NCBI RefSeq assembly: GCF_013299165.1
Contig: NZ_JAAFKD010000006.1
Span: 1 to 64,000 of the forward strand
From: Microcoleus sp. bin38.metabat.b11b12b14.051
GTDB taxonomy: Bacteria; Cyanobacteriota; Cyanobacteriia; Cyanobacteriales; Microcoleaceae
Direction: 5' to 3'
DNA length: 64,000 bases
The translations under genes and the position numbers were made by a program. The notes beneath the pieces are model-generated. The model was not told the origin of the DNA and ran no database searches. It saw nothing but the letters and a program-made list of their open reading frames with translations. This document shows positions 1-64,000 of the stretch, in pieces. How positions within the stretch are numbered: position 1 is the stretch's first letter; each line of letters opens with the position of its first letter.

Positions 1-121
1 GCCACGATTACACCCACATGAGCAAGTCGCGTGACTAGAATATCGGGAGCCGAATGCGATGAAAGTCGCACGTTCGGATCTAATTGGGAGGGGCGGGGCT
101 TAATAGCCTCCCTCGACCTAA
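1..121 (+). mobile_element. 3' end of a group II intron (domains V and VI)
   Basis: Positions 47-80 match the bacterial group II intron domain V: a GAGC start containing the catalytic AGC triad, a GAAA tetraloop at 60-64 and a closing arm that pairs with the first. The following stretch (about 84-116) folds as GGGAGG with CCTCCC and has unpaired adenosines on the 3' side, as expected for branch-point domain VI. The intron should end near 120-124, about 60 bases before ubiX. Domains I-IV and any intron-encoded reverse transcriptase would lie upstream, outside the window. The domain V match is seen directly; the exact 3' splice site is inferred. No coding exon is evident between the intron end and ubiX. 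Confidence 0.75.
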
Positions 122-182
122 CTCAATGGACACGCTCTCAATTCCTACTTGCTTCTTTCCTCAAACTTATTTCTGAAAAATA

Positions 183-815
183 ATGACAAATAACTACCCG
201 CTAATTGTAGGAGTGACTGGAGCATCGGGATTAATTTACGCCGTGCGAACATTGAAATATCTCTTGGAGGCCGATCGACCTGTGGAACTGGTAGCATCAA
301 AATCTACCTACATGGTTTGGCAAAGCGAACAGAACATCCGAATGCCCGCAGAACCAACTATGCAAGAAGAATTTTGGCGGGAACAAGCAGGAGTACCCAA
401 TTCTGGTAAACTCCGGTGCCATCCCTGGCAAGATGTTGGTGCTAATATTGCTAGCGGCTCGTTTCGCACCCAAGGGATGATGATTATTCCTTGTAGCATG
501 AGTACACTAGGCAAGCTGGCGGCTGGCTTAAGTTCGGATTTGCTCGAAAGAGCGGCCGACGTTCAGCTCAAGGAAGGCAGAAAATTGGTACTCGTACCTC
601 GGGAAACACCTTTTAGCTTGATTCACCTGCGAAATTTGACCACCTTAGCCGAAGCTGGAGCTAGAATTGTGCCAGCGATTCCCGCTTGGTATCACAATCC
701 TCAAACTATTGAAGATTTAGTAGACTTTGTGGTGGCTCGTGCTTTAGACCAATTGGGGATTGATTGCGTTCCTCTCAAACGCTGGAAGGAAGAAGATTTG
801 TCAGTTGTCAGTTGA
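183..815 (+). CDS. ubiX: Flavin prenyltransferase UbiX
   Basis: UbiX/Pad1-family flavin prenyltransferase, which attaches a dimethylallyl group to FMN to make the prenyl-FMN cofactor of UbiD-type decarboxylases. In cyanobacteria it is linked to quinone biosynthesis. The 210-residue product has the N-terminal flavin-binding motif GVTGASG (residues 10-16), the mid-protein IIPCSMSTLGKLAAG segment and the C-terminal LVPRETPFSLIHLRN motif, all family hallmarks at the usual length. It starts at ATG 183, just after the group II intron end. The last residues (SVVS) and the TGA stop are encoded by the heptameric repeat that follows, so the native C-terminus appears to have been overwritten by repeat sequence. 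Confidence 0.93.
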   Translation: MTNNYPLIVGVTGASGLIYAVRTLKYLLEADRPVELVASKSTYMVWQSEQNIRMPAEPTMQEEFWREQAGVPNSGKLRCHPWQDVGANIASGSFRTQGMMIIPCSMSTLGKLAAGLSSDLLERAADVQLKEGRKLVLVPRETPFSLIHLRNLTTLAEAGARIVPAIPAWYHNPQTIEDLVDFVVARALDQLGIDCVPLKRWKEEDLSVVS

Positions 816-986
816 CAGTTGATAGTTGACAGTTGACAGTTGACAGTTGACAGTTGACAGTTGACAGTTGACAGTTGACAGTTGATAGTTGACAGTTAAC
901 AGTTGACAGTTGTCAGTTGACAGTTAACAGTTAACAGTTAACAGTTAACTGTTAACTGTTAACAGTTGACAGTTGACAAATGACTA
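798..986 (+). repeat. Heptanucleotide tandem repeat (ACAGTTG family)
   Basis: About 25 tandem copies of a 7-bp unit (ACAGTTG with variants such as ATAGTTG and ACAGTTA) run from the last codons of ubiX to shortly before the next gene. Around 935-970 the unit turns into its complement (TTAACTGTTAAC), so the transcript could form a hairpin. This is the short tandemly repeated repetitive (STRR) type known in filamentous cyanobacteria. The repeat supplies the ubiX stop codon. Confidence 0.9.
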
Positions 987-1020
987 ATGACAAATGACTA
1001 ATTACCAATAAAAATTCTAT

Positions 1021-1899
1021 ATGCGCGCTGTATTTTTGCTCGTGATTGTGGTAGGGCTAACTATTTTTGCCCTGCAAAATGTGGAGCCGGCATTATCGCT
1101 GGTATTTTTGGGAATTCGATCGCCCGCTGTACCCTTGTCAATCTGGATTTTGCTGAGCATGGCGGCGGGAGCTGTCACATCTTTATTGATTTCTGGTATG
1201 CTCTCTTTTTCAAATTACCTATCTCAACCGCGCGATCGCTCTGGCCGCGACAGTCGCAGCCAGAGCGATACTTTCCCGACAGACAGGAGGACACCTAACT
1301 CGCCACCTCCCCCTCCTAGAAAACAAGAAATTGACCCGGATCTGAATCGGGAAAATAGCCAAACTCAGTCTGCTAGTTACCGAACACAGTTCGGTACGCC
1401 GGCGGGCTACGGTGCCCGGACTTTTCAGCAAGAAACTCCGAATCCGGTTGGGGCGAAAGATTACGCTGCTGCGGGGAGTTCTATCGCAGATGATGAGGAC
1501 GATTGGGTTTCTGATGGCTCAAAATCGGCAAATGGCGCCAGCGATGATGATTGGGGGGATGGCGATTTGGCTGCTGACTCGCAGCTAAATGACTTGGGAC
1601 AAGGCGCAAATCCGAGGGATTACGAAACTAAACAGGAACCCAAAAGCAAGTCTTGGGCTGGCTCGGTATACTCTTACGGCTATCGAGATCCGAACCAGTC
1701 GGGGGTGGGACAAACTGAGTCTGTCTACGATGCTGAGTATCGGGTGGTGGTTCCCCCCCAAGAGTCGATACTTAACTCCAATAGCGCGGGAGTATCCCCA
1801 AATCCTAGCGCAGAAGCAGAGGACGATTGGGGATTGGATGAGGATGATGTATTTGATGAGGACGATCGCCCCAGCGGATCGATTAATCTGAAAAAATAG
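1021..1899 (+). CDS. LapA-domain (DUF1049-like) membrane protein with long acidic tail
   Basis: 292-residue protein with two N-terminal membrane helices (about residues 2-20 and 36-60), the second following the segment SLVFLGIRSPAVPLSIWIL. That layout is typical of the LapA/DUF1049 family, whose E. coli member takes part in lipopolysaccharide assembly. The rest (about 70-292) is low-complexity, rich in Ser, Pro, Gln and Asp/Glu, with several DDDW/EDDW-like acidic motifs, and is probably disordered and cytoplasmic. It ends 6 bases before aroK and is likely co-transcribed with it. Family assignment rests on the N-terminal 60 residues; the role of the tail is unknown. Confidence 0.7.
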   Translation: MRAVFLLVIVVGLTIFALQNVEPALSLVFLGIRSPAVPLSIWILLSMAAGAVTSLLISGMLSFSNYLSQPRDRSGRDSRSQSDTFPTDRRTPNSPPPPPRKQEIDPDLNRENSQTQSASYRTQFGTPAGYGARTFQQETPNPVGAKDYAAAGSSIADDEDDWVSDGSKSANGASDDDWGDGDLAADSQLNDLGQGANPRDYETKQEPKSKSWAGSVYSYGYRDPNQSGVGQTESVYDAEYRVVVPPQESILNSNSAGVSPNPSAEAEDDWGLDEDDVFDEDDRPSGSINLKK

Positions 1900-1905
1900 C
1901 AAAAT

Positions 1906-2472
1906 ATGGAGGATTTGGCGGTGGATTTATTGAGGGGAGTCAATCTGTATCTCGTCGGGATGATGGGTGCGGGGAAAACCACGGTGGGGCGTATTTTGGC
2001 TAGGGAATTAAAATACCGTTTTTTTGATACTGATGACCTAATTGTTCGAGTGGCGAATCAATCAATTGCTGAGATTTTCGATCGCCTTGGGGAAGAGGCT
2101 TTTCGGGAATTAGAAACGAAGGTGCTCGGCGAGTTGGCTGCTTATCAAAATTCAGTCGTGGCTACGGGCGGGGGGATTGTGGGGCGATCGATCAATTGGG
2201 GTTACTTGCACTACGGTATCGTGGTTTGGCTGGACGTACCTGTAGAACAATTGATCCAGAGATTGGGTTCTGACACCACTCGACCCCTACTGCGGGAAGG
2301 CGATGTCAAATCTAAGCTGCAAAGCCTTCTGAGCGAGCGAGAGCGTTTCTACACTCAGGCAGATGTCCGAGTGTCTACCCGTCGAGGCGAACAGCCTGAA
2401 GAAGTTGCACTCAGGGCGATCGAGGAAGTCCGAAAAGTTATCAAATCTCAAACCCGGGATGATATCAATTGA
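1906..2472 (+). CDS. aroK: Shikimate kinase
   Basis: 188-residue shikimate kinase, which phosphorylates shikimate at the 3-hydroxyl with ATP in the chorismate pathway (cytoplasmic). Visible features are the Walker A loop GMMGAGKTT (residues 18-26), the shikimate-binding DTDD motif at about 42-45, a FRELE segment, the GGG of VVATGGGIV, and the lid Arg in TTRPLL. Length is normal for the family. The start ATG is 6 bases after the stop of the LapA-like gene, so the two probably share a transcript. Confidence 0.95.
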   Translation: MEDLAVDLLRGVNLYLVGMMGAGKTTVGRILARELKYRFFDTDDLIVRVANQSIAEIFDRLGEEAFRELETKVLGELAAYQNSVVATGGGIVGRSINWGYLHYGIVVWLDVPVEQLIQRLGSDTTRPLLREGDVKSKLQSLLSERERFYTQADVRVSTRRGEQPEEVALRAIEEVRKVIKSQTRDDIN

Positions 2473-3247
2473 TACGCTCAGAAAGTGAGTTTCTGGGAGA
2501 ATAACAGATTTTTGAGGATTTTTTTATTCCGTAATAATACTGATTTCTGTCTGAAGGTGTCCATTGAACCGCCCAAGCTCTAAAAATCAACCGGGTTTGA
2601 GGCGAGGCGGTGCGTATGTTTTATTCAATGTGACGATTTGGCTGTGGGAGACTTTGTAGAAAAGTTAATAGCAGGCTTGTCTGATGCGATCAAGTCAGCT
2701 ATTGATACCAGTTTAAAAACAGAATGCAACTGTAGGTGAGCGATCCAAAGCTTTACCCGATCGGTCATTTTGATTGAAAATTGAAAATGCTGTGAGTTCT
2801 CTCTCAAAATAAAATGGCCCCACCGCTGAAGGGCTGTAGGGCGCAAGGACAGTTAAACGCTAACTTCATTGTCAGGAAATTTAGCTTCGATGTTATCCTC
2901 CTATGTGACGATTTCGCGATCGTCCATTGACTCATCAATTCTCCCGTATCAAAAAATGTAACCCAAGATCGATCGAATTCCACCCGTCCTATCCTGAGAA
3001 CAATACCTCATGCAATCTGACGAGCAGCTCCCTAAAGCTGCTTTTTTATTGGGTGCGAATTACTGATTCGGCATCTGTAGCTCGCCATGGTAAAAAATCC
3101 TATGATTGCCCCCCGACAGGGGCAATTAGCCCGGGGTGAGGTATTGAATAAATATCGGCTGTATTTTAGTGATAGGCGATCGGATTATTTTCCACTAAAT
3201 ATCCGCTGTTAGTTGCCGCATTTGGTGGGTAAATTTCCTGTTTCCAA
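2473..3247. other. 775-bp intergenic region without a convincing gene
   Basis: Short open frames here (73 and 70 codons) show no recognisable domain. The region holds a strong terminator at 3023-3047 and a separate inverted repeat at 3105-3126 (ATTGCCCC and GGGGCAAT around a 6-base loop). The terminator lies about 550 bases past aroK, so a small non-coding RNA ending there is possible, but I recognise no RNA family. Confidence 0.5.
3023..3047 (+). terminator. Rho-independent terminator
   Basis: AGCAGCT at 3023-3029 pairs perfectly with AGCTGCT at 3036-3042 around a 6-base loop and is followed by a run of T. It is orphaned: the nearest upstream + strand gene, aroK, ends 550 bases earlier. It may end a small RNA or a long aroK 3' UTR. 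Confidence 0.65.
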
Positions 3248-3691
3248 TTAAGAGAATACGAGCCTGCCTGTTTTTGAGAAAAATTCGAGGTAGCCACCCA
3301 ACCCCAAACCGCTCAGAGAAACAGCAGCTAATACGCAAAAAGTCCGCCATCTTTGATGACCAAAAATTTGAATGTCAAGTCTTGCCAAAGCTCCGGCTGA
3401 AATTAATACTAAACCAGTCACAAAAAGGTGCATCCAAGTCACAACTATAACAGCCAAAAAAGCTGCTGAAATAATCGAAATAAAAGCACCCGCATCAGTC
3501 GAGATCCACCGCATAATCCATTTTTTGGTGCTTTTAAGGGGGAACGACAAAGCGATAGCTAACACAAAAATAGCAGCTACGGCTAAAAACCAAGTCATGT
3601 GCGGGGGAATATCAAATTCAGATAATTTCCAGCCAAAAATGAAGTAAGTAGTAAAAAGTAGAGCGAGCGAAAGCCAAGAAGTTTTTCTCAT
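3248..3691 (-). CDS. Hypothetical four-helix membrane protein
   Basis: 147 residues, no family recognised. Four hydrophobic segments are visible (about 5-22, 32-50, 69-97 and 118-137), with a charged Lys/Arg loop after the second helix (KSTKKWIMRW). Composition is typical of a small cyanobacterial inner-membrane or thylakoid protein. It lies about 60 bases downstream of the NIL-ferredoxin gene on the same strand and may be its operon partner. The opposite-strand frame at 3372-3647 is a shadow. Coding status is supported by length, hydrophobic periodicity and the neighbour; function is unknown. Confidence 0.6.
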   Translation of the reverse strand: MRKTSWLSLALLFTTYFIFGWKLSEFDIPPHMTWFLAVAAIFVLAIALSFPLKSTKKWIMRWISTDAGAFISIISAAFLAVIVVTWMHLFVTGLVLISAGALARLDIQIFGHQRWRTFCVLAAVSLSGLGLGGYLEFFSKTGRLVFS

Positions 3692-3753
3692 CTGATGAAA
3701 AGATTAGGGAAACCAGGTTAAAAAAGATGACCCCGATAAATATATGAGCGGTT

Positions 3754-4158
3754 TTAGAGGTTGGTAGAAATAGCTTGCACCGGACAAGTAGGGATGCACT
3801 GCTCGCAGACGATACAGCGCGATCGAGCAAACGTTAGTTTAAAGCTTTCTGGGTCAAGGGTCAAGGCTTCTGTCGGGCAAACCCCCGTACACAAGCCGCA
3901 GTGAACGCAAATATCTTCATCGATGAGAATTTCCCTGCTGGCTAGAGAAACGCCGATGTTTTGCGATCGCATCCAGTCGATCGCCGCTTCGAGTTGGTCG
4001 ATGTCCCCTGATAACTCTAGCACCAGTTTGCCCACTTGATTCGGAGCCACCTGAGCGCGGATAATGTTGGCTGCAACATTAAAATCCTTTGCCAGTCGAT
4101 AGGTGACAGGCATTTGGATCGATCGTTGGGGAAACGTCAGCGTTACCCGTTTTTTCAC
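3754..4158 (-). CDS. NIL-domain ferredoxin with two 4Fe-4S clusters
   Basis: 134-residue protein with an N-terminal NIL domain (about 1-75), a small ligand-binding fold also found in methionine ABC transporter ATPases, followed by two ferredoxin motifs: CVHCGLCTGVCP (about 85-96) and CIVCEQCIPTCP (about 114-125). The eight cysteines predict two [4Fe-4S] clusters and a soluble electron-transfer role. NIL-ferredoxin fusions are common in cyanobacteria and have been linked to sulfur/homocysteine metabolism in other groups; the substrate here is not evident from context. The gene stands alone apart from the downstream hypothetical membrane protein. Confidence 0.88.
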   Translation of the reverse strand: MKKRVTLTFPQRSIQMPVTYRLAKDFNVAANIIRAQVAPNQVGKLVLELSGDIDQLEAAIDWMRSQNIGVSLASREILIDEDICVHCGLCTGVCPTEALTLDPESFKLTFARSRCIVCEQCIPTCPVQAISTNL

Positions 4159-4333
4159 TTTAACCTCGGTAATTTACAAACAATCTTTCCGATCTTCAGT
4201 TTTAACGCACTTGAGTCTAATTACAGGCATCAGCCAATTTTAAGATAATATTGGTCTAATTATCTCAAAATATGGTATAATTTCGACCAGCTTATCAAAA
4301 TAAAAACATAAAAATAAAATCGCGATTTATTTT

Positions 4334-4936
4334 ATGAGTCTCAATTCGCCAAACTCAACTGCTGCCCCTGTACCCAAAGATTCCGACATCACAGCGGCCG
4401 CGCGCGTCAGAAACTTATTGATCGTATTAGCAGCGATCGCTCTTTCAATATCCCTCTTCTTCGGAGTGCGAACTCAAACGCCATCAAGCAGTCTCACCGA
4501 AATGGCAAAAGCCTCCGTACCATTGGAAACAGCCTTAACAAACGGTAAACCGACGCTGATGGAATTTTATGCTAATTGGTGCGGTAGCTGTCAAGCAATG
4601 GCTAAAGATTTGAGCGCCATCAAACAGCAATACGCCGAACCAATGAATTTTGTGATGCTGAATGTAGACAACGACAAATGGCTGCCAGAAATCACTAAAT
4701 ATCGAGTAGATGGGATTCCGCACTTTGTCTACTTAAACGATAAAGGCAACAGCGTTGCAGAAACGATCGGCGAAACACCCCGCAGCATTATGGAAGATAA
4801 CTTAGAAGCTTTAATTGCCGGAAAACCTTTACCACACGTCCAAGCTTCGGGTCAAGTTTCTGATTTTACCCCCCCCACAGGGCCTGTAAAAACAAGTAGC
4901 TCAGACCCGCGCGCCCACGGCAGTCAAGTACAGTAG
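4334..4936 (+). CDS. txlA: Membrane-anchored thioredoxin (TxlA/HCF164-like)
   Basis: 200-residue thioredoxin-like protein. It has an N-terminal transmembrane anchor (about 27-45) and a thioredoxin fold with the redox motif WCGSC (Cys83 and Cys86) after MEFYAN, plus the cis-Pro region DGIPHFVYL. The layout matches cyanobacterial TxlA and plant HCF164, thylakoid thioredoxins that deliver reducing power across the membrane for cytochrome and photosystem assembly. An AT-rich leader precedes the ATG at 4334. The C-terminal 40 residues are low-complexity. The TAG stop sits in the first unit of an ACAGTTG-type repeat. Confidence 0.85.
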   Translation: MSLNSPNSTAAPVPKDSDITAAARVRNLLIVLAAIALSISLFFGVRTQTPSSSLTEMAKASVPLETALTNGKPTLMEFYANWCGSCQAMAKDLSAIKQQYAEPMNFVMLNVDNDKWLPEITKYRVDGIPHFVYLNDKGNSVAETIGETPRSIMEDNLEALIAGKPLPHVQASGQVSDFTPPTGPVKTSSSDPRAHGSQVQ

Positions 4937-5003
4937 TCAGTTGACAGTTGACGGTTGACAGTTATCAGTTGTCAGTTGACAGTTGTCAGTTGACAGTTAT
5001 CAG
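4930..5003 (+). repeat. Heptanucleotide repeat (ACAGTTG family)
   Basis: About nine 7-bp units (CAGTTGA/CAGTTAT/CAGTTGT) begin exactly at the txlA stop codon. Same family as the repeat after ubiX at 798-986. Confidence 0.85.
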
Positions 5004-5070
5004 AAGGACAGGACAATCTAAGGGCGGGGTAGGAACAATGCCCCCCATAATAAAGTTTATTTGTTGTTGT

Positions 5071-5093
5071 GGAACAGGCATCTTGCCTGTTCC
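5071..5093. repeat. Perfect 10-bp palindrome with 3-base loop
   Basis: GGAACAGGCA at 5071-5080 and TGCCTGTTCC at 5084-5093 pair perfectly. It lies in the 470-bp gap between txlA and the RND gene, which otherwise holds only the heptamer repeat, AT-rich sequence and an AAAATCT heptamer run just before the RND start. It lacks a following T run, so it is more likely a dispersed hairpin repeat than a terminator. Confidence 0.6.
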
Positions 5094-5407
5094 TATTTGT
5101 GATAACTTACAGAAACTCAACAGCCGATCGCAATTTATGCCAATTTCGGTTGAGGGCGACTACCTCTAAAGGAATATTCAAAAATAAATAATTATTTTTT
5201 ATTAAAACTTATTATAATTGCAAAAAGCGCAGTGTAAATATTCGATCGATTGACAGTTGGCACAAGAGCCAGAAAAGTCGGTCGTTGGGTTGACAGCTAC
5301 TTATCCCTGTTGGCGAGAGGCTTTAAACCAATTATTTGTGGTAAACTTTTCAATCTCAAATCTTGAATCGCCAATCTAAAAATCTAAAATCTAAAATCTA
5401 AAATAGA

Positions 5408-8400
5408 ATGAGCGCCGACAAACCCGGATTCAGCATTAGCAGCCTCTCAATCCGCCGCCATATCGGCACCCTCATGCTGACAGTAGCAATTATCATCTTG
5501 GGCCTGTTCTACCTCACCCAACTGCCCGTTGACTTGCTACCCTCCATCACCTATCCCCGCATCAGCGTGCGCCTAAACGCCCCCGGAATTTCCCCAGAAG
5601 TCGCAGTGGACGAAGTTACCCGCCCCCTCGAACAAGGACTTTCCGCCACCGAAGGCGTCACCCAAGTTTTTTCCCGCACCCGCGAGGGACAAATCAGCGT
5701 CGATTTATTCTTTAAACCGGGCGGCGATATCGACCAAGCCCTCAACGACGCCACCGCCGCTGTCAACCGCATCCGCAGCCGACTTCCCGATACAGTTGAA
5801 TCTCCCAGTCTCTTCAAATTTGACCCTTCCCAACAGCCTGTTTACGAATTTGCTATTACTTCAAATTCCCTCCAAGGAGTTGACTTGCGCGTGTTTGCGG
5901 ATGAAGAATTAGCAAGAGAATTAAATGTAATTCCAGGTGTCGCTTCTGTTGACGTTTCCGGCGGAGTTAAAGAAGAAATTCAAGTCAATATCGACCTGAA
6001 TCGCTTGCAAGCTTTAGGCGTTCCCGTCTCTGACGTGTTCGACGCCCTAGCAGCCCGCAACCTAGACACATCCGGCGGGCGGCTGCGACAAGAAGCCAGC
6101 GAACCTTTGACGCGGACTGTCGGGCGGCTGCGGAATGCGGGAGAAATCCGCAATCTGTCTTTTCAAGTATTGAGTTCAAACCCGCCGAAACGAGTTTATT
6201 TGCGAGATTTTGCGGAAATAATTGACGGTACCGAAGAAGAACGAGTTAAGGTATTTCTCAATCAGAAACCTGCGGTAAAAATTAGCATTCTCAAACAACC
6301 AGATGCCAATACGCTGGCGGTTGTGGATGGGGTAAAGAAACGCATTCAGGAAATGCAGAGTACAAATTTAATTTCGCCTGATATGCAGGTTGTGACTAGC
6401 TTGGATGAATCCCGATTCATTCGCAATTCTTTAGCAGATGTCGCCAATGCTGGTATTTCTGGGGCATTGTTGGCGGCTGTAGCAGTGCTGTTTTTCTTGG
6501 GTTCTCTCCGGCAAACGCTGATTATTTGTTTGACGATTCCTTTGTGTACTTTAGCTGCAATTATTTTAATGCGGCTGTTTGGACTGTCTTTGAATTTGTT
6601 TAGTTTGGGCGGTTTGGCATTGGGAATCGGACAAGCAATCGACACTAGCGTAGTTATTTTAGAAAATGTGATTGTTGGTTTGAGAAGTAATCCTCATCTC
6701 AATAAAGGGCGGATTAAAGATAGAAAGCAGCGCACAATTGATGAGTGTGTGGCGCGCAGTGAGGAAGTAGAATCATCGATGATTGCTTCTACAGCAGCCA
6801 ACTTAATCTCAGTATTACCATTTTTGTTAATCGGCGGTTTGATTTCGCTATTATTTAATGAGTTGATTTTAACTATTAGCTTTGCGGTAGCAGCCTCTCT
6901 GTTAGTAGCTTTAACTATTGTGCCGATGCTCACTTCTCAATTGATGGCAATTGAGCGATCGAGCGGCATCAGCAACTTTGCGCCGATCGCCATATTTAAC
7001 CGCAAGTTTGCAGACGCTACGGGCGGCTACGGGTGGTTTTTGACAAAAGTTGTGCGATCGAGGGTGTGGGTAGTGGCGATCGCCTTTGCGGTGTTAGGTA
7101 GCAGCAGTTTGTGGATGGCCGGTCAACTTCCCCAAGAAATTTTACCGCGAGTTAACACCAGTCAAGCGAGATTATTTGCTTTATTTCCACCCGGTACTAA
7201 CCTAGAAACCAATCAAAAAGTCATGGAAGCAGCGGATGAAATTTTTCTCAAGCAACCAGAAACTCAGTACACTTTAACCACAGCCGGAGGACTACTTTTT
7301 GGCAACAATACAATAGAAAACTTGCTCAGAGGTAGCAGCACTATTACTGTCAAATCGGGTACTAATGTAGCAGCATTTGCCGATCGCCTCACAGCAGAAA
7401 TCAATAAAATCGACCTACCCAAAAATACTCGCCTGCGCCTAGTTCCCGAATCAATTCGCGGTTTAGTTTTAAACAACTCGCCAGTACGAGGCGGCGAAAT
7501 TGATATCATACTCCAAGGCGACAACCCTCAAACATTGCAGACAGCAGGCCGTCAAGTATTGAAAACTCTAGATGAGAAAGTTAAATTAGCGAGATTTCGA
7601 CCCGATGGCGACCCCCAACAGCCGGAAGTACAAATTCGCCCCGACTGGGAACGCGCCTCACTATACGGGCTGACAGCTAAAGCAATTGGCGAGACAATTC
7701 AGACAGCAATTCAAGGCGCAATTCCCACTCAATTGCAGCGGGGAAACCGCTTAGTAGATGTGCGAGTGCAATTCGATCGCAATTCTGTACAAACAGTAGA
7801 TCAATTGCGGTACATTCCGCTGCTAGGGAGAAATAATACTCTGGTGCGATTGAGCGACGTAACAGCAATTACCTTAGGAAAAGCCCCGGGCGAAATTCAG
7901 CGGCTCAACCAACGCCCGGTTTTCTTGATAGTCGGCAATTTGAATAAACAAGTTAGTTTGGGCGACGCCGTAAATCAAGTCAATGCAGCTTTATCTGAGA
8001 TAAAATTGCCCGACGGAGTGCGAATTGTCCCCAGTGCTGCGGCCGAAACCAATCAGCAATTGCAAAATTCCCTAAAACTTTTGGGCGCGATGGCCACTTT
8101 TTTAGTATTTGTGGTAATGGCTGTACAGTACAACTCATTAGTTGACCCGTTGGTGATTATGTTGACAGTGCCGCTAGCTTTGGCTGGGGGGATTTTTGGG
8201 CTGTATGCGAGCAAAACTGCGATCGGTGCAACGGTGATTGTGGGCGCGATTTTGCTGGTGGGAATTGTGGTAAATAACGGGATTATTATGGTAGAATTGG
8301 CCAACCAAATTCGGGATGAGGAAAAGGTCGATCGCACGACAGCAATTCTCAGAGCCGCACCTCAACGTTTGCGACCGATTTTGATGACAACTATCACGAC

Positions 8401-8632
8401 AGTTTTAGGTTTATTCCCGCTAGCTTTGGGGATTGGAGAGGGTTCGGAATTCTTGCAACCTTTGGGGGTTGTGGTGTTTTCCGGTTTGTCGTTGGCAACT
8501 TTGCTAACGCTGTTTATCATTCCGTGTTTTTACGTTTTGCTGCACGATTTCTTTGGTATGTTTGGATCTAAGAAGCCGCAGGCTGTGGCGATTCCCGCGC
8601 AGAAAACGGCGGGAAAGACCACAAACTTATAA
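5408..8632 (+). CDS. RND efflux permease (HAE1/AcrB-type) with altered proton relay
   Basis: 1074-residue RND inner-membrane permease of normal length. It has an N-terminal helix at about 20-37, the porter-domain signature DLLPSITYPRISV, two large periplasmic halves and two six-helix membrane bundles; the RLRPILMTT motif corresponds to the AcrB Arg971 region. Aligned to AcrB, TM4 reads AIDTSVVILEN, so Asp407 is kept (D412) but Asp408 is Thr413, and TM10 reads VVNNGIIMVE, so Lys940 is Asn956. Canonical proton-relay residues are thus missing, and energy coupling or substrate may differ. No membrane-fusion or outer-membrane gene is adjacent. The ATG at 5408 follows a heptameric repeat. The gene's last 42 bases are copied into the downstream tandem array. 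Confidence 0.92.
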   Translation: MSADKPGFSISSLSIRRHIGTLMLTVAIIILGLFYLTQLPVDLLPSITYPRISVRLNAPGISPEVAVDEVTRPLEQGLSATEGVTQVFSRTREGQISVDLFFKPGGDIDQALNDATAAVNRIRSRLPDTVESPSLFKFDPSQQPVYEFAITSNSLQGVDLRVFADEELARELNVIPGVASVDVSGGVKEEIQVNIDLNRLQALGVPVSDVFDALAARNLDTSGGRLRQEASEPLTRTVGRLRNAGEIRNLSFQVLSSNPPKRVYLRDFAEIIDGTEEERVKVFLNQKPAVKISILKQPDANTLAVVDGVKKRIQEMQSTNLISPDMQVVTSLDESRFIRNSLADVANAGISGALLAAVAVLFFLGSLRQTLIICLTIPLCTLAAIILMRLFGLSLNLFSLGGLALGIGQAIDTSVVILENVIVGLRSNPHLNKGRIKDRKQRTIDECVARSEEVESSMIASTAANLISVLPFLLIGGLISLLFNELILTISFAVAASLLVALTIVPMLTSQLMAIERSSGISNFAPIAIFNRKFADATGGYGWFLTKVVRSRVWVVAIAFAVLGSSSLWMAGQLPQEILPRVNTSQARLFALFPPGTNLETNQKVMEAADEIFLKQPETQYTLTTAGGLLFGNNTIENLLRGSSTITVKSGTNVAAFADRLTAEINKIDLPKNTRLRLVPESIRGLVLNNSPVRGGEIDIILQGDNPQTLQTAGRQVLKTLDEKVKLARFRPDGDPQQPEVQIRPDWERASLYGLTAKAIGETIQTAIQGAIPTQLQRGNRLVDVRVQFDRNSVQTVDQLRYIPLLGRNNTLVRLSDVTAITLGKAPGEIQRLNQRPVFLIVGNLNKQVSLGDAVNQVNAALSEIKLPDGVRIVPSAAAETNQQLQNSLKLLGAMATFLVFVVMAVQYNSLVDPLVIMLTVPLALAGGIFGLYASKTAIGATVIVGAILLVGIVVNNGIIMVELANQIRDEEKVDRTTAILRAAPQRLRPILMTTITTVLGLFPLALGIGEGSEFLQPLGVVVFSGLSLATLLTLFIIPCFYVLLHDFFGMFGSKKPQAVAIPAQKTAGKTTNL

Positions 8633-8957
8633 AATGTAGCGTGCGAAGGTTCGTAGTGTGGACTTTAGTCCGCTCTTATTGCAGACAGTTGCTATTCCCG
8701 TGCAGAAAACGGCGGGAAAGACTACAAACTTATAAAATGTAGCGTGCGAAGGTTCGTAGTGTGGACTTTAGTCCGCTCTTATTGCAGACAGTTGCTATTC
8801 CCGTGCAGAAAACGGCGGGAAAGACTACAAACTTATAAAATGTAGCGTGCGAAGGTTCGTAGTGTGGACTTTAGTCCGCTCTTATTGCAGACAGTTGCTA
8901 TTCCCGTGCAGAAAACGGCGGGAAAGACTACAAACTTATAAAATGTAGCGTGCGCAA
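8591..8957 (+). repeat. 103-bp tandem array seeded by the 3' end of the RND gene
   Basis: Units begin at 8591, 8694, 8797 and 8900, an exact 103-bp period, with the fourth truncated near 8957. Each starts with ATTCCCG, contains the last 42 coding bases and stop of the RND gene, and continues through TTCGTAGTGTGGACTTTAGTCC, a segment related to the hairpin repeat at 31289-32335. Copy 1 is the true coding tail and differs from the later, almost identical copies at about two positions. The 8958-9129 remainder before rtcB holds another dispersed repeat (TCCGCGAAGGCGGACTTTG and CGGTTTCAACCGCCGA) and no gene. Confidence 0.93.
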
Positions 8958-9129
8958 TGCGCACCTTACGATAAATATCCCCTTTACTCTTCAGTCCGCG
9001 AAGGCGGACTTTGTTTCTGTAGTAGCGGTTTCAACCGCCGACTCTTATCTTGAGTCGTATTGACATTAGGATAAATTTATGTTACAGGTGTAATACATAA
9101 ACTCGATAGTCAAAATAAATTCAACCAAA

Positions 9130-10311
9130 ATGCCCTACGAAAAGTTAGAAATATCTACCCCAAAACCAGTATTATCCTGGGCGAACCACGCCCTAGGCGA
9201 AAAAGAAACCAAGATGGCCGCCAACGTAGCATCTTTGCCCTTTGTATTCAAGCACGTCGCCCTCATGCCCGACGTACACCTAGGAAAAGGTGCTTTAGTA
9301 GGTTCAGTAATTGCCACAAAAGAAGCAATTATTCCGGCTGCTGTGGGCGTGGATATTGGTTGCGGGATGATGGCTGTAAAAATGCCATTTAACGCCAATA
9401 AATTAGAAGGAAAACTCAAACAAATTCGCCTCGAAATCGAAGCAGCAATTCCCGTAGGATTTGCCGAAAACAAAGAAGTCGAAAAAAGTGTCACCAACTG
9501 GCAAAGATGGGGCGATTTCAAGGAACTGCATCAAGGAGTGCAGCATCAAGACAATAAAGCTTTAAAACAGTTAGGTTCCCTCGGCGGTGGGAATCATTTT
9601 ATTGAGGTTTGCGTTGACACCGAAAACTCTGTTTGGCTAATGCTGCATTCGGGTTCGCGCGGTATCGGTAATTTACTCGCACAACAGCACATCGAGACTG
9701 CTAAAGACTTAGCTAAACTGGCAGAAATTAGTTTAGCTGACAAAGATTTAGCTTATTTTGTAGCCGGTACGCCGGAGTTTGCCGCTTATTGGCACGATTT
9801 GCAGTGGGCGCAGGATTATGCCAGTTTTAACCGCGATATCATGATGGCTAGGTTTAAGAAAATTGTCGAAAAGCATCTCGCCGGAGGCAAAGTTACTAAG
9901 CCGCTATTACAAGTGAATTGCCACCACAATTACGCGGAAAAAGAGGTGCATTTTGGTGAGGATGTGTATGTGACTCGCAAGGGTGCTGTGCGCGCGCAAG
10001 TTGAGGATTTGGGGATTATTCCGGGTTCGATGGGGGCGAAATCTTTTATTGTTAAAGGGAAGGGAAATCTTGAAAGTTACTGTAGTTGCAGTCACGGCGC
10101 GGGGCGGTTGATGTCTCGCAGCAAGGCGAAGAATGTATTCACTCTCGATGATTTTGTGCGGCAAACTGAGGGGGTGGAATGTCGGAAAGATGCGGAGTTT
10201 TTAGATGAAATTCCGGGGGCTTATAAGCCGATCGAGGAGGTGATGCAGCAGCAGTCGGATTTGGTGGAAGTGGTGGCGACTTTGAAGCAGGTGGTTTGCG
10301 TTAAGGGGTGA
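9130..10311 (+). CDS. rtcB: RtcB-family RNA ligase
   Basis: 393-residue RtcB, a GTP- and Mn2+-dependent ligase joining RNA 2',3'-cyclic phosphate or 3'-phosphate ends to 5'-hydroxyl ends, used in tRNA repair. Visible catalytic elements are the metal-binding GVDIGCGM motif (Asp75, Cys78), GGGNHFIEV (His156), LHSGSRG (His173), the NCHHN histidines (265-266) and SCSHGAGRLMSR, whose His322 should be the guanylylated residue. All are intact. The protein is somewhat shorter than the archaeal/E. coli forms, as in a common bacterial subgroup. It is followed on the opposite strand by a RelE-type toxin pair and a NACHT protein, an accessory-region context; no RtcR or archease gene is nearby. Confidence 0.93.
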   Translation: MPYEKLEISTPKPVLSWANHALGEKETKMAANVASLPFVFKHVALMPDVHLGKGALVGSVIATKEAIIPAAVGVDIGCGMMAVKMPFNANKLEGKLKQIRLEIEAAIPVGFAENKEVEKSVTNWQRWGDFKELHQGVQHQDNKALKQLGSLGGGNHFIEVCVDTENSVWLMLHSGSRGIGNLLAQQHIETAKDLAKLAEISLADKDLAYFVAGTPEFAAYWHDLQWAQDYASFNRDIMMARFKKIVEKHLAGGKVTKPLLQVNCHHNYAEKEVHFGEDVYVTRKGAVRAQVEDLGIIPGSMGAKSFIVKGKGNLESYCSCSHGAGRLMSRSKAKNVFTLDDFVRQTEGVECRKDAEFLDEIPGAYKPIEEVMQQQSDLVEVVATLKQVVCVKG

Positions 10312-10351
10312 TGGGGAGAGGTGGAGAACAGGAATTACGCATGAAGACCCA

Positions 10352-10416
10352 AGAAACCGGGTTTTTATCGAATCTGCGGGTAACAACGAAGGATTTTCGT
10401 AAAAAACCCGGTTTCT
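10352..10416. repeat. Inverted repeat between convergent genes
   Basis: AGAAACCGGGTTTTT (10352-10366) and AAAAACCCGGTTTCT (10402-10416) are perfect complements separated by 35 bases. It lies between rtcB (+) and the toxin gene (-), so it could serve as a bidirectional terminator. The same AAACCGGGTTT element recurs at 35100-35210, so it is also a dispersed repeat. Confidence 0.7.
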
Positions 10417-10511
10417 CACCACTCGTCCGTAAGTCCTAAATACTGAAATATGAGAATGATAGAATATAGGAGCTATATATCGTGCCAGTCACCTCTATTA
10501 ATTCATCTAAG

Positions 10512-10778
10512 TTAAGGAAAATATCTGTAAACTTCTTTGCGGTGCAACACCCTCACAAAAATGACGATATTTTCATCGAATGCTATACCAATTCTGTAGT
10601 CTCCGATTCTAATTCGATAGTAGTTACCGTCAGCTTTAAGCTTTTTCAAGTTGCTTACATCTCCGAAATTTTCAGCCGCCTCTACTTCTTCAATAACCGC
10701 CTGAATTCGTTGCAGTAGGGATTCATCGCGCAGATTGTTTAAATCTTTCTCAAAACTCTTTCTAAATTCAACATTCAT
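10512..10778 (-). CDS. RelE/ParE-superfamily toxin
   Basis: 88-residue protein of the RelE/ParE toxin fold: an N-terminal helical FRKSFEKDLNNL segment, the central KKLKADGNYYRIRIGDYRIGIAF strand pair with the conserved Arg-rich GDYRI motif, and a C-terminal VLHRKEVYRYFP strand. This arrangement matches RelE-type mRNA interferases, which cleave mRNA on the ribosome. Its ATG overlaps the stop of the upstream antitoxin gene by 4 bases (ATGA arrangement), so the pair is translationally coupled. The lack of a ParE-specific feature favours RelE, but the sequence alone does not settle the target. Confidence 0.88.
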   Translation of the reverse strand: MNVEFRKSFEKDLNNLRDESLLQRIQAVIEEVEAAENFGDVSNLKKLKADGNYYRIRIGDYRIGIAFDENIVIFVRVLHRKEVYRYFP

Positions 10779-10984
10779 TGTTTTCGTCCTAGAATATTGA
10801 AAATTGTTTCACGGCTGACTGGCTCGGTATTTTCGCCTTCTTGGATTGCTTTTTCTAATGCAATATCTTCAATGATTTCTGCTAATAAATCATAAACTAT
10901 TTCCTTTCTTTCTTGAAGCAGTTCAACAATGGCACTTTTTATCAGTTGTTTCAGCTCGATCTCGTCTATGGTAATTTCAGACAT
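10775..10984 (-). CDS. Antitoxin of the RelE-type pair
   Basis: 69-residue acidic, helix-rich protein directly upstream of the toxin and overlapping it by 4 bases. The N-terminal half (IDEIELKQLIKSAIVELL) is amphipathic helix. The C-terminal ALEKAIQEGENTEPVSRET segment is the kind of extended tail that wraps around a RelE toxin. No classic ribbon-helix-helix or HTH signature is clear, so autorepression is assumed from family behaviour only. The identification rests mainly on position, size and charge. The pair lies just downstream of the NACHT gene on the same strand. Confidence 0.8.
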   Translation of the reverse strand: MSEITIDEIELKQLIKSAIVELLQERKEIVYDLLAEIIEDIALEKAIQEGENTEPVSRETIFNILGRKQ

Positions 10985-11030
10985 AAAGCCTCCAGATTGG
11001 GAGTTGAGTTTAATCGTAAGATACTCTCTA

Positions 11031-14000
11031 TTATGCCATCATCTCGCTAATCCACGCCACAATCTTGGCAATTAAGTTCGGTTGACTGGGTGAAAAAGTT
11101 GGCAAGGAAATATCTGCTTTTTCGCAGACGACACAAATCGCGCGATCGAATTTGCTTAAAGCTTTGAGAAATGGAGCGCTAAATCCTGTGGGTGTGGGTG
11201 AGAGTGCTGTGGAATCGTAGCAGATGAAAAACAGGGGGATTTCGCTTTGGCGGCGTAGGGAATTCCAATACAGTTTGAGTTTTTGCATGGTATCTGGATA
11301 GCCATTTTGCGACTCTGGACAATTTTGATTTAGCATCATATCGTAAATTTCAAGGGCGGAGTTTTCGGGTTCTATGAATTGGTGAGTGTCGATGCAAATT
11401 AGTTTTACTTTGCTGCATAAATCGGGTCGATCGTTAATGGCTTCGGCAAGGATTTGGGGTAAGTTTGCTAAGTTGAGGCTTGCTGTTGGGGAGTTGGGAA
11501 GGGTGTCTTGGTGCCAAGCTTGATAGAAGTCGGGGTAGGGTAGATTTTGGGCGTAGTGCCAGATTAAATTGTAGCAGTCATAATTAATTTCCTGAAAGTT
11601 GTTTAACTTAGCTATTAAGGCTTTAATTATGGTCAATGGCTTGTCTATTTGGATGTTCTTCAAGCTTTCTGTCCATATGTAAATGTAGGTGTCACAACGA
11701 TTGGGTGAGTTGAGCAGTTGCACGAAGGTATTGATGGCTTTTTGATTGCCTGGGTCAATTTTCCCTAAGCTTTCTGCTACGTTGCTACGGGTAAAAATAC
11801 GAAGATTGGGATAATTGAGCAGTTGCACTAAAGTATCGATAGCATTTTGATTACCTTGGCCAATTTTCCCTAAGCTTCGTATCACCTCTATTATAGAGAT
11901 ATAATTAATATTGGGATAATTGAGCAGTTGCACTAAAGTATCGATAGCATTTTGATTACCTTGGCCAATTTTCCCTAAGCTTTCTGTTACGTAGCGACGG
12001 ATATCATTATCAAGATGGGGTGAATTGAGCAGTTGCACTAAGGTATTGATGGCTTTTTGATTGCCTGGGTCAATTTTTCCTAAGCTTTCTGCTACGTTGC
12101 TACGGATATCATCATCAAGATGGGATGAATTGAGCAATTGTGCCAAATCATCGCTCACGGTTTTATTGGCTTGACCAATTATCTGTAAAATTCTTGGCGC
12201 TCGTATACGGGTGTCAGCATTAAGATTGGGAGAGTTGAGCAGTTGCACCAAAGTATCGATCGTTTTTTGATTGTTTGGGTCAATTTTCCCTAAGCTTTCT
12301 GCCACTCTTAAACGGTCGTAATTATAGATATCCGGTGAATTGAGCAATTGCACTAAAGCATTAATCGCTTTTTGATTACCTGGATCAATTTTTCCTAAAC
12401 TTTCTGCCACATCCCTACGGATATAATCATCAAGATTAGCAGAGTTGAGCAGTTGAAGCAAAGCATCGATCGCTTTTTGATTGCCTTGACCAATCATCCC
12501 TAAGCTTACTGCCAGTAGGCTACGAGTGTTATTAGAAAGATCGATAGAATAGAGCAATTGAATCAGAGTATCGATGGCTTTTTGATTTCCTTGACCAATT
12601 TTCTTTAAGCTTGCTCTCACTATTGAATGACTGTAATGAGTGTGATCAGGAGAAATGAGCAGTTGGACTAAAGCATCGATCGCTTTCTGATTGCCTGGGT
12701 CAATTCTCCCTAAGCTTTCTGCCACTTCCCTACCGGTGTCATCATCAAGATTGGGAGAATTGAGCAGTTGCACCAAAGCATCGATCGCTTTTGGGAGTTG
12801 CGTCTGTTCTAATGCTTCCCTAGCTGCATTGCTGATTACTCTATCGCCATTATAAAAGCCCCACCTAACAATCTGTCCTATTACTTCATCTATTTGGGAA
12901 TAATCCTGAAACTCCGCAATTGCGGCTGCTGCTAAAAAATACGCTCGATATTCATAGAAGCCTTTGTCTACATCGTCTTGAGAATTCCATTTTCCACATC
13001 CATCCTCAAAATTAACCAAAGCATCAATAAATTCCTGTTTCTGCTTTGCTTCTATCTCCCCTCGTCCCAACCACAGCAAAATTACCTCTCTCCACTGCCG
13101 CTCAAAAATACGGTAACGGTCAGAAACTGGGGGGATTTGGTGATCTAAGAAATAGTGCCAATCTGTAATGGCACAAGCAGCGAAATATTCCTGAAACGTG
13201 GGATGGTAGAAAGCATAAACTGGCTTTTTCGTGCGAGTATCCCTGTCAACCAAAACCAACCATCCCAATTCATCTGCTAAATCAAACCACTGTTCCTCCA
13301 TCTGCCCGATCGCAAATTCTTGCTCGATCCGAAACCGATTAGCACTTTCCATCGCCGCTAAAGCCAACTTTGCCAAAGCTTGTTGAATCTGTTTTTTATC
13401 CGTTTCCTTCAATACTCGCTGTTTCTGCTGAAATTCCTCTTTTTTCCAGTCAAAAAAATAAGTAGTAAACTGCTCGTAAAGTGCCGCCTTCGTTGACGGC
13501 AAATCCCGTTCAGCTACGCACCAAGACTGACACAACATCGACAACCGCAGGGGATTGCGTACCAGTTCCCGAATTCGCTCTTTTCCCGGTGCTTTTAACT
13601 GTTGCTGTAACCGTTTTCCCTGGGAATGCCAAGAAGTTTCATTGTCAGAATTGCGCCGTTTCTCATCCTGACTCGCTTGCTCAAACCACTGGTGAATAAA
13701 CTCATCGACATCATCGGGTTCAAATTCCAATGTTTTATAAGTCTCAAAATTCGTCAGCGTATTGCTAATCGCCGCATCCCAAACATTCAAACGGCAAGTT
13801 AGCACCACCCGCGCTTTACCCACCCAGTCTGTTAGTTGATCTCGAATTTTCGCCAACGCCTGCACGGGGGATTCGGCGGCCATTTCATCCACGCCATCAA
13901 GCAGCAACCACACTTTACCTTGACTGAACAGTTGTTTGAGTGCTTTCCCGATCTCTGGTGTTACATTTTCCGCATCAGCATCGATAAATTGCAGCGCTTT

Positions 14001-14321
14001 TTTCAGCCAATTATTGAGTAAATAATCTTCAATGGTGCTTTCTCGTAAATCTGCCAGTCGAATACAAATCGGAAAATCTGGGGAATTTTTCGGCAACCGT
14101 TCCGCCAATTCTCCTAATAGCGTTGTTTTTCCCGCACCCGGTTCGCCAATAATCGCGATATGCTTGCCTTTTTCGGTGCGATTTTCGGCAATCACTTTCT
14201 GGAAAAAAGCATCATCTTTATAAGTTTGGACGATTTGCAGTTCTGGTTCTTTCTGGCGCGACTCTTCGCCTGTGGGGTTTGGTATGGGGTTTGGTGTTTT
14301 GGGACGTTCCATTAATCCCAA
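11031..14321 (-). CDS. NACHT NTPase with 11 HEAT-like repeats (possible defence protein)
   Basis: STAND-class NTPase of 1096 residues as drawn. The NACHT domain (about 50-390) has Walker A GEPGAGKTT (59-67), Walker B LLLDGVDEM (139-147) and the YHPTFQEYFAA winged-helix motif (372-382). Residues 511-895 are eleven 35-residue HEAT-like repeats built on KAIDALVQLLNSPN and VAESLGKIDPGNQ. The last 200 residues form a separate globular domain. Related bacterial NLR-like proteins sense phage, so defence is a plausible role, but no effector domain is recognised. The drawn start is a TTG; the frame stays open 50 codons further upstream, to the TGA of the 145-residue gene, and those codons look coding (VNWRDIC, YVPLGLMERP). 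The true protein may therefore include that N-terminus. Confidence 0.85.
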   Translation of the reverse strand: MGLMERPKTPNPIPNPTGEESRQKEPELQIVQTYKDDAFFQKVIAENRTEKGKHIAIIGEPGAGKTTLLGELAERLPKNSPDFPICIRLADLRESTIEDYLLNNWLKKALQFIDADAENVTPEIGKALKQLFSQGKVWLLLDGVDEMAAESPVQALAKIRDQLTDWVGKARVVLTCRLNVWDAAISNTLTNFETYKTLEFEPDDVDEFIHQWFEQASQDEKRRNSDNETSWHSQGKRLQQQLKAPGKERIRELVRNPLRLSMLCQSWCVAERDLPSTKAALYEQFTTYFFDWKKEEFQQKQRVLKETDKKQIQQALAKLALAAMESANRFRIEQEFAIGQMEEQWFDLADELGWLVLVDRDTRTKKPVYAFYHPTFQEYFAACAITDWHYFLDHQIPPVSDRYRIFERQWREVILLWLGRGEIEAKQKQEFIDALVNFEDGCGKWNSQDDVDKGFYEYRAYFLAAAAIAEFQDYSQIDEVIGQIVRWGFYNGDRVISNAAREALEQTQLPKAIDALVQLLNSPNLDDDTGREVAESLGRIDPGNQKAIDALVQLLISPDHTHYSHSIVRASLKKIGQGNQKAIDTLIQLLYSIDLSNNTRSLLAVSLGMIGQGNQKAIDALLQLLNSANLDDYIRRDVAESLGKIDPGNQKAINALVQLLNSPDIYNYDRLRVAESLGKIDPNNQKTIDTLVQLLNSPNLNADTRIRAPRILQIIGQANKTVSDDLAQLLNSSHLDDDIRSNVAESLGKIDPGNQKAINTLVQLLNSPHLDNDIRRYVTESLGKIGQGNQNAIDTLVQLLNYPNINYISIIEVIRSLGKIGQGNQNAIDTLVQLLNYPNLRIFTRSNVAESLGKIDPGNQKAINTFVQLLNSPNRCDTYIYIWTESLKNIQIDKPLTIIKALIAKLNNFQEINYDCYNLIWHYAQNLPYPDFYQAWHQDTLPNSPTASLNLANLPQILAEAINDRPDLCSKVKLICIDTHQFIEPENSALEIYDMMLNQNCPESQNGYPDTMQKLKLYWNSLRRQSEIPLFFICYDSTALSPTPTGFSAPFLKALSKFDRAICVVCEKADISLPTFSPSQPNLIAKIVAWISEMMA
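11637..12791 (-). repeat. 105-bp coding repeats (HEAT array) inside the NACHT gene
   Basis: Eleven consecutive 105-bp units encode the HEAT-like array. Similarity is visible at DNA level: the segment TTGAGCAGTTGCAC recurs at about 105-base spacing and several neighbours (for example the units around 11820 and 11925) are nearly identical over tens of bases. This indicates recent duplication or homogenisation, so copy number may vary between strains. Confidence 0.85.
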
Positions 14322-14471
14322 GGGAACGTAAATATTTAATTCATATTGTTGTGCTGTTGCTTGGCGGCGGAGTTGTTGAGTTTCTATAACTTTGTTGCAG
14401 ATATCGCGCCAGTTAACTTCGATAGTCTCGGTGAGATTCGATTTTTCCCCGTTCTCAAAGGACGGAGGCAG

Positions 14472-14909
14472 TCAGAAGTTGTTAGTCTGGTTCTGGATAT
14501 TACCTTGATTGATAACTCCCTTTTCTTGCAACTTCGACCAGTTCAGGTTTTGGATGGATGGTTGTTGGGACTGGAGCTTTTTCATTTCCAATTGGATATA
14601 TTCGGCAAGTCTGGGATTTGGATCTGCCTGTGCTGCTGCTAGCAATTGGATTAATATTTGTTTGAATTCGTCATTTCGATCGGCTACTGATTGCACTTCC
14701 AGGATTGCTTGACCGTAATCTAAAGGTTGCTCAGGCACAAGTTCGATCGCACTCGCCGTATCTGGAGACTCGTGTTTGAGCACTGACCGGAATTTTTGAA
14801 CCGATTGAGTCAACGCATCTCCAAGGTTTTCTCCAATTTTTTCCAAAGCTTTTGTTCCTAATACGGTTGCCATCGCAGTTCCAGCAGCCGTCAGCGCCAA
14901 AGGTTCCAT
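14472..14909 (-). CDS. N-terminal module of the NACHT protein, cut off by an in-frame TGA
   Basis: 145-residue product starting MEPLALTAAGTAMATVLG, a hydrophobic Ala/Gly-rich helix, followed by helical segments and ending in INQGNIQNQTNNF. From memory, the same module forms the N-terminus of cyanobacterial NACHT/STAND proteins, ahead of a TETIEVNWRDIC linker. Here that linker follows in the same reading frame after the TGA stop (14472-14474) and continues without another stop into the NACHT gene. This is either a small separate subunit or the first exon-like part of a gene carrying one nonsense codon. A good ATG start lies at 14909; about 240 gene-free bases precede it. Confidence 0.7.
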   Translation of the reverse strand: MEPLALTAAGTAMATVLGTKALEKIGENLGDALTQSVQKFRSVLKHESPDTASAIELVPEQPLDYGQAILEVQSVADRNDEFKQILIQLLAAAQADPNPRLAEYIQLEMKKLQSQQPSIQNLNWSKLQEKGVINQGNIQNQTNNF

Positions 14910-15150
14910 AAATTATGAGTAGGAGTTTTCATGGTTTGTAAATTTATAACATAATTTTTGTATAAATGCAAAGCTGCACATTTTCGTTGAGATACTGCTG
15001 CGACTAGGCGAGAAACTAAAACAAACTTTAATCAGATCGCACAATTGTTGATGTAGTCTTAGAGAATTTCAAAACCACAGCAAAAAGGGGAAATTGAATT
15101 TAACTCAACTTCCCCATCTTGACAAACGTCGTATTTTCTGAACTTATTTC

Positions 15151-15522
15151 CTAACAAGCCATCTGCTGCCACTCTCTTTCTAGCAAACGCAGCAGCTTTT
15201 CATCGCCCTTGGCTGCGGCTACTTGTTTCCGTCGATCGAGAATACTGCAAATATGCGCCCGGTGAACTTGCGCCAAATCCGTAGCAGTTGGCGCAGATTT
15301 AACCGCCGCATCAAGGGCGTCAACTGCTGTGACATTGTGCTGGGCTTGAAAATCTCGCTTTGTGGTAAAGTTGATACCGCCGTATTTTTTGGGGACAGCC
15401 AGGTGTCTCGGATACCGATAGTTCCAGTCTTGACCCCGATATTTGCCTGCGACTTCGCCTTCGATCATATCGACTGTCGGAATGTCGCACTCGTAGTTTG
15501 CACCGCGATAAGTGAGTTTCAT
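15151..15522 (-). CDS. DUF4278 domain protein
   Basis: 123-residue protein whose first residues, MKLTYRGANYE, are the signature of DUF4278, a short cyanobacterial domain of unknown function. The middle (about 25-55) is rich in Tyr, Arg and Pro, and the C-terminal half (about 62-120) is helical, with Ala- and charge-rich segments. No catalytic motif or membrane segment is visible. The gene stands alone. The C-terminal helix is not part of the DUF4278 core and has no assigned role. Confidence 0.75.
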   Translation of the reverse strand: MKLTYRGANYECDIPTVDMIEGEVAGKYRGQDWNYRYPRHLAVPKKYGGINFTTKRDFQAQHNVTAVDALDAAVKSAPTATDLAQVHRAHICSILDRRKQVAAAKGDEKLLRLLEREWQQMAC

Positions 15523-15908
15523 ATTTTTCGAGCCTTAATATTGAGATAAAAACGGTCAGTCGATTTTGGATTTTGGATTTTAGATTTTAGATTTACTTCA
15601 CAGATGAATCTGGTAGTTGGGACTTTGGCGTTGCCCTGAGCGCAGTCGTTGGGTCTAAAATTTGGCGATCGACACTGGTGTCCCAGCTTGTACCCGTTTT
15701 TGGGCGGGTTACGCTAAGCTTGCTTTTTGTAGCTAAAACTATTTAAGTTTCTGTATTCAATTATACGGTTTTTTAAGTAAAATGTGTTTGTTTACAAAAA
15801 TTAATATTTTGAGGGTGAGAAGGCAGGAAAAAACCCGCCGCAGCGGGTTTAATCGAGCTTTGACTAATTCGATCGTACTCAGAGCCAAACAGATTGAGAT
15901 CCGAGGAA
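15523..15908. other. 386-bp spacer with repeats and a terminator
   Basis: Contains a TTTTAGA-type heptamer run at about 15566-15596, AT-rich sequence, and the terminator of the BON gene at 15828-15850. No supported gene. The + strand frame at 15782-16015 overlaps the BON gene and looks like a shadow. Confidence 0.55.
15828..15850 (-). terminator. Rho-independent terminator of the BON gene
   Basis: Read on the minus strand: AAACCCGC, a short loop, GCGGGTTT, then a run of T. It lies 58 bases beyond the stop of the BON-domain gene. Confidence 0.8.
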
Positions 15909-16253
15909 TTACCCGACTGTCACTTGATCGGTTTGCACGCCTGTGGCGCCCTCTTCAGCAGAGGCGATCGCCACCAACTTATCCAGAACTTCCTGGCTGG
16001 GAACTTGACCTTTGAGAACAACCGTGCCACTGAGTTGAGCAACCCAAACAGTCTCAATATCAGCAACTTCTGAATCGCCGTCAAAAGCCAAAGCAACCCG
16101 CTTCGCCAGGCCACTTTCGTCAAAATTTCCGTCTGGGCCGACTTTAGCAGGAGCAATGGATTGTGCTTCAGCAGCTTGCTGTACTACTTCTGCCATCGGT
16201 TGAGCCTGCTCTTCAGGCTTTTCCATTCCGAATAGTCTTTTAAACCAACCCAT
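15909..16253 (-). CDS. BON-domain protein
   Basis: 114-residue soluble protein. Residues 45-114 form a BON domain, with the strand VVLKGQVPSQEVLDKLV and the closing GVQTDQVTV typical of the fold. The N-terminus (MGWFKRLFGMEKPEE) is amphipathic and followed by a Gln/Ala-rich linker; there is no signal peptide. BON domains bind phospholipids or surfaces in OsmY-like proteins, and cytoplasmic forms in cyanobacteria have no established role. A clear terminator follows. The gene diverges from the chemosensory cluster, whose first gene starts 145 bases away, so the two promoters probably share that space. Confidence 0.85.
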   Translation of the reverse strand: MGWFKRLFGMEKPEEQAQPMAEVVQQAAEAQSIAPAKVGPDGNFDESGLAKRVALAFDGDSEVADIETVWVAQLSGTVVLKGQVPSQEVLDKLVAIASAEEGATGVQTDQVTVG

Positions 16254-16397
16254 AGTAGTTGAGTCTCCAGAAAATACACTTTTCCCAAGATAGCTCTAGA
16301 ATGCCAAAAGACTCCTAATTGTTGCAAAACTAAGCGAAAGTTCTCAAAATTTTTTTCCGCTAGACTTGCAAAATATAAAATCTCTACTGGTATCCCG

Positions 16398-16883
16398 ATG
16401 TTAATGTTGCTCTTTTATGTAGGGGACGATCGCTATGCCTTGGATAGCAGGCGAGTAGTCGAAGTAGTGCCCACTGTCACCTTGAAAAAACTGCACAACG
16501 CACCGGAATACATTTCCGGCTTGTTTAACTACCGGGGACATCTCGTCCCGGTGATCGACTTGTGCCAAATGCTACAGGGGACGGCGGCCCGCGCTTACTT
16601 GAGCACGCGCATCGTCTTAGTCAATTGCCAGTTTCCCGATACTTCTGAGGGGAACGGTGGCAGTTTGCGCGGCCCCCTAATTTTAGGGCTGATGGCGGAA
16701 AGGGTGACAGAAACTCTCGACAAACCAGAAACCGAATTTGTTAGTCCCGGCATTAAGATTGACAGCACTCCTTATTTGGGAGAAATGATTGCAGACGATC
16801 GCGGTATGATTCAATTTGTCAGGGTAGAACATCTGCTGCCGGAATCCCAAAAAACTTATTTGCTTCCCCAACAGGAAGGTTGA
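16398..16883 (+). CDS. cheW: CheW-like scaffold protein (WspB-like)
   Basis: 161-residue single CheW domain that couples chemoreceptors to the CheA kinase. It has the expected N-terminal strand MLLFYVGDDRYALDS, the ISGLFNYRGHLVPVIDL motif (about 39-55), typical of the receptor-binding groove, and a C-terminal strand pair. First gene of the chemosensory cluster and, by position, the equivalent of Pseudomonas WspB. The start ATG at 16398 gives a normal N-terminus; MLMLL is strongly hydrophobic but is strand 1, not a signal. The TGA stop lies in the first unit of an ACAGTTG repeat. The gap to cheR (411 bases) is filled with repeats and a MITE. Confidence 0.9.
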   Translation: MLMLLFYVGDDRYALDSRRVVEVVPTVTLKKLHNAPEYISGLFNYRGHLVPVIDLCQMLQGTAARAYLSTRIVLVNCQFPDTSEGNGGSLRGPLILGLMAERVTETLDKPETEFVSPGIKIDSTPYLGEMIADDRGMIQFVRVEHLLPESQKTYLLPQQEG

Positions 16884-16995
16884 CAGTTGACAGTTGACAG
16901 TAGACAGTTGACAGTTGACAGTAGTCATGGGTAATGGGTAATTGATAATTGGTAGTTGGTAGTTGGTAGTTGGCAATTGGTAATTGGTAATTGTG
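16879..16995 (+). repeat. Heptanucleotide repeats (GTTGACA and TGGTAGT families)
   Basis: GTTGACA units begin at the cheW stop codon (16881), then change near 16926 into TAATGGG/TAATTGG/TGGTAGT units of similar size. Two heptamer families are thus joined end to end. Confidence 0.8.
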
Positions 16996-17029
16996 GGCAG
17001 GTCCGAAAGTTGATAACTACGATATTAAC

Positions 17030-17165
17030 CAATACGGTTTACTTAAGGCTTTTTGAGGAATTTCTTAAGTCAACCATATTATGGTAGGGGTGGGTTTAGC
17101 TAACAATCTATGAAATAATTGACTGTATTAAGGCAAAACCCGCCCAATACAAGTAAACCGTATTG
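17030..17165. mobile_element. MITE-like element with perfect 15-bp inverted ends and 10-bp target duplication
   Basis: 136-bp element. CAATACGGTTTACTT (17030-17044) and AAGTAAACCGTATTG (17151-17165) are perfect inverted repeats. The 10-mer CGATATTAAC occurs immediately outside both ends (17020-17029 and 17166-17175), as expected of a target-site duplication. The interior has no ORF, so it is non-autonomous and would have been moved by a transposase encoded elsewhere. It separates cheW from cheR. Confidence 0.85.
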
Positions 17166-17194
17166 CGATATTAACGCATTAGCTAAAGGTAGCT

Positions 17195-17265
17195 GTCAAC
17201 AGTCAACAGTCAACAGTCAACAGTCAACAGTCAACAGTCAACAGTCAACAGTCAACAGTCAACAG
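17195..17265 (+). repeat. Ten copies of heptamer GTCAACA
   Basis: A nearly pure (GTCAACA)n run ending about 30 bases before the cheR start. It differs by one base from the reverse complement of the GTTGACA family found after cheW. Confidence 0.9.
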
Positions 17266-17294
17266 AATGAACGCAAATCTACGAGCTAAAATCA

Positions 17295-18620
17295 ATGATA
17301 CAAGCAGCAATTGAAGCTCTACTCAGACAAAAAATTGGTTTGGATGCCCTGACTATTGGTTCTAATACAATTACTAGAGCCGTGAACCGTCGGATGGCAG
17401 ATTGCGGTTTGACTGATATAAATATTTACTTGGCAAAACTGCAAACATCCCCTCCAGAATTGGAAGAATTAATCGAAAGTGTCGTGATACCGGAAACTTG
17501 GTTTTTTCGCGATCGCGAACCTTTTGTTTTTTTGAGCCGCCACGTGCTTTCAGAATGGTTGCCCAAAAATCCCGGCAAAACCCTGCGCGTGTTGAGCCTT
17601 CCTTGCTCGACGGGGGAGGAACCTTACTCGATCGCGATCGCCCTACTCGAAGCTGGTTTAAATCCGAGCGACTTCAGCATCGATGCGGCAGATATCAGCA
17701 AAGTTGCTCTCAAAAAAGCGGCTCGCGGAGTTTATGGCAAAAACTCTTTCCGCGACAAAAACTTGGATTTTCGCGATCGCTATTTTACTCCGCTGGCGGG
17801 AGACCTTTATCAGTTGAATGACTCAGTGAGACGGAAAGTTAATTTTATTCAGGGAAACATTCTAGACAGCTATTTTTTAGTTGGTCAAATTCCTTACGAT
17901 GCAATTTTTTGCCGCAACGTGTTAATTTACTTTGATAGTGCAGGCAGAAGTCAGACTGTGCAACTTTTAAATCGGTTGTTGAAACCAGCAGGAATCTTGT
18001 TTTTAGGTCACTCGGAAAGCGGGCAAAAACTGCCTCCTCAATTTGTTTCGGTGCGTCACTCCCTAGCATTTGCTTACCGCAAAACCGAAATTCCCCAGAA
18101 TCAAGGCGAGGTAAAACAACAGGCGACTAACATCAATCATTCACGGCTAATTCGGGAGTTGAAACGCACAGAAAATAGGGATAAAGCCCCGATTTGGCAG
18201 TGGCCAAGTGTGAGCGGTAAATCCTCTGCTTCCCAGGAAAAATATCCGAGAGAGGGCGATAATTCGCAGGTTTTGCCAATTCGGACGATCGCCCCGACAC
18301 CAGCTCCTGCTAAGCCTGCTAGTGCCGATTTAGACGCAGCACGCCGCGCAGCCGATCGCGGACAATTGCAGGAAGCCGCCAAACTGTGCGAAACTTACCT
18401 CAGTCAAAATCCCACGAATGCTGATGCTTACGTCTTATTGGGGCAAGTTTACCAAGCAACGGGCGATCGCCAACAAGCTGAGCAATATTTCCAAAAAGCA
18501 ACTTACCTCAAACCGGATCACTATCAAGGGCTAATTCACCTGGCTTTGCTCAGAGAAGAGCGAGGAGATATTGCCGGTGCTGCGATCGTCCGCCAGCGCA
18601 TTCAGCGAATCGAAAAATAG
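17295..18620 (+). CDS. cheR: CheR methyltransferase with C-terminal TPRs (WspC-like)
   Basis: 441-residue chemoreceptor glutamate methyltransferase using SAM. The N-terminal all-helical CheR domain (about 1-75) ends in ETWFFRD. The catalytic domain (about 76-270) carries the SAM loop LSLPCSTGEEPYS (100-112) and the FCRNVLIYFD motif (205-214). After a Pro/Ala linker (about 330-342), residues 345-435 form tetratricopeptide repeats (AYVLLGQVYQATGD, AEQYFQKATYL). The CheR-TPR fusion is characteristic of WspC and other non-flagellar chemosensory systems. It is followed 29 bases later by the first MCP gene, consistent with one transcript. Confidence 0.93.
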   Translation: MIQAAIEALLRQKIGLDALTIGSNTITRAVNRRMADCGLTDINIYLAKLQTSPPELEELIESVVIPETWFFRDREPFVFLSRHVLSEWLPKNPGKTLRVLSLPCSTGEEPYSIAIALLEAGLNPSDFSIDAADISKVALKKAARGVYGKNSFRDKNLDFRDRYFTPLAGDLYQLNDSVRRKVNFIQGNILDSYFLVGQIPYDAIFCRNVLIYFDSAGRSQTVQLLNRLLKPAGILFLGHSESGQKLPPQFVSVRHSLAFAYRKTEIPQNQGEVKQQATNINHSRLIRELKRTENRDKAPIWQWPSVSGKSSASQEKYPREGDNSQVLPIRTIAPTPAPAKPASADLDAARRAADRGQLQEAAKLCETYLSQNPTNADAYVLLGQVYQATGDRQQAEQYFQKATYLKPDHYQGLIHLALLREERGDIAGAAIVRQRIQRIEK

Positions 18621-18649
18621 CCCGATAAGTAATAACTGAGAACCGAAGC

Positions 18650-20404
18650 ATGGACAACATTTTTAAGCATATGACTTTGCAAAGACGCATGATCGCTGCG
18701 TTTGTGTTCATGGGGGCGATCGTGCTGGTAGTGGCTTTAGTCGGCGCCAGCGGTAATTTTCGGCTATCTGCACACCTAGAGTCGCTCGCCAACAACGCTT
18801 ATCCGAGCACCGTAGCTTTGTGGAAAATCAACGAAGGACAAACACAGGTGCAGTCTTCCGATAGAATGCTGCTCAACGAAGCAATCAATGCTGACCAAAG
18901 ACGCCGAGAAATCGCCAGAATAAATAAGGCTTGGCAGCAGATAAATCAAGGTTTTAAAGAGTACGAAAAACTGCCGCGCGATGAAGATGAAGAAAAAATT
19001 TATCAAGAATTTAAACCGCTGTGGCAAAGGTGGGCTGATGCTCACAAACAATTCCAACAACTAAATATAGAATATGAAAAAGTAGGAATTATTAACCCCA
19101 GACAAATCCAAATTGATTTGCTAGAAAAAGGTCAAAATAAGTCACCAGAATTAGCAACTGCTAGAGCAGCAGTCGAGGTGCTTAACAGAATGAACGAAAA
19201 AGCGTTTAATGAGAAAATAACTACATTTCAAGCTGCGACAGAGGGAATGGTAGAACTCCTCAACTACAATCGCAAATTAGCAGCAGATTCGGCAAAATTA
19301 GCCGCAGAGGATATCACTCAAACTCGGTTCTGGGTGCTTTTAGGCACGCTGCTGGGCCCTTTGACGGCTGTAGTGTTTGGACTGTACTTTAGCAATACGA
19401 TCGCCAAACCGTTAGGCGCTAAAATTGCTGGAGTTGTGGATGTAGCCGAGAAAATGTCGATCGGCGATTTGACTTCTGAAGTTCATGTCAGCGAAACCAA
19501 AGACGAAATCAGCAAATTGCAGAACTCATTCCGCAGCATGAATCGGGGTTTAGCCGCATTAATCAAGCAAGTGCAAACATCGGGAATTCAAATCACTTCA
19601 TCAGCCACCCAAATAGCAGCTTCTGGCAAACAATTAGAAGCCACAGTCAACCAACAAGCAGCATCCACAAACGAAGTTGTAGCTACTGCCAAAGAAATCG
19701 CCTCCACCAGCGGTAAACTCGTAAAAACAATGGATGAAGTTTCGCACATGGCAGAGTCAACTGCCCGCGAAGCTGGCTCCGGTCAAAAAGAGTTAGGTCG
19801 CATGGAAAATACTATGAAACTATTGGGAAATTCCACCAACTCTATCTCTAACAAACTTGGAATAATTAGCGAAAAAGCTAACAATATCAACAGCATAGTT
19901 ACCACAATTACTAAAGTAGCAGATCAAACTAATTTACTTTCTTTAAACGCAGCCATAGAAGCTGAAAAAGCCGGAGAATACGGCATGGGTTTTGCCGTCG
20001 TCGCCCGCGAAATTCGCCGCCTCGCCGACCAAACAGCCGTGGCAACTTTAGATATTGAAAACATGGTAAAAGAAATGCAGTCAGCCGTTTCTACTGGGGT
20101 GATGGAAATGGATAAATTCTCCCATGAAGTCAGCCGGGGGATGGAAGATATTCGCAACATCGGCGTGCAATTAGCCGAAATTATTCAGCAAGTACAATCT
20201 CTCACTCCCCGCTTCGATTCGGTAAATCGAGGTATGGAAGCTCAATCAGAAGGAGCTCAGCAAATTAGCGAAACGATGGCCCAGTTGGCTGAAACTTCCC
20301 TGCAAACTGCTGATGCTTTGCGGGAAATTAATAGTGCGATCGCGCTTTTGAACGAAGCAGCCCAAGGGATGCGTCACGAAATTTCTCGATTCAAAGTCAG
20401 TTGA
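18650..20404 (+). CDS. Methyl-accepting chemotaxis protein 1 (4HB-HAMP-MCP, WspA-like)
   Basis: 584-residue transmembrane receptor: TM1 (about 13-32), a periplasmic four-helix-bundle type sensor (33-226), TM2 (228-248), HAMP (250-303) and a cytoplasmic signalling coiled coil with the hairpin tip around [20 protein letters not shown]. The tip sequence is that of standard MCPs and should bind CheW and CheA. This is the full-length member of a pair: its sensor, TM2 and signalling domains are clearly paralogous to the third receptor at 22266-23858. The ligand cannot be predicted. In Wsp systems the receptor WspA responds to surface contact. Confidence 0.92.
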   Translation: MDNIFKHMTLQRRMIAAFVFMGAIVLVVALVGASGNFRLSAHLESLANNAYPSTVALWKINEGQTQVQSSDRMLLNEAINADQRRREIARINKAWQQINQGFKEYEKLPRDEDEEKIYQEFKPLWQRWADAHKQFQQLNIEYEKVGIINPRQIQIDLLEKGQNKSPELATARAAVEVLNRMNEKAFNEKITTFQAATEGMVELLNYNRKLAADSAKLAAEDITQTRFWVLLGTLLGPLTAVVFGLYFSNTIAKPLGAKIAGVVDVAEKMSIGDLTSEVHVSETKDEISKLQNSFRSMNRGLAALIKQVQTSGIQITSSATQIAASGKQLEATVNQQAASTNEVVATAKEIASTSGKLVKTMDEVSHMAESTAREAGSGQKELGRMENTMKLLGNSTNSISNKLGIISEKANNINSIVTTITKVADQTNLLSLNAAIEAEKAGEYGMGFAVVAREIRRLADQTAVATLDIENMVKEMQSAVSTGVMEMDKFSHEVSRGMEDIRNIGVQLAEIIQQVQSLTPRFDSVNRGMEAQSEGAQQISETMAQLAETSLQTADALREINSAIALLNEAAQGMRHEISRFKVS

Positions 20405-20638
20405 GCGTTACTCGTAACCCAAGATTCGTCAGGATCGAACAATCTCAAATCACAAATTTTAAACCTCTAATGTTATCATATGATATTCAATAAATTAACC
20501 CTAGTAAAAACTGTTGGTAGTCAGGACTTCATTCCTCAGGATCGGCAGAGTGAAACCCTCACTACAAATAATTTGATGTGGGTTATTTTATGCACATAAT
20601 ATCGGCTCTTGCTAGCGCCAAAAGGAGATGTAATTTAA

Positions 20639-22264
20639 GTGCAGAAAAAATTAACTATTAAACAAATTTTGTGGAGGGGAATCGGCACAATTTTTATGTT
20701 AATATTTATAGCTAACATTGTCGCACAGCAAACTCAAAATACTTTAGTTAAGTCTTTAGACAACGTTACTTTGAGCTATAAAATTTTGCAAGAATTGGCA
20801 GAGTTAGATATGCTCCTCCTGGAGGCTGAAACCGGGCAGCGCGGTTATCTGTACACGGGAAAAGAGAATTTTTTAGACCCCTATAATAAAGCAAATGCCA
20901 GCATCAACGTGCAAGTAGCAAAGTTGAAAGAGAAGATTAGAAACCCAAAACAGCAACAAAAACTCGGTGAACTCCAAACCCTGATTAGAGAAAGAATAGA
21001 TTATTTAGAAAAAACTATTCAACTCCGCAAATCAGGTCGAGAACAGGAGGTAAAAAAAATAGTAAGCGCTGGAACGGGACTGAAGATTATGGCAAAGCTG
21101 AGGGGAAAAATTACAGAAATTAAGGAAGCAGAAAATCAATTATTGGATAACAGGAAGAAATTAGGTCGGGAATCTGAGATTTTTTCAACTTACTTTGCTG
21201 GGGCCAGCACTGTGATGATTGTGGGAGTTGGTGCGTTAATTTCTTGGATAATTATCCGGAACATTGCCCAATCTTTGGGAATAGCAGTAAAAGTTGCAGA
21301 AGAGGTATCGGCGGGAAATTTAACTACCAAGATTTCCGCAAGTTATCAGGGAGAAATTGGCAAATTGCTCGCCGGATTTCAAAGCATGAGTCACAACCTA
21401 AATTCTTTGATAGGGCAAGTGCAGAATTCGGCAATTCAAGTAACAGCTTCGTCTCAGGAAATTTCCGCATCTGGAAAACAATTAGAAGCGACTGTGACAG
21501 AACAAGCAGCTTCGATTATAGATGTAAAAAATACTACCAAAAATATTGCTTATACTTCTCGGGAACTGAAGCAGACAATTGAGGAAATTACTTTTACATT
21601 CCAAACTACAACCATAGCTGCTGAGGGCGGGCGGCGTAATTTAAGCCAGATGGAAAATACCATGCGGGATTTAGCAACTGCTACGAGTTCTATTTCTAGC
21701 CAACTAACTAACATCAGTGAAAAAGCTAACAATATTAGCAGAATTATTCTGACGATAACTAAAGTTGCTGACCAAACTAATTTACTGTCTTTGAATGCTG
21801 CAATCGAAGCCGAAAAAGCGGGAAAATATGGTAGCGGTTTTGCCGTAGTTGCCCTAGAAATTAGGCGCCTCGCCGATCAAACTGCTGTTGCTACTTTGGA
21901 TATAGAAAAAATGGTTAAAGAAATGCAGGCAGCAGTTTCGAGTGGGGTGACGGAAATGAATAGTTTTACTGAAGAAGTAAATGATAGCGTTGAGGATGTC
22001 GCAAGTGTGAGCTGGCAACTGACTGAAATTATCGAGCAGGTGCAAGCTATCACTCCGCGTTTTGAAGTTGTAAATCAGGGTATGGAGGCTCAGTCAGCAG
22101 GAGCTCAGCAAATTAGCGAGGTGATGGTGTATCTGAGTGAATCATCGTCGCAAACGGCGGACGCATTGCGCGAAATTAACGGGGCTATCTCTCAATTAAA
22201 TGACGCATCTCAAGGTCTGCATCAAGAAATATCTCGGTTTAAAGTAAGCAGTAAGGAATCGTAA
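20639..22264 (+). CDS. Methyl-accepting chemotaxis protein 2 (CHASE3-HAMP-MCP)
   Basis: 541 residues: TM1 (about 12-30), a periplasmic CHASE3-type helical sensor (about 35-175) with the tell-tale [12 protein letters not shown] motif (63-74), TM2 (184-206), HAMP (about 207-260) and a signalling coiled coil with the same [20 protein letters not shown] tip as its neighbours. The start is GTG at 20639, supported by an AAGGAG Shine-Dalgarno about 12 bases upstream; no better ATG fits the N-terminus. CHASE3 differs from the sensor of MCP1 and MCP3, so the cluster can sample at least two inputs. The 234-base space before it has no gene and may hold a promoter. Confidence 0.9.
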
Positions 22265-22265
22265 A

Positions 22266-23858
22266 ATGTTTAAAAATATCAGTTTCAAACAGCGGATAAA
22301 TGCTGCATTTATCTTTCTAGCAGTGATTGTTTTAGCAGTGTCCTCTATCGGTTGGATGGGGAATTATCAGCTCGGCGGACATATTGATACGCTAGCTAAT
22401 AATTCCCTGCCGAGTATTAGTGGCTTGTGGAAAGTTAATGAAGGACAAACACAAATTGAGTCCTCGGAACGGGCTTTGCTGGATCTGGAACTCTCCCCAG
22501 ACGAAAGAAAAACTGAGTTGACGAGAATCCAGAAAGCTTGGGAGCAGATTAATGATGGTTTTAAAGAGTACGAAAACACGCCCCGGAGTACGGATGAAGA
22601 TAAATTGTACAAACAATTGCAGGAAAAATGGGATATTTGGAAGAAAAATCATCAAGCTTTTTTAGATTATAATAAAAAATTTGATAGTTTGGGAATTGCC
22701 AACCCATTTAAAAGGCAGATTGAGCTGATAAGCCAAGGTAATACCAAATCGCCCGAGCTTGATGCTGCTAGAAGGGCTGGCGCGTTTTACAATCAATTGA
22801 GCGATCGCGCAAAAGGGAATCGCCCCTCCTTTGAAGCAGCTACTAACTTAATTTTGGAAGACCTCAAAATTAATGAAGCTACCGCACAACTAGCTAAACA
22901 GGAGTCAAAAAACGATATTAGTCAAACCACTTTTTGGGTAATTGTTGGCACGATCCTCGGGCCGCTAACAGCGGGACTGTTTGGACTGTTCCTCACGGGT
23001 GCGGTATCCCAAACTCTGGAAAATCAAATAGATATGTCCGGTATCAAAATTAGCGGTTCTACTAATCAAATTGCTGCTTCTGGTAAGGAATTGGAAGCGA
23101 CGATGAACCAACAAGTCGCCTCGACTAACGAAGTGGTAGCTACCGCTAGAGAAATTGCTGCTACTGCTATGCAACTGGCGAGGACAATGGATGAAGTTTC
23201 CCAGATGTCCCACCAAGCTGCTCAATCGGCTGGTGGTGGTAAACAAGAAATTGGTCGCATGGAGTCCACGATGAATAAATTAGCAGATTCTACCAGTGCT
23301 ATTTCTGGTAAATTGGGAGTTATTAGCGAAAAAGCTAATAATATTAACAGTATTATCACGACGATTACGAAGGTGGCGGATCAAACTAATTTGCTTTCGC
23401 TCAACGCGGCTATTGAAGCGGAAAAAGCGGGTGAGTATGGGTTGGGTTTTGCAGTTGTTGCGAGGGAAATTCGGCGGCTGGCAGATCAAACGGCGGTGGC
23501 TACTTTGGATATTGAAAATATGGTTAAAGAAATGCAGTCTGCTGTGGGTGTTGGTGTGATGGAAATGGATAAGTTTACTAATGAGGTGCGCCGGGGGGTG
23601 GAAGATGTGCAAACTATTAGTTTGCAGTTGGAGTCGATTATTCAGCGGGTGGAAGCTTTAACTCCGCGTTTTGAAGAGGTGAATGAGGGGATGGACGCGC
23701 AGTCTCAGGGAGCTCAGCAAATTAGTGAGGCGATGGTGCAGTTGAGTGAGGCTTCTTCGCAAACTGCGTCGGCACTGCGGGATATCAATGGGGCGATCGG
23801 GCAAGTTAACGATGCTACACTTGGTTTGCGTCACGAAATGCTAGCGTTTTTAAAGTAA
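22266..23858 (+). CDS. Methyl-accepting chemotaxis protein 3, lacking HAMP
   Basis: 530-residue paralog of MCP1. TM1 (about 13-31), periplasmic four-helix-type sensor with the same WKVNEGQTQIESSERALL core, and TM2 (223-245) are all present. Right after TM2 the sequence passes from GAVSQTLENQIDMSG (245-259) into the signalling coil (NQIAASGKELEAT), omitting roughly 55 residues that form the HAMP domain in MCP1. The tip [20 protein letters not shown] is intact. The ATG starts 1 base after the stop of MCP2, so they are co-transcribed. The deletion is a clean in-frame loss and should change signal transmission between membrane and kinase. Confidence 0.9.
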   Translation: MFKNISFKQRINAAFIFLAVIVLAVSSIGWMGNYQLGGHIDTLANNSLPSISGLWKVNEGQTQIESSERALLDLELSPDERKTELTRIQKAWEQINDGFKEYENTPRSTDEDKLYKQLQEKWDIWKKNHQAFLDYNKKFDSLGIANPFKRQIELISQGNTKSPELDAARRAGAFYNQLSDRAKGNRPSFEAATNLILEDLKINEATAQLAKQESKNDISQTTFWVIVGTILGPLTAGLFGLFLTGAVSQTLENQIDMSGIKISGSTNQIAASGKELEATMNQQVASTNEVVATAREIAATAMQLARTMDEVSQMSHQAAQSAGGGKQEIGRMESTMNKLADSTSAISGKLGVISEKANNINSIITTITKVADQTNLLSLNAAIEAEKAGEYGLGFAVVAREIRRLADQTAVATLDIENMVKEMQSAVGVGVMEMDKFTNEVRRGVEDVQTISLQLESIIQRVEALTPRFEEVNEGMDAQSQGAQQISEAMVQLSEASSQTASALRDINGAIGQVNDATLGLRHEMLAFLK

Positions 23859-24023
23859 ATAGGGAGTGGGCTACTCAACTCGATTTGTTAAAATAATAAC
23901 AGGTGTAGCCAGGATAAATCTCAAATTGAATCTTTTTTATAATAGGAGCATATCTGAATAAAATCTAAAATCTAGCAGCTAAAAACTAAAATCTAAAAAC
24001 TAAAATCTAAAATCTAAAATCGA

Positions 24024-24692
24024 ATGACTGATGATTGCTGGAATCGGATCGGAGTTGGGGGCGATCGCACTTGTCCCGAATTAAAAAGATTTATTCACTG
24101 TCGTAACTGTCCTGTGTATTCCGACGCGGGCCGCAGTTTGCTAGAACAGGAATTGCCCGCAGGATATCTGGAAGAGTGGACTAATTTATTGCGATCGAGC
24201 CAAGGAGTAACTAACGCCGTTACCGCTGCGGGTACTGTGTCTGTAGGTATTTTTAGGTTGAACGGCGAATGGCTGGCTTTACCCGCCCAACTTTTTAAAG
24301 AAGTGACGCAGATATCTGTCATTCACACTGTGCCGCACCGCAGCAATAATATATTTATTGGTTTGGTGAATATTCGGGGTGAAATCCAGTTGTGTATTTC
24401 GCTAAAAGCACTTTTGGGATTGGAAGCAGCAGATGCTAGCAGACAAAATATTAGTCCTGTTGTTTACCAACGGATGGTAGTTGTTGAGAGAGAAGGTAGT
24501 CGCTGGGTGTTTGAGGTAGATGAAATTTATGGGATTCACCGCATTCTGCCGGAGCAAATCAAAAATGTCCCGGCTACTGTTTCTAAAGTGCCAGAAACTT
24601 ATACTAAAGGGATTATAAGTTGGCAGGGGCAAAGTGTTTGTTATCTGGATGATGATTTGCTGTTTTATACCTTAACTAAAAAGATTATCTGA
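24024..24692 (+). CDS. CheW-like protein with Cys-rich N-terminus (WspD-like)
   Basis: 222-residue CheW-domain protein, the second scaffold of the cluster. The N-terminal 35 residues contain DDCWNRIGVGGDRTCPEL and FIHCRNCPVYS, placing cysteines at 5, 17, 26 and 29. As I recall, the WspD family has an almost identical N-terminal motif. The CheW core (about 70-220) includes FIGLVNIRGEIQLCISL and EVDEIYGIHRI. The cysteine cluster could bind a metal or Fe-S centre, or mediate a redox contact; this is not established. The gene sits between the MCPs and cheA, the same order as in wspABCDEF. It is preceded by an AAAATCT heptamer run. Confidence 0.9.
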   Translation: MTDDCWNRIGVGGDRTCPELKRFIHCRNCPVYSDAGRSLLEQELPAGYLEEWTNLLRSSQGVTNAVTAAGTVSVGIFRLNGEWLALPAQLFKEVTQISVIHTVPHRSNNIFIGLVNIRGEIQLCISLKALLGLEAADASRQNISPVVYQRMVVVEREGSRWVFEVDEIYGIHRILPEQIKNVPATVSKVPETYTKGIISWQGQSVCYLDDDLLFYTLTKKII

Positions 24693-24870
24693 TGCAAAAC
24701 CTGGCGAATGGAATTCGTTTTTACACACATAAAATCTGGCGAATGGAATCGGGCGAATGGAATTCGCGTCTACACAGGCGAAACCCGGATTGCCAAGGAT
24801 TGAAGAAGACCGGGCGAATGGAATTCGCGTCTACACAAACACTCACGCGCATTGCCAAGGGTTGAAATAA
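24693..24870 (+). repeat. Dispersed repeat with GGGCGAATGGAATTCGCG units
   Basis: Four degenerate copies of GCGAATGGAATTCG(CG)TCTACACA, some followed by ATTGCCAAGG(A/G)TTGAA, fill the space between the WspD-like gene and cheA. The GCGAATGGAATTCGC core is itself an inverted repeat. Confidence 0.75.
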
Positions 24871-24888
24871 ATTAAGGATTAATAAAAA

Positions 24889-27800
24889 ATGAGCAATCAA
24901 GATATGAGCAATTTCTCCATGATGGATTTATTTCGCATGGAGGCGGACACCCAAGTAGGAATATTAAATGAGAACATTCTGTTACTGGAAAATAACCCGA
25001 GTTCTCCTGCTGAATTGGAATCTTTGATGCGTGCTGCTCACTCGCTTAAAGGCGCGGCGCGGATTGTGGGACTGGATGCTGCTGTGCGAATCGCTCACGT
25101 GATGGAGGATTGCTTTGTGGCGGCGCAGGCTGGATCGATCGCCCTAGACTCACCTGATAAGATTGATGTGATGCTGCGGGCGATCGACCTTTTGGCCCAA
25201 ATCAGCCAGATCCCGGAAACCGAGATCGAAAATTGGCTTCCGGTTAATCTATCGCAAATTGAAACCTTAGAAACTGCTATTTTAGCAATTATCAATAACG
25301 AACAATTAGATTTTAACAGCGGATATGAAGCAGAAAAAATAGAAATACCTATGATTTTGGCTAGCGATAATCCGCTAGAGTCATCATCGGAAAATTATCT
25401 TGTTTTTACCGAAACAACAACAAATTCCGCACAACTAAATTCAGATATTCATCAAGAAATATTGCCAGAATTGCCGTCTGTTGAAACTCCGGAAACTCGG
25501 CTGCTAAAAACTGATTTGTCGATGTTGGCTTTATTTTCAGGAGAAGTAGAAACTCAATCAATTCTGTTAAAGCAAACTTTGCTATCGCTCAAAAATAACC
25601 CCAATGAATACTTAGACTTGGACTCCCTCGTCAAATCCGCTCATTTAATTAAGGGTGCTGGTAGAATAGTTCATTTTAATGAAATCGTTAAACTTGCTAA
25701 GGCGATAGAAAATACATTTCTGGGACTTCAGAAGCACAAAGCTAGCTTAAATGAAAGTCAAATTGACAGCCTGCTTGTCGGAGTAAATATCCTGGTAAAT
25801 ATGCAGGAAATTCCGGCGCTGGAGATCGAAAATTGGCTTGCCCAACGAGACGGAGAAATAGATCAGATTGTGGCCGCGATCGCTCTCATTACCCAAGCAG
25901 CTCAAACTCAGCACCCAGCAATTACCTCGGCAGTTACCTCACAAAAATCGGCAGAGCTAACGAGTTCTCCAACAACGCCCGTACCGCCGCCACCGATATC
26001 TAAAAATGCTCCGTCGGCACCTACGAAAAATAGCGGTAAAACTTCTGCAAATGGCGATTTACAAGCAATAAATGTAGATCGACGCCAGACTAAAATTGCT
26101 AGCGGACAACCTTCAAGTTCAGATATTAGAGAAAACGCTCAAAAGGCGAAAGCGGCAGACCGCGTAGTGCGAGTAAATGCGGAAAATTTAAATCGGATTA
26201 TGGGTTTGGCGGGCGAATCTTTAGTAGAAGCAAAATGGTTGCAACCGTTTGCTGATTCATTGTTGAAACTGAGAGCAAATCAAGGGCAATTGTATAGTTT
26301 GTTGGAGAAATTGCAGGAATCTTTAAGCGATTCTGTCCTGGATCAGCGCTCGGAAGATTATCTGGGGAGTGCTCGCAAAAAAGCTAACGATTGCCGCCAT
26401 ATTTTGTCCGATCGCCTCAACGAACTAGAACTGTTTGCGCGCCGTTCGGCAAATTTGTCTGACCGCTTGTACCGAGAGGTGATTGCTAGTAATATGAGAC
26501 CGTTTGCCGACGGCGTGCAACCTTTTCCGCGAATGCTGAGAGATTTGGCGAGACAGTTGGGCAAACAAGTGAAATTTGAAGTGCTGGGCAAATCTACTCA
26601 GGTCGATCGAGATATTTTAGAAAAATTAGAAGCACCGCTGACGCACATTTTACGCAATGCTCTCGATCACGGTATCGAGGCTCCTGAAGCTCGTTTAGCT
26701 GCGGGAAAACCTGCCGAAGGTACGATCAGGATGGAAGCAGCACACCGCGGCGGGATGCTGTCAATTACCGTCTCGGATGACGGTAAGGGAATAGAATCGG
26801 AAAACCTGCGCCAAAAAATTGTGACTAAGGGGATGGTGAGTGCGGAAATAGCGGCGAATTTGACTGAACCGGAACTGATGGATTTTTTGTTTTTGCCGGG
26901 ATTTTCTACTGCTAGTCAAGTTACGGAAATTTCGGGGCGCGGCGTGGGCTTGGATATTGTGCAAAGCATGGTGCAGGAGGTTGGCGGCATTCTGCGAGCG
27001 ACATCTTTGCCGGGAAAAGGTATGAATTTTCATTTGCAGTTGCCGCTAACTCTGTCGGTAATTCGGACGCTGTTGGTGGAAATTTCGGGGGAACCTTATG
27101 CTTTTCCGCTGACTCGGATCGATCGCATTGTGATGGTTGACTCTGCTGAGATTGCGATCGCCGAAAACCGACAGTATTTTACTCTTGACAACCAAAACAT
27201 TGGTTTGGTGACGGGTTATCAAGTGTTGCAGTTACCGCCGCCCGATCGCAAGTTGGATTTGCTGCCGGTGATCGTGATTAGCGATCGATCTAGCAGTTAC
27301 GGTTTGGCTGTAGACAAGTTTCTAGGGGAACGCGATTTAGTTGTCAGGCCTTTAGATCCGCGTTTGGGTAAGGTAGCGGATATCAGCGCCGCTGCTTTTA
27401 TGGAAGACGGTGCGCCGGTGCTGATTATCGATGTTGAGGATTTGGTGCGATCGACTGATAAGCTGCTGACTGAAACTCGGTTGCAAAAAGTTAGTCAAAC
27501 TGCACAAACTGCTGAATCAAAAAATCGCAAGCGCGTTTTGGTCGTAGATGATTCGATTACAGTCCGAGAAGTAGAGCGAAAACTTTTAGAAAATCAAGGG
27601 TATGAAGTTGAAATAGCTGTTAATGGTATGGACGGTTGGAATGCTTTGCGAACGGGGCAGTTTGATTTGGTAATCAGCGATGTTGATATGCCGCGGATGA
27701 CGGGAATTGAACTGGTAAGTCAAATTAAAAATCATTCGGGTTTAAAGTCGATTCCGGTGATTATTGTTTCTTACAAAGACCGCGAAGAAGATAGAATCAG

Positions 27801-27897
27801 AGGTTTGGAAGTGGGAGCAGATTATTATTTGACTAAAAGCAGCTTTCATGACGATACACTGTTAAATGCGGTAGTTGATTTAATCGGTGAGGCTTGA
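24889..27897 (+). CDS. cheA: CheA hybrid kinase, two Hpt domains and C-terminal receiver (WspE-like)
   Basis: 1002-residue chemotaxis kinase. Hpt1 (about 10-130) carries AAHSLKGAARIV with His51. A second Hpt (about 210-335) has SAHLIKGAGRIV with His252. A Pro/Ser-rich linker (340-420) follows, then dimerisation helices (425-560), the HATPase (N box HILRNALDHG at 586-595, G1 DDGKGIES at 630-637, G2 GRGVGLDIVQ), a CheW domain (about 720-855) and a C-terminal receiver (880-1000) with acidic pair VVDDS and phosphoacceptor Asp931 in ISDVDMP. CheA-REC is the WspE architecture; the second Hpt is extra. No stand-alone CheY is in the cluster, so phosphate should pass to the fused REC, CheB and the cyclase REC. 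Confidence 0.93.
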   Translation: MSNQDMSNFSMMDLFRMEADTQVGILNENILLLENNPSSPAELESLMRAAHSLKGAARIVGLDAAVRIAHVMEDCFVAAQAGSIALDSPDKIDVMLRAIDLLAQISQIPETEIENWLPVNLSQIETLETAILAIINNEQLDFNSGYEAEKIEIPMILASDNPLESSSENYLVFTETTTNSAQLNSDIHQEILPELPSVETPETRLLKTDLSMLALFSGEVETQSILLKQTLLSLKNNPNEYLDLDSLVKSAHLIKGAGRIVHFNEIVKLAKAIENTFLGLQKHKASLNESQIDSLLVGVNILVNMQEIPALEIENWLAQRDGEIDQIVAAIALITQAAQTQHPAITSAVTSQKSAELTSSPTTPVPPPPISKNAPSAPTKNSGKTSANGDLQAINVDRRQTKIASGQPSSSDIRENAQKAKAADRVVRVNAENLNRIMGLAGESLVEAKWLQPFADSLLKLRANQGQLYSLLEKLQESLSDSVLDQRSEDYLGSARKKANDCRHILSDRLNELELFARRSANLSDRLYREVIASNMRPFADGVQPFPRMLRDLARQLGKQVKFEVLGKSTQVDRDILEKLEAPLTHILRNALDHGIEAPEARLAAGKPAEGTIRMEAAHRGGMLSITVSDDGKGIESENLRQKIVTKGMVSAEIAANLTEPELMDFLFLPGFSTASQVTEISGRGVGLDIVQSMVQEVGGILRATSLPGKGMNFHLQLPLTLSVIRTLLVEISGEPYAFPLTRIDRIVMVDSAEIAIAENRQYFTLDNQNIGLVTGYQVLQLPPPDRKLDLLPVIVISDRSSSYGLAVDKFLGERDLVVRPLDPRLGKVADISAAAFMEDGAPVLIIDVEDLVRSTDKLLTETRLQKVSQTAQTAESKNRKRVLVVDDSITVREVERKLLENQGYEVEIAVNGMDGWNALRTGQFDLVISDVDMPRMTGIELVSQIKNHSGLKSIPVIIVSYKDREEDRIRGLEVGADYYLTKSSFHDDTLLNAVVDLIGEA

Positions 27898-27965
27898 AAA
27901 GAAATATAGGGTTAACTTTTTTAATGAACACATAAAAATGAGCTAAAAATGTGGTAGGAATATTA

Positions 27966-28399
27966 GTAGGGTGCGTCAGCCTGCGTAATTTGCTCGATAA
28001 TTGAGAAGCTGTTTGCTGACGCACCCTACAAGTAGTAGTAGGGTGCGTCAGCCTGCGTAATTTGCTCGATAATTGAGAAGTTGTTTGCTGACGCACCCTA
28101 CAAGTAGTAGTAGTAGGGTGCGTCAGCCTGCGTAATTTGCTCGATAATTGAGAAGTTGTTTGCTGACGCACCCTACAAGTAGTAGTAGGGTGCGTCAGCC
28201 TGCGTAATTTGCTCGATAATTGAGAAGTTGTTTGCTGACGAACCCTACAAGTAGTAGTAGGGTGCGTCAGCCTGCGTAATTTGCTCGATAATTGAGAAGC
28301 TGTTTGCTGACGCACCCTACAAGTAGTAGTAGTAGGGTGCGTCAGCCTGCGTAATTTGCTCGATAATTGAGAAGCTGTTTGCTGACGAACCCTACAAGT
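27966..28399. repeat. Six tandem 72/75-bp hairpin units between cheA and cheB
   Basis: Units start at 27966, 28038, 28113, 28185, 28257 and 28332. Each is a hairpin: GTAGGGTGCGTCAGC, about 35 bases, then GCTGACGCACCCTAC. Spacing alternates between 72 and 75 through an extra TAG in the linker. Two units have a C-to-A change in the right arm (GACGAACCC). No unique spacers occur, so this is not CRISPR. Long hairpins between cheA and cheB could reduce cheB expression or stabilise the upstream mRNA. The minus-strand 160-codon frame here is repeat-derived. Confidence 0.93.
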
Positions 28400-28478
28400 T
28401 TTGTTTTAAATAAAATTCCGCAAAAAAAACTGGCTCGGCAGGCTCCGATAACGACCCGCAACCGAAAATTAATCAGCT

Positions 28479-29498
28479 ATGAAAAATTTCAACATGAAAA
28501 TAGCGATCGTCAACGACACGCTGATTGCTGCTGAAGCCTTGCGCCGAGTTTTGGTAACAGTACCCGAGTATGAAATTGTTTGGATAGCTGGCGACGGGGC
28601 TGATGCTGTGTCGAAGTGCGCCCGCAATACCCCGGATTTGATTTTGATGGATTTGATCATGCCGGTGATGGATGGCGTTGAGGCGACGCGCCTGATTATG
28701 AAGCAATCTCCCTGTGCGATTCTGTTGGTGACATCTTCGGTAACAGGTAATGCGGGCAGGGTTTTTGAAGCTATGGGATATGGGGCTTTGGATGCTATTA
28801 ATACGCCGATTTTGGGGTTGATGGGCAATTCCCCAAGCGGTGGTGCGGAGCTATTAAAAACTATTTCTAAAGTCGCTAGGTTGATTGGCAAAACTAACTC
28901 GACTTCTATATTTCAGAGCGCTACTCCAAAATGCTTGACTCCGCCGCTGTTGGCGATCGGCTCTTCGACTGGCGGGCCGCAAGCTTTGGCAACTCTGCTA
29001 TCGGGTTTACCGCCAAATTTATCGGCCGCGGTGGCGATCGTCCAACACGTAGATGCTGAGTTTGCTCCTGGTTTGGCAGATTGGCTGAGTCAGAAAACTA
29101 ATTTGTCGGTGGGTGTCGCAGTTGCCGATCGACCTTTGGAAGTCGGTAAGGTGGTAATTGCCGCGACTAACGACCACTTAGTATTACAATCTAATTTAAC
29201 ACTTAAGTATACGAAGGAACCTTTAGACTATCCTTACCGCCCCTCAGTAGACACTTTTTTTCAAAGTGTCGCCCAACACTGGCCGGGTAAAGGGGTGGCA
29301 GTGCTGTTAACCGGCATGGGCAAAGACGGCGCTAAAGGGCTCAAGGTTTTACGAGCGGCCGGCTGGCACACGATCGCTCAAGACCGCGCTAGCTCAGTAG
29401 TTTACGGGATGCCGAAAGCGGCGGCCGAATTGAACGCGGCGGTGCAGGTTTTGTCGGTGGAGGCGATCGCTCCAGCCTGTCTCAAATATTTAGTCTAG
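28479..29498 (+). CDS. cheB: CheB protein-glutamate methylesterase (WspF-like)
   Basis: 339-residue CheB: an N-terminal receiver (about 6-125, phosphoacceptor Asp58 in LILMDLIMP) and a C-terminal methylesterase (about 150-339) with the catalytic triad visible as Ser163 (IGSSTGG), His190 (AIVQHVD) and Asp283 (GMGKDGAKG). It removes receptor methyl groups, resetting sensitivity. The drawn start is the first ATG; the second, at residue 6 (MKIAIVND), is the more usual N-terminus. It follows the 434-bp hairpin array and is the last core chemosensory gene. In Pseudomonas, loss of its WspF counterpart locks the system on. Confidence 0.93.
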
Positions 29499-29911
29499 AA
29501 AATACTAGAGATGTTTGGGCCATAAGGCTTAGGGTCTTAAGCATAATGGCCGGTGGCACGCAACACTTTCACTTAAGATAATTTACCTACGGGGTGATGA
29601 TTTGGCAATTTGATTGCGGTTTGTATGTTGCAGCAATCCGTAGGTGTACGGGCAATGCTGCGGGTACCGGCCACCAGGGAGCCAGCAGCAGCCGGGGAGC
29701 CAAAAATTGGCGATCGCAGCCCTTGCAATTAATTTCAAGCGTGCTAGGCTGTGTAAAGATTTTGCAAAAATGACCCGGTAACATTTTACAAACCTAGTAT
29801 TATCACCTGGTAAGCGTACTTAAATAACACCGGAGTCGTTATTGGTATTGACAAAATTTTCAAGTAAAAGTTTTTATCCTCTCCAGACAATGGCCGTTGC
29901 CCGATCTAGTT
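29499..29911 (+). promoter_or_regulatory. Untranslated gap between cheB and the cyclase gene
   Basis: About 400 bases with no supported ORF. It holds an imperfect inverted pair (ATGGCCGGTGG near 29545 and TACCGGCCACCA near 29667). I see no riboswitch match. It may contain a separate cyclase promoter, which bears on whether the cyclase belongs to the chemosensory transcript. Confidence 0.35.
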
Positions 29912-31243
29912 ATGAACTTAACTCACTCTCAGGCTATTGAATTCGATCGCATTCATACAGTAAATCAACGAGAAATCCCTGAATTCAACGGCAACGTGGT
30001 AAAGTTGAAATTTGAGGATAAGGGAAACAATGGAAAAAAGGCAGTTACAGCGCGAGATAGCGCCATTGTCAGTAACATCAACTTAGAGAGAAGCCTCCAT
30101 TCTATTGACTTAAATTTACCCTTCAATTCAGAAACAAAAAAAATATCCAGCTTGACCCAATCCACTGTCACAGTTTTACTGGTTGACGATCAGGAAATGA
30201 TCGGCGAAGCAGTGCGCCGAATGCTAGCCAGTGAAAAAGATATTAAATTTTATTACTGTAACGATCCCGCCCAAGCAATTAATAAAGCATTAGAGGTGAA
30301 GCCAACAGTCATCCTCCAAGATTTAGTAATGCCAGAAATAGATGGATTGCAGTTGCTGCGATTTTTTCGAGCGAATTCGCTGACGCGAGACATTCCGATG
30401 ATCGTCCTCTCCAGTAAAGAAGAAGCGGAACTTAAAGCGCAAGCCTTCTCCTTGGGTGCTAACGATTATTTAGTAAAATTGCCCGATCGAGTGGAACTCA
30501 TAGCTAGAATCCGCTATCACTCCAAAGCTTATATGCACCTGTTGGAAAGGAATCTGGCATATCAAACTATGCAGGATTATTTAGAGAAATTAGAGATAGA
30601 ACAAAAAAAATCCCAAGAGTTGCTGCTAAATATATTGCCAGAGGCGATCGCCGAAAGATTAAAAAAAGAACAAGGAATAATCGCCGACGAATTTGCAGCA
30701 GTCAGCGTCATGTTTGCCGATATTGTGGGCTTCACTCAGTTGTCAGCATCAATATCGCCGAAAGACTTAGTACATTTGCTCAACGATATATTTTCCAAGT
30801 TCGACGAACTCGCCCAAAAGCACGGTTTAGAAAAAATTAAGACAATTGGTGACTCTTATATGGTAGTAGCCGGACTGCCAAATCCGCGAGAGGATCATGG
30901 AGATGCGATCGCCGAAATGGCGCTAGATATGCAAGAAGCTATCAGTACATACAGAGAAAAGCTCGGCATCAGTCTCAGCATCCGCATCGGCATTCATTCC
31001 GGGCCAGTGGTAGCCGGAATCATCGGTACAAAAAAGTTTATTTACGATTTGTGGGGCGATACGGTAAATACCGCTTCTCGGATGGAATCTCACGGTATCC
31101 CGGACGGAATTCAGATTACGGAAGCAACTTACTTGCTCATAGAAAATAAGTATGACTTTGAAAAACGCGGTTTAATTAGTGTTAAAGGTAAGGGCCAAAT
31201 GGCTGCTTATTTGTTGAAAGGAAGATTGGAAGTTGATTTTTAA
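29912..31243 (+). CDS. Receiver domain fused to class III adenylate cyclase
   Basis: About 443 residues from ATG 29912 (an in-frame TTG at 29897 adds five; numbering below uses that longer form). An unassigned N-terminus (1-88) precedes a receiver (90-212; VDDQE, phosphoacceptor Asp142 in LQDLVMP), a coiled-coil linker (215-245) and a class III cyclase domain (265-440). Metal aspartates are Asp275 (MFADIVGFT) and Asp319 (KTIGDSYMV). Specificity residues are Lys315 and Asp384 (IYDLWGDTVN), the ATP-selecting pair, where guanylate cyclases use Glu/Cys. Asn391 and Arg395 complete the site. The product should be cAMP, switched by REC phosphorylation. It occupies the position of WspR (REC-GGDEF) in Wsp systems. 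A link to the upstream CheA is inferred from position. Confidence 0.9.
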   Translation: MNLTHSQAIEFDRIHTVNQREIPEFNGNVVKLKFEDKGNNGKKAVTARDSAIVSNINLERSLHSIDLNLPFNSETKKISSLTQSTVTVLLVDDQEMIGEAVRRMLASEKDIKFYYCNDPAQAINKALEVKPTVILQDLVMPEIDGLQLLRFFRANSLTRDIPMIVLSSKEEAELKAQAFSLGANDYLVKLPDRVELIARIRYHSKAYMHLLERNLAYQTMQDYLEKLEIEQKKSQELLLNILPEAIAERLKKEQGIIADEFAAVSVMFADIVGFTQLSASISPKDLVHLLNDIFSKFDELAQKHGLEKIKTIGDSYMVVAGLPNPREDHGDAIAEMALDMQEAISTYREKLGISLSIRIGIHSGPVVAGIIGTKKFIYDLWGDTVNTASRMESHGIPDGIQITEATYLLIENKYDFEKRGLISVKGKGQMAAYLLKGRLEVDF

Positions 31244-31288
31244 TTGGGAAGATCGTATCCTGTGAATTACCAACCAGAAAAAGGGTTT

Positions 31289-32335
31289 GTAGTGAAAACT
31301 TTAGTCCTGGCTTTTTGGCGGACTAAAGTCCTCACTAGGAACCAGGAAAAGGGTTTGTAGTGAGGACTAAGGATCGCGAATTAAATAATTTACACAAGTT
31401 TGTGGGGTGTCCCGCCCGCCCTTTCGGGACGGGCGAGACGCCCATCCCACAAGAATAAAAGTGTAAGTTATTAAATTTTTATTCCTAAAGTCCTGGGTTT
31501 TTGGCGGACTAAAGTCCTCACTACGAACCAGAAAAAGGGTTTGTAGTGAAAACTTTAGTCCTGGGTTTTTGGCGGACTAAAGTCCTCACTACGAACCAGG
31601 AAAAGGGTTTGTAGTGAGGACTAAGGATCGCGAATTAAATAATTTACACAAGTTTGTGGGGTGTCCCGCCCGCCCTTTCGGGACGGGCGAGACGCCCATC
31701 CCACAAGAATAAAAGTGTAAGTTATTAAATTTTTATTCCTAAAGTCCTGGGTTTTTGGCGGACTAAAGTCCTCACTACGAACCAGAAAAAGGGTTTGTAG
31801 TGAGGACTTTAGTCCTGGGTTTTTGGCGGACTAAAGTCCTCACTACGAACCAGGAAAAGGGTTTGTAGTGAGGACTTTAGTCCTGGGTTTTTGGCGGACT
31901 AAAGTCCTCACTACGAACCAGGAAAAGGGTTTGTAGTGAGGACTTTAGTCCTGGGTTTTTGGTGGACTAAAGTCCTCATTACGAACCAGAAAAAGGGTTT
32001 GTAGTGAGGACTTTAGTCCTGGGTTTTTGGTGGACTAAAGTCCTCATTACGAACCAGAAAAAGGGTTTGTAGTGAGGACTTTAGTCCTGGGTTTTTGGCG
32101 GACTAAAGTCCTCACTACGAACCAGAAAAAGGGTTTGTAGTGAGGACTTTAGTCCTGGGTTTTTGGCGGACTAAAGTCCTCACTACGAACCAGGAAAAGG
32201 GTTTGTAGTGAGGACTTTAGTCCTGGGTTTTTGGCGGACTAAAGTCCTCACTACGAACCAGGAAAAGGGTTTGTAGTGAGGACTTTAGTCCTGCGTTTTT
32301 GGCGGACTAAAGTCCTCACTACGAACCTTGTAGAT
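31289..32335. repeat. Long array of 68-bp hairpin repeats
   Basis: About twelve occurrences of GGGTTTGTAGTG, mostly 68 bases apart. Each unit is a long near-perfect hairpin: GTAGTGAGGACTTTAGTCC, a short TGGGTTTTTGG loop, then GGACTAAAGTCCTCACTAC. The first part carries a higher-order 254-bp duplication that includes a nested element (31369-31490 and its copy). The array's last arm runs into the 3' end of the DNA methyltransferase gene and supplies its stop codon. Related single arms occur at 8645 and 49311. It fills the whole convergent gap between the cyclase and methyltransferase genes. Confidence 0.93.
31369..31490. mobile_element. Nested element inserted in a hairpin unit, duplicated at about 31623-31744
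   Basis: The unit GAGGACT|TTAGTCC is interrupted by about 120 bases with imperfect inverted ends (AATTAAATAATTTACAC and GTGTAAGTTATTAAATT) and an inner GC-rich hairpin (CCCGCCCG, CTTTCGGG, CGGGCGAGACG). The same insert appears again 254 bases downstream within an otherwise identical context, so insertion came first and segmental duplication later. Confidence 0.6.
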
Positions 32336-33587
32336 AATATTGTTCCGCTTCCGACCAATTTAGTTTAAGCAGCGATTCATCTCCACCTGGAAGTTTGACA
32401 CTCGGCTTGGTTACTTTCACACCCAAAGCGCTAATAATCTGCGCTGCTACAGCTTTCGCCAGCAACGGCGGTACAGAATTTCCGACTTGGCGAAAACCGT
32501 GCCATTTTGTGACGTGAAATCTAAACCAGTCAGGATAGGAATGCAGCCGCGCAGCTTCCCTGACTGTAATGCACCGAGGGGCGATCGGGTGAATTGGCCT
32601 TGGCGAAGTATAAGCGCCTCTCGCCCTGTCGGTTCCAGCCCTGAGAGTGTTGCAAACTCCGTCTGGGTGCAGCTTGTAAAAACGGCTGATCGGCTCTTTT
32701 TCGCCGTAGGCTGCTGCTGCAAATCTTTCCATACATTCTACAGAATGTTTGGTGCGCCGGCTAGATGAGAGGATTTGTCGATCGTACTGGCGATCGTAAC
32801 TATAATCATTTTCAAAATCATCGAATCCGCGCAAAAAACTCGCGTAATCGCTGTGGCAGTTTCCGTACTCTGCCATTACCCAATCTCGGTGCAGCAACTC
32901 GCTATACTGTTCTACTTCCGGCAAATCTCCGATCGCATCCAATACTGTCGGAACCGCAGGTAAATTAACTTTTTTATAGCGTTTAGGAAGTTTCTTTTTA
33001 GGTAAAAAAGTAGTTTGCTGAGGGTATTTAGGCAGATCGTAGCCTTTTTTTGAGCCAATCAGAAACAATCGTTTGCGAGCTTGCGGTACTCCGTAATGAG
33101 CGGCGTTGAGAACTTGATAGTTTTCTTCTACTTGATACCCTGCTTCCAGAAAAGAGCTAATTAAAAGATTCAGGAGTTCTTTGTGTTCGCCCGCCACAAT
33201 TCCCGGCACGTTTTCCATGACAAAAAACTTGGGTTTTAACTCTAAAACCAAGCGCTGAAAGTGAAAAATTAGAGAATTTCGCGGATCGTCCACATCGCGC
33301 TTCCCCATCAGCGAGAATCCTTGACAGGGCGAACCGCTGATTACCACGTCGATTTCGCGCCGCCCGATCGCAGATTTTTTCCTAATTTCCGATCCCGTGA
33401 GTTCTGCGACATCTTTGCACAATATAGAACACAGCGGGAAGTTAAACTCGTGGGTAGCGCAGTGAATTGGGTCAATTTCGACTGACGCAAGTACATCAAA
33501 ACCTGCTTGTTCAAAGCCCAGGGTCATTCCGCCTGCACCTGCAAATAAATCAACAGCGATCGGTCGCTTTATCCGATAGCTTGGCAT
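32319..33587 (-). CDS. DNA (cytosine-5) methyltransferase, orphan
   Basis: 422-residue C5 methyltransferase acting on DNA with SAM. Motif I is VDLFAGAGGMTLGF (12-25), the motif IV nucleophile is Cys88 in SGSPCQGFS, motif VI is MENVPG (124-129), and motifs IX-X (RLHSYPD, VGNSVPPLLA) lie near the C-terminus. No restriction endonuclease gene is adjacent. The N-terminal half resembles, as I recall it, Synechocystis M.Ssp6803I, which methylates CGATCG, the core of the HIP1 octamer; that specificity is a hypothesis here. The last residues (QGS) and the stop come from the repeat arm GGTTCGTAG. It is 23 bases downstream of lpxB on the same strand. Confidence 0.92.
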   Translation of the reverse strand: MPSYRIKRPIAVDLFAGAGGMTLGFEQAGFDVLASVEIDPIHCATHEFNFPLCSILCKDVAELTGSEIRKKSAIGRREIDVVISGSPCQGFSLMGKRDVDDPRNSLIFHFQRLVLELKPKFFVMENVPGIVAGEHKELLNLLISSFLEAGYQVEENYQVLNAAHYGVPQARKRLFLIGSKKGYDLPKYPQQTTFLPKKKLPKRYKKVNLPAVPTVLDAIGDLPEVEQYSELLHRDWVMAEYGNCHSDYASFLRGFDDFENDYSYDRQYDRQILSSSRRTKHSVECMERFAAAAYGEKEPISRFYKLHPDGVCNTLRAGTDRARGAYTSPRPIHPIAPRCITVREAARLHSYPDWFRFHVTKWHGFRQVGNSVPPLLAKAVAAQIISALGVKVTKPSVKLPGGDESLLKLNWSEAEQYYLQGS

Positions 33588-33610
33588 AATATTTTAATAC
33601 TAAAATTGCT

Positions 33611-34783
33611 TTAAGAAGCTGTATTTAATTTAACATTTTTCATTATTTCTGCCGCCGCGCGATCGCACACACCGACATCTCCGAGACTTTCGCGCATTTC
33701 CCGATAATCCGCTAAGGTTTGCTGGCGTCGATCGGCATTTTGCAGTAATTCTAGGGCGTGGAAAACTAGATTTGCCGCAGTAGCCTCATCTTGCAGCAAC
33801 TCCGGGACGATCGGCTTCATTTGCACCAAATTGGGGGGAGAGATAAAAGGAATCGACAATTTCAGCACGTGGCGAGCAATCATCGCCGTAATCCGACTGA
33901 CGCGGTAGGCGACAACTTGCGGAACGTCGAGCAAAGCTAATTCCAAATTAACAGTACCAGATTTGGCGATCGCCAGATCCGCAGCCGCCAAGATTTCCAG
34001 ATTTTGATTTTCCAACAAAGTAGCCCGCAAACCGTAATTATCGATCGCTGCTGCGATTTTGCTGCGAAAAGCGGCTTGAGAAAGCGGAATCCAGAAATGA
34101 ACCTCCGGCATTTTAGCTTGAATAATTCGAGCTGCCTCAAATATCACCGGCATCAGGTACTTAAGTTCTTGCTTTCTAGAGGCGGGAATTAGCGCGATTG
34201 ACACCTGTTCCGGCTCAATTCCCAAAGTTTTGCGAGCCTCGAACCGACTGGGCGCAGATTGCATTCTATCCACCAAAGGATGACCAACCCAGCTCACTTG
34301 AGATCCTTGTGCGCCATAATAACGAGCTTCCTCGGGGAAAATCGCCAAAATGCGATCAGCAATCCTGACAATTAGCTCAGTATTCCGAGGAGAAATCGAG
34401 CAAACCCATTCTTGAGGTGCGATGTACCAAACCACAGGTAAACCGGGCAAATAGCGGCGAATGTAGCTACCAATACCGAGATTGGGAGTCAAATAATCAA
34501 TCAATACAACAGCATCTGGACGGAAGTTTTTCAAGTATTCTTTAGCTTTTTGCTGAACTTTGATCGTGGGCAAAATATACGGCACTGATTCGATAATGCC
34601 CATAGAACCAATACCCACAGTATCGCCTAAAATAGTAGCACCAGCTTCTGCCATGCGAGGGCCACCCAATGCGGTTATTTCTAACTCCAAACCAGCGGCG
34701 ACAGCATGACGTTTCAATGCAGCGACTAACAAAGCTCCTTGCAAATCGCCTGAAACCTCCCCAGTGCTGATAAAAATTTTCAT
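33611..34783 (-). CDS. lpxB: Lipid-A-disaccharide synthase
   Basis: 390-residue LpxB, a GT-B glycosyltransferase that joins UDP-diacylglucosamine and lipid X to make the lipid A disaccharide on the inner membrane. Visible features are the N-terminal FISTGEVSGDLQGALL motif, the WYIAPQEWVCS segment, LALIPASRKQELKYLMP and the C-terminal donor-site region AIAKSGTVNLELALLDVP. Length is normal. It is the last lpx gene of the minus-strand cluster, separated from lpxA by 559 bases that contain a MITE, so it may have its own promoter. Confidence 0.95.
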   Translation of the reverse strand: MKIFISTGEVSGDLQGALLVAALKRHAVAAGLELEITALGGPRMAEAGATILGDTVGIGSMGIIESVPYILPTIKVQQKAKEYLKNFRPDAVVLIDYLTPNLGIGSYIRRYLPGLPVVWYIAPQEWVCSISPRNTELIVRIADRILAIFPEEARYYGAQGSQVSWVGHPLVDRMQSAPSRFEARKTLGIEPEQVSIALIPASRKQELKYLMPVIFEAARIIQAKMPEVHFWIPLSQAAFRSKIAAAIDNYGLRATLLENQNLEILAAADLAIAKSGTVNLELALLDVPQVVAYRVSRITAMIARHVLKLSIPFISPPNLVQMKPIVPELLQDEATAANLVFHALELLQNADRRQQTLADYREMRESLGDVGVCDRAAAEIMKNVKLNTAS

Positions 34784-35342
34784 ATTTGTTGTTAATTAAA
34801 CTCTGACTTTAAACAGGTGAGATTTGTTGGAGCAATTCAGTCACAGCATCGTATTGATATGGCATATTAGCACAGTGCCATAGTGATTCGACAAGATTGC
34901 CTAAATCTTTGATAGAGCCAGTCAACCGCAGATTTCAGGCAGATTAACGCAGATCGACGCAGATAATTTCAAGAGCAGAAACCGAATGAGTGCAAGAGGT
35001 CTCATTATAAAAAATATTGCTACAAAACAAAATTTTGCTTGCTTCCACGGGGCCGAAGTATCAGGTGCGTCGCTATAGAACCCATTTGAGATCTATTTTG
35101 CGTAAATCTCAGAAACCGGGTTTCTCTGTATATTTCTCGTCACCCAACCCAAAAACTCGTAGAAACCCGGTTTCTCGCCCCTTGCGTAAATCTCAGAAAC
35201 CGGTTTCTCTCTATATTTCTCGTCACCCAACCCAAAAACTTAAAGATGTCAAATGGGTTCTATAAGATTTTCGATATTTACTTAGAGATTTTTCAGGGCG
35301 ACACACCCTACAAATACTCTTGCATGATTTTCATAATTGGTA
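34784..35342. other. 559-bp lpxA-lpxB spacer
   Basis: Holds the MITE-like element at 35074-35264 and AT-rich sequence with ACGCAGAT-type repeats near 34925-34965. The short + frames are repeat-derived. No gene supported. Confidence 0.5.
35074..35264. mobile_element. MITE-like element with perfect 16-bp inverted ends
   Basis: TATAGAACCCATTTGA (35074-35089) and TCAAATGGGTTCTATA (35249-35264) are perfect complements bounding 191 bp. Inside are two direct copies of a roughly 75-bp block (CGTAAATCTCAGAAACCGG ... CCCAACCCAAAAAC). TA-bounded ends suggest a TA target as used by Tc1/mariner-type or IS630 enzymes, but a longer duplication is not visible. No ORF. Confidence 0.7.
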
Positions 35343-36137
35343 TTATTTCTTACCAGGAATCAAACCGCGCCGCCCTTTGGTTACAGACTGCTGCACAAAT
35401 CTCCGCAGGTGCTGCAAGTGGTGATTTTCTGGTAACAAGTCCAACTGTTCCAAAGCTTCATTGAGAGTGTAGCCGGAATGGTATAAAATCCGAAAAGTTT
35501 TCTTTAAAATTAGCAAATCTTCTGGGGTTAAACCCGCGCGTTCGAGGCCTATTTTGTTGATAGCTCGCACTCGCGAAGGATTCCCTTCGATTAGCATATA
35601 GGGAGGCACATCTCGATCGATCCTGCTCAAGCCACCGATCATGGATAAGCGGCCGATGTGGACAAACTGGTGAACGCCCAAAACCCCGCTGAGTCTGGCT
35701 TGCGACTCAATTTTGACGTGTCCGGCTAGGGCTACGGCGTTGGCGATGATTACTCGATCGGCAATATCGCAATTATGACCCACATGAACGTAAGCCATCA
35801 ACATATTATGATTGCCGAGTGTGGTGCTTTCCCCCGCTCCTGTAGCGCGGTTGATTGTCACATATTCCCGAATCACATTATTGTCGCCAATTGTTACCCT
35901 AGTTGGAGAACCCTCATATTTCAAATCTTGAGGTTCCAAACCAATCGCCGCACCAGGGAAAATTTGATTGCGAGCGCCTATTTCTGTTAGTCCGTCGATA
36001 ATTGCATGGGCGCCAATCTTAGTCTCCGGCCCGATTTTCACTCTTTCCCCAATTACAGCATAAGCGCCCACTTCTACAGTCGGGTGCAGTTCGGCGCGGG
36101 GATGAATCACAGCAGTTGGGTGAATCAAAGTAAGCAT
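35343..36137 (-). CDS. lpxA: UDP-N-acetylglucosamine O-acyltransferase
   Basis: 264-residue LpxA, catalysing the first step of lipid A synthesis: transfer of a hydroxyacyl chain from ACP to UDP-GlcNAc. The protein is a left-handed beta helix of hexapeptide repeats (about 8-185; IHPTAVIHPRAELHP, GAYAVIGERVKIGP), with the catalytic His in the MLMAYVHVGHNCDI segment and a helical C-terminus (LTPEDLLILKKTFRIL). Length is normal. It is downstream of fabZ on the same strand; the 280-base gap between them contains heptamer repeats. Confidence 0.95.
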   Translation of the reverse strand: MLTLIHPTAVIHPRAELHPTVEVGAYAVIGERVKIGPETKIGAHAIIDGLTEIGARNQIFPGAAIGLEPQDLKYEGSPTRVTIGDNNVIREYVTINRATGAGESTTLGNHNMLMAYVHVGHNCDIADRVIIANAVALAGHVKIESQARLSGVLGVHQFVHIGRLSMIGGLSRIDRDVPPYMLIEGNPSRVRAINKIGLERAGLTPEDLLILKKTFRILYHSGYTLNEALEQLDLLPENHHLQHLRRFVQQSVTKGRRGLIPGKK

Positions 36138-36151
36138 TTGTCAGTTTTTAA

Positions 36152-36196
36152 GTAGAAGGAAGAAGGAAGAAGGAAGAAGGAAGAAGGAAGAAGATA
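36152..36196. repeat. GGAAGAA heptamer run
   Basis: About six copies of the 7-bp unit GAAGGAA/GGAAGAA just upstream of lpxA. The rest of the 36138-36417 gap is AT-rich with TGATAATT-type repeats. The same heptamer recurs at 36968-37014, 53593-53632, 53950-54012 and 56615-56655. Confidence 0.85.
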
Positions 36197-36417
36197 TACA
36201 CAGCAAGCTTTTTAGCGACCAGTATTTTACGTTGTTTAATTAGGTGGATTTACTTAGATGGTAATTAGTCATTGATAATTTATAATTAATAATTGATAAT
36301 TTGCAATTTTGCTTCACCAAACAGTTATTAGTTGTGAGCTCTTACCAATTATCTATTCTCATTACCATTACCAATTTCCATTGCCAATTCCCCATTCTCC
36401 ATTCCTTATTAGTAAAT

Positions 36418-36939
36418 CTAATCTACCATCGAAAACGTCAGTTCTCCTTCACAAACTTTTTGTCCGTCCACTTCGGCGATCGCCTGCATTTTTCCGAAGC
36501 GGCGGCGTTTTACCCACAGCAATTCAACAGTCATCAGCAACTGATCTCCCGGTACAACTTGACGGCGGAACTTGACTTTATCAATGCCGGTAAACATCCA
36601 CAATCCTTGCTCGATGTCGGGCAACTGAGCCAGAACAATACCGCCAACTTGAGCCATCGCTTCCACAATTAAGACCCCAGGCATAATCGGTCTTCCGGGA
36701 AAATGACCTTGAAAATGCGGTTCGTTGAAAGTCACATTTTTAATTCCTACAGCCTTCTGCGACGGCACGTAGTCAATGATTTTGTCTACCAGTGCAAAAG
36801 GATAGCGGTGAGGCAACAATTTCTGAATTTCTTCGAGAGTAAAAGTAGATTTAACCGCTGGAGAATCCTCACCGTTGTCGGTGGGAACGAATTCTGAATT
36901 AGCAGTATTGAGCGTGTTAACTTCTGTCAGCGTGGACAT
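36418..36939 (-). CDS. fabZ: 3-hydroxyacyl-ACP dehydratase
   Basis: 173-residue FabZ from ATG 36939, a hot-dog-fold dehydratase of fatty acid elongation. It has the [13 protein letters not shown] motif (41-53) and the catalytic pair His79 ([12 protein letters not shown]) and Glu93 (IVEAMAQ). The frame is open 37 codons further upstream, but those codons translate the GGAAGAA heptamer (LLPSSFF repeats), so I reject that longer start. The N-terminal 30 residues after the chosen ATG are poorly conserved-looking but typical of cyanobacterial FabZ. The gene lies between lpxC and lpxA, the usual cyanobacterial order. Confidence 0.94.
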
Positions 36940-36967
36940 TGCTTGAAGACTTTTGAGTGTGGTATTA

Positions 36968-37014
36968 CAGAAGGAAGAAGGAAGAAGGAAGAAGGAAGAA
37001 GGAAGAAGGAAGGC
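36968..37014. repeat. GGAAGAA heptamer run upstream of fabZ
   Basis: Six or so units immediately 5' of the fabZ start. It generates a false N-terminal extension of the fabZ frame. Confidence 0.85.
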
Positions 37015-37178
37015 TTTAGTTATCGTCACCAGAGAAACAATCCACTGCAATGGTTTGAGTAATTAAGAACTTCCTAACCACCTTGGCTGTTGCTATCTAA
37101 ACGCAAGGCGCAAGGGATGGCGTCTTGGGTTGTGAATTGTAACTGCAAACTATAACTGTAAATTGGCCCGAACCTGTT

Positions 37179-38033
37179 CTAACTTGTCTGCTTCGCGACT
37201 CCAGCTTGGGAGTTCAGCGCTAAGGCAAGTTGGACGTGCAGGTTATGACTGGCTTTGTAGGCCAAGTAGTGAGCTTTTGGCCAAGTTCCCAGCAGACTGA
37301 GGTCGCCTGCTAAGTCTAAGATTTTATGGCGCACGGGTTCGTTAGCAAATCTCAAAGGCGGGTTGAGCCAGCCGGAGCGATCGCAAACCAGGGCGTTCTC
37401 TAGGGTACCACCTTTGATCAAACCTGCTTGTCGCAATTGGTCAACTTGGCGGGCAAGTCCAAAAGTGCGGGCTGGGGCGATCGCCATCGCAAAACTTTCA
37501 GCCTCTGGCGACCAACTGTACCATTGATTGCCGATCGCCTGTTCTTCAAAATCAATTCCGTAGCTAAACCGAGTTTCCGCTGACGGTAAAGCCGCGACAA
37601 AAGCATCCCCGTGACGCACCCACACAGGCTCAGCCACAACGAATGACGGATCGGAGTCTGCCTCGCCTTCTTGAGAAATTAAGCCGGTATGGGCGATCGC
37701 CTCTACCCAAACCCGAGCCGAACCGTCCAGCAGTGGCACTTCCGGCCCATCAACCTCAATTCGAGCATTATCCGCTCCCATACCTGCCAAAGCGGCTAAC
37801 AGATGCTCTACAGTGCGAATTTGAGCATCGATACCTGCGAGCTCAGTCGAAAGTGCCGTCTGAGAAACCGCCTCAATTTTTGCCGGAATTATCGGAGCAC
37901 CGGGCAAGTCAGTTCTGACAAAATAGCGGCCTTCCCCAACCGCAGCGGGCAGGACTCGAACGCGAGTTTGTTCGCCGCTGTGCAAACCGATTCCTGATAG
38001 TTCAAATTCAGATTTTAGGGTGTGAATAGTCAT
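37179..38033 (-). CDS. lpxC: UDP-3-O-acyl-N-acetylglucosamine deacetylase
   Basis: 284-residue LpxC from ATG 38033, the zinc-dependent committed step of lipid A synthesis. It has the N-terminal [16 protein letters not shown] motif (10-25), zinc ligand His77 in [10 protein letters not shown], and the second zinc motif [17 protein letters not shown] carrying His and Asp. The frame continues 21 codons upstream as [14 protein letters not shown], which is a translated GGGCATT/GGGCATG heptamer, so that start is rejected. It is upstream of fabZ in the bamA-lpxC-fabZ-lpxA-lpxB cluster. Confidence 0.95.
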
Positions 38034-38098
38034 GGGGCATGGGGCATTGGGCATTGGGCATGGGGCATTGGGCATGGGGCATTGGGCATTGGGCATTC
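38034..38098. repeat. GGGCATT/GGGCATG heptamer run
   Basis: About nine 7-bp units directly abutting the lpxC start codon. Because they contain CAT, the minus strand offers several false ATGs in frame. A related (GATGCCC) run lies at about 38627-38662 after bamA. Confidence 0.85.
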
Positions 38099-38196
38099 TA
38101 CTCGTTACCAGGCTCTGCCTGGTAACGCCGATCGGTCGGCTCTGCCTCGCGTAGCCAAGGGAAAAAGGAAGAAGGAAGTTAAGCGTAGTTAACTCC

Positions 38197-38505
38197 TTAA
38201 CTACATCCTAAGATGTGCTTAATGCCCTCGACTACAGCCGCCACAGCCGCGATATCTAAAAATGACTGGAATGGCACTATTATCGAGGTGATGCTAGCTC
38301 CAATTGCAAGACCTCCTAGAACCTTTACTACTGCGGCGGGTATCATAATTGACATAGATGGCACACTAGCTGTAGCAGCAAAGGTTAAAAGTCCCCCCAT
38401 TAGAGCAATGATCGCGATCAACTCCGACGGTCCGACAGTATGACAAGAGCTAGTTTCTGCTAACAGCATTTGAGTAAATTGCAATATCGGAAAAAATGGA
38501 CTCAT
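38197..38505 (-). CDS. Hypothetical small membrane protein
   Basis: 102 residues, no family recognised. Two or three hydrophobic helices are apparent (about 28-46, 50-72 and 78-95), Ala/Ile-rich and nearly uncharged, ending HILGCS. It lies between bamA and lpxC on the same strand. Position inside an envelope-biogenesis cluster suggests an envelope role, but nothing in the sequence defines one. The N-terminal 20 residues have no clear Shine-Dalgarno. The opposite-strand frame is a shadow. Confidence 0.5.
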
Positions 38506-38672
38506 CTTGGGCTGGTGGTAATGCGTACTCTACGATTCTAGCAACCGCAAGAGCGTCAGAGTCTTCTAGCCACGCGAGGCAGAGCCTCGCTTACATCGGT
38601 TCCCAGGCAGAGCCGGGGAACCAGTTCAATGCCCCATTCCCGATGCCCGATGCCCGATGCCCTATTCCCTAA

Positions 38673-41123
38673 TTAGAATCGCTCGCCAATCCCAAAGTGA
38701 ATTTGATTGCTGCCGCTGTCGTTGATACCGTAATCGATGCGGATCGGGCCCAAGGGAGATTGAATCCGGACGCCGAGGCCGTAGCCGTAACCGCTACCGG
38801 GCTTTCTGCGGATGCCCGCTGGGTCGCCCGGGACATCCTTGCCGGTGCCCAAGTCGGTGCCGGCATCCAAAAAGAGCGCTCCGCCGATAAAGGAAATAAT
38901 CGGGAAACGGTACTCAACGCTGCCTTCTAGGAAGCTGCGGCCTGCTCCGACATCGCCTTCGTTGTATCCGCGCACCGAGTTGGCGCCACCCAACGCAAAA
39001 GCTTCGTAGGGAGGCAAATCGCCGAATATGGTGCCGGCTTTAAAACTAAAAGCCAAGGTTTGGGGGCCGGGGGTAAAGTTGGTGTACTTGACTGGTAGGT
39101 AAAAGTTGTAATTGGCGCGCAGGCGGTTGAACAGAATGTTACCGGAACCGACAGGAATCGATTGTTCCATGCCAAATCTGAGCAGGGAACCGCTAGTGGG
39201 GCGCACGGGGTCGTTGCGTCGATCGCGCACAACACCTGCTTGCAGTGTTGTCAAGTCGTCGTTGCCAGAATTGCTAAAAGTTAACTGGTTGCCGAGTTCG
39301 TCCTCAGCTACGCGCCGGCCTTTGCGATCGGTAGTTGAGACTCGTTGGAACTGCAAGCCGACGGAAGCAGTCCACTCAGCATCGGCAAAAGGATTGCGCG
39401 ACAGGGGACGGGTAAAATTGATGCCGGCGCCGGTGCGGACGATGCGAGGTCGATCGCCATTTGGCAGATAAACTTCCCGTTCGCCACCGTCAAAAATCAC
39501 GCTGATCGATCGCCTGCTAAAGGCATTCACCGTATAAGAAGTGCGGTAAGGATCGCCCGCAATCCAAGGGTCAGTAAAACTCAGGTCAAACAGCGTTTGG
39601 CGTTCCCCGATTTGTACTTCAGCCCCCAATTTTTGGTTTCTACCGAACAAGTTTTGCTGCTGGTAACTCAGGGTACCGAACAAACCCGTTGCCGAGCTCA
39701 AACCCGCACCCGCCGCCAGAGAACCAGTATTTTTCTCAATGACGTTGACAACTACCCTTGCCTTGCGGGGGTCAGTCGCTCCCGGTTCCAAGCCCAGCCG
39801 CACGTCTTCAAAAATCCCCAAACCAAATACCCGTCTCAAATCTCTTTCCGCCTTGGTGCGGTTAAAGATGTCTCCGGGCTTCAGTTGTACTTCGCGGGTG
39901 ATGACATAGCGCCTAGTGTTGCCGCCGATCGGCTGACCGGTGGCATCCGTGGGTTCTCCTTCCTTGTTCAGGAAACGAACATCAACAGATTCGATCTGGC
40001 CTTCTGCCACTACCAGCGTTACTGTGCCGTCATCTGCGACTTGCGGCGCATCAGTGATTTGACCCAAAACATAGCCGTTGTCTTGATACCACGCATTAAT
40101 TTTTTTCACTCCCTCCTCAAAGCGGCGGAGGTTGAGAATTTTGCCGTACTGATCGCGGAAGCTGTCGTCAATTATGCTTTGGGGCAGCACTTGCTGGCCG
40201 GTGATTTTCACTCCCCGCAGCACCGGATTTGGCTGCACGATAAAAGTCACCCGGACGCCTAAGGGGGTGTCTTCCGGTACTGCGCGCACGTTTCTGAAGA
40301 AGCCCGTGGCAAAAATGGCGTTGATGTCTTGTTGCAGTTGGCTGCGGTTGGTGGTGCGTCCCGGTTGGGTGCTGATGACTCGGTAAATCTCGTTTTGCAG
40401 GTCTCCCGTCGCCCCGGTGATGCTGACTTCGGCAACTAGCACCTGCGGTTCTGCCGCCCCGGCTGGTGCTGGGGTTTGTCTCGGCTGCGGTGCTGCTGGG
40501 CCCGAGGGCAATGGGGGAACGGTGTTAGCTGGCGGTCTGGTCGGGGCTGGTCTAGCCGGGGCTGGTCTGGGGGGAATTTGGGCGTTTTGAGCGATCGCCC
40601 CTGATGCGTCCGGGGCAGATATGGGAGAAACTTGGAGGTTTTGGGCCATTGCCCCTGATTCGTCCTGTTTCCGAGGCTCTACTGCCACCCAGGTAGGCGA
40701 AACAGCGGTCTGGGAGGGGGGGAGAGGGCTAGCCAGTTGTGCCTCTGGTAGGGCGTTTTTACTGCTATAGGGGATTCGATTCGATTCAATCTCGGGTTTG
40801 AGTTGCACCTGGGCGGGCGAAACCGGGGTTGCCGGGTCTGTGACTCGGTTTGGGGGTTCGCGATCGTTTTCTCCTCTGCCAGGGGCAGTGGCTATTTTTA
40901 GGGCTGCCGCTGGGCTGCTGTTAGCTTCTGTGCGGTTTTGAGGAGAATTTTCGGTTAATTCTGGGACGGGGCGATCGGGTAATTCGATCGACGGGGCGGA
41001 AGGAACGGCTGCCAAAGCTTCCTCTGTTGATTCAGAGTAGGATGTTTGACCACTTGCCGAATTTGATAGTCCGAATGTTGCTGAGACAGTAAAAACTGCC
41101 ACCAATACAGCAGATAAGCGCAT
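38673..41123 (-). CDS. bamA: Outer-membrane assembly factor BamA (Omp85)
   Basis: 816-residue Omp85 protein that inserts beta-barrels into the outer membrane. It has a signal peptide (1-24, ending SNSASGQ) and a long Pro/Ala/Ser-rich low-complexity segment (about 30-225). POTRA domains (about 228-465) include VLRGVKITGQQVLPQSIIDD and KINAWYQDNGYVLGQI. A C-terminal barrel (about 470-816) contains the GGANSVRGYNEGDVG motif of lid loop L6 and ends in a terminal Phe (GIGERF). Three POTRAs are typical of cyanobacterial members, related to chloroplast Toc75. It heads the lpx cluster. The 305-codon frame on the opposite strand is a shadow. Confidence 0.95.
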   Translation of the reverse strand: MRLSAVLVAVFTVSATFGLSNSASGQTSYSESTEEALAAVPSAPSIELPDRPVPELTENSPQNRTEANSSPAAALKIATAPGRGENDREPPNRVTDPATPVSPAQVQLKPEIESNRIPYSSKNALPEAQLASPLPPSQTAVSPTWVAVEPRKQDESGAMAQNLQVSPISAPDASGAIAQNAQIPPRPAPARPAPTRPPANTVPPLPSGPAAPQPRQTPAPAGAAEPQVLVAEVSITGATGDLQNEIYRVISTQPGRTTNRSQLQQDINAIFATGFFRNVRAVPEDTPLGVRVTFIVQPNPVLRGVKITGQQVLPQSIIDDSFRDQYGKILNLRRFEEGVKKINAWYQDNGYVLGQITDAPQVADDGTVTLVVAEGQIESVDVRFLNKEGEPTDATGQPIGGNTRRYVITREVQLKPGDIFNRTKAERDLRRVFGLGIFEDVRLGLEPGATDPRKARVVVNVIEKNTGSLAAGAGLSSATGLFGTLSYQQQNLFGRNQKLGAEVQIGERQTLFDLSFTDPWIAGDPYRTSYTVNAFSRRSISVIFDGGEREVYLPNGDRPRIVRTGAGINFTRPLSRNPFADAEWTASVGLQFQRVSTTDRKGRRVAEDELGNQLTFSNSGNDDLTTLQAGVVRDRRNDPVRPTSGSLLRFGMEQSIPVGSGNILFNRLRANYNFYLPVKYTNFTPGPQTLAFSFKAGTIFGDLPPYEAFALGGANSVRGYNEGDVGAGRSFLEGSVEYRFPIISFIGGALFLDAGTDLGTGKDVPGDPAGIRRKPGSGYGYGLGVRIQSPLGPIRIDYGINDSGSNQIHFGIGERF

Positions 41124-41590
41124 TTTTGTTCACTCTTTTGGGCAATCACACACACGACATTATTTAGTCATCAGTCATCAGTCATTAGTCATTAGTCATC
41201 AGTCATCAGTCATTAGTCATCAGTCATTAGTCATCAGTCATCAGTGCTGTCCTCGAAGAGCGAACGTTAATCAGTCATTAGTGCTGTCCTCGAAGAGCGA
41301 ACGTTATGACTCAAAATGACTCAAACGTTATCAGTCATTAGTGATTTAGTCGGTTGAATTTCGCACTGACTGCACGTCAAGAGGGATACAAGCCAGTTAT
41401 CTACCCCCGCAGGGCTGTCGTGGTGCTCCCCAAATTTTAGACTAAGAGTTCAACCTCCCAGATTCATCTGTCAAGTAAATCTCAAATCTCAAATCGACTG
41501 ACCGCTAATTGATGACTGTTCACCGCTGATTGCTGACATCCAAGGCAGAAGGGTTACAAACTGTGCAATTGTAGCGCATTGCTAAGTGCT
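41124..41590. repeat. CAGTCAT/TAGTCAT heptamer run and duplicated segment upstream of bamA
   Basis: 41163-41345 is built of CAGTCAT and TAGTCAT heptamers, broken by two copies of GTGCTGTCCTCGAAGAGCGA about 38 bases apart (near 41243 and 41281). The rest of the gap to purC is non-coding. Confidence 0.85.
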
Positions 41591-42319
41591 CTAGACTTTC
41601 TGAGCTAGAACCCGCTGGAGAACTTGCTGGTAAGCGGTTTCTACCGATCCCAAGTCGCGGCGGAATCGGTCTTTGTCCATCACACGGGCGTCGGGATCAG
41701 TTTCGGCGTTGTCCCAGAGGCGGCAAGTGTCGGGACTGATTTCGTCGGCCAGAATCAGATTTTGATGTTGGTCGATGCCGAATTCTAGTTTGAAGTCTAC
41801 CAGGGTGATACCGCACTGGCTGAAGAATTCTTTGAGTATTTCGTTAATTTCGCGGGCGGCGATTTCTAGTTGGTGTACTTGTTCTGGCGTGGCTAGCTGC
41901 ATTAACAGCAACCGGCCTTCGGTGAGCAGCGGGTCTCCCAAATCGTCGTTTTTGTAATAAAACTCCACCAGCGGCGGATTGATAATTGTGCCGAGGGCGA
42001 GTCCGGTTTGCTTGCACAGACTGCCGGCGGCAATGTTTCTGACGACGACTTCTAAGGGCAATATGCGGACGCGGCAAACTCGCATTTGATTGGGGGCGGG
42101 CGTGTCAATGAAGTGGGTGGGAATGCCTTTGGCTTCTAGCATCCGAAACAGGTGGGCGGATATGGCATTGTTGATTTCGCCTTTGCCGGTGATGCTGCCG
42201 CGTTTCTGGGCGTTAAAGGCGGTGGCGTCGTCTTTGAAGTGGGTCAGCAAAATTTCGCCCTCTTCGGTGGAGTAGAGGATTTTGGCTTTGCCTTCGTAGA
42301 GTTTGCGATCGGCTGACAT
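41591..42319 (-). CDS. purC: SAICAR synthetase
   Basis: 242-residue phosphoribosylaminoimidazole-succinocarboxamide synthase, which condenses aspartate with CAIR in purine synthesis using ATP. Visible motifs are YEGKAKILYST near the N-terminus, HFKDDATAFN, the KRGSITGKGEINNAIS nucleotide-site segment, EVVVRNIAAGS, LVDFKLEFG, and the C-terminal DEISPDTCRLWD signature. Length is normal. It lies upstream of bamA on the same strand, separated by 467 repeat-filled bases, so it is probably transcribed separately. Confidence 0.96.
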   Translation of the reverse strand: MSADRKLYEGKAKILYSTEEGEILLTHFKDDATAFNAQKRGSITGKGEINNAISAHLFRMLEAKGIPTHFIDTPAPNQMRVCRVRILPLEVVVRNIAAGSLCKQTGLALGTIINPPLVEFYYKNDDLGDPLLTEGRLLLMQLATPEQVHQLEIAAREINEILKEFFSQCGITLVDFKLEFGIDQHQNLILADEISPDTCRLWDNAETDPDARVMDKDRFRRDLGSVETAYQQVLQRVLAQKV

Positions 42320-42877
42320 GGCGATTAATAATGTAGATGAGTTTTAGATTTTACTTTAGCTTGATGTTGCCTTGACTGTTTGAGATTCGATTTTTGACAT
42401 TGAAGAATTGGGAATGACCGATGCTGTATGGGTTTTGAGCGCGAGCTGACCGTTGCAGCCTTTTTTTACTCAGCCCACACCGTTGGCGATTTTCCAGTGG
42501 TGATTTGACGATCGGCAATCGCTGATTGCATAGGAGCTGGAGTCTCGAAAAGCAGTTGGATTATTTGATCAAAAGGCTCTGATTTCTCAGTTATACCAAT
42601 TTTATAAAGATTTGCTAAAGATGAACTCTTAGCCCCCCCAAAGCATCGGGGGGGTTGGGGGGGTGATTGTATAACACTACTTTAGAAAAATGGTATTATT
42701 GGCTCTACGCTGCGCCGTTGGCGACTACGCCCAGAGATATATACTGCCACCGGCTGAGGCATAAATGATTCTTTGCAAAGCACAATAGAGTTAGACCTGC
42801 TGGGTTCGCGATCGGTGCTACCTGAACCTGGCGCATACAGACTCGCGGTTAAAAAACATCTGTAAAATGGCTGATTT
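42320..42877. other. 558-bp divergent spacer with a MITE
   Basis: Divergent region between purC (-) and the Rcp1-like gene (+). It contains the MITE-like element at 42593-42696 and unrelated sequence on both sides, where both promoters must lie. No ORF of note. Confidence 0.5.
42593..42696. mobile_element. Small MITE-like element
   Basis: ATACCAATTTTATAAA (42593-42608) and TTTAGAAAAATGGTAT (42681-42696) are imperfect inverted ends (14 of 16 match) around a strong C7/G7 hairpin. Total length 104 bp, no ORF. No target duplication is evident. Confidence 0.55.
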
Positions 42878-43309
42878 ATGGAAGAGAAAAAAATTCATAT
42901 CCTCTTGGTAGAAGATGATGAGGTTGATGTGATGAACGTCCGGCGAGCGTTCAAAAAAAATAACATCGTCAATCCGCTCTACATGGCTTCAAACGGATTA
43001 GAAGCTCTAGCTATATTGCGCGGAGAAAGCAAAACCGAGCCTGCAATGCCTCAAGCGCGCCGGTTGATTTTGCTAGACTTGAATATGCCCAGAATGAACG
43101 GCATCGAGTTTCTGCGAGAATTGCGGCTAGATCAAAGTTTGAGGTCGATTCCAGTGATCGTACTTACAACTTCTAACGAAGATAGAGATAAGGTAGAAGC
43201 TTATAATTTAAATGTTGCCGGTTATATTCTCAAGCCAGTTACTTTTTCTAACTTTGTGGAAGTTATGGGTACTCTCAACAGATACTGGATGCTGAGCGAA
43301 ATTCCCTAG
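42878..43309 (+). CDS. Rcp1-like response regulator
   Basis: 143-residue stand-alone receiver. The acidic pocket is LVEDDEVD (about 10-17), the phosphoacceptor is Asp67 (LILLDLNMPRMNG), followed by the Thr-Thr of VIVLTTSNEDRD and Lys in YILKPVTF. The long loop before the phosphoacceptor (SKTEPAMPQARR) and the C-terminal VEVMGTLNRYWML helix are characteristic of Rcp1-type regulators, which pair with cyanobacterial phytochrome-like kinases. It has no output domain. It is 120 bases upstream of a hybrid kinase whose Hpt domain could be its phosphodonor. Confidence 0.92.
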   Translation: MEEKKIHILLVEDDEVDVMNVRRAFKKNNIVNPLYMASNGLEALAILRGESKTEPAMPQARRLILLDLNMPRMNGIEFLRELRLDQSLRSIPVIVLTTSNEDRDKVEAYNLNVAGYILKPVTFSNFVEVMGTLNRYWMLSEIP

Positions 43310-43430
43310 CTCGGGGAAAATATAACAGAAAATTTATTCATGTTGATGTTGTAATTAATCAGCGATTAATGGCTTTTAATTTCTTTTTGTATACTCCAAA
43401 TTTGGCAGATTAATCTACAATCGAGTTGTT

Positions 43431-46400
43431 ATGGACAAACTTACTAAAATTCTCATCGTTGATGACGATGAAGTAGATCGGATGTTGGTCAAACGGGCGC
43501 TAAAATCCGCAGGAGTTTCGGTTGAATTTACAGAAGCCGAAGACTGCGCTGACGCCCTGGCAAAACTATCAGTCAGCAAAAAATATACCGCGGCGGCGCA
43601 ACTCTCAAAACAAGAGAAATTTCAAAATTTAAGCGAGGTCGATGGGCCAGAAAATTCGCAGCAATCAAATCAGATATTTGATTGCAAATTTGACTGTGTA
43701 TTCCTTGACTACGGCTTACCGGACGGAGACGGACTGACTTTGGTGCGAAATGTGCGGGAAGCCGGGCTCAAAGTTCCGTTAATTGTGCTCACAGGTCAAG
43801 GCGACGAAGAAATTGCTGTGGAATTGATGAAGGCGGGAGCTTCTGATTATATCGCTAAAAATAAGCTGTCTCCTGAGAGTTTGTCCCGCAGTTTGTTCAA
43901 TGCCCTTCGCGTTTATCGCGCCGAAAGTCAGGCGTTTCATACCAGCCAACAACTTAAGGAAAGCGAGGAACGCTACAGGTTAGTTTTAGAGGGAGTTAAT
44001 GACGGAATTTGGGATTGGGATTTAATTGAAAATGATGTTTATTGGAACGATCGCCTTTTGGAAATCATCGGTTTGCCGCGAGATCAATTTGGCTGCACTA
44101 TGGATGCTCTCTACAGCCGCCTGCACCCCGATGACAAGGACGGCATCATCCGGGCGATCGCTAGCCACCTCGATCGACAAATCGACTACAATGTAGAATT
44201 CCGCCTGCTGCACTCATCCGGTGCTTACCGTTACTGCACTTCCCAGGGAAAAGCTCAGCGAAATTCCCAAGGACAAGCGGTGCGGATGGCCGGCATGATT
44301 AGCGATATTACTGAACGCAAACAGGCCGAAGATGCTCTAGAAAGAGAACGGCAACAACTGAAACAAATTGTTACCTGCGTGCCAGTAGCCATGGCAATGT
44401 TTGATACAGAAATGCGCTATTTAGCTAACTCTCACAAATGGCTGACTCAATTTAATTTGGAGTGGCAGTCCCTGACCAATCTCAGTCATTACGAATTGTT
44501 TCCAGATACGCCAACTCGCTGGAAAATGATGTATGAAAAGGTGTTAAAAGGTGAGGTAATTTCTGTGAGCGAAGATGCTTGGGAACGAGCAGATGGCTCA
44601 GTTTTGTTTTTGCGCTGGGCCGCTCACCCTTGGTACAATCCTGAGGGGAAAGTGGGCGGAATTGTCATGGTAGCGGACAAGATTAATGAGTTGGTGGAAG
44701 CCCGGGAAACTGCCCTGAAAGCCAGCCAGGTTAAGTCACAATTTTTGGCGAACATGAGTCACGAAATTCGGACTCCGATGAATGGGGTTCTGGGGATGGC
44801 TCAATTGTTGCTGCGCGCTCCTTTGGAACCAAAACAGCGCGAGTGCGCTCAGACTATTTACCGCAGTGCCGAACATTTGCTGATTGTGATTAATGATATC
44901 CTCGATTTCTCTAAAATTGAAGCGGGAGAAATGCGGCTGGAAAAAGCAAATTTTGATTTGGATACCTGCCTAGAATCAGTCATAGAAATGGTGGCGCCTT
45001 TGGCAGAGCAAAAAAATCTCGAATTGGATTTTTTAATTGACAGTTCGGTGCCGAGAAACTTGGTGGGCGACTCGGGCAGGTTGAAGCAAATTTTGCTTAA
45101 CTTGACTGGAAATGCCATCAAATTTACCGATAGCGGTCAAATTTTAGTTCACGTGACTGTCAAACGCGGCAACCGATCGGCAGACGGCAAATTAGGAGAA
45201 AGTTTATTATTTTCAGTGCGGGATACTGGTATTGGAATTTCACCGGAAGGGCAGACAAAGCTGTTTGAATCTTTTTCTCAAGTAGACGATTCTCCTACTA
45301 GACCCTACGGCGGCACGGGTTTGGGTTTGGCTATTTGCAAGCAGTTAGTTGAGATGATGGGAGGTTCGATAGGAGTACGCAGTCTGCTAAGGAGCGGCTC
45401 TACTTTTTGGTTTGCTGTACCTTTAGAAAAACAGTTGGAAGTTGAGCCGAAATCGCTAGAAATTGCGGGGAAGAAGCTGTTAGTTGTCTCGGGAAGCGCT
45501 TTGAAAAGGGCGGCGGTACGATCGCTCGCTCAAAGTTGGGGCGCCCGCTGCTACGAAGCAGAAACTGTGGCTGCTGCTTTGACTTGGTTGCACAATGCTG
45601 CGATTGGCATTTCCAAGCATTCCGAATACGGGGAAAAATGCTGCGATGCGGTGCTGGTAGACTTGCAAATGCCGGATTTGGATGCTGAGGAATTTGCCCA
45701 AAAAGTGCGATCGAGCTTGAGAGTTGGCTCGTTAATCGCCATGACTCCTTTGCGCGAACAGCCGAAAGCTGAAGCCCTTTGCTGTCAAGGTTTTACCAGC
45801 TATTTAATCGAACCCGTGCGGCCGCACCGCCTGCACGAGGCTTTGCTGGCTGCGGTGAAGGGAAAGGGAGAGTTGGGCAGCTTCGAGGCTGGTAATAATT
45901 GCAAGTTACCGGCAGTTAATTCTCAATACGTTACTGCCAATTCGCCATCCTTAAAAATTTTACTGGCGGAAGATCACCCGATCAACCAACAAGTGATTGT
46001 CGAACAGTTGGCAGTTTTAGGGTATGATGCTGACTGCGCCTCCAACGGTCAAGAAGCCCTGGACTTGCTGGAACAAAAAAGCTACGATCTCGTGCTGATG
46101 GACTGTCAGATGCCCGTACTTGACGGTTACGAAACGGCGCAAAAATTGAGAAAAATCGAAAAAGGCGATCGGCATACTTTTATAATTGCTTTAACAGCTC
46201 ACGCTATGCCGGGGGAACGAGAAAAGTGTCTGGCCGCGGGGATGGACGATTATCTCAGCAAACCTGTAGATTTAGATGCTTTGGCGGCGGCGCTGAAAAA
46301 GTATGAATCCAAAAATTTTCAGTTTAAAAATAACTACGGAGTGAAAAATATTAATGTGACAAACCACGATCGCAATTCTCAGTTAGCAAAAAATCAGACA

Positions 46401-46850
46401 GAAGCTGTGGAAAAAGCCGAGGTTGTGGCCGAGCCTGCACCAAGAGCGATCGCCCTTAAAACCTGGGAATACGGAGACTGTGACGGACTGTTCGACAAGA
46501 ACAGATTAGAGCAACTCGGACGAGTTAATGTTAAATTGCCCGAGCGACTCTTGCAAGCATTCGTGGGAAACGCGCAAGCTGATGTGGCTGCCGCTAAAAT
46601 AGCAGCAGAAGCTCGAGATTGGCAAGCTGTGGAATATCAGGCTCACCGTCTCAAGGGAACATCGGCGAATGTGGGAGTTGCTGAGATGTCGCAATTAGCG
46701 GCACAATTAGAACATCAAGCGCGAGGATTTCAATCTAAAACAGCAGCTTCGGGAGTGTCAACTATTGAGGGAGTAGAAAACATATTAGTGAGTTTGTCCA
46801 GTCATTTAGCCCGAGTTCAAGAATTTGTGGAAACTCGAATGTTTGGTTAA
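43431..46850 (+). CDS. Multidomain hybrid histidine kinase (REC-PAS-PAS-HK-REC-REC-Hpt)
   Basis: 1139 residues. REC1 (7-160; Asp93 in [11 protein letters not shown]) has a roughly 30-residue insertion (about 48-84). PAS1 with PAC follows (180-298, ending SDITERK), then PAS2 (about 305-420), HisKA (435-500; His444 in [12 protein letters not shown]) and HATPase (545-665; Asn561, [16 protein letters not shown]). A degenerate REC2 (680-805) keeps Asp744 but lacks the N-terminal acidic pair. REC3 (841-957; Asp891 in [11 protein letters not shown]) is intact. A C-terminal Hpt (about 1020-1125) has His1072 in [10 protein letters not shown]. No membrane segment, so it is cytosolic. A REC at the N-terminus suggests control by another kinase. 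It probably works with the Rcp1-like regulator upstream. Confidence 0.93.
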
Positions 46851-46991
46851 TATTGAAGTTTTTAGATGTGTCAGCGATTAAAATAGCCAAAAAAAGTCCA
46901 CCTGCGCGGAGGAAGAAATAAATTTCCTCAATTATCTGTTTCTTGACTCTGTGTTATCTGCGGTTAATACAAAAAATCGATTAGTTTAGCC

Positions 46992-49316
46992 ATGACTGAC
47001 GATACCTATACAAACACTATTTCACATAACGAGCCATTAGAAAATAATGGAGAAAAGCTAACGCCTTTGAGCGCTTTTGCTAAGGAAGTTTGGCTGCATG
47101 AAAACCATGCCCGTTCGGGTACAAAATCTCTACCCGCAGTAGATAGTGAGGCTGGGTGCGACGAAATTAATGATGTTTGTGTCGATAATCTAGTAGAAAA
47201 AGTAGCTGTCTGCTGTCGCAAAAGCAAAGTGGGGAAAAAATTACCGACGGCTTTTTACGTTCACCTTTCCGCTTTACCAGCACTCAATCCAGTCCTCGGA
47301 ATCTACGAAAATTGTGCGCGGCGCCAGCTCGAAAATATTGATGGAGCAACTTTAGTTAAATTTTCGCTCCAGCAACCTAAAATATCTTATCTTTCTTACC
47401 CAGATTTCGATACAGACGCTCACCCTGCTTTGCAAACCAGCATCCAAATTAATCTGGAAACAGGGGAAGTTAAATATTTTGATTACAGCCACAGCGAAAA
47501 TCCCCCGGTTTTGCACCGCAAGGAAACTTTTGTGACGCCGGATTATCCCAATTACGAGAAGTTTGCTCGACTGACTCGCTGCGAGGAAGGATGGGGGCTG
47601 CTTGACAATACTAGCGCGATCGGCACTCGCGACGGTTGGATCAAATATTTGGGATATTGCGGTGTGGAAATCCACGATCATGCTGTTGTCGAGCGTGTGA
47701 AACCGGAAAATAGCGAGTTATCAATTCCTAAAATCGAGCGTCACAAAGCTGCGATGGTACGCAACTCTATTTCTAAACCTGTGCGGCTGGTTTTGGAATC
47801 GGATTTGTTTGTGGATGGGATGACTTTTTTTGATTACGGTTGCGGCTACGGCGGCGATATTAAATATATTAGCCAAGAGGGTTATGCTGCTGCGGGTTGG
47901 GACCCTTACTATCAGCCGGATGCTCCGCAAATTTGTGCGGATATTGTGAATATTGGTTATGTAATTAATGTGATTGAATCGTTGGCGGAACGCCGAGTGG
48001 CTTTGCTGAATGCTTGGGAATTAACTAAGAATTTATTGGTGGTGGCGGCTCAGGTTTTGATTGACGATCCGGATCGCGGTCAAATTGCTTACGGGGATGG
48101 GGTGATTACTTCTCGGAATACTTTTCAGAAGTATTACGAGCAGGAAGAGTTGAAGGTTTATATTGACCAAGTTTTGAATGTTGATGCGATTCCTGTGGCT
48201 TTGGGAATCTATTTTGTGTTTCGGGATGCGGCGGAAGGTGAGGGTTTTCGGGCTTCTCGGTTTCGATCGCGCTTATCGACTCCCCGAGTGCGATCGCAAG
48301 TCAAGCGCTTTGAGGATTACCAGGAAATGCTGGCTCCTTTGATGGCTTTTGTGAGCGATCGCGGCCGCCTCCCCGTGAAGGGCGAATTAGCCGAAGAATT
48401 GCCAATTAAAGAGGAATTTCACAGTTTTAATCGAGCTTGGAGGGTGATTTTGCAAGCCACGGATGTTGATGATTGGGAAACAATCGCCGACAAGCGCCGC
48501 CAGGATTTGCTAGTATATCTCGCTCTCAACGGTTTGGGCGATCGACCTTCGATGCGCCGCCTCCCGGCTCAAATCCGCAACGACATCAAGGGTTTGTTTG
48601 ACAGCTATCAAAGAGCTTGCACTTTAGCCGATTTAATGCTATACAGTCTCAGCAAACCTGATATTGTGGCGGATTGTTGCGAGGATAGCGCGATCGGCTA
48701 CAAACAGCAGGGTTCTCTTTCAGTACACGTATCATTCTTAGAAGAACTCGACCCTTTACTGCGGCTCTACGAAGGCTGCGCTAACCGCACAATTGGCAGG
48801 CTAGACGGCGCCACAATCATCAAATTTCACGCTCGCAAACCTCAGATTTCCTACTTATTTTATCCCGATTTTGACACAAACCCGCACCCAGCCCTCCACA
48901 CGGCTATGCACATACATTTGAGCGACCTTTCAGTCAGCTATCAAGACTATTCCGATGTATACAATCCGCCCATTTTAGTTAGAAAAGAAGCTTTTGTGAC
49001 TCCTAGTTATCCCCATTACGAAAAGTTCGCAAAACTCACTCGCCAAGAGGAAAAGTTGGGGATTCTCGACACTTCCGTTGTCAAGAAGTATCGAGAATGG
49101 GTGAAGTGTCTGGAGGATAATTGCGTTAAAATTAAGGGTCATAAGTTGTTTTGGCGATCGAATGCTGACCCGGAAAAAGTGAAAATACTGCAAAAAGCCG
49201 CGTCGGAACGCCAGCAGAAAAAGATTGAGGTTAATGCAGGAAAAATCGAACAAACCACAGAGCCCGCTCTTGACACAGAAGAAGAAAAAGAATACGAAGA
49301 GGAAAAAGGTTCGTAG
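46992..49316 (+). CDS. DNA-phosphorothioation-associated putative methyltransferase with duplicated flanking domain
   Basis: 774 residues. The core (about 245-500) matches, from memory, the family TIGR04096: ERHKAAMVRNSISKPVRL, the SAM loop FFDYGCGYGGD (279-289), GWDPYYQPDAP and AYGDGVITSRNTFQKYYEQEEL. It is flanked by two related domains (about 72-236 and 561-725) sharing YEXCAxR, LDGATIIKF/IDGATLVKF, KPQISYLxYPDFDT, HPAL and ETFVTPxYPxYEKFAxLTRxEE. Such proteins accompany Dnd DNA sulfur-modification genes, but no dnd gene is in the window. The tail is acidic low-complexity. The last codons (GGT TCG TAG) are an arm of the hairpin repeat. The substrate is unknown. Confidence 0.82.
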   Translation: MTDDTYTNTISHNEPLENNGEKLTPLSAFAKEVWLHENHARSGTKSLPAVDSEAGCDEINDVCVDNLVEKVAVCCRKSKVGKKLPTAFYVHLSALPALNPVLGIYENCARRQLENIDGATLVKFSLQQPKISYLSYPDFDTDAHPALQTSIQINLETGEVKYFDYSHSENPPVLHRKETFVTPDYPNYEKFARLTRCEEGWGLLDNTSAIGTRDGWIKYLGYCGVEIHDHAVVERVKPENSELSIPKIERHKAAMVRNSISKPVRLVLESDLFVDGMTFFDYGCGYGGDIKYISQEGYAAAGWDPYYQPDAPQICADIVNIGYVINVIESLAERRVALLNAWELTKNLLVVAAQVLIDDPDRGQIAYGDGVITSRNTFQKYYEQEELKVYIDQVLNVDAIPVALGIYFVFRDAAEGEGFRASRFRSRLSTPRVRSQVKRFEDYQEMLAPLMAFVSDRGRLPVKGELAEELPIKEEFHSFNRAWRVILQATDVDDWETIADKRRQDLLVYLALNGLGDRPSMRRLPAQIRNDIKGLFDSYQRACTLADLMLYSLSKPDIVADCCEDSAIGYKQQGSLSVHVSFLEELDPLLRLYEGCANRTIGRLDGATIIKFHARKPQISYLFYPDFDTNPHPALHTAMHIHLSDLSVSYQDYSDVYNPPILVRKEAFVTPSYPHYEKFAKLTRQEEKLGILDTSVVKKYREWVKCLEDNCVKIKGHKLFWRSNADPEKVKILQKAASERQQKKIEVNAGKIEQTTEPALDTEEEKEYEEEKGS

Positions 49317-49371
49317 TGAGGACTTTAGTCCTTCTTCATCCATCAAGAAAAAACTAGCATTCCTCACTACA
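49308..49371. repeat. Solo hairpin-repeat unit at the methyltransferase 3' end
   Basis: GGTTCGTAGTGAGGACTTTAGTCC begins within the last two codons and is followed about 35 bases later by TTCCTCACTACAAACCC. One partial unit of the family seen at 31289-32335. It supplies the TAG stop. Confidence 0.8.
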
Positions 49372-49393
49372 AACCCTGTCCGCTTTCTTAGCA

Positions 49394-50566
49394 TCAAGCA
49401 AACTTAATCTTCAAATAATCATCCTCCATCTTCGCGCCCGAAGGTTGCAAAGCCGCTAAAGCTTGCGGCAAAACCATATTCCGGCGGTGATTCCCAATCC
49501 GAACATTTAACTCGTCTCCAGTTTTGGTCAACTGAATCTGATCCTTAGCAATTCCCGGCAAATACAGTTCTAGAACATATTGATTGTTGTCCTGAACAAT
49601 TCTAATCGTATTTTCTGTGTAATAAACCTTGCTCGGATCTTCGTCTTTGTAAAGCGTTTCTTTCAAGCGCTCCAAAGCTGGCAAGCCGCACATTTCTTCA
49701 GAATAAAGCGGAACTTCTTTCACTGGAAGTGGCCGGAAGTTCTCGTGAATCTCCTGCTTGTACTCCTGCTGGTTCTCTTTCCAGCGTTTGAAAAATGGAT
49801 CGGTTACTTCTTCGGGAATAATTCGATTTGCTACGATTAAATCTGTGGCAACATTGTACAAACTCAAATAAGCGTGAGCGCGCAAAGACTCTTTAATTAC
49901 CATTTTTTCTGGATTAGTAATTAACCTCACCGAAGTCACAGTATTATCAGTTAAAATCTTTTCCAAAGCTTCGATTTGTTCGTAAAATTCATAAGGTGCA
50001 TCCATCACCTCTTTGTTCGGCAAAGAAAAGCCGGCAAGCGGTCGAAAAAACGGTTCAACTAAAGGTCTGAGGGCAACAGATATGCCTTGCAAAGGCTTGT
50101 AAAATTTTCTCATGTACCAGCCGCCAACTTCTGGCAAACTTAGCAGTCGCAATGCTGTGCCGGTGGGAGCAGAATCGATAATTAAAACATCATATATTCC
50201 CTCGTCATAATGCCGTTTCATCCGTACCAAACCGAATATTTCGTCCATTCCCGGCAAAATGGCTAATTCTTCAGCTTGTACGCCTTCAAGTCCCTGGGCT
50301 CTCAAAACCTCACTAATATAGCGTTTGACGGCTCCCCAGTTGCCTTCTAACTCCCTGAGGGCGTCCAATTCTGCCCCCCACAAATTGGGTTTTACAAGTC
50401 GGGGGTCGTGTCCGAGTTCCATGTCGAAGCTGTCGGCCAAGGAGTGGGCGGGATCGGTGCTCAGCACTAGGGTTTTGTATCCCAATTCGGCGCATCGCAG
50501 CCCTGTAGCCGCTGCTACGGAGGTTTTACCGACGCCGCCTTTTCCGGTCATTAATATTAAGCGCAT
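49394..50566 (-). CDS. ArsA/Get3-family ATPase with C-terminal Hsp20-like domain
   Basis: 390-residue P-loop ATPase with deviant Walker A GKGGVGKT (8-15), switch [14 protein letters not shown] (about 37-49) and [13 protein letters not shown] (about 130-142), the ArsA/Get3 hallmarks. The C-terminal 80 residues (about 310-390; [25 protein letters not shown]) form an alpha-crystallin-like sandwich, the bacterial ArsA-HSP20 arrangement. Get3 proteins handle tail-anchored membrane proteins and ArsA exports arsenite. With no ars genes nearby and no ArsA metal-site cysteine triad visible, a Get3-like role is favoured but unproven. It converges with the methyltransferase gene, 77 bases away. Confidence 0.9.
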
Positions 50567-50706
50567 TGATTGTTTAGCTCGCCTGCAAATTTGTTACTTC
50601 TCTATTGTAACGGAATGTAACAAAGATTAATTTGCAGGCGGTAGTTATTGTAGGGCGCGCAGCAGCAGCCTGTAGCGCACACAGCGGGTAGCTTAGTTAA
50701 AGGCGG

Positions 50707-51090
50707 TTATGTTCCTGAGAAGACAAGCTGTTTGAGCACGTCTAGGCGCGAACAGTTCCAGTAGTCAATGTGGGAAACAATTAAACCGTCGCTGTTAACC
50801 TTAAGCTCGCTCCTTCCGGCGATCGCCATTTTGGGTTTCCAAGGTAGCGGCGCGATCCAACTCAGAGTCCAGCGAGTTTGTACAGTATCTCCAGACTGAG
50901 AAATCTCGTGCAAATCCATTTTAATTTGTTGAAAAAACGTCCCCATAAACCCGATCATTTTGCGGTAGCGATCGACTCCTGTAAATCGATTCACTGGGTC
51001 TTCAAAATAAACATCTTTGGCGTAAATGCTGTAAGTCTGATTTTCGGGGAATCTTTGATAATCGTCTTTGAGAATTTCAATAATGTGCAT
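50707..51090 (-). CDS. DUF2358 (NTF2-like) protein
   Basis: 127 residues from ATG 51090. MHIIEILKDDYQRFPENQTYSIY begins the fold, followed by VYFEDPVNRFTGVDRYRKM, a Phe/Leu helix and strands TRWTLSWIAPLPWKP and ISHIDYW, consistent with a DUF2358 domain on an NTF2-like cone. Function is unknown; plant homologues are plastid proteins. The frame is open 57 codons upstream, but that part is Arg/Ser-rich without family similarity and reaches into the GST promoter region, so I use the internal ATG. It diverges from the GST gene. Confidence 0.8.
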   Translation of the reverse strand: MHIIEILKDDYQRFPENQTYSIYAKDVYFEDPVNRFTGVDRYRKMIGFMGTFFQQIKMDLHEISQSGDTVQTRWTLSWIAPLPWKPKMAIAGRSELKVNSDGLIVSHIDYWNCSRLDVLKQLVFSGT

Positions 51091-51284
51091 TTTTCTCGAT
51101 CGACTGCCACCCAGCCAAAATCTTATTATAATAGAATTTTCACCACAACCTTTGTTGAATTGTGCCTTCTGGCTTGTACGTAAGTGCGATCGATCGCTCA
51201 AAACGCGCCCAATAGCCGTCGCAATCCCGATCTCGTGTCCGGTTGCTTCCTTCGTTGCCAACTTTTAACTTAACAGCACAACTT

Positions 51285-51899
51285 ATGATCGACCTCTACA
51301 CTTTTACCACACCGAACGGTCGCAAAGTCTCGATCATGCTCGAAGAAATAGGTTTACCCTACAACGTGCACGTCATAGACATCAGCAAAAACGACCAATT
51401 CACCCCAGAATTCATCGCCATCAACCCCAACAGCAAAATACCCGCAATAGTCGATCGGGATAACAGCATCACAGTCTTCGAGTCAGCCGCCATCCTGATC
51501 TATCTTGCAGAAAAAGTAGGCAAATTTCTGCCCACCGACAAACACAAATACTTTCAAGTTATGGAATGGCTGATGTTTCAAATGGCCAGCGTCGGGCCCA
51601 TGTTCGGTCAACTAAACCACTTCAGACGCTTTGCACCCGAACAAATTCCCTATGCAATTCAACGCTACGAAAAAGAAACACTGCGCCTCTACGGAGTATT
51701 AGATACTCAACTAGCAAAACACGAATACATCTGCGGCGATTATTCGATCGCCGATATGGCAACTTATCCGTGGGTTGCTATTTACGAATTTCAAGGATTA
51801 ACCCTCGACAACCACCCGCACCTCAAACGTTGGGTAGAAACCTTACAGAAACGTCCCGCCGTTGAGCGCGGTATGGCTGTTCCATCTATACAAAAATAG
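51285..51899 (+). CDS. Glutathione S-transferase family protein
   Basis: 204 residues from ATG 51285 (a longer frame from 51243 lacks support). The N-terminal thioredoxin fold (1-80) contains IDLYTFTTPNGRKVSIMLEE and the glutathione-binding NSKIPAIVD and FESAAILIYLAEK motifs. The C-terminal helical domain (90-200) has YSIADMATYPWV, the conserved capping-box region. The TTPNGRKVS active loop, with Asn-Gly and no Cys or Ser nucleophile at the usual Ser/Tyr position, resembles the YfcG/YghU (Nu-class) disulfide reductases. Substrate unknown. The stop is followed within 10 bases by a hairpin repeat array. Confidence 0.9.
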   Translation: MIDLYTFTTPNGRKVSIMLEEIGLPYNVHVIDISKNDQFTPEFIAINPNSKIPAIVDRDNSITVFESAAILIYLAEKVGKFLPTDKHKYFQVMEWLMFQMASVGPMFGQLNHFRRFAPEQIPYAIQRYEKETLRLYGVLDTQLAKHEYICGDYSIADMATYPWVAIYEFQGLTLDNHPHLKRWVETLQKRPAVERGMAVPSIQK

Positions 51900-51902
51900 C
51901 TT

Positions 51903-52108
51903 TTTTTTGGGGCGGGCTAGAAGCCCACCCCACAGTAATTTTATGATTTTGGGGCGGGCTAGAAGCCCACCCCACAGTAATTTTATGATTTTGGGCGGGC
52001 TAGAAGCCCACCCCACAGTAATTTTATGATTTTGGGGCGGGCTAGAAGCCCACCCCACCCGACAATCAAATTCACTCTTTGTGGAACGGGCTTCTAGCCC
52101 GTTCAAAA
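51903..52108. repeat. Tandem GGGCGGGCTAGAAGCCCACCCC units
   Basis: Four copies at about 51-52 bp spacing of a GC-rich hairpin (GGGGCGGGCT, AGAAGCCC, ACCCCAC) joined by CAGTAATTTTATGATTTT, then a diverged fifth copy in inverted orientation (GGAACGGGCTTCTAGCCC). It fills the convergent gap between the GST gene and icd and could act as a transcription barrier. Confidence 0.85.
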
Positions 52109-52119
52109 AGTCCTAAAAC

Positions 52120-53544
52120 TCAATCCGCAAAGTGCTTAATAATTGCCTCAGCAAACTCCGAACACTTCAACTCCGGCACCGGCGGTTCCATCAATCTTGC
52201 CAAATCATAGGTAACTTCACCATTAGAAATTGCAGCGCCCAAACCCTTCTTAATCAAATCTGCGGCTTCCTGCCATCCCATATATTCTAACATCATCACC
52301 CCCGACAAAATCAGGGAACCGGGATTGACTTTATCCAAACCAGCGTGTTTCGGTGCAGTGCCGTGAGTCGCCTCAAAAACAGCACATTCATCACCAATAT
52401 TCGCGCCAGGGCCCATGCCCAATCCGCCGACAATCGCTGCGGCCGCATCGGACAAATAATCGCCGTTCAAATTCATCGTTGCCAAAATAGAATATTCGGC
52501 TGGTCGAGTTTGAATTTGTTGGAAAATGCTATCAGCAATTCGGTCATTGACCATGATCTTTTCTTTCCACTGGCCACTACCGTGACTTTCCCAGATTGCC
52601 GACAGAACATCGGCAACTTCTTTGCAAATCACTGCTTGTTTTTCGGGTGTTAAAGCATCATAGCCCGGATCGATTTGGCGGGCATTGTCTTCTAAGCTAA
52701 TGTCGGCATTGTGTTCTTTGTTGCCCAGAATCCAGGATTCTCTTTCTGTTACGCACTCAGCCCGATATTCGGTGGTTGCTAATTCGTAACCCCAATCTCG
52801 GAAGGCTCCTTCCGTATATTTCATGATGTTGCCTTTGTGCACCAATGTTACTTGTTGCTTGTCTTTTGGCAACCGCAAGGCGTGGGTCATTGCCCGCCGC
52901 ACTAAACGCTGGGAACCGCTTTTGCTAATTGGTTTAATGCCAATTCCTGAATCGAGGCGAATTTGTTTTTTGCCGTGTTCTGGTGTTGAGGGAATTAACT
53001 CGTTATTCAGGTATTCAATTAGTTTAAGGCCGATTTCGCTGCCTTCTTTCCATTCAATTCCCAGGTAAATATCTTCTGTATTTTCCCGGTAAATAATTAC
53101 GTCTAACAGTTCGGGAGTTTTGTGCAGCGATGGGGTGCCATCGTAATATTTGCAGGGCCGCACGCAGGCGTAGAGGTCAAAGATTTGCCGCAATGCTACG
53201 TTGAGCGATCGAATTCCGCCACCGATTGGGGTTGTCAGCGGGCCTTTGATGGCGACGCCGTATTCTTTGATGGCGTCTAGGGAATCTTGCGGTAAATATT
53301 GGTAAGTACCGTAGACATCGCAGGCTTCGTCGCCTACGTAAATCTTGAACCAGTTAATTTTCCGATCGCCGCCGTAAGCCTTTTCTACCGCAGCATCCAT
53401 GACTTTCTGGGATGCTGGCCACAGGTCTACGCCCGTACCGTCGCCGCGTATGAAGGGAATAATCGGGTCGTTGGGGACGATCGGCAAACCGTCTTTGAAA
53501 GTAATTTTAGAACCAGTGGTCGGGGCTACAATTTTTTCGTACAT
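52120..53544 (-). CDS. icd: NADP-dependent isocitrate dehydrogenase
   Basis: 474-residue isocitrate dehydrogenase producing 2-oxoglutarate, the carbon skeleton for ammonium assimilation and, in cyanobacteria, the main nitrogen-status signal. Visible motifs are [18 protein letters not shown] near the N-terminus, the substrate-site segment [23 protein letters not shown] (SxNxxLR core), [13 protein letters not shown], and the metal/cofactor region [17 protein letters not shown], followed by [11 protein letters not shown]. The length is that of the larger cyanobacterial form. No obvious NtcA box was found upstream, where a GGAAGAA heptamer run lies 40-90 bases from the start. Confidence 0.96.
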
Positions 53545-54010
53545 ATCTTAACAGTGCGGATAGCAATTCTCCCTATTTTGCCACGATTATACCAGAAGGA
53601 AGAAGGAAGAAGGAAGAGGGAAGAAGGAAGAAGCGATCGGCTACCCGTTACTGCGATCGGGTGATCGGCAATTTAAAACTAAATTAAAAAAAGTAGCAAC
53701 AATAGCAGAATTTGGTTTCAAATAAGGGCATCTATCTTTCAGCGCTACTGTTCGGGACATTGTGGAAGCGAGTCAAAATGGTGATTAATTTTTAACCGCA
53801 GATGAACGCAGATAAACGCAGATAATTTTGAGCATATGGCAACCACCAAGACAATTAGGACGTTCTTAATTTCTGAAATATAAGATTTTATTGCTTGTTC
53901 TTCCTTATTTTCTTCTTCCATTCTTCCCTTCTTTCCTTATTTTCTTATGCCCTTCTTTCCTTCTTCCTTCTTCCTTCTTCCTTCTTCCTTCTTCCTTCTT
54001 CCTTCTTCCT
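53545..54010. repeat. Spacer with two GGAAGAA heptamer blocks
   Basis: GGAAGAA units at 53593-53632 and the inverse TTCTTCC at 53950-54012 (about nine near-perfect copies), pointing at each other across 320 bases. The latter touches the stop of the first DedA gene. Leu/Ser/Phe-rich frames here are translated repeat. No gene. Confidence 0.85.
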
Positions 54011-54625
54011 TTATTTGCGATATTTTTCCTGCTGCATCTTCTTCTTGACAATCCACAAAACAAACCCGATGACAATAGTCACGGCCACTATTTTAGAAAC
54101 TGGAGCCAGATAATCATCTACAAGCGCATAATTTTCGCCGAGTTTATATCCGGCAAAAGTGAGGAAACTCACCCACAAAATTGTACCGATTGTTGAGTAA
54201 AGTAAAAATGGAACTAAAGGCATATTGTTGATGCCTGCGGGTAGGGAAATTAGAGTGCGAACTCCGGGGACGAGACGACACAAAAATACGGCTTTGTTGC
54301 CGTGTTTGTTAAACCATCTATTTGCTTTGTCAATATCGGCACCTGATACTGTAATCCATTTGCCGTATTTGTCGGCTAAATTCCTCAAGCGTTCTTCGCT
54401 CAATATTTTACCTGCATAGTACCAGGGAAGCGCCCCTAAAACTGTGCCGATCGTCCCTGCTGCGATCGCCGGAATCATCTGCATACCGCCCTTCGATACG
54501 GTGAATCCTGCCAGCGGCATAATCAATTCTGAGGGGATGGGCGGGAACAGGTTTTCTAAGAACATCAACAGTCCAATGCCTAGATAGCCCATTGACTGCA
54601 TTGTGTTAGTTATCCATTCAACCAT
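54011..54625 (-). CDS. DedA family membrane protein
   Basis: 204-residue DedA/VTT-domain protein of the inner or thylakoid membrane; members act in phospholipid flipping, membrane homeostasis and proton-dependent transport. The re-entrant loop motifs FLENLFPPIPSELIMPLAG (about 22-40) and FLCRLVPGVRTLISLPAG (about 114-131) flank central helices, and the C-terminus is helical. Key Glu, Pro and Arg of the family are present. The C-terminal KKKMQQEKYRK tail is basic. A second, diverged DedA gene lies at 56654-57259 on the other side of ahcY. Confidence 0.9.
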   Translation of the reverse strand: MVEWITNTMQSMGYLGIGLLMFLENLFPPIPSELIMPLAGFTVSKGGMQMIPAIAAGTIGTVLGALPWYYAGKILSEERLRNLADKYGKWITVSGADIDKANRWFNKHGNKAVFLCRLVPGVRTLISLPAGINNMPLVPFLLYSTIGTILWVSFLTFAGYKLGENYALVDDYLAPVSKIVAVTIVIGFVLWIVKKKMQQEKYRK

Positions 54626-54730
54626 TTTGATTTAATAATTTGGTAATATGTACAGCAGAAGGAAGTTCGGCAACGGATTATGTAACGGCTTTAACGGATG
54701 TCAGGAAGACCGAATGCCGAATTTCATGAA

Positions 54731-54966
54731 GTAGGGACACGGCAAGATCCCATTACTGTCAACTTAAGCCTGAAACTCATATAAATCTAGCTTTTAGGCA
54801 AAGTTCAGATCCCCCTAAATCCCCCTTAAGAAGGGGGACTTTGATCGGATTCCTGTCCCCCCCTTCTTAAGGGGGGCTAGGGGGGATCTAGATTTAATAG
54901 TCAAACAATAGTCTCTGACTGGGTTTGACCTTAAGTTGACACCAATGGGCATTACCGTGTCCCTAC
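54731..54966. mobile_element. 236-bp MITE with 37-bp inverted ends and an inner hairpin
   Basis: The left end starts GTAGGGACACGG and ends TGTCAACTTAAG (54731-54768); the right end (54930-54966) is its reverse complement apart from a few mismatches and one indel. Inside, 54807-54890 form a second long hairpin (GATCCCCCTAAATCCCCC with GGGGGGCTAGGGGGGATC, and CTTAAGAAGGGGG with CCCCCTTCTTAAG). The right end lies 10 bases from the ahcY stop codon and may serve as its terminator. No ORF. Confidence 0.8.
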
Positions 54967-54976
54967 GGTGCGATGA

Positions 54977-56653
<1,677 letters not shown>

Positions 56654-57259
56654 CTACTTATTAGCGCGGCGTTCTTGAATTATATGAATAATCGAAGGCA
56701 CAAAAGAAAGTACAATTATTCCGCCAACAATCGGCAGTAAATATTGATCAACTTTCTCTGGAGGAATCATCTTTCCCAAATAATAACCGAGCAGCGTTAG
56801 CCCCACCGTCCACAAAAACCCGCCGATCAGGTTATAAAACATAAAAGTTTTATATTTCATTGCCGCCACTCCTGCCACTATCGGCGCAAAAGTGCGGAGA
56901 ATCGGCGTAAATCTTGCCAGTACAACTGCTTTTTGACCGTGTTTTTCGTAGAACTTTTCGGTCTTTTCTAAATATTCTTTTTTAAACAGCCAGGAATCTT
57001 CCTTATTAAATAAGCGACGGCCCCAACGGTGTCCGCTTGCATAGCCCACATTATCGCCAGCCACGGCGCAGACAAAACACCCAAAAATTAGCGTCCAAAT
57101 ATTCAGAGAGTTTGGCCCAGCAGCCACAATTCCCGCAGCAAACAGCAAGCTGTCTCCCGGCAAAAAGAAACCAAACAGCAATCCAGATTCTGCGAATACA
57201 ATCCCCCAAATTCCGAAATAGCCGAAGGTTTTAATCAGTTCCTGCAAATTGAAATTCAT
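56654..57259 (-). CDS. DedA family membrane protein
   Basis: 201-residue DedA/VTT protein, diverged from the 54011 copy. The first re-entrant motif is FAESGLLFGFFLPGDSLLFAAG (about 22-43), of the DedA subgroup with GFFLPGD; the second is VVLARFTPILRTFAPIVAGVA (about 112-132). The HRWGRRLFNKEDSWLFKKEY basic loop lies between. Four to five helices in total. The C-terminus ends basic (QERRANK). Its divergent neighbour is the interrupted MscS gene. Confidence 0.92.
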   Translation of the reverse strand: MNFNLQELIKTFGYFGIWGIVFAESGLLFGFFLPGDSLLFAAGIVAAGPNSLNIWTLIFGCFVCAVAGDNVGYASGHRWGRRLFNKEDSWLFKKEYLEKTEKFYEKHGQKAVVLARFTPILRTFAPIVAGVAAMKYKTFMFYNLIGGFLWTVGLTLLGYYLGKMIPPEKVDQYLLPIVGGIIVLSFVPSIIHIIQERRANK

Positions 57260-57412
57260 CTTTCTGTTTTTCCGAGGAATGAACGGAGTAGTATATAAAT
57301 GACATCTATGATATCATTGTTTGTTGAATGTAGCATGAACGAAACTATGGCAAGATAAGAAATTAGCCAGTTACTGATTATTTGTGTAAAACTTTTTAGT
57401 TTATTTTTAACA

Positions 57413-58294
57413 ATGGGTGCGGTAATTCAACAAATCCAAACTAGCTTGTTAAACCTGCTGGGTCAAGCGATCGAGGCAATGCCGTCAATAGCAGCGGCTA
57501 TGATAGTTCTTGTGCTGACGAACACCGCAGCGAAGTTTGTTCGCAAAGCAGTATCGGCAGCTACCGAACAGACTGTCAAAAGTTTATCCTTGCGATCGCT
57601 GTTGGTGCAGATAGCCTTTGCCCTCACTTGGGCTGCTGGGAGTTCGATCGCCTGCGTGATTGCTTTCCCGGCTTTGCGTCCGGGAGATATCATCGGTTTG
57701 TTAGGATTGGGTTCAGTAGCTGTTAGTTTCGCTTTCCAAGATATCTTCAAAAACTTTTTAGCGGGAATCTTGATGCTGCTGCACGAACCGTTTCAATTAG
57801 GCGACCAGATAATTGTAGAAGACTTTGAAGGTACTGTTGAATAAATTTCGATGCGTTCAACTCAAATTCGGACTTACCAAGGAGAACGAGTTATAGTGCC
57901 GAATGCGATCGTATTTACCAATTCAGTGCGGGTACTGACAGCGATGCCGCACAGGCGAACAGACCTGCCTTTGATTTTAGACTACGATACCGAACCTTCA
58001 CGAGCAATTGAAACCTTAGTTGCAGCTATTTCCGAAGTCGAAGGCGTTTTGTCGCAACCAACCCCAGAAATCGATATTTCAGGTCTTAACGATGGTTGTT
58101 TGCATCTAATTGTCCGCTATTGGACGCTGCCGGAACAAGCACAGGTGCGACGGACAAAAACGCGGGCTGTGATGGCGGTTAAAGCAGCGTGCGATCGAGC
58201 CAATATTAAAATTCCTCAACCGATACCGGTGAATTTGTACGACTTGCACTCGTCGTCGAACAACTCTGCGTCAAATTCAGCTACCGACGTATAA
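57413..58294 (+). pseudogene. MscS mechanosensitive channel interrupted by one in-frame TAA
   Basis: Two adjacent frames (57413-57844 and 57851-58294) are the two parts of one MscS-type small-conductance channel. The first has the membrane helices (about 24-42 and 63-100) and the pore/beta start (FAFQDIFKNFLAGI, GDQIIVEDFEGTVE). The second continues with ISMRSTQIRTYQGERVIVPNAIVFTNSV and the C-terminal domain. They are in the same phase: the codon after GTVE is TAA, where family members have Glu, Lys or another polar residue, then Ile-Ser-Met. Nothing else is broken; without the stop the protein would be about 293 residues. It is a recent nonsense mutation, a sequencing error, or restart at ATG 57851. 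Confidence 0.85.
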
Positions 58295-58460
58295 TTAAGT
58301 TGCTGGGCGCGGGAGAGCGAGATAATTGCCCAATTAGGTTTTAATTTTTTTAATTTTTTATAAATTATTAATTAACTTTTTGCCAATTCACCCTTGATTT
58401 ATTGCCTCCACATCCATCCGTAACATCCGCAGCCGAACTTCCTGCTTCTGAAACCAAGCA

Positions 58461-58493
58461 AAAGGCGAGCCGATTTCCCTATCGGCGCGCCTT
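58461..58493. terminator. Bidirectional terminator between convergent genes
   Basis: AAAGGCG-A-GCCGAT pairs with ATCGGC-G-CGCCTTT around a 6-base loop. On the minus strand the stem is followed by TTTTGC, serving the PEP-CTERM gene's convergent neighbour MscS and possibly both. Confidence 0.65.
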
Positions 58494-58548
58494 TACATCG
58501 TATGATTTTTTCCGAAACGTCATTGAGGCGATCGTTCCCTTTAAAAAA

Positions 58549-59256
58549 TTATGAAGCGGTATTGCTAGCGCGGCGGCGGCGGCGGGCTGCAATCAAGCCA
58601 CCCAAACCTAGAGCCATACCAGTCATCGTAATCGGCTCGGGAACTGCTTCGGCAGTCACGGTGAAGTCTTGGAAGTCTTTGTCGTTGCCGTTACCGCGAT
58701 CGTCAAAGGAGATTGTTGTGCCTCCGTTAAAGAGAGAACCTAATCCGTCTGTGTAATTTCCCGCAGCTTGGAAGTTGTTAGTTGTTTCTTTGCCGAGTGC
58801 GCTCCACAGTGGCGCTCCGCCAAACACTGCTTGCTGACTGCCTGTAGAAGCGACGTTCAGGTTCAGCCCAGATGTGGAATATACCATGCCATCACTGCCG
58901 CTGTTAAGTCCCAAAGTGTAAACTTGATTTGCTAAGAAGGTGAATGCTGCCGAGCCAGAACCCAACACTGTATTGCCCAGAGTTCCTTTCCATTCGTTGG
59001 CGCGGCCGTTGTCGGAGGATTTAGTTTCCGAAAATAAGTCCGCAACTTTGGAGAGTGTAAAACCGTTCACGTTGTAAATCCCCAAAGAGGATTGGTACAT
59101 ACCGTGAGATTCTTTGAAGTTGAAGTTGACGCTTGTGTCTTCTGTGAATTTGATACCGTTGGTGCCGAAAGAGAAGGCATGAGCTGGAGCGGCAGGGCCC
59201 AACATGGCTGTAACGGCTGCGGTAGTTGCTAGGGCGGATAAGAGTTTGGTATTCAT
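58549..59256 (-). CDS. PEP-CTERM sorting-signal protein
   Basis: 235 residues from ATG 59256. A signal peptide (MNTKLLSALATTAAVTAMLG, cleavage after PAHA) leads to a Ser/Gly/Asn-rich secreted domain (about 30-205) with no recognised fold. The C-terminal sorting signal is EAVPEPITMTGMALGLGGLIAARRRRR: the PEP motif, a hydrophobic helix and an Arg tail, recognised by exosortase. The mature protein would be an extracellular or sheath-associated protein. A 37-codon upstream extension of the frame lacks signal character and is rejected. No exosortase gene is in the window. Confidence 0.9.
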   Translation of the reverse strand: MNTKLLSALATTAAVTAMLGPAAPAHAFSFGTNGIKFTEDTSVNFNFKESHGMYQSSLGIYNVNGFTLSKVADLFSETKSSDNGRANEWKGTLGNTVLGSGSAAFTFLANQVYTLGLNSGSDGMVYSTSGLNLNVASTGSQQAVFGGAPLWSALGKETTNNFQAAGNYTDGLGSLFNGGTTISFDDRGNGNDKDFQDFTVTAEAVPEPITMTGMALGLGGLIAARRRRRASNTAS

Positions 59257-59856
59257 AACTGCTTTCTGGTGTGCGAGGATGTTAATAGTTTTATTATCAG
59301 ATAGTTTGTTGGCGTTTGTGGTAGTTTTTGTGAATTTTGACAGATTCTTTATCAAGCCTTTACACATCCTTTACAAATGCTGGACATCGAACCTGCTTCC
59401 AGGGATCTCGCTCTTGATTAAATACAGGCAATAATTATCATTTTTATGCGCTCAAACCTTGCATTTGCAAGCATTATAGCGCTAAAGAGTCAAACAGAAT
59501 TTGGTCGGGTTTCGCCTAATGTTTTATTTATTTACAATCTCAATTATCAACTGCCAAAATTTACGTATAAACACGGTTGCACCGACGCCTATCCCAAGTT
59601 AAAAAAGAGTTTATCAGCTAGAAATTGGGAATATTTGTTTGTGTGGGACTGGGCTGGGGGAGTTAAAAGACTTTATCTATCGGGAAGATTACGTAAAAAG
59701 TGCAATGCTGGGTTGATATCTTTGGTTTGAATTTGAGGAAAGCCCCGCCTCCCAAAGATGGTCGAGATGCAATGTCAGGCGAACTCGGGGATGCGATCGC
59801 ATAGTGGATGGGGCATCAAGAAATACTCTCGGTACAAGGTCTCGGCCGCGCGCGCA
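59257..59856. other. 600-bp region without a supported gene
   Basis: A + frame of 94 codons (59446-59730) has no family resemblance, a poor start context and no neighbour in an operon; I regard it as unproven. The rest is the PEP-CTERM promoter region and A/T-rich sequence. Confidence 0.4.
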
Positions 59857-60456
59857 TCAAAACAAACCGCTGTAGCGTTCCTCGGCCCAAGGTTCGCCCC
59901 GCTGGTGATAGCCGTTACGTTCCCAAAAACCGAGTTGTTCGGTTTCGGTAAACTCCAGCCCGTTAATCCATTTAGCGCTTTTCCAAGCGTACAAGTGCGG
60001 AACTACCAGCCGCATCGGGCCGCCGTGGTCGGGGGATAGGGGTTCGCCGAAGACGGTGTGGGCGAAAAAGTTTTCTTCTCGCAGGAAGTCGGCGATCGTA
60101 ATATTGGTAGTGTAGCCACCGTAGCAGTGCTCGACGACGTGCAAGGCCGAGCGATCGAGTTCTACGCAGTTCATGAAATCCGTGACTTTGACTCCCGTCC
60201 ACTGCACATCTAGTTTCGACCAGCGGGTGACGCAGTGAAAATCCGCTGTAAAGTTACTTTGGGGCATCGCCTGGAAGTCCGACCAAGTGAAGGTTTTTGG
60301 TTTGACCAATCCCCAGACTTTAAATTCCCAACTCTCAATGCTCACCGAAGGTGTATCGCCGTAGGTCAGCACGGGAAAGCCGTTGGCGAGGTATTGACCC
60401 GGGGGGACGCGATCGCTATTTTCTGGTTCTGGCTTGCGAAAAAATTTGCCCTGCAT
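59857..60456 (-). CDS. Sulfite-oxidase-fold molybdopterin oxidoreductase
   Basis: 199 residues from ATG 60456 (an upstream ATG at 60489 adds 11). The fold is that of the YedY/MsrP-SuOx superfamily: FPVLTYGDTPSVSIESWEF, the Mo-ligand cysteine Cys75 in DFHCVTRWSKLDVQWTG, YGGYTTNI, and the C-terminal LVVPHLYAWKSAKWINGLEF and GFWERNGYH motifs. No Tat signal is visible, so it is probably cytoplasmic, unlike periplasmic MsrP. Members lack the dimerisation domain of sulfite oxidase and their substrate is unknown. No heme partner (MsrQ) gene is adjacent. Confidence 0.88.
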   Translation of the reverse strand: MQGKFFRKPEPENSDRVPPGQYLANGFPVLTYGDTPSVSIESWEFKVWGLVKPKTFTWSDFQAMPQSNFTADFHCVTRWSKLDVQWTGVKVTDFMNCVELDRSALHVVEHCYGGYTTNITIADFLREENFFAHTVFGEPLSPDHGGPMRLVVPHLYAWKSAKWINGLEFTETEQLGFWERNGYHQRGEPWAEERYSGLF

Positions 60457-60765
60457 TGATTCACGCTCTACAGTAACTGACTGCAACACTCAGTATAACT
60501 TGCAGGTATCAGTGCAGGGCAATTCATCTCTAGGTAGAAAGCTTTCATGTCTGGTGCGCGACTCAAAATCCCTACATTCCGGCGTTTCTCTGCATATTTG
60601 TGCCAAAAGAGAGATGTGTCCGTCAAAATTTAGTATTAATTGGTCAAGCTTAGTAATTACTTAACATTAAATATTATCCCAATTAGGTGTTCATTTCCCA
60701 AAAATTCATGTATCGTTACAAGAGACTGATAGACCAAATATTAAAAATTTAATTGGAGAAAAAAA
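60457..60765. promoter_or_regulatory. 309-bp divergent promoter region
   Basis: Lies between the sulfite-oxidase-fold gene (-) and the small membrane protein gene (+). No ORF or RNA family recognised. Confidence 0.35.
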
Positions 60766-60999
60766 ATGCTCGCAACTTGCTTGATTCCATTGACCGTCTG
60801 CTTGATTGCTGGGTGGGTGACTGCTGGGACTAACGAAAGAACGTTAGACGGGATTCCGGCTCCCATAGCTGCAATTATTGGGGTGTGTTCGTTAATTTGG
60901 TTTTTGGCTGTATGTCCTTGGCCTGTGGAACTCGCTCTAGTGTTGGCGGTACTGGTTTTCGGTAAAGTTTACCTGCAAGATATATTGAATGTAGGCTGA
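60766..60999 (+). CDS. Hypothetical small membrane protein
   Basis: 77 residues with two or three hydrophobic segments (about 4-20, 33-51 and 53-70) and a short polar loop TNERTLDGIPAPI between the first two. A purine-rich GGAGAA lies 9-14 bases before the ATG, giving a plausible ribosome site. No family recognised. It stands alone. Coding status is supported by the start context and hydrophobic pattern only. Confidence 0.6.
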   Translation: MLATCLIPLTVCLIAGWVTAGTNERTLDGIPAPIAAIIGVCSLIWFLAVCPWPVELALVLAVLVFGKVYLQDILNVG

Positions 61000-61258
61000 A
61001 TTTTCAGGGCTAGCGCTCCTAGATTTGCAGGAGCGCGATCTGGTGCTTCTACTTTTATTTAATAATTTTCCGTTTTGGCTATTGTTTGGGTTGTGTTTTT
61101 AGAGGAAGCTGGAACGGCTGAAGCGACTCCTGTATCGTTGAAATTCAATTGAGATATCTCGATGAAAAACTAAAAGATCGAGGCGATCGTTCGCTCGCAC
61201 ATAATATAAGGTGCGTATTGCGCACCCTACATATCGAGCAAGCAAACAGGGCGAGCTA

Positions 61259-61954
61259 TTAAATTGGCAAGCGATTGATATCTTTATTAGAACCAATTAC
61301 TACCATCACCTCGCCGTTTTTCAATCGTTCGTTTGGCTGGGGATTGATCTCGAACTTGTCGCCGCGACCGATTGCTAGCAAGTTCAAACCATACCTGCGC
61401 CGGAGATCCAATTCGGTGATGGTTTTACCGCCAAATTTTTCAGGAACGAGCAACTCAACAATGCTGTGATTTGGGTCGAGGTCAAAGCGTTCTAGAATGC
61501 TGGGTTTTGTAAGAATGCGGGCCAAAGAGCAACCCATTTCTCGTTCGGGAAAAACTACATGATCTGCGCCGACTTTTTGCAAAATTTTCAAATGAGTTTC
61601 CGAGGAAGCTTTGGCGATTACGTGAGTTACCCCGCCTTCTTTCAGGTTTAGGGTGGTGGTAATGCTTTCTGCTAGGTAATTGCCGATCGCCACAATCACT
61701 GTTTCAAATTCAAATATACCCGCTCCCCTAAGAGCGCTAGGCTCAGTAGAATCTAACTGCACAACGTGAGCAGCTATACGATCGTTCAAAGCTTGAGTTA
61801 CTTTTTTTTCGTCGGTGTCAACCCCGAGGACTTCGTAACCCAAGTCATGCAGGGTCGAACACACAGCTTTGCCGAAGCGTCCCAAACCAATAACTGCAAA
61901 CTGCTTGTTTTCCGCGCGCAAACCACGAAAAAATTTTAAAGATGAAAGGTTCAC
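61259..61954 (-). CDS. ktrA: K+ transport regulatory subunit KtrA (TrkA-like RCK)
   Basis: 231-residue RCK protein. The N-terminal Rossmann domain (about 16-140) has the nucleotide motif VIGLGRFGKAVCSTL and the acidic end of strand 2, GVDTDEKK. The C-terminal RCK_C domain (about 150-231) has SIVELLVPEKFGGKTITELDLRRR. It forms the ring that gates the KtrB channel in response to ATP/ADP or NAD(H). It is 140 bases downstream of the membrane subunit on the same strand, a two-gene operon as in Synechocystis-type Ktr systems; the third Synechocystis subunit, KtrE, is not nearby. Confidence 0.93.
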   Translation of the reverse strand: MNLSSLKFFRGLRAENKQFAVIGLGRFGKAVCSTLHDLGYEVLGVDTDEKKVTQALNDRIAAHVVQLDSTEPSALRGAGIFEFETVIVAIGNYLAESITTTLNLKEGGVTHVIAKASSETHLKILQKVGADHVVFPEREMGCSLARILTKPSILERFDLDPNHSIVELLVPEKFGGKTITELDLRRRYGLNLLAIGRGDKFEINPQPNERLKNGEVMVVIGSNKDINRLPI

Positions 61955-62094
61955 TGAATATCCAGCGCTGAGCGTCTTGCTTTTTAAATTGTAGCAGAGA
62001 CAGCGCCGCCTCCTTTTGATTTTTGAGTAAATAGTAAAAGTTGATTTGGGTTGTCACCCATTGTTTAGATTATCAGCAACTAGGCAGGATTTTT

Positions 62095-63429
62095 TTATCC
62101 AACTAACAAACTTTCCTCAGCATACTTAAAAGTTCTGGGTTTGGGATCGCCGACAGCGGCACTCATTAGCAGTAGCACGCCAACCCGACCTATATACATG
62201 GTAGCAATCAAAATTAATTTGCCGATCGCCGAAATCTTGGCTGTAATCCCTGTGGAAAGGCCGACTGTGCCAAAACCTGACATTGCCTCAAATAGCACTT
62301 GCATAAATTCTAGTTCGGGATTGGTGATTTCGATTAAAGTTGCAGATGCGATCGCGACCAACAGGGAACCAAAGACTACGCTAATAGTTTTTAGAATCAG
62401 TGCTGACGGGATTTGACGCTGATAGCACTGCACCTGTTCCTGACCATCGAGAACTGCTGCGGTACAGCTAAATAATATCCTAAAAGTTGTGGTTTTGATG
62501 CCACCGCCGGTGCTGCCGGGACTGGCACCAATAAACATCAGGACGATGGTCATAAATAACGAGGCTTCGGTCATTTTGCTGATGTCAATTGTATTAAATC
62601 CCGCCGTGCGAGGAGTAACTGATTGAAACCAAGCGGCCATTACCTTTTGCGGAAAATTGAGAGGTCCGAAAGTTCCTGGGTTGTTGTATTCCAGCACTAA
62701 ATATGCTAGGGTTCCTAAAATTAAAAGGAAAGCAGTTGTACTGGTGACAACTTTGAAGTTGAGGGAAAAAACTGTGCAGATAGGGCTTTTGTTGAAGCGA
62801 TCGCGTAGCCACAGGTACATTTCCATAATTACTTGATAGCCGATTCCCCCAAATATGATTAAACCACTGATTGTGAAGTTAATTACAGGGGAATTTACAT
62901 AGCCAATTAAACTATCTGAGTAGAGGCTAAATCCGGCATTGTTAAAGGCATTAACACTGTGAAATATAGCAGACCAGAGACCGTCTTTAAATCCGTATTT
63001 AGGGACAAAAACCGACATTAACAAAAACACTCCTGTTAATTCAAACAAAGCGGTTGTTGCTATAATTGACTGCACGAGTTGCACTACGCCGGCTAGCCCG
63101 GATTTATCAAGTGATTGTTGCAGGGCAATTTTGTCTTTTAAACCAAAGCGGCGGCCCAATAACAGCAACAACAAAGTTGTGGCTGTCATGTAGCCCAAAC
63201 CTCCTATTTGCACCAGTAAAACTAGGCAGAGTTGTCCCCAAAAAGAGTAATATTTGCCGACATCCACAACCGATAAGCCGGTGACGCAGACGGCGGAAGT
63301 AGAGGTGAAGAGTGCTGTGATTGGATCGCTCCAAGTTCCATCAATTGTGGAAAATGGCATCATTAGTAGTAGAGCACCTGCGGTAATGACGGCGAGAAAG
63401 CCCAAGCAAATGGTTCGCGAGACAGTCAT
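62095..63429 (-). CDS. ktrB: K+ uptake membrane subunit KtrB (TrkH family)
   Basis: 444-residue Trk/Ktr/HKT transporter subunit with four M1-P-M2 units. All four selectivity-filter glycines are recognisable: TSAVCVTGLSVVD (about 50), NAFNNAGFSLYS (about 168), TPRTAGFNTID (about 278) and GFGTVGLSTGI (about 392). The intramembrane loop GASPGSTGGGIKTTT, the gating segment of D3M2, is present. It transports potassium, with sodium coupling known in cyanobacterial Ktr. Co-transcribed with ktrA. The N-terminus is a membrane helix. Confidence 0.95.
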   Translation of the reverse strand: MTVSRTICLGFLAVITAGALLLMMPFSTIDGTWSDPITALFTSTSAVCVTGLSVVDVGKYYSFWGQLCLVLLVQIGGLGYMTATTLLLLLLGRRFGLKDKIALQQSLDKSGLAGVVQLVQSIIATTALFELTGVFLLMSVFVPKYGFKDGLWSAIFHSVNAFNNAGFSLYSDSLIGYVNSPVINFTISGLIIFGGIGYQVIMEMYLWLRDRFNKSPICTVFSLNFKVVTSTTAFLLILGTLAYLVLEYNNPGTFGPLNFPQKVMAAWFQSVTPRTAGFNTIDISKMTEASLFMTIVLMFIGASPGSTGGGIKTTTFRILFSCTAAVLDGQEQVQCYQRQIPSALILKTISVVFGSLLVAIASATLIEITNPELEFMQVLFEAMSGFGTVGLSTGITAKISAIGKLILIATMYIGRVGVLLLMSAAVGDPKPRTFKYAEESLLVG

Positions 63430-63435
63430 GCGATT

Positions 63436-63545
63436 TTAGATTTAAGATTGAAGAATTTGAGATTGAAGAATTTGAGATTGAAGAATTTGAGATTTGGGAT
63501 TTGAAAGGGAACCCAGAAATCGATTTGAGATTTGAGAGGTAGCCC
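63436..63545. repeat. AGATTTGA/AGAATTTGAGATTGA repeats upstream of ktrB
   Basis: Three near-perfect 15-bp copies of TTGAAGAATTTGAGA (63446-63491), followed by GATTTGAGA-type sequence. Lies in the divergent gap between ktrB and the truncated methyltransferase gene. Confidence 0.8.
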
Positions 63546-63684
63546 ACAAATCGATCGCCCGGCTTGAAATCAGGACATCTGTCCTAGTGCGAGTGCCTGA
63601 GGCCGATCGCCAAAAATCGCAAAACTTCGATGACAACATTGGGGAAATAACGGTAGAATTCCTTTAATAACTTGCGATCCGGCT

Positions 63685-64000
63685 ATGACATCAACACTTT
63701 ACCAGCAAATTCAGCAACTATATGACGCTTCTAGCGGTTTGTGGGAGCAGGTGTGGGGCGAACATATGCACCACGGGTTCTACGGCCCGGATGGCAATCT
63801 GAAAAAAGAGCGGCGACAAGCTCAGATTGATTTGATCGAAGAACTGCTGGGCGAGGCTGGAGTAACGTCTGTTGCAGCAGGAACGGAACCTTACCGCATT
63901 CTGGATGTCGGTTGCGGAATCGGGGGGAGCACGCTGTATTTGACTCAAAAGTTTAGCTCGATCGCGCCAAATAATTTAAAGTCGGATGGTGGGGTCGAGA
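63685..64000 (+). CDS. Gamma-tocopherol-methyltransferase-like SAM methyltransferase (partial, N-terminus)
   Basis: First 105 codons of a gene cut by the window end. It starts MTSTLYQQIQQLYDASSGL and continues WEQVWGEHMHHGFYGPDG, then RRQAQIDLIEELLG and the SAM motif I ILDVGCGIGGSTLYL. The sequence closely follows what I recall of the cyanobacterial gamma-tocopherol methyltransferase (Synechocystis slr0089), the last step of alpha-tocopherol synthesis. Sarcosine/dimethylglycine-type and other small-molecule methyltransferases share the motif I, so the substrate is not certain from the fragment. The start ATG at 63685 matches the expected N-terminus. It diverges from ktrB. Confidence 0.85.
   Translation, partial: MTSTLYQQIQQLYDASSGLWEQVWGEHMHHGFYGPDGNLKKERRQAQIDLIEELLGEAGVTSVAAGTEPYRILDVGCGIGGSTLYLTQKFSSIAPNNLKSDGGVE

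Follow-up and report, generated by a model that had tools for sequence, protein, structure and literature searches.

What does a Wsp-type chemosensory array control when the gene in the position of wspR encodes another kind of enzyme? In the textbook case, Wsp links surface sensing to c-di-GMP. In Microcoleus sp. bin38.metabat.b11b12b14.051 (contig NZ_JAAFKD010000006.1), a block of nine genes with a Wsp-like composition ends in a receiver fused to a class III cyclase. The initial annotation of this DNA proposed that surface or envelope signals are read out by the array as cAMP, plausibly for control of pili or gliding, and was not aware of a Wsp system described with such an output. The output and its novelty are followed up here. 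The window referred to below is the whole stretch of 64,000 nucleotides that was analysed, and all coordinates are positions in it. The outputs of such arrays bear on the choice of second messenger through which a mat-forming cyanobacterium relays the stimulus that the array perceives.

Gene content of the locus

The block includes the following genes:

16398..16883, + strand: cheW (wspB position); PF01584, E 4.3e-21
17295..18620, + strand: cheR with C-terminal TPRs (wspC position); PF01739, E 2.4e-42, and TPR models
18650..20404, + strand: MCP with 4-helix-bundle sensor (wspA position); PF00015 and PF12729
20639..22264, + strand: MCP with CHASE3 sensor and HAMP; PF05227, PF00672 and PF00015
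22266..23858, + strand: MCP with 4-helix-bundle sensor, without a HAMP match; PF00015 and PF12729
24024..24692, + strand: Cys-rich cheW, which we take to be of the wspD type; PF01584, E 3.6e-21
24889..27897, + strand: cheA hybrid kinase with C-terminal REC (wspE position); Hpt (two stretches), HATPase_c, CheW and Response_reg
28479..29498, + strand: cheB (wspF position); REC and CheB_methylest, with NCBIfam NF009206 above its cut-off
29897..31243, + strand: WspR-type receiver (REC 93-206) with a class III adenylate cyclase domain (Guanylate_cyc 264-442)

All nine reading frames are open and carry the Pfam domains originally named, which bears out the composition and coordinates first given. 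The receiver-cyclase gene has two possible starts, TTG 29897 (the longer reading) or ATG 29912. Its distance from cheB is 398 bp with the former and 413 bases with the latter, so that the spacing of 413 bases reported initially is right provided that the cyclase starts at ATG 29912. The 398-bp gap leaves room for separate transcription of the cyclase. Around cheB and the cyclase, promoter-like sites are no more numerous than expected by chance, and a search for terminators found none. As had also been noted, a stand-alone CheY is missing: none of the 21 ORFs in 14000-34000 that reach 100 aa encodes a receiver of this kind; this was judged by eye, the Pfam scan covering the nine cluster proteins and two neighbours.

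The MCP genes sit between the wspC and wspD equivalents, and the receiver-cyclase gene is the last of the block. Beyond it, both on the opposite strand, are a C5-cytosine methylase gene and a gene that is presumably lpxB-like. We compared these neighbours over the 15 other loci with the window's type of cyclase (window-type loci), several of which are cut by contig ends. The methylase and the lpxB-like gene each have relatives downstream of the cyclase at 9 of these loci. The divergent gene upstream of the block, with a BON match just below the cut-off, has relatives at 5.

The array genes of Wsp (CheR-TPR, two CheW, CheA-REC hybrid, CheB and MCP) all lie in one block. Residues C5, C17, C26 and C29 of the Cys-rich CheW are invariant across 17 aligned relatives, and the protein of the window shows 47% best-segment identity to its counterpart in Aromatoleum diolicum, where a REC-GGDEF gene lies behind cheB. 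NCBIfam gave no match for the Cys-rich CheW and no Wsp-specific model among the matches of the cluster. Since the output gene of the window is Guanylate_cyc (PF00211) and not GGDEF, we describe the locus as a Wsp-type array with another output and not as a c-di-GMP Wsp system.

The receiver

A search of solved structures matched residues 78-232 of the output protein to WspR (3i5a, E 6.1e-53; 3bre, E 2.5e-52), with a far weaker match to PleD (E 1.8e-15). By these similarities the receiver of the cyclase belongs specifically to the WspR family. Together with the domain content, this upholds the original reading of a Wsp-type array with a REC-class III cyclase in the WspR slot. At E<=1e-25 the genome contains a single receiver of this family (13 of 162 candidates scored). 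Of 168 receivers compared, 99% retain D142.

An AlphaFold2 model (28-row alignment; mean pLDDT 79, pTM 0.58) predicts that residues 1-87 are disordered (pLDDT under 50) and that one continuous helix, 198-246, connects the receiver to the cyclase. With this model Foldseek placed bacterial adenylyl cyclases at the top and matched WspR over its full length (3bre at rank 4, 3i5a at rank 11). The same receiver-cyclase make-up is also found in other phyla, with examples from planctomycetes and acidobacteria.

The cyclase domain and its substrate

The cyclase domain is a strong Guanylate_cyc match (E 3.7e-65). The initial annotation had listed D275, K315, D319, D384, N391 and R395, and each is exact in the 448-aa reading. 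The residue set of a class III adenylate cyclase (the metal Asp pair, the Lys/Asp pair for ATP, Asn and Arg) is therefore complete, and all 17 window-type copies have the six residues, as do eight aligned paralogues from the same genome. The enzyme looks like an adenylate cyclase, and cAMP is its predicted product.

The genome has 37 class III cyclase matches. The slot behind cheB has been filled by more than one cyclase lineage. A single cyclase lineage was considered and rejected because a branch with support 99 in the cyclase tree, which took in eight of the 37 matches, parts the window type and its own paralogues from the type found in Phormidesmis priestleyi. In a third lineage (loci L131 and L218), E and S/G replace K315 and D384. 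We take these residues to be guanylate-type and the enzyme to be a putative cGMP cyclase.

Linkage in relatives

A check suggested at the outset was whether cheB and the REC-cyclase gene are linked in related genomes. Within the genus, as sampled in the order set, WspD occurs in 8 of 16 genomes and the receiver in 7; the array is absent from the other 8. All seven genomes with the receiver have it in a cyclase gene that follows cheB after 386-430 bp. The eighth WspD genome (G255) has a WspD subtype without such a receiver in the fetched stretch.

Across the order (291 genomes), WspD and the receiver occur together in 63 genomes, WspD alone in 9, the receiver alone in 4 and neither in 215. The cut-offs were E<=1e-20 for WspD (72 genomes) and E<=1e-25 for the receiver (67 genomes), and 14 genomes with weak WspD matches to other CheW proteins (E 2e-13 to 7e-11) were left out of this count. 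Two of the 9 genomes with WspD alone (G061 and G267) have contigs that end before the slot. In two of the receiver-only genomes (G185 and G232) cheB still adjoins the receiver. In the class sample the receiver is found in 59 of 388 genomes.

Linkage is not universal in the receiver family. Among 174 unique receiver genes (see below), 50 have no cheB next to them in the DNA retrieved, some because of contig ends. These are 31 of the common histidine-kinase type (from a total of 67), 8 other kinases, 5 P. priestleyi-type cyclases, 4 SpoIIE, 1 window-type cyclase and 1 unlabelled. The family can thus exist apart from the array. The fetched stretches vary in length, and the linkage counts are therefore lower bounds.

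Exchange of outputs behind cheB

We fetched 235 loci and labelled each gene carrying a WspR-type receiver by its output, using BLAST to exemplars with a Pfam check on 14 output proteins besides that of the window. Merging identical output proteins gave 174 unique outputs. One source scan confirmed 582 places, of which the best 80 were used, and it is biased toward relatives of the window.

Behind cheB we find 124 of the 174 unique outputs: 41 P. priestleyi-type cyclases, 36 histidine kinases of the common type, 16 window-type cyclases, 16 SpoIIE (including L263), 6 GGDEF, 4 other histidine kinases, 2 cyclases of the third lineage, 1 PAS and 2 unlabelled. The unlabelled pair consists of L046, which is cut by a contig end, and L136, a receiver-only ORF of 128 aa. 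In the order and class samples, pooled without deduplication and with the window's order over-represented, class III cyclases are the commonest of 92 cheB-linked outputs (50/92) and GGDEF is rare (3/92). In Pseudanabaena biceps PCC 7429 a receiver with 75% identity to that of the window carries GGDEF. One receiver family stands behind cheB with many outputs: class III cyclases of three lineages, histidine kinases, SpoIIE, PAS and, rarely, GGDEF.

These outputs were mapped on a backbone tree of CheB and WspD (106 rows, 4 of them not cyanobacterial; rows were left out if WspD or cheB was missing, if they had no label or if their genes were short). The labels require 14 changes, compared with a mean of 59 when shuffled. 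When only supported branches are kept there are at least 11, the eight labels alone requiring seven. One of the counted changes is a single cluster with two outputs (L105). The window falls within a clade of 12 rows (support 100) that share its output type; L056, L062 and L078, which are also window-type, are placed outside it.

The newest clear change is in Cuspidothrix issatschenkoi (L274), where SpoIIE lies inside a cyclase clade. Its receiver and its output both resemble the SpoIIE lineage, so that replacement of the whole gene fits this case better than an in-frame domain swap, which we had considered as a general mode of exchange. In G271, the tandem receivers of L105 are 84% alike, one with a kinase and one with a phosphatase, and this pair is consistent with exchange after duplication. 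The receiver tree rests on 137 columns, too few to settle the mode, and 77 of its 160 inner branches are open.

For the proposal of a cAMP output, the adenylate-type residues are in its favour. As a description of these arrays it is too narrow, cAMP being one of several exchanged outputs.

Proposed mechanism and alternatives

The gene content, linkage, co-occurrence, WspR-type receiver, intact adenylate-type site and output exchange described above are direct results of the computation. We consider it probable that the Wsp-type array phosphorylates the WspR-type receiver, which drives the class III cyclase to make cAMP. The MCPs, coupled through the two CheW proteins, would control the CheA hybrid kinase, while CheR-TPR and CheB would adapt the array. 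Phosphate would pass from CheA to D142 of the receiver in the last gene product, and the signal would then travel along the continuous helix 198-246 to a class III catalytic dimer converting ATP to cAMP. We infer phosphotransfer, dimer-based activation and the cAMP product, as well as the stimulus and the effector in Microcoleus. Weighing against this reading are the lack of the array in 8 of the 16 genus genomes, the 9 of 72 WspD genomes without the receiver, the receivers of the family that lie away from cheB, the lack of a cAMP effector linked to the cluster of the window, the 398-bp gap and the receiver-cyclase proteins of other phyla.

The cyclase might instead be served mainly by another kinase and adjoin the array without accepting its phosphate. 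The genome has many receivers and cyclases, the 398-bp gap between cheB and the cyclase contains conserved blocks, and for 50 of the 174 receivers of the family the retrieved DNA shows no adjoining cheB. Against this, the linkage holds in 7 of 7 receiver-bearing genomes of the genus, the two gene families co-occur across the 291 genomes of the order and the receiver is of the WspR type. We regard this alternative as unlikely. A chance neighbourhood, given 37 class III cyclase matches in the genome, was rejected because the linkage is conserved and the receiver is WspR-type.

It is less likely again that the main output of the array passes through other regulators and that the cyclase contributes little or is inactive. 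This would suit the 9 of 72 WspD genomes without the receiver (two with contigs ending before the slot), but no window-type copy has lost its receiver or active-site residues and the position of the cyclase in the block is conserved. Production of cGMP, or of both cyclic nucleotides, seems slightly more improbable still. The substrate specificity of class III cyclases depends on few residues, and the third lineage, with its E and S/G, has reached the same slot; all 17 window-type copies nevertheless retain K315 and D384.

Relation to known systems

The cyclase-for-WspR arrangement is plausible in mechanism, yet it is not the first of its kind. In the available text of Christmas et al. 2016 (PMC4971617), Phormidesmis priestleyi BC1401 has the order wspB, C, A, D, E, F followed, where WspR would stand, by a class 3 adenylate cyclase, and the accessible part of the survey by Garcia-Fontana et al. 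2012 (PMC3447774) includes a mononucleotidyl cyclase among the response-regulator outputs of cheR-TPR clusters. The view that no such system had been described therefore fails. The supplementary tables of that survey may list some of the clusters considered here. The BC1401 locus (L265) has the same receiver family as the window (65% identity), but its cyclase belongs to another class III lineage and an MscS-type channel gene with a cNMP-binding domain lies just upstream, whereas the window lacks a linked channel and has three MCPs.

Pseudomonas Wsp with WspR shares the array gene set and the WspR-type receiver; its output is GGDEF where the window has a class III cyclase. In Burkholderia cenocepacia, as far as the consulted text of PMC8552884 goes, wspR is likewise replaced and the output is independent of c-di-GMP, but this output, WspH, is a hybrid histidine kinase. 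In the Pseudomonas Pil-Chp system a chemosensory array also raises cAMP via an adenylate cyclase, CyaB, which according to the available portion of PMC12632253 is a separate protein activated via PilG, unlike the receiver and cyclase in one protein of the window.

To the earlier reports the present analysis adds that the receiver is WspR-type, that the cyclases are of independent lineages, that outputs have been exchanged repeatedly and that sister systems have a linked channel. In the literature searched, which took in few subscription papers, we saw no account of outputs being exchanged repeatedly on a single WspR-type receiver in cyanobacteria, nor of linkage between the channel and the array. 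One receiver family with many outputs provides a natural experiment on how receivers drive unrelated enzymes.

A candidate effector in sister systems

The text of PMC4971617 at hand names the P. priestleyi channel gene as 'a cyclic nucleotide binding protein'. Genes for an MscS protein with a C-terminal cNMP-binding domain (Pfam-checked at 7 loci) occur near 12 of 46 unique P. priestleyi-type cyclase outputs and near 0 of 128 others (p 4e-8, uncorrected for relatedness). We take these to encode cyclic-nucleotide-binding MscS-type channels of the bCNG kind. Where cheW and enough upstream sequence are present, 7 of 24 P. priestleyi-type loci and 0 of 50 others have the gene immediately before cheW and in the same orientation. 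When any cNMP-binding ORF is counted, the figures are 17 of 48, with the third lineage still included, and 0 of 126. This linkage suggests a path from the array through cAMP to the channel in P. priestleyi-type clusters, and makes the channel gene a concrete candidate effector.

No channel gene was found near window-type outputs (0/17), nor any linked cAMP effector beside the cluster of the window. The Microcoleus genome has two MscS-cNMP channel genes, both away from the cluster.

A more general reading is tentative and, taken as a whole, rather doubtful: the cyanobacterial Wsp array may be a fixed input chassis with one WspR receiver family and an exchangeable enzyme (cAMP cyclase, putative cGMP cyclase, histidine kinase, Ser/Thr phosphatase or diguanylate cyclase), and in its cyclase versions cAMP may gate a dedicated MscS-family channel. 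If true, this would be a bacterial chain from chemoreceptor to adenylate cyclase to cyclic-nucleotide-gated channel, akin to animal olfactory transduction.

Other channel-like or cNMP-binding neighbours were also seen. Two SpoIIE loci (L135 and L276) have MscS-like neighbours without a cNMP-binding domain. Two further loci with WspD and without such a receiver in the stretch (L060 and L110) carry cNMP-binding ORFs and stand outside the counts given above.

Intergenic regions of the cluster

Conservation between cheB and the receiver-cyclase gene was compared over 12 relatives, which gave the following feature:

29499-29896, cheB-cyclase spacer of the window, containing conserved blocks

These blocks are located directly after cheB and approximately 150 bp ahead of the cyclase start. 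They possibly correspond to a promoter or a small RNA.

The cheA-cheB gap of the window carries, at 27961-28398, a tandem array of hairpin units of 72-75 nt, with the sequence TAGGGTGCGTCAGC ... GCTGACGCACCCTA. In the relative L045 only about 23 bp separate the two genes.

Outputs and variant clusters

The WspR-type receiver family to which the window protein belongs also carries a third class III cyclase lineage (loci L131 and L218). This has E at the position of K315 and S or G at that of D384, residues from which it is predicted to be of the guanylate cyclase type. Two such receivers occur in tandem within a single Wsp cluster in L105 (4396-7662), one with a HisKA-HATPase output and further RECs and the other with SpoIIE.

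The Stagnimonas (Pseudomonadota) record L273 (loci of interest 2042-3238 and 13955-14998) includes a REC-GGDEF gene after cheB and also a WspR-type REC-class III cyclase, on the opposite strand upstream of the cluster. In the WspD (Cys-rich CheW) subtype of Planktothrix and others (L072, L075-L077, L079, L081 and L094), the gene order is cheW-MCP-cheR-MCP-wspD-cheA-cheB and no WspR-type receiver was seen in the fetched stretches.

Related proteins and neighbouring genes

Three proteins (P0069, P0052 and P0091), from Planctomycetes and Acidobacteriota by name, share the receiver and cyclase make-up of the window protein, with 56-65% identity.

In the Phormidesmis priestleyi locus L265, a gene for a SulP transporter with STAS and cNMP-binding domains (2533-4746) is divergent to the channel gene (MscS and cNMP-binding domains) that adjoins the Wsp-cyclase cluster.
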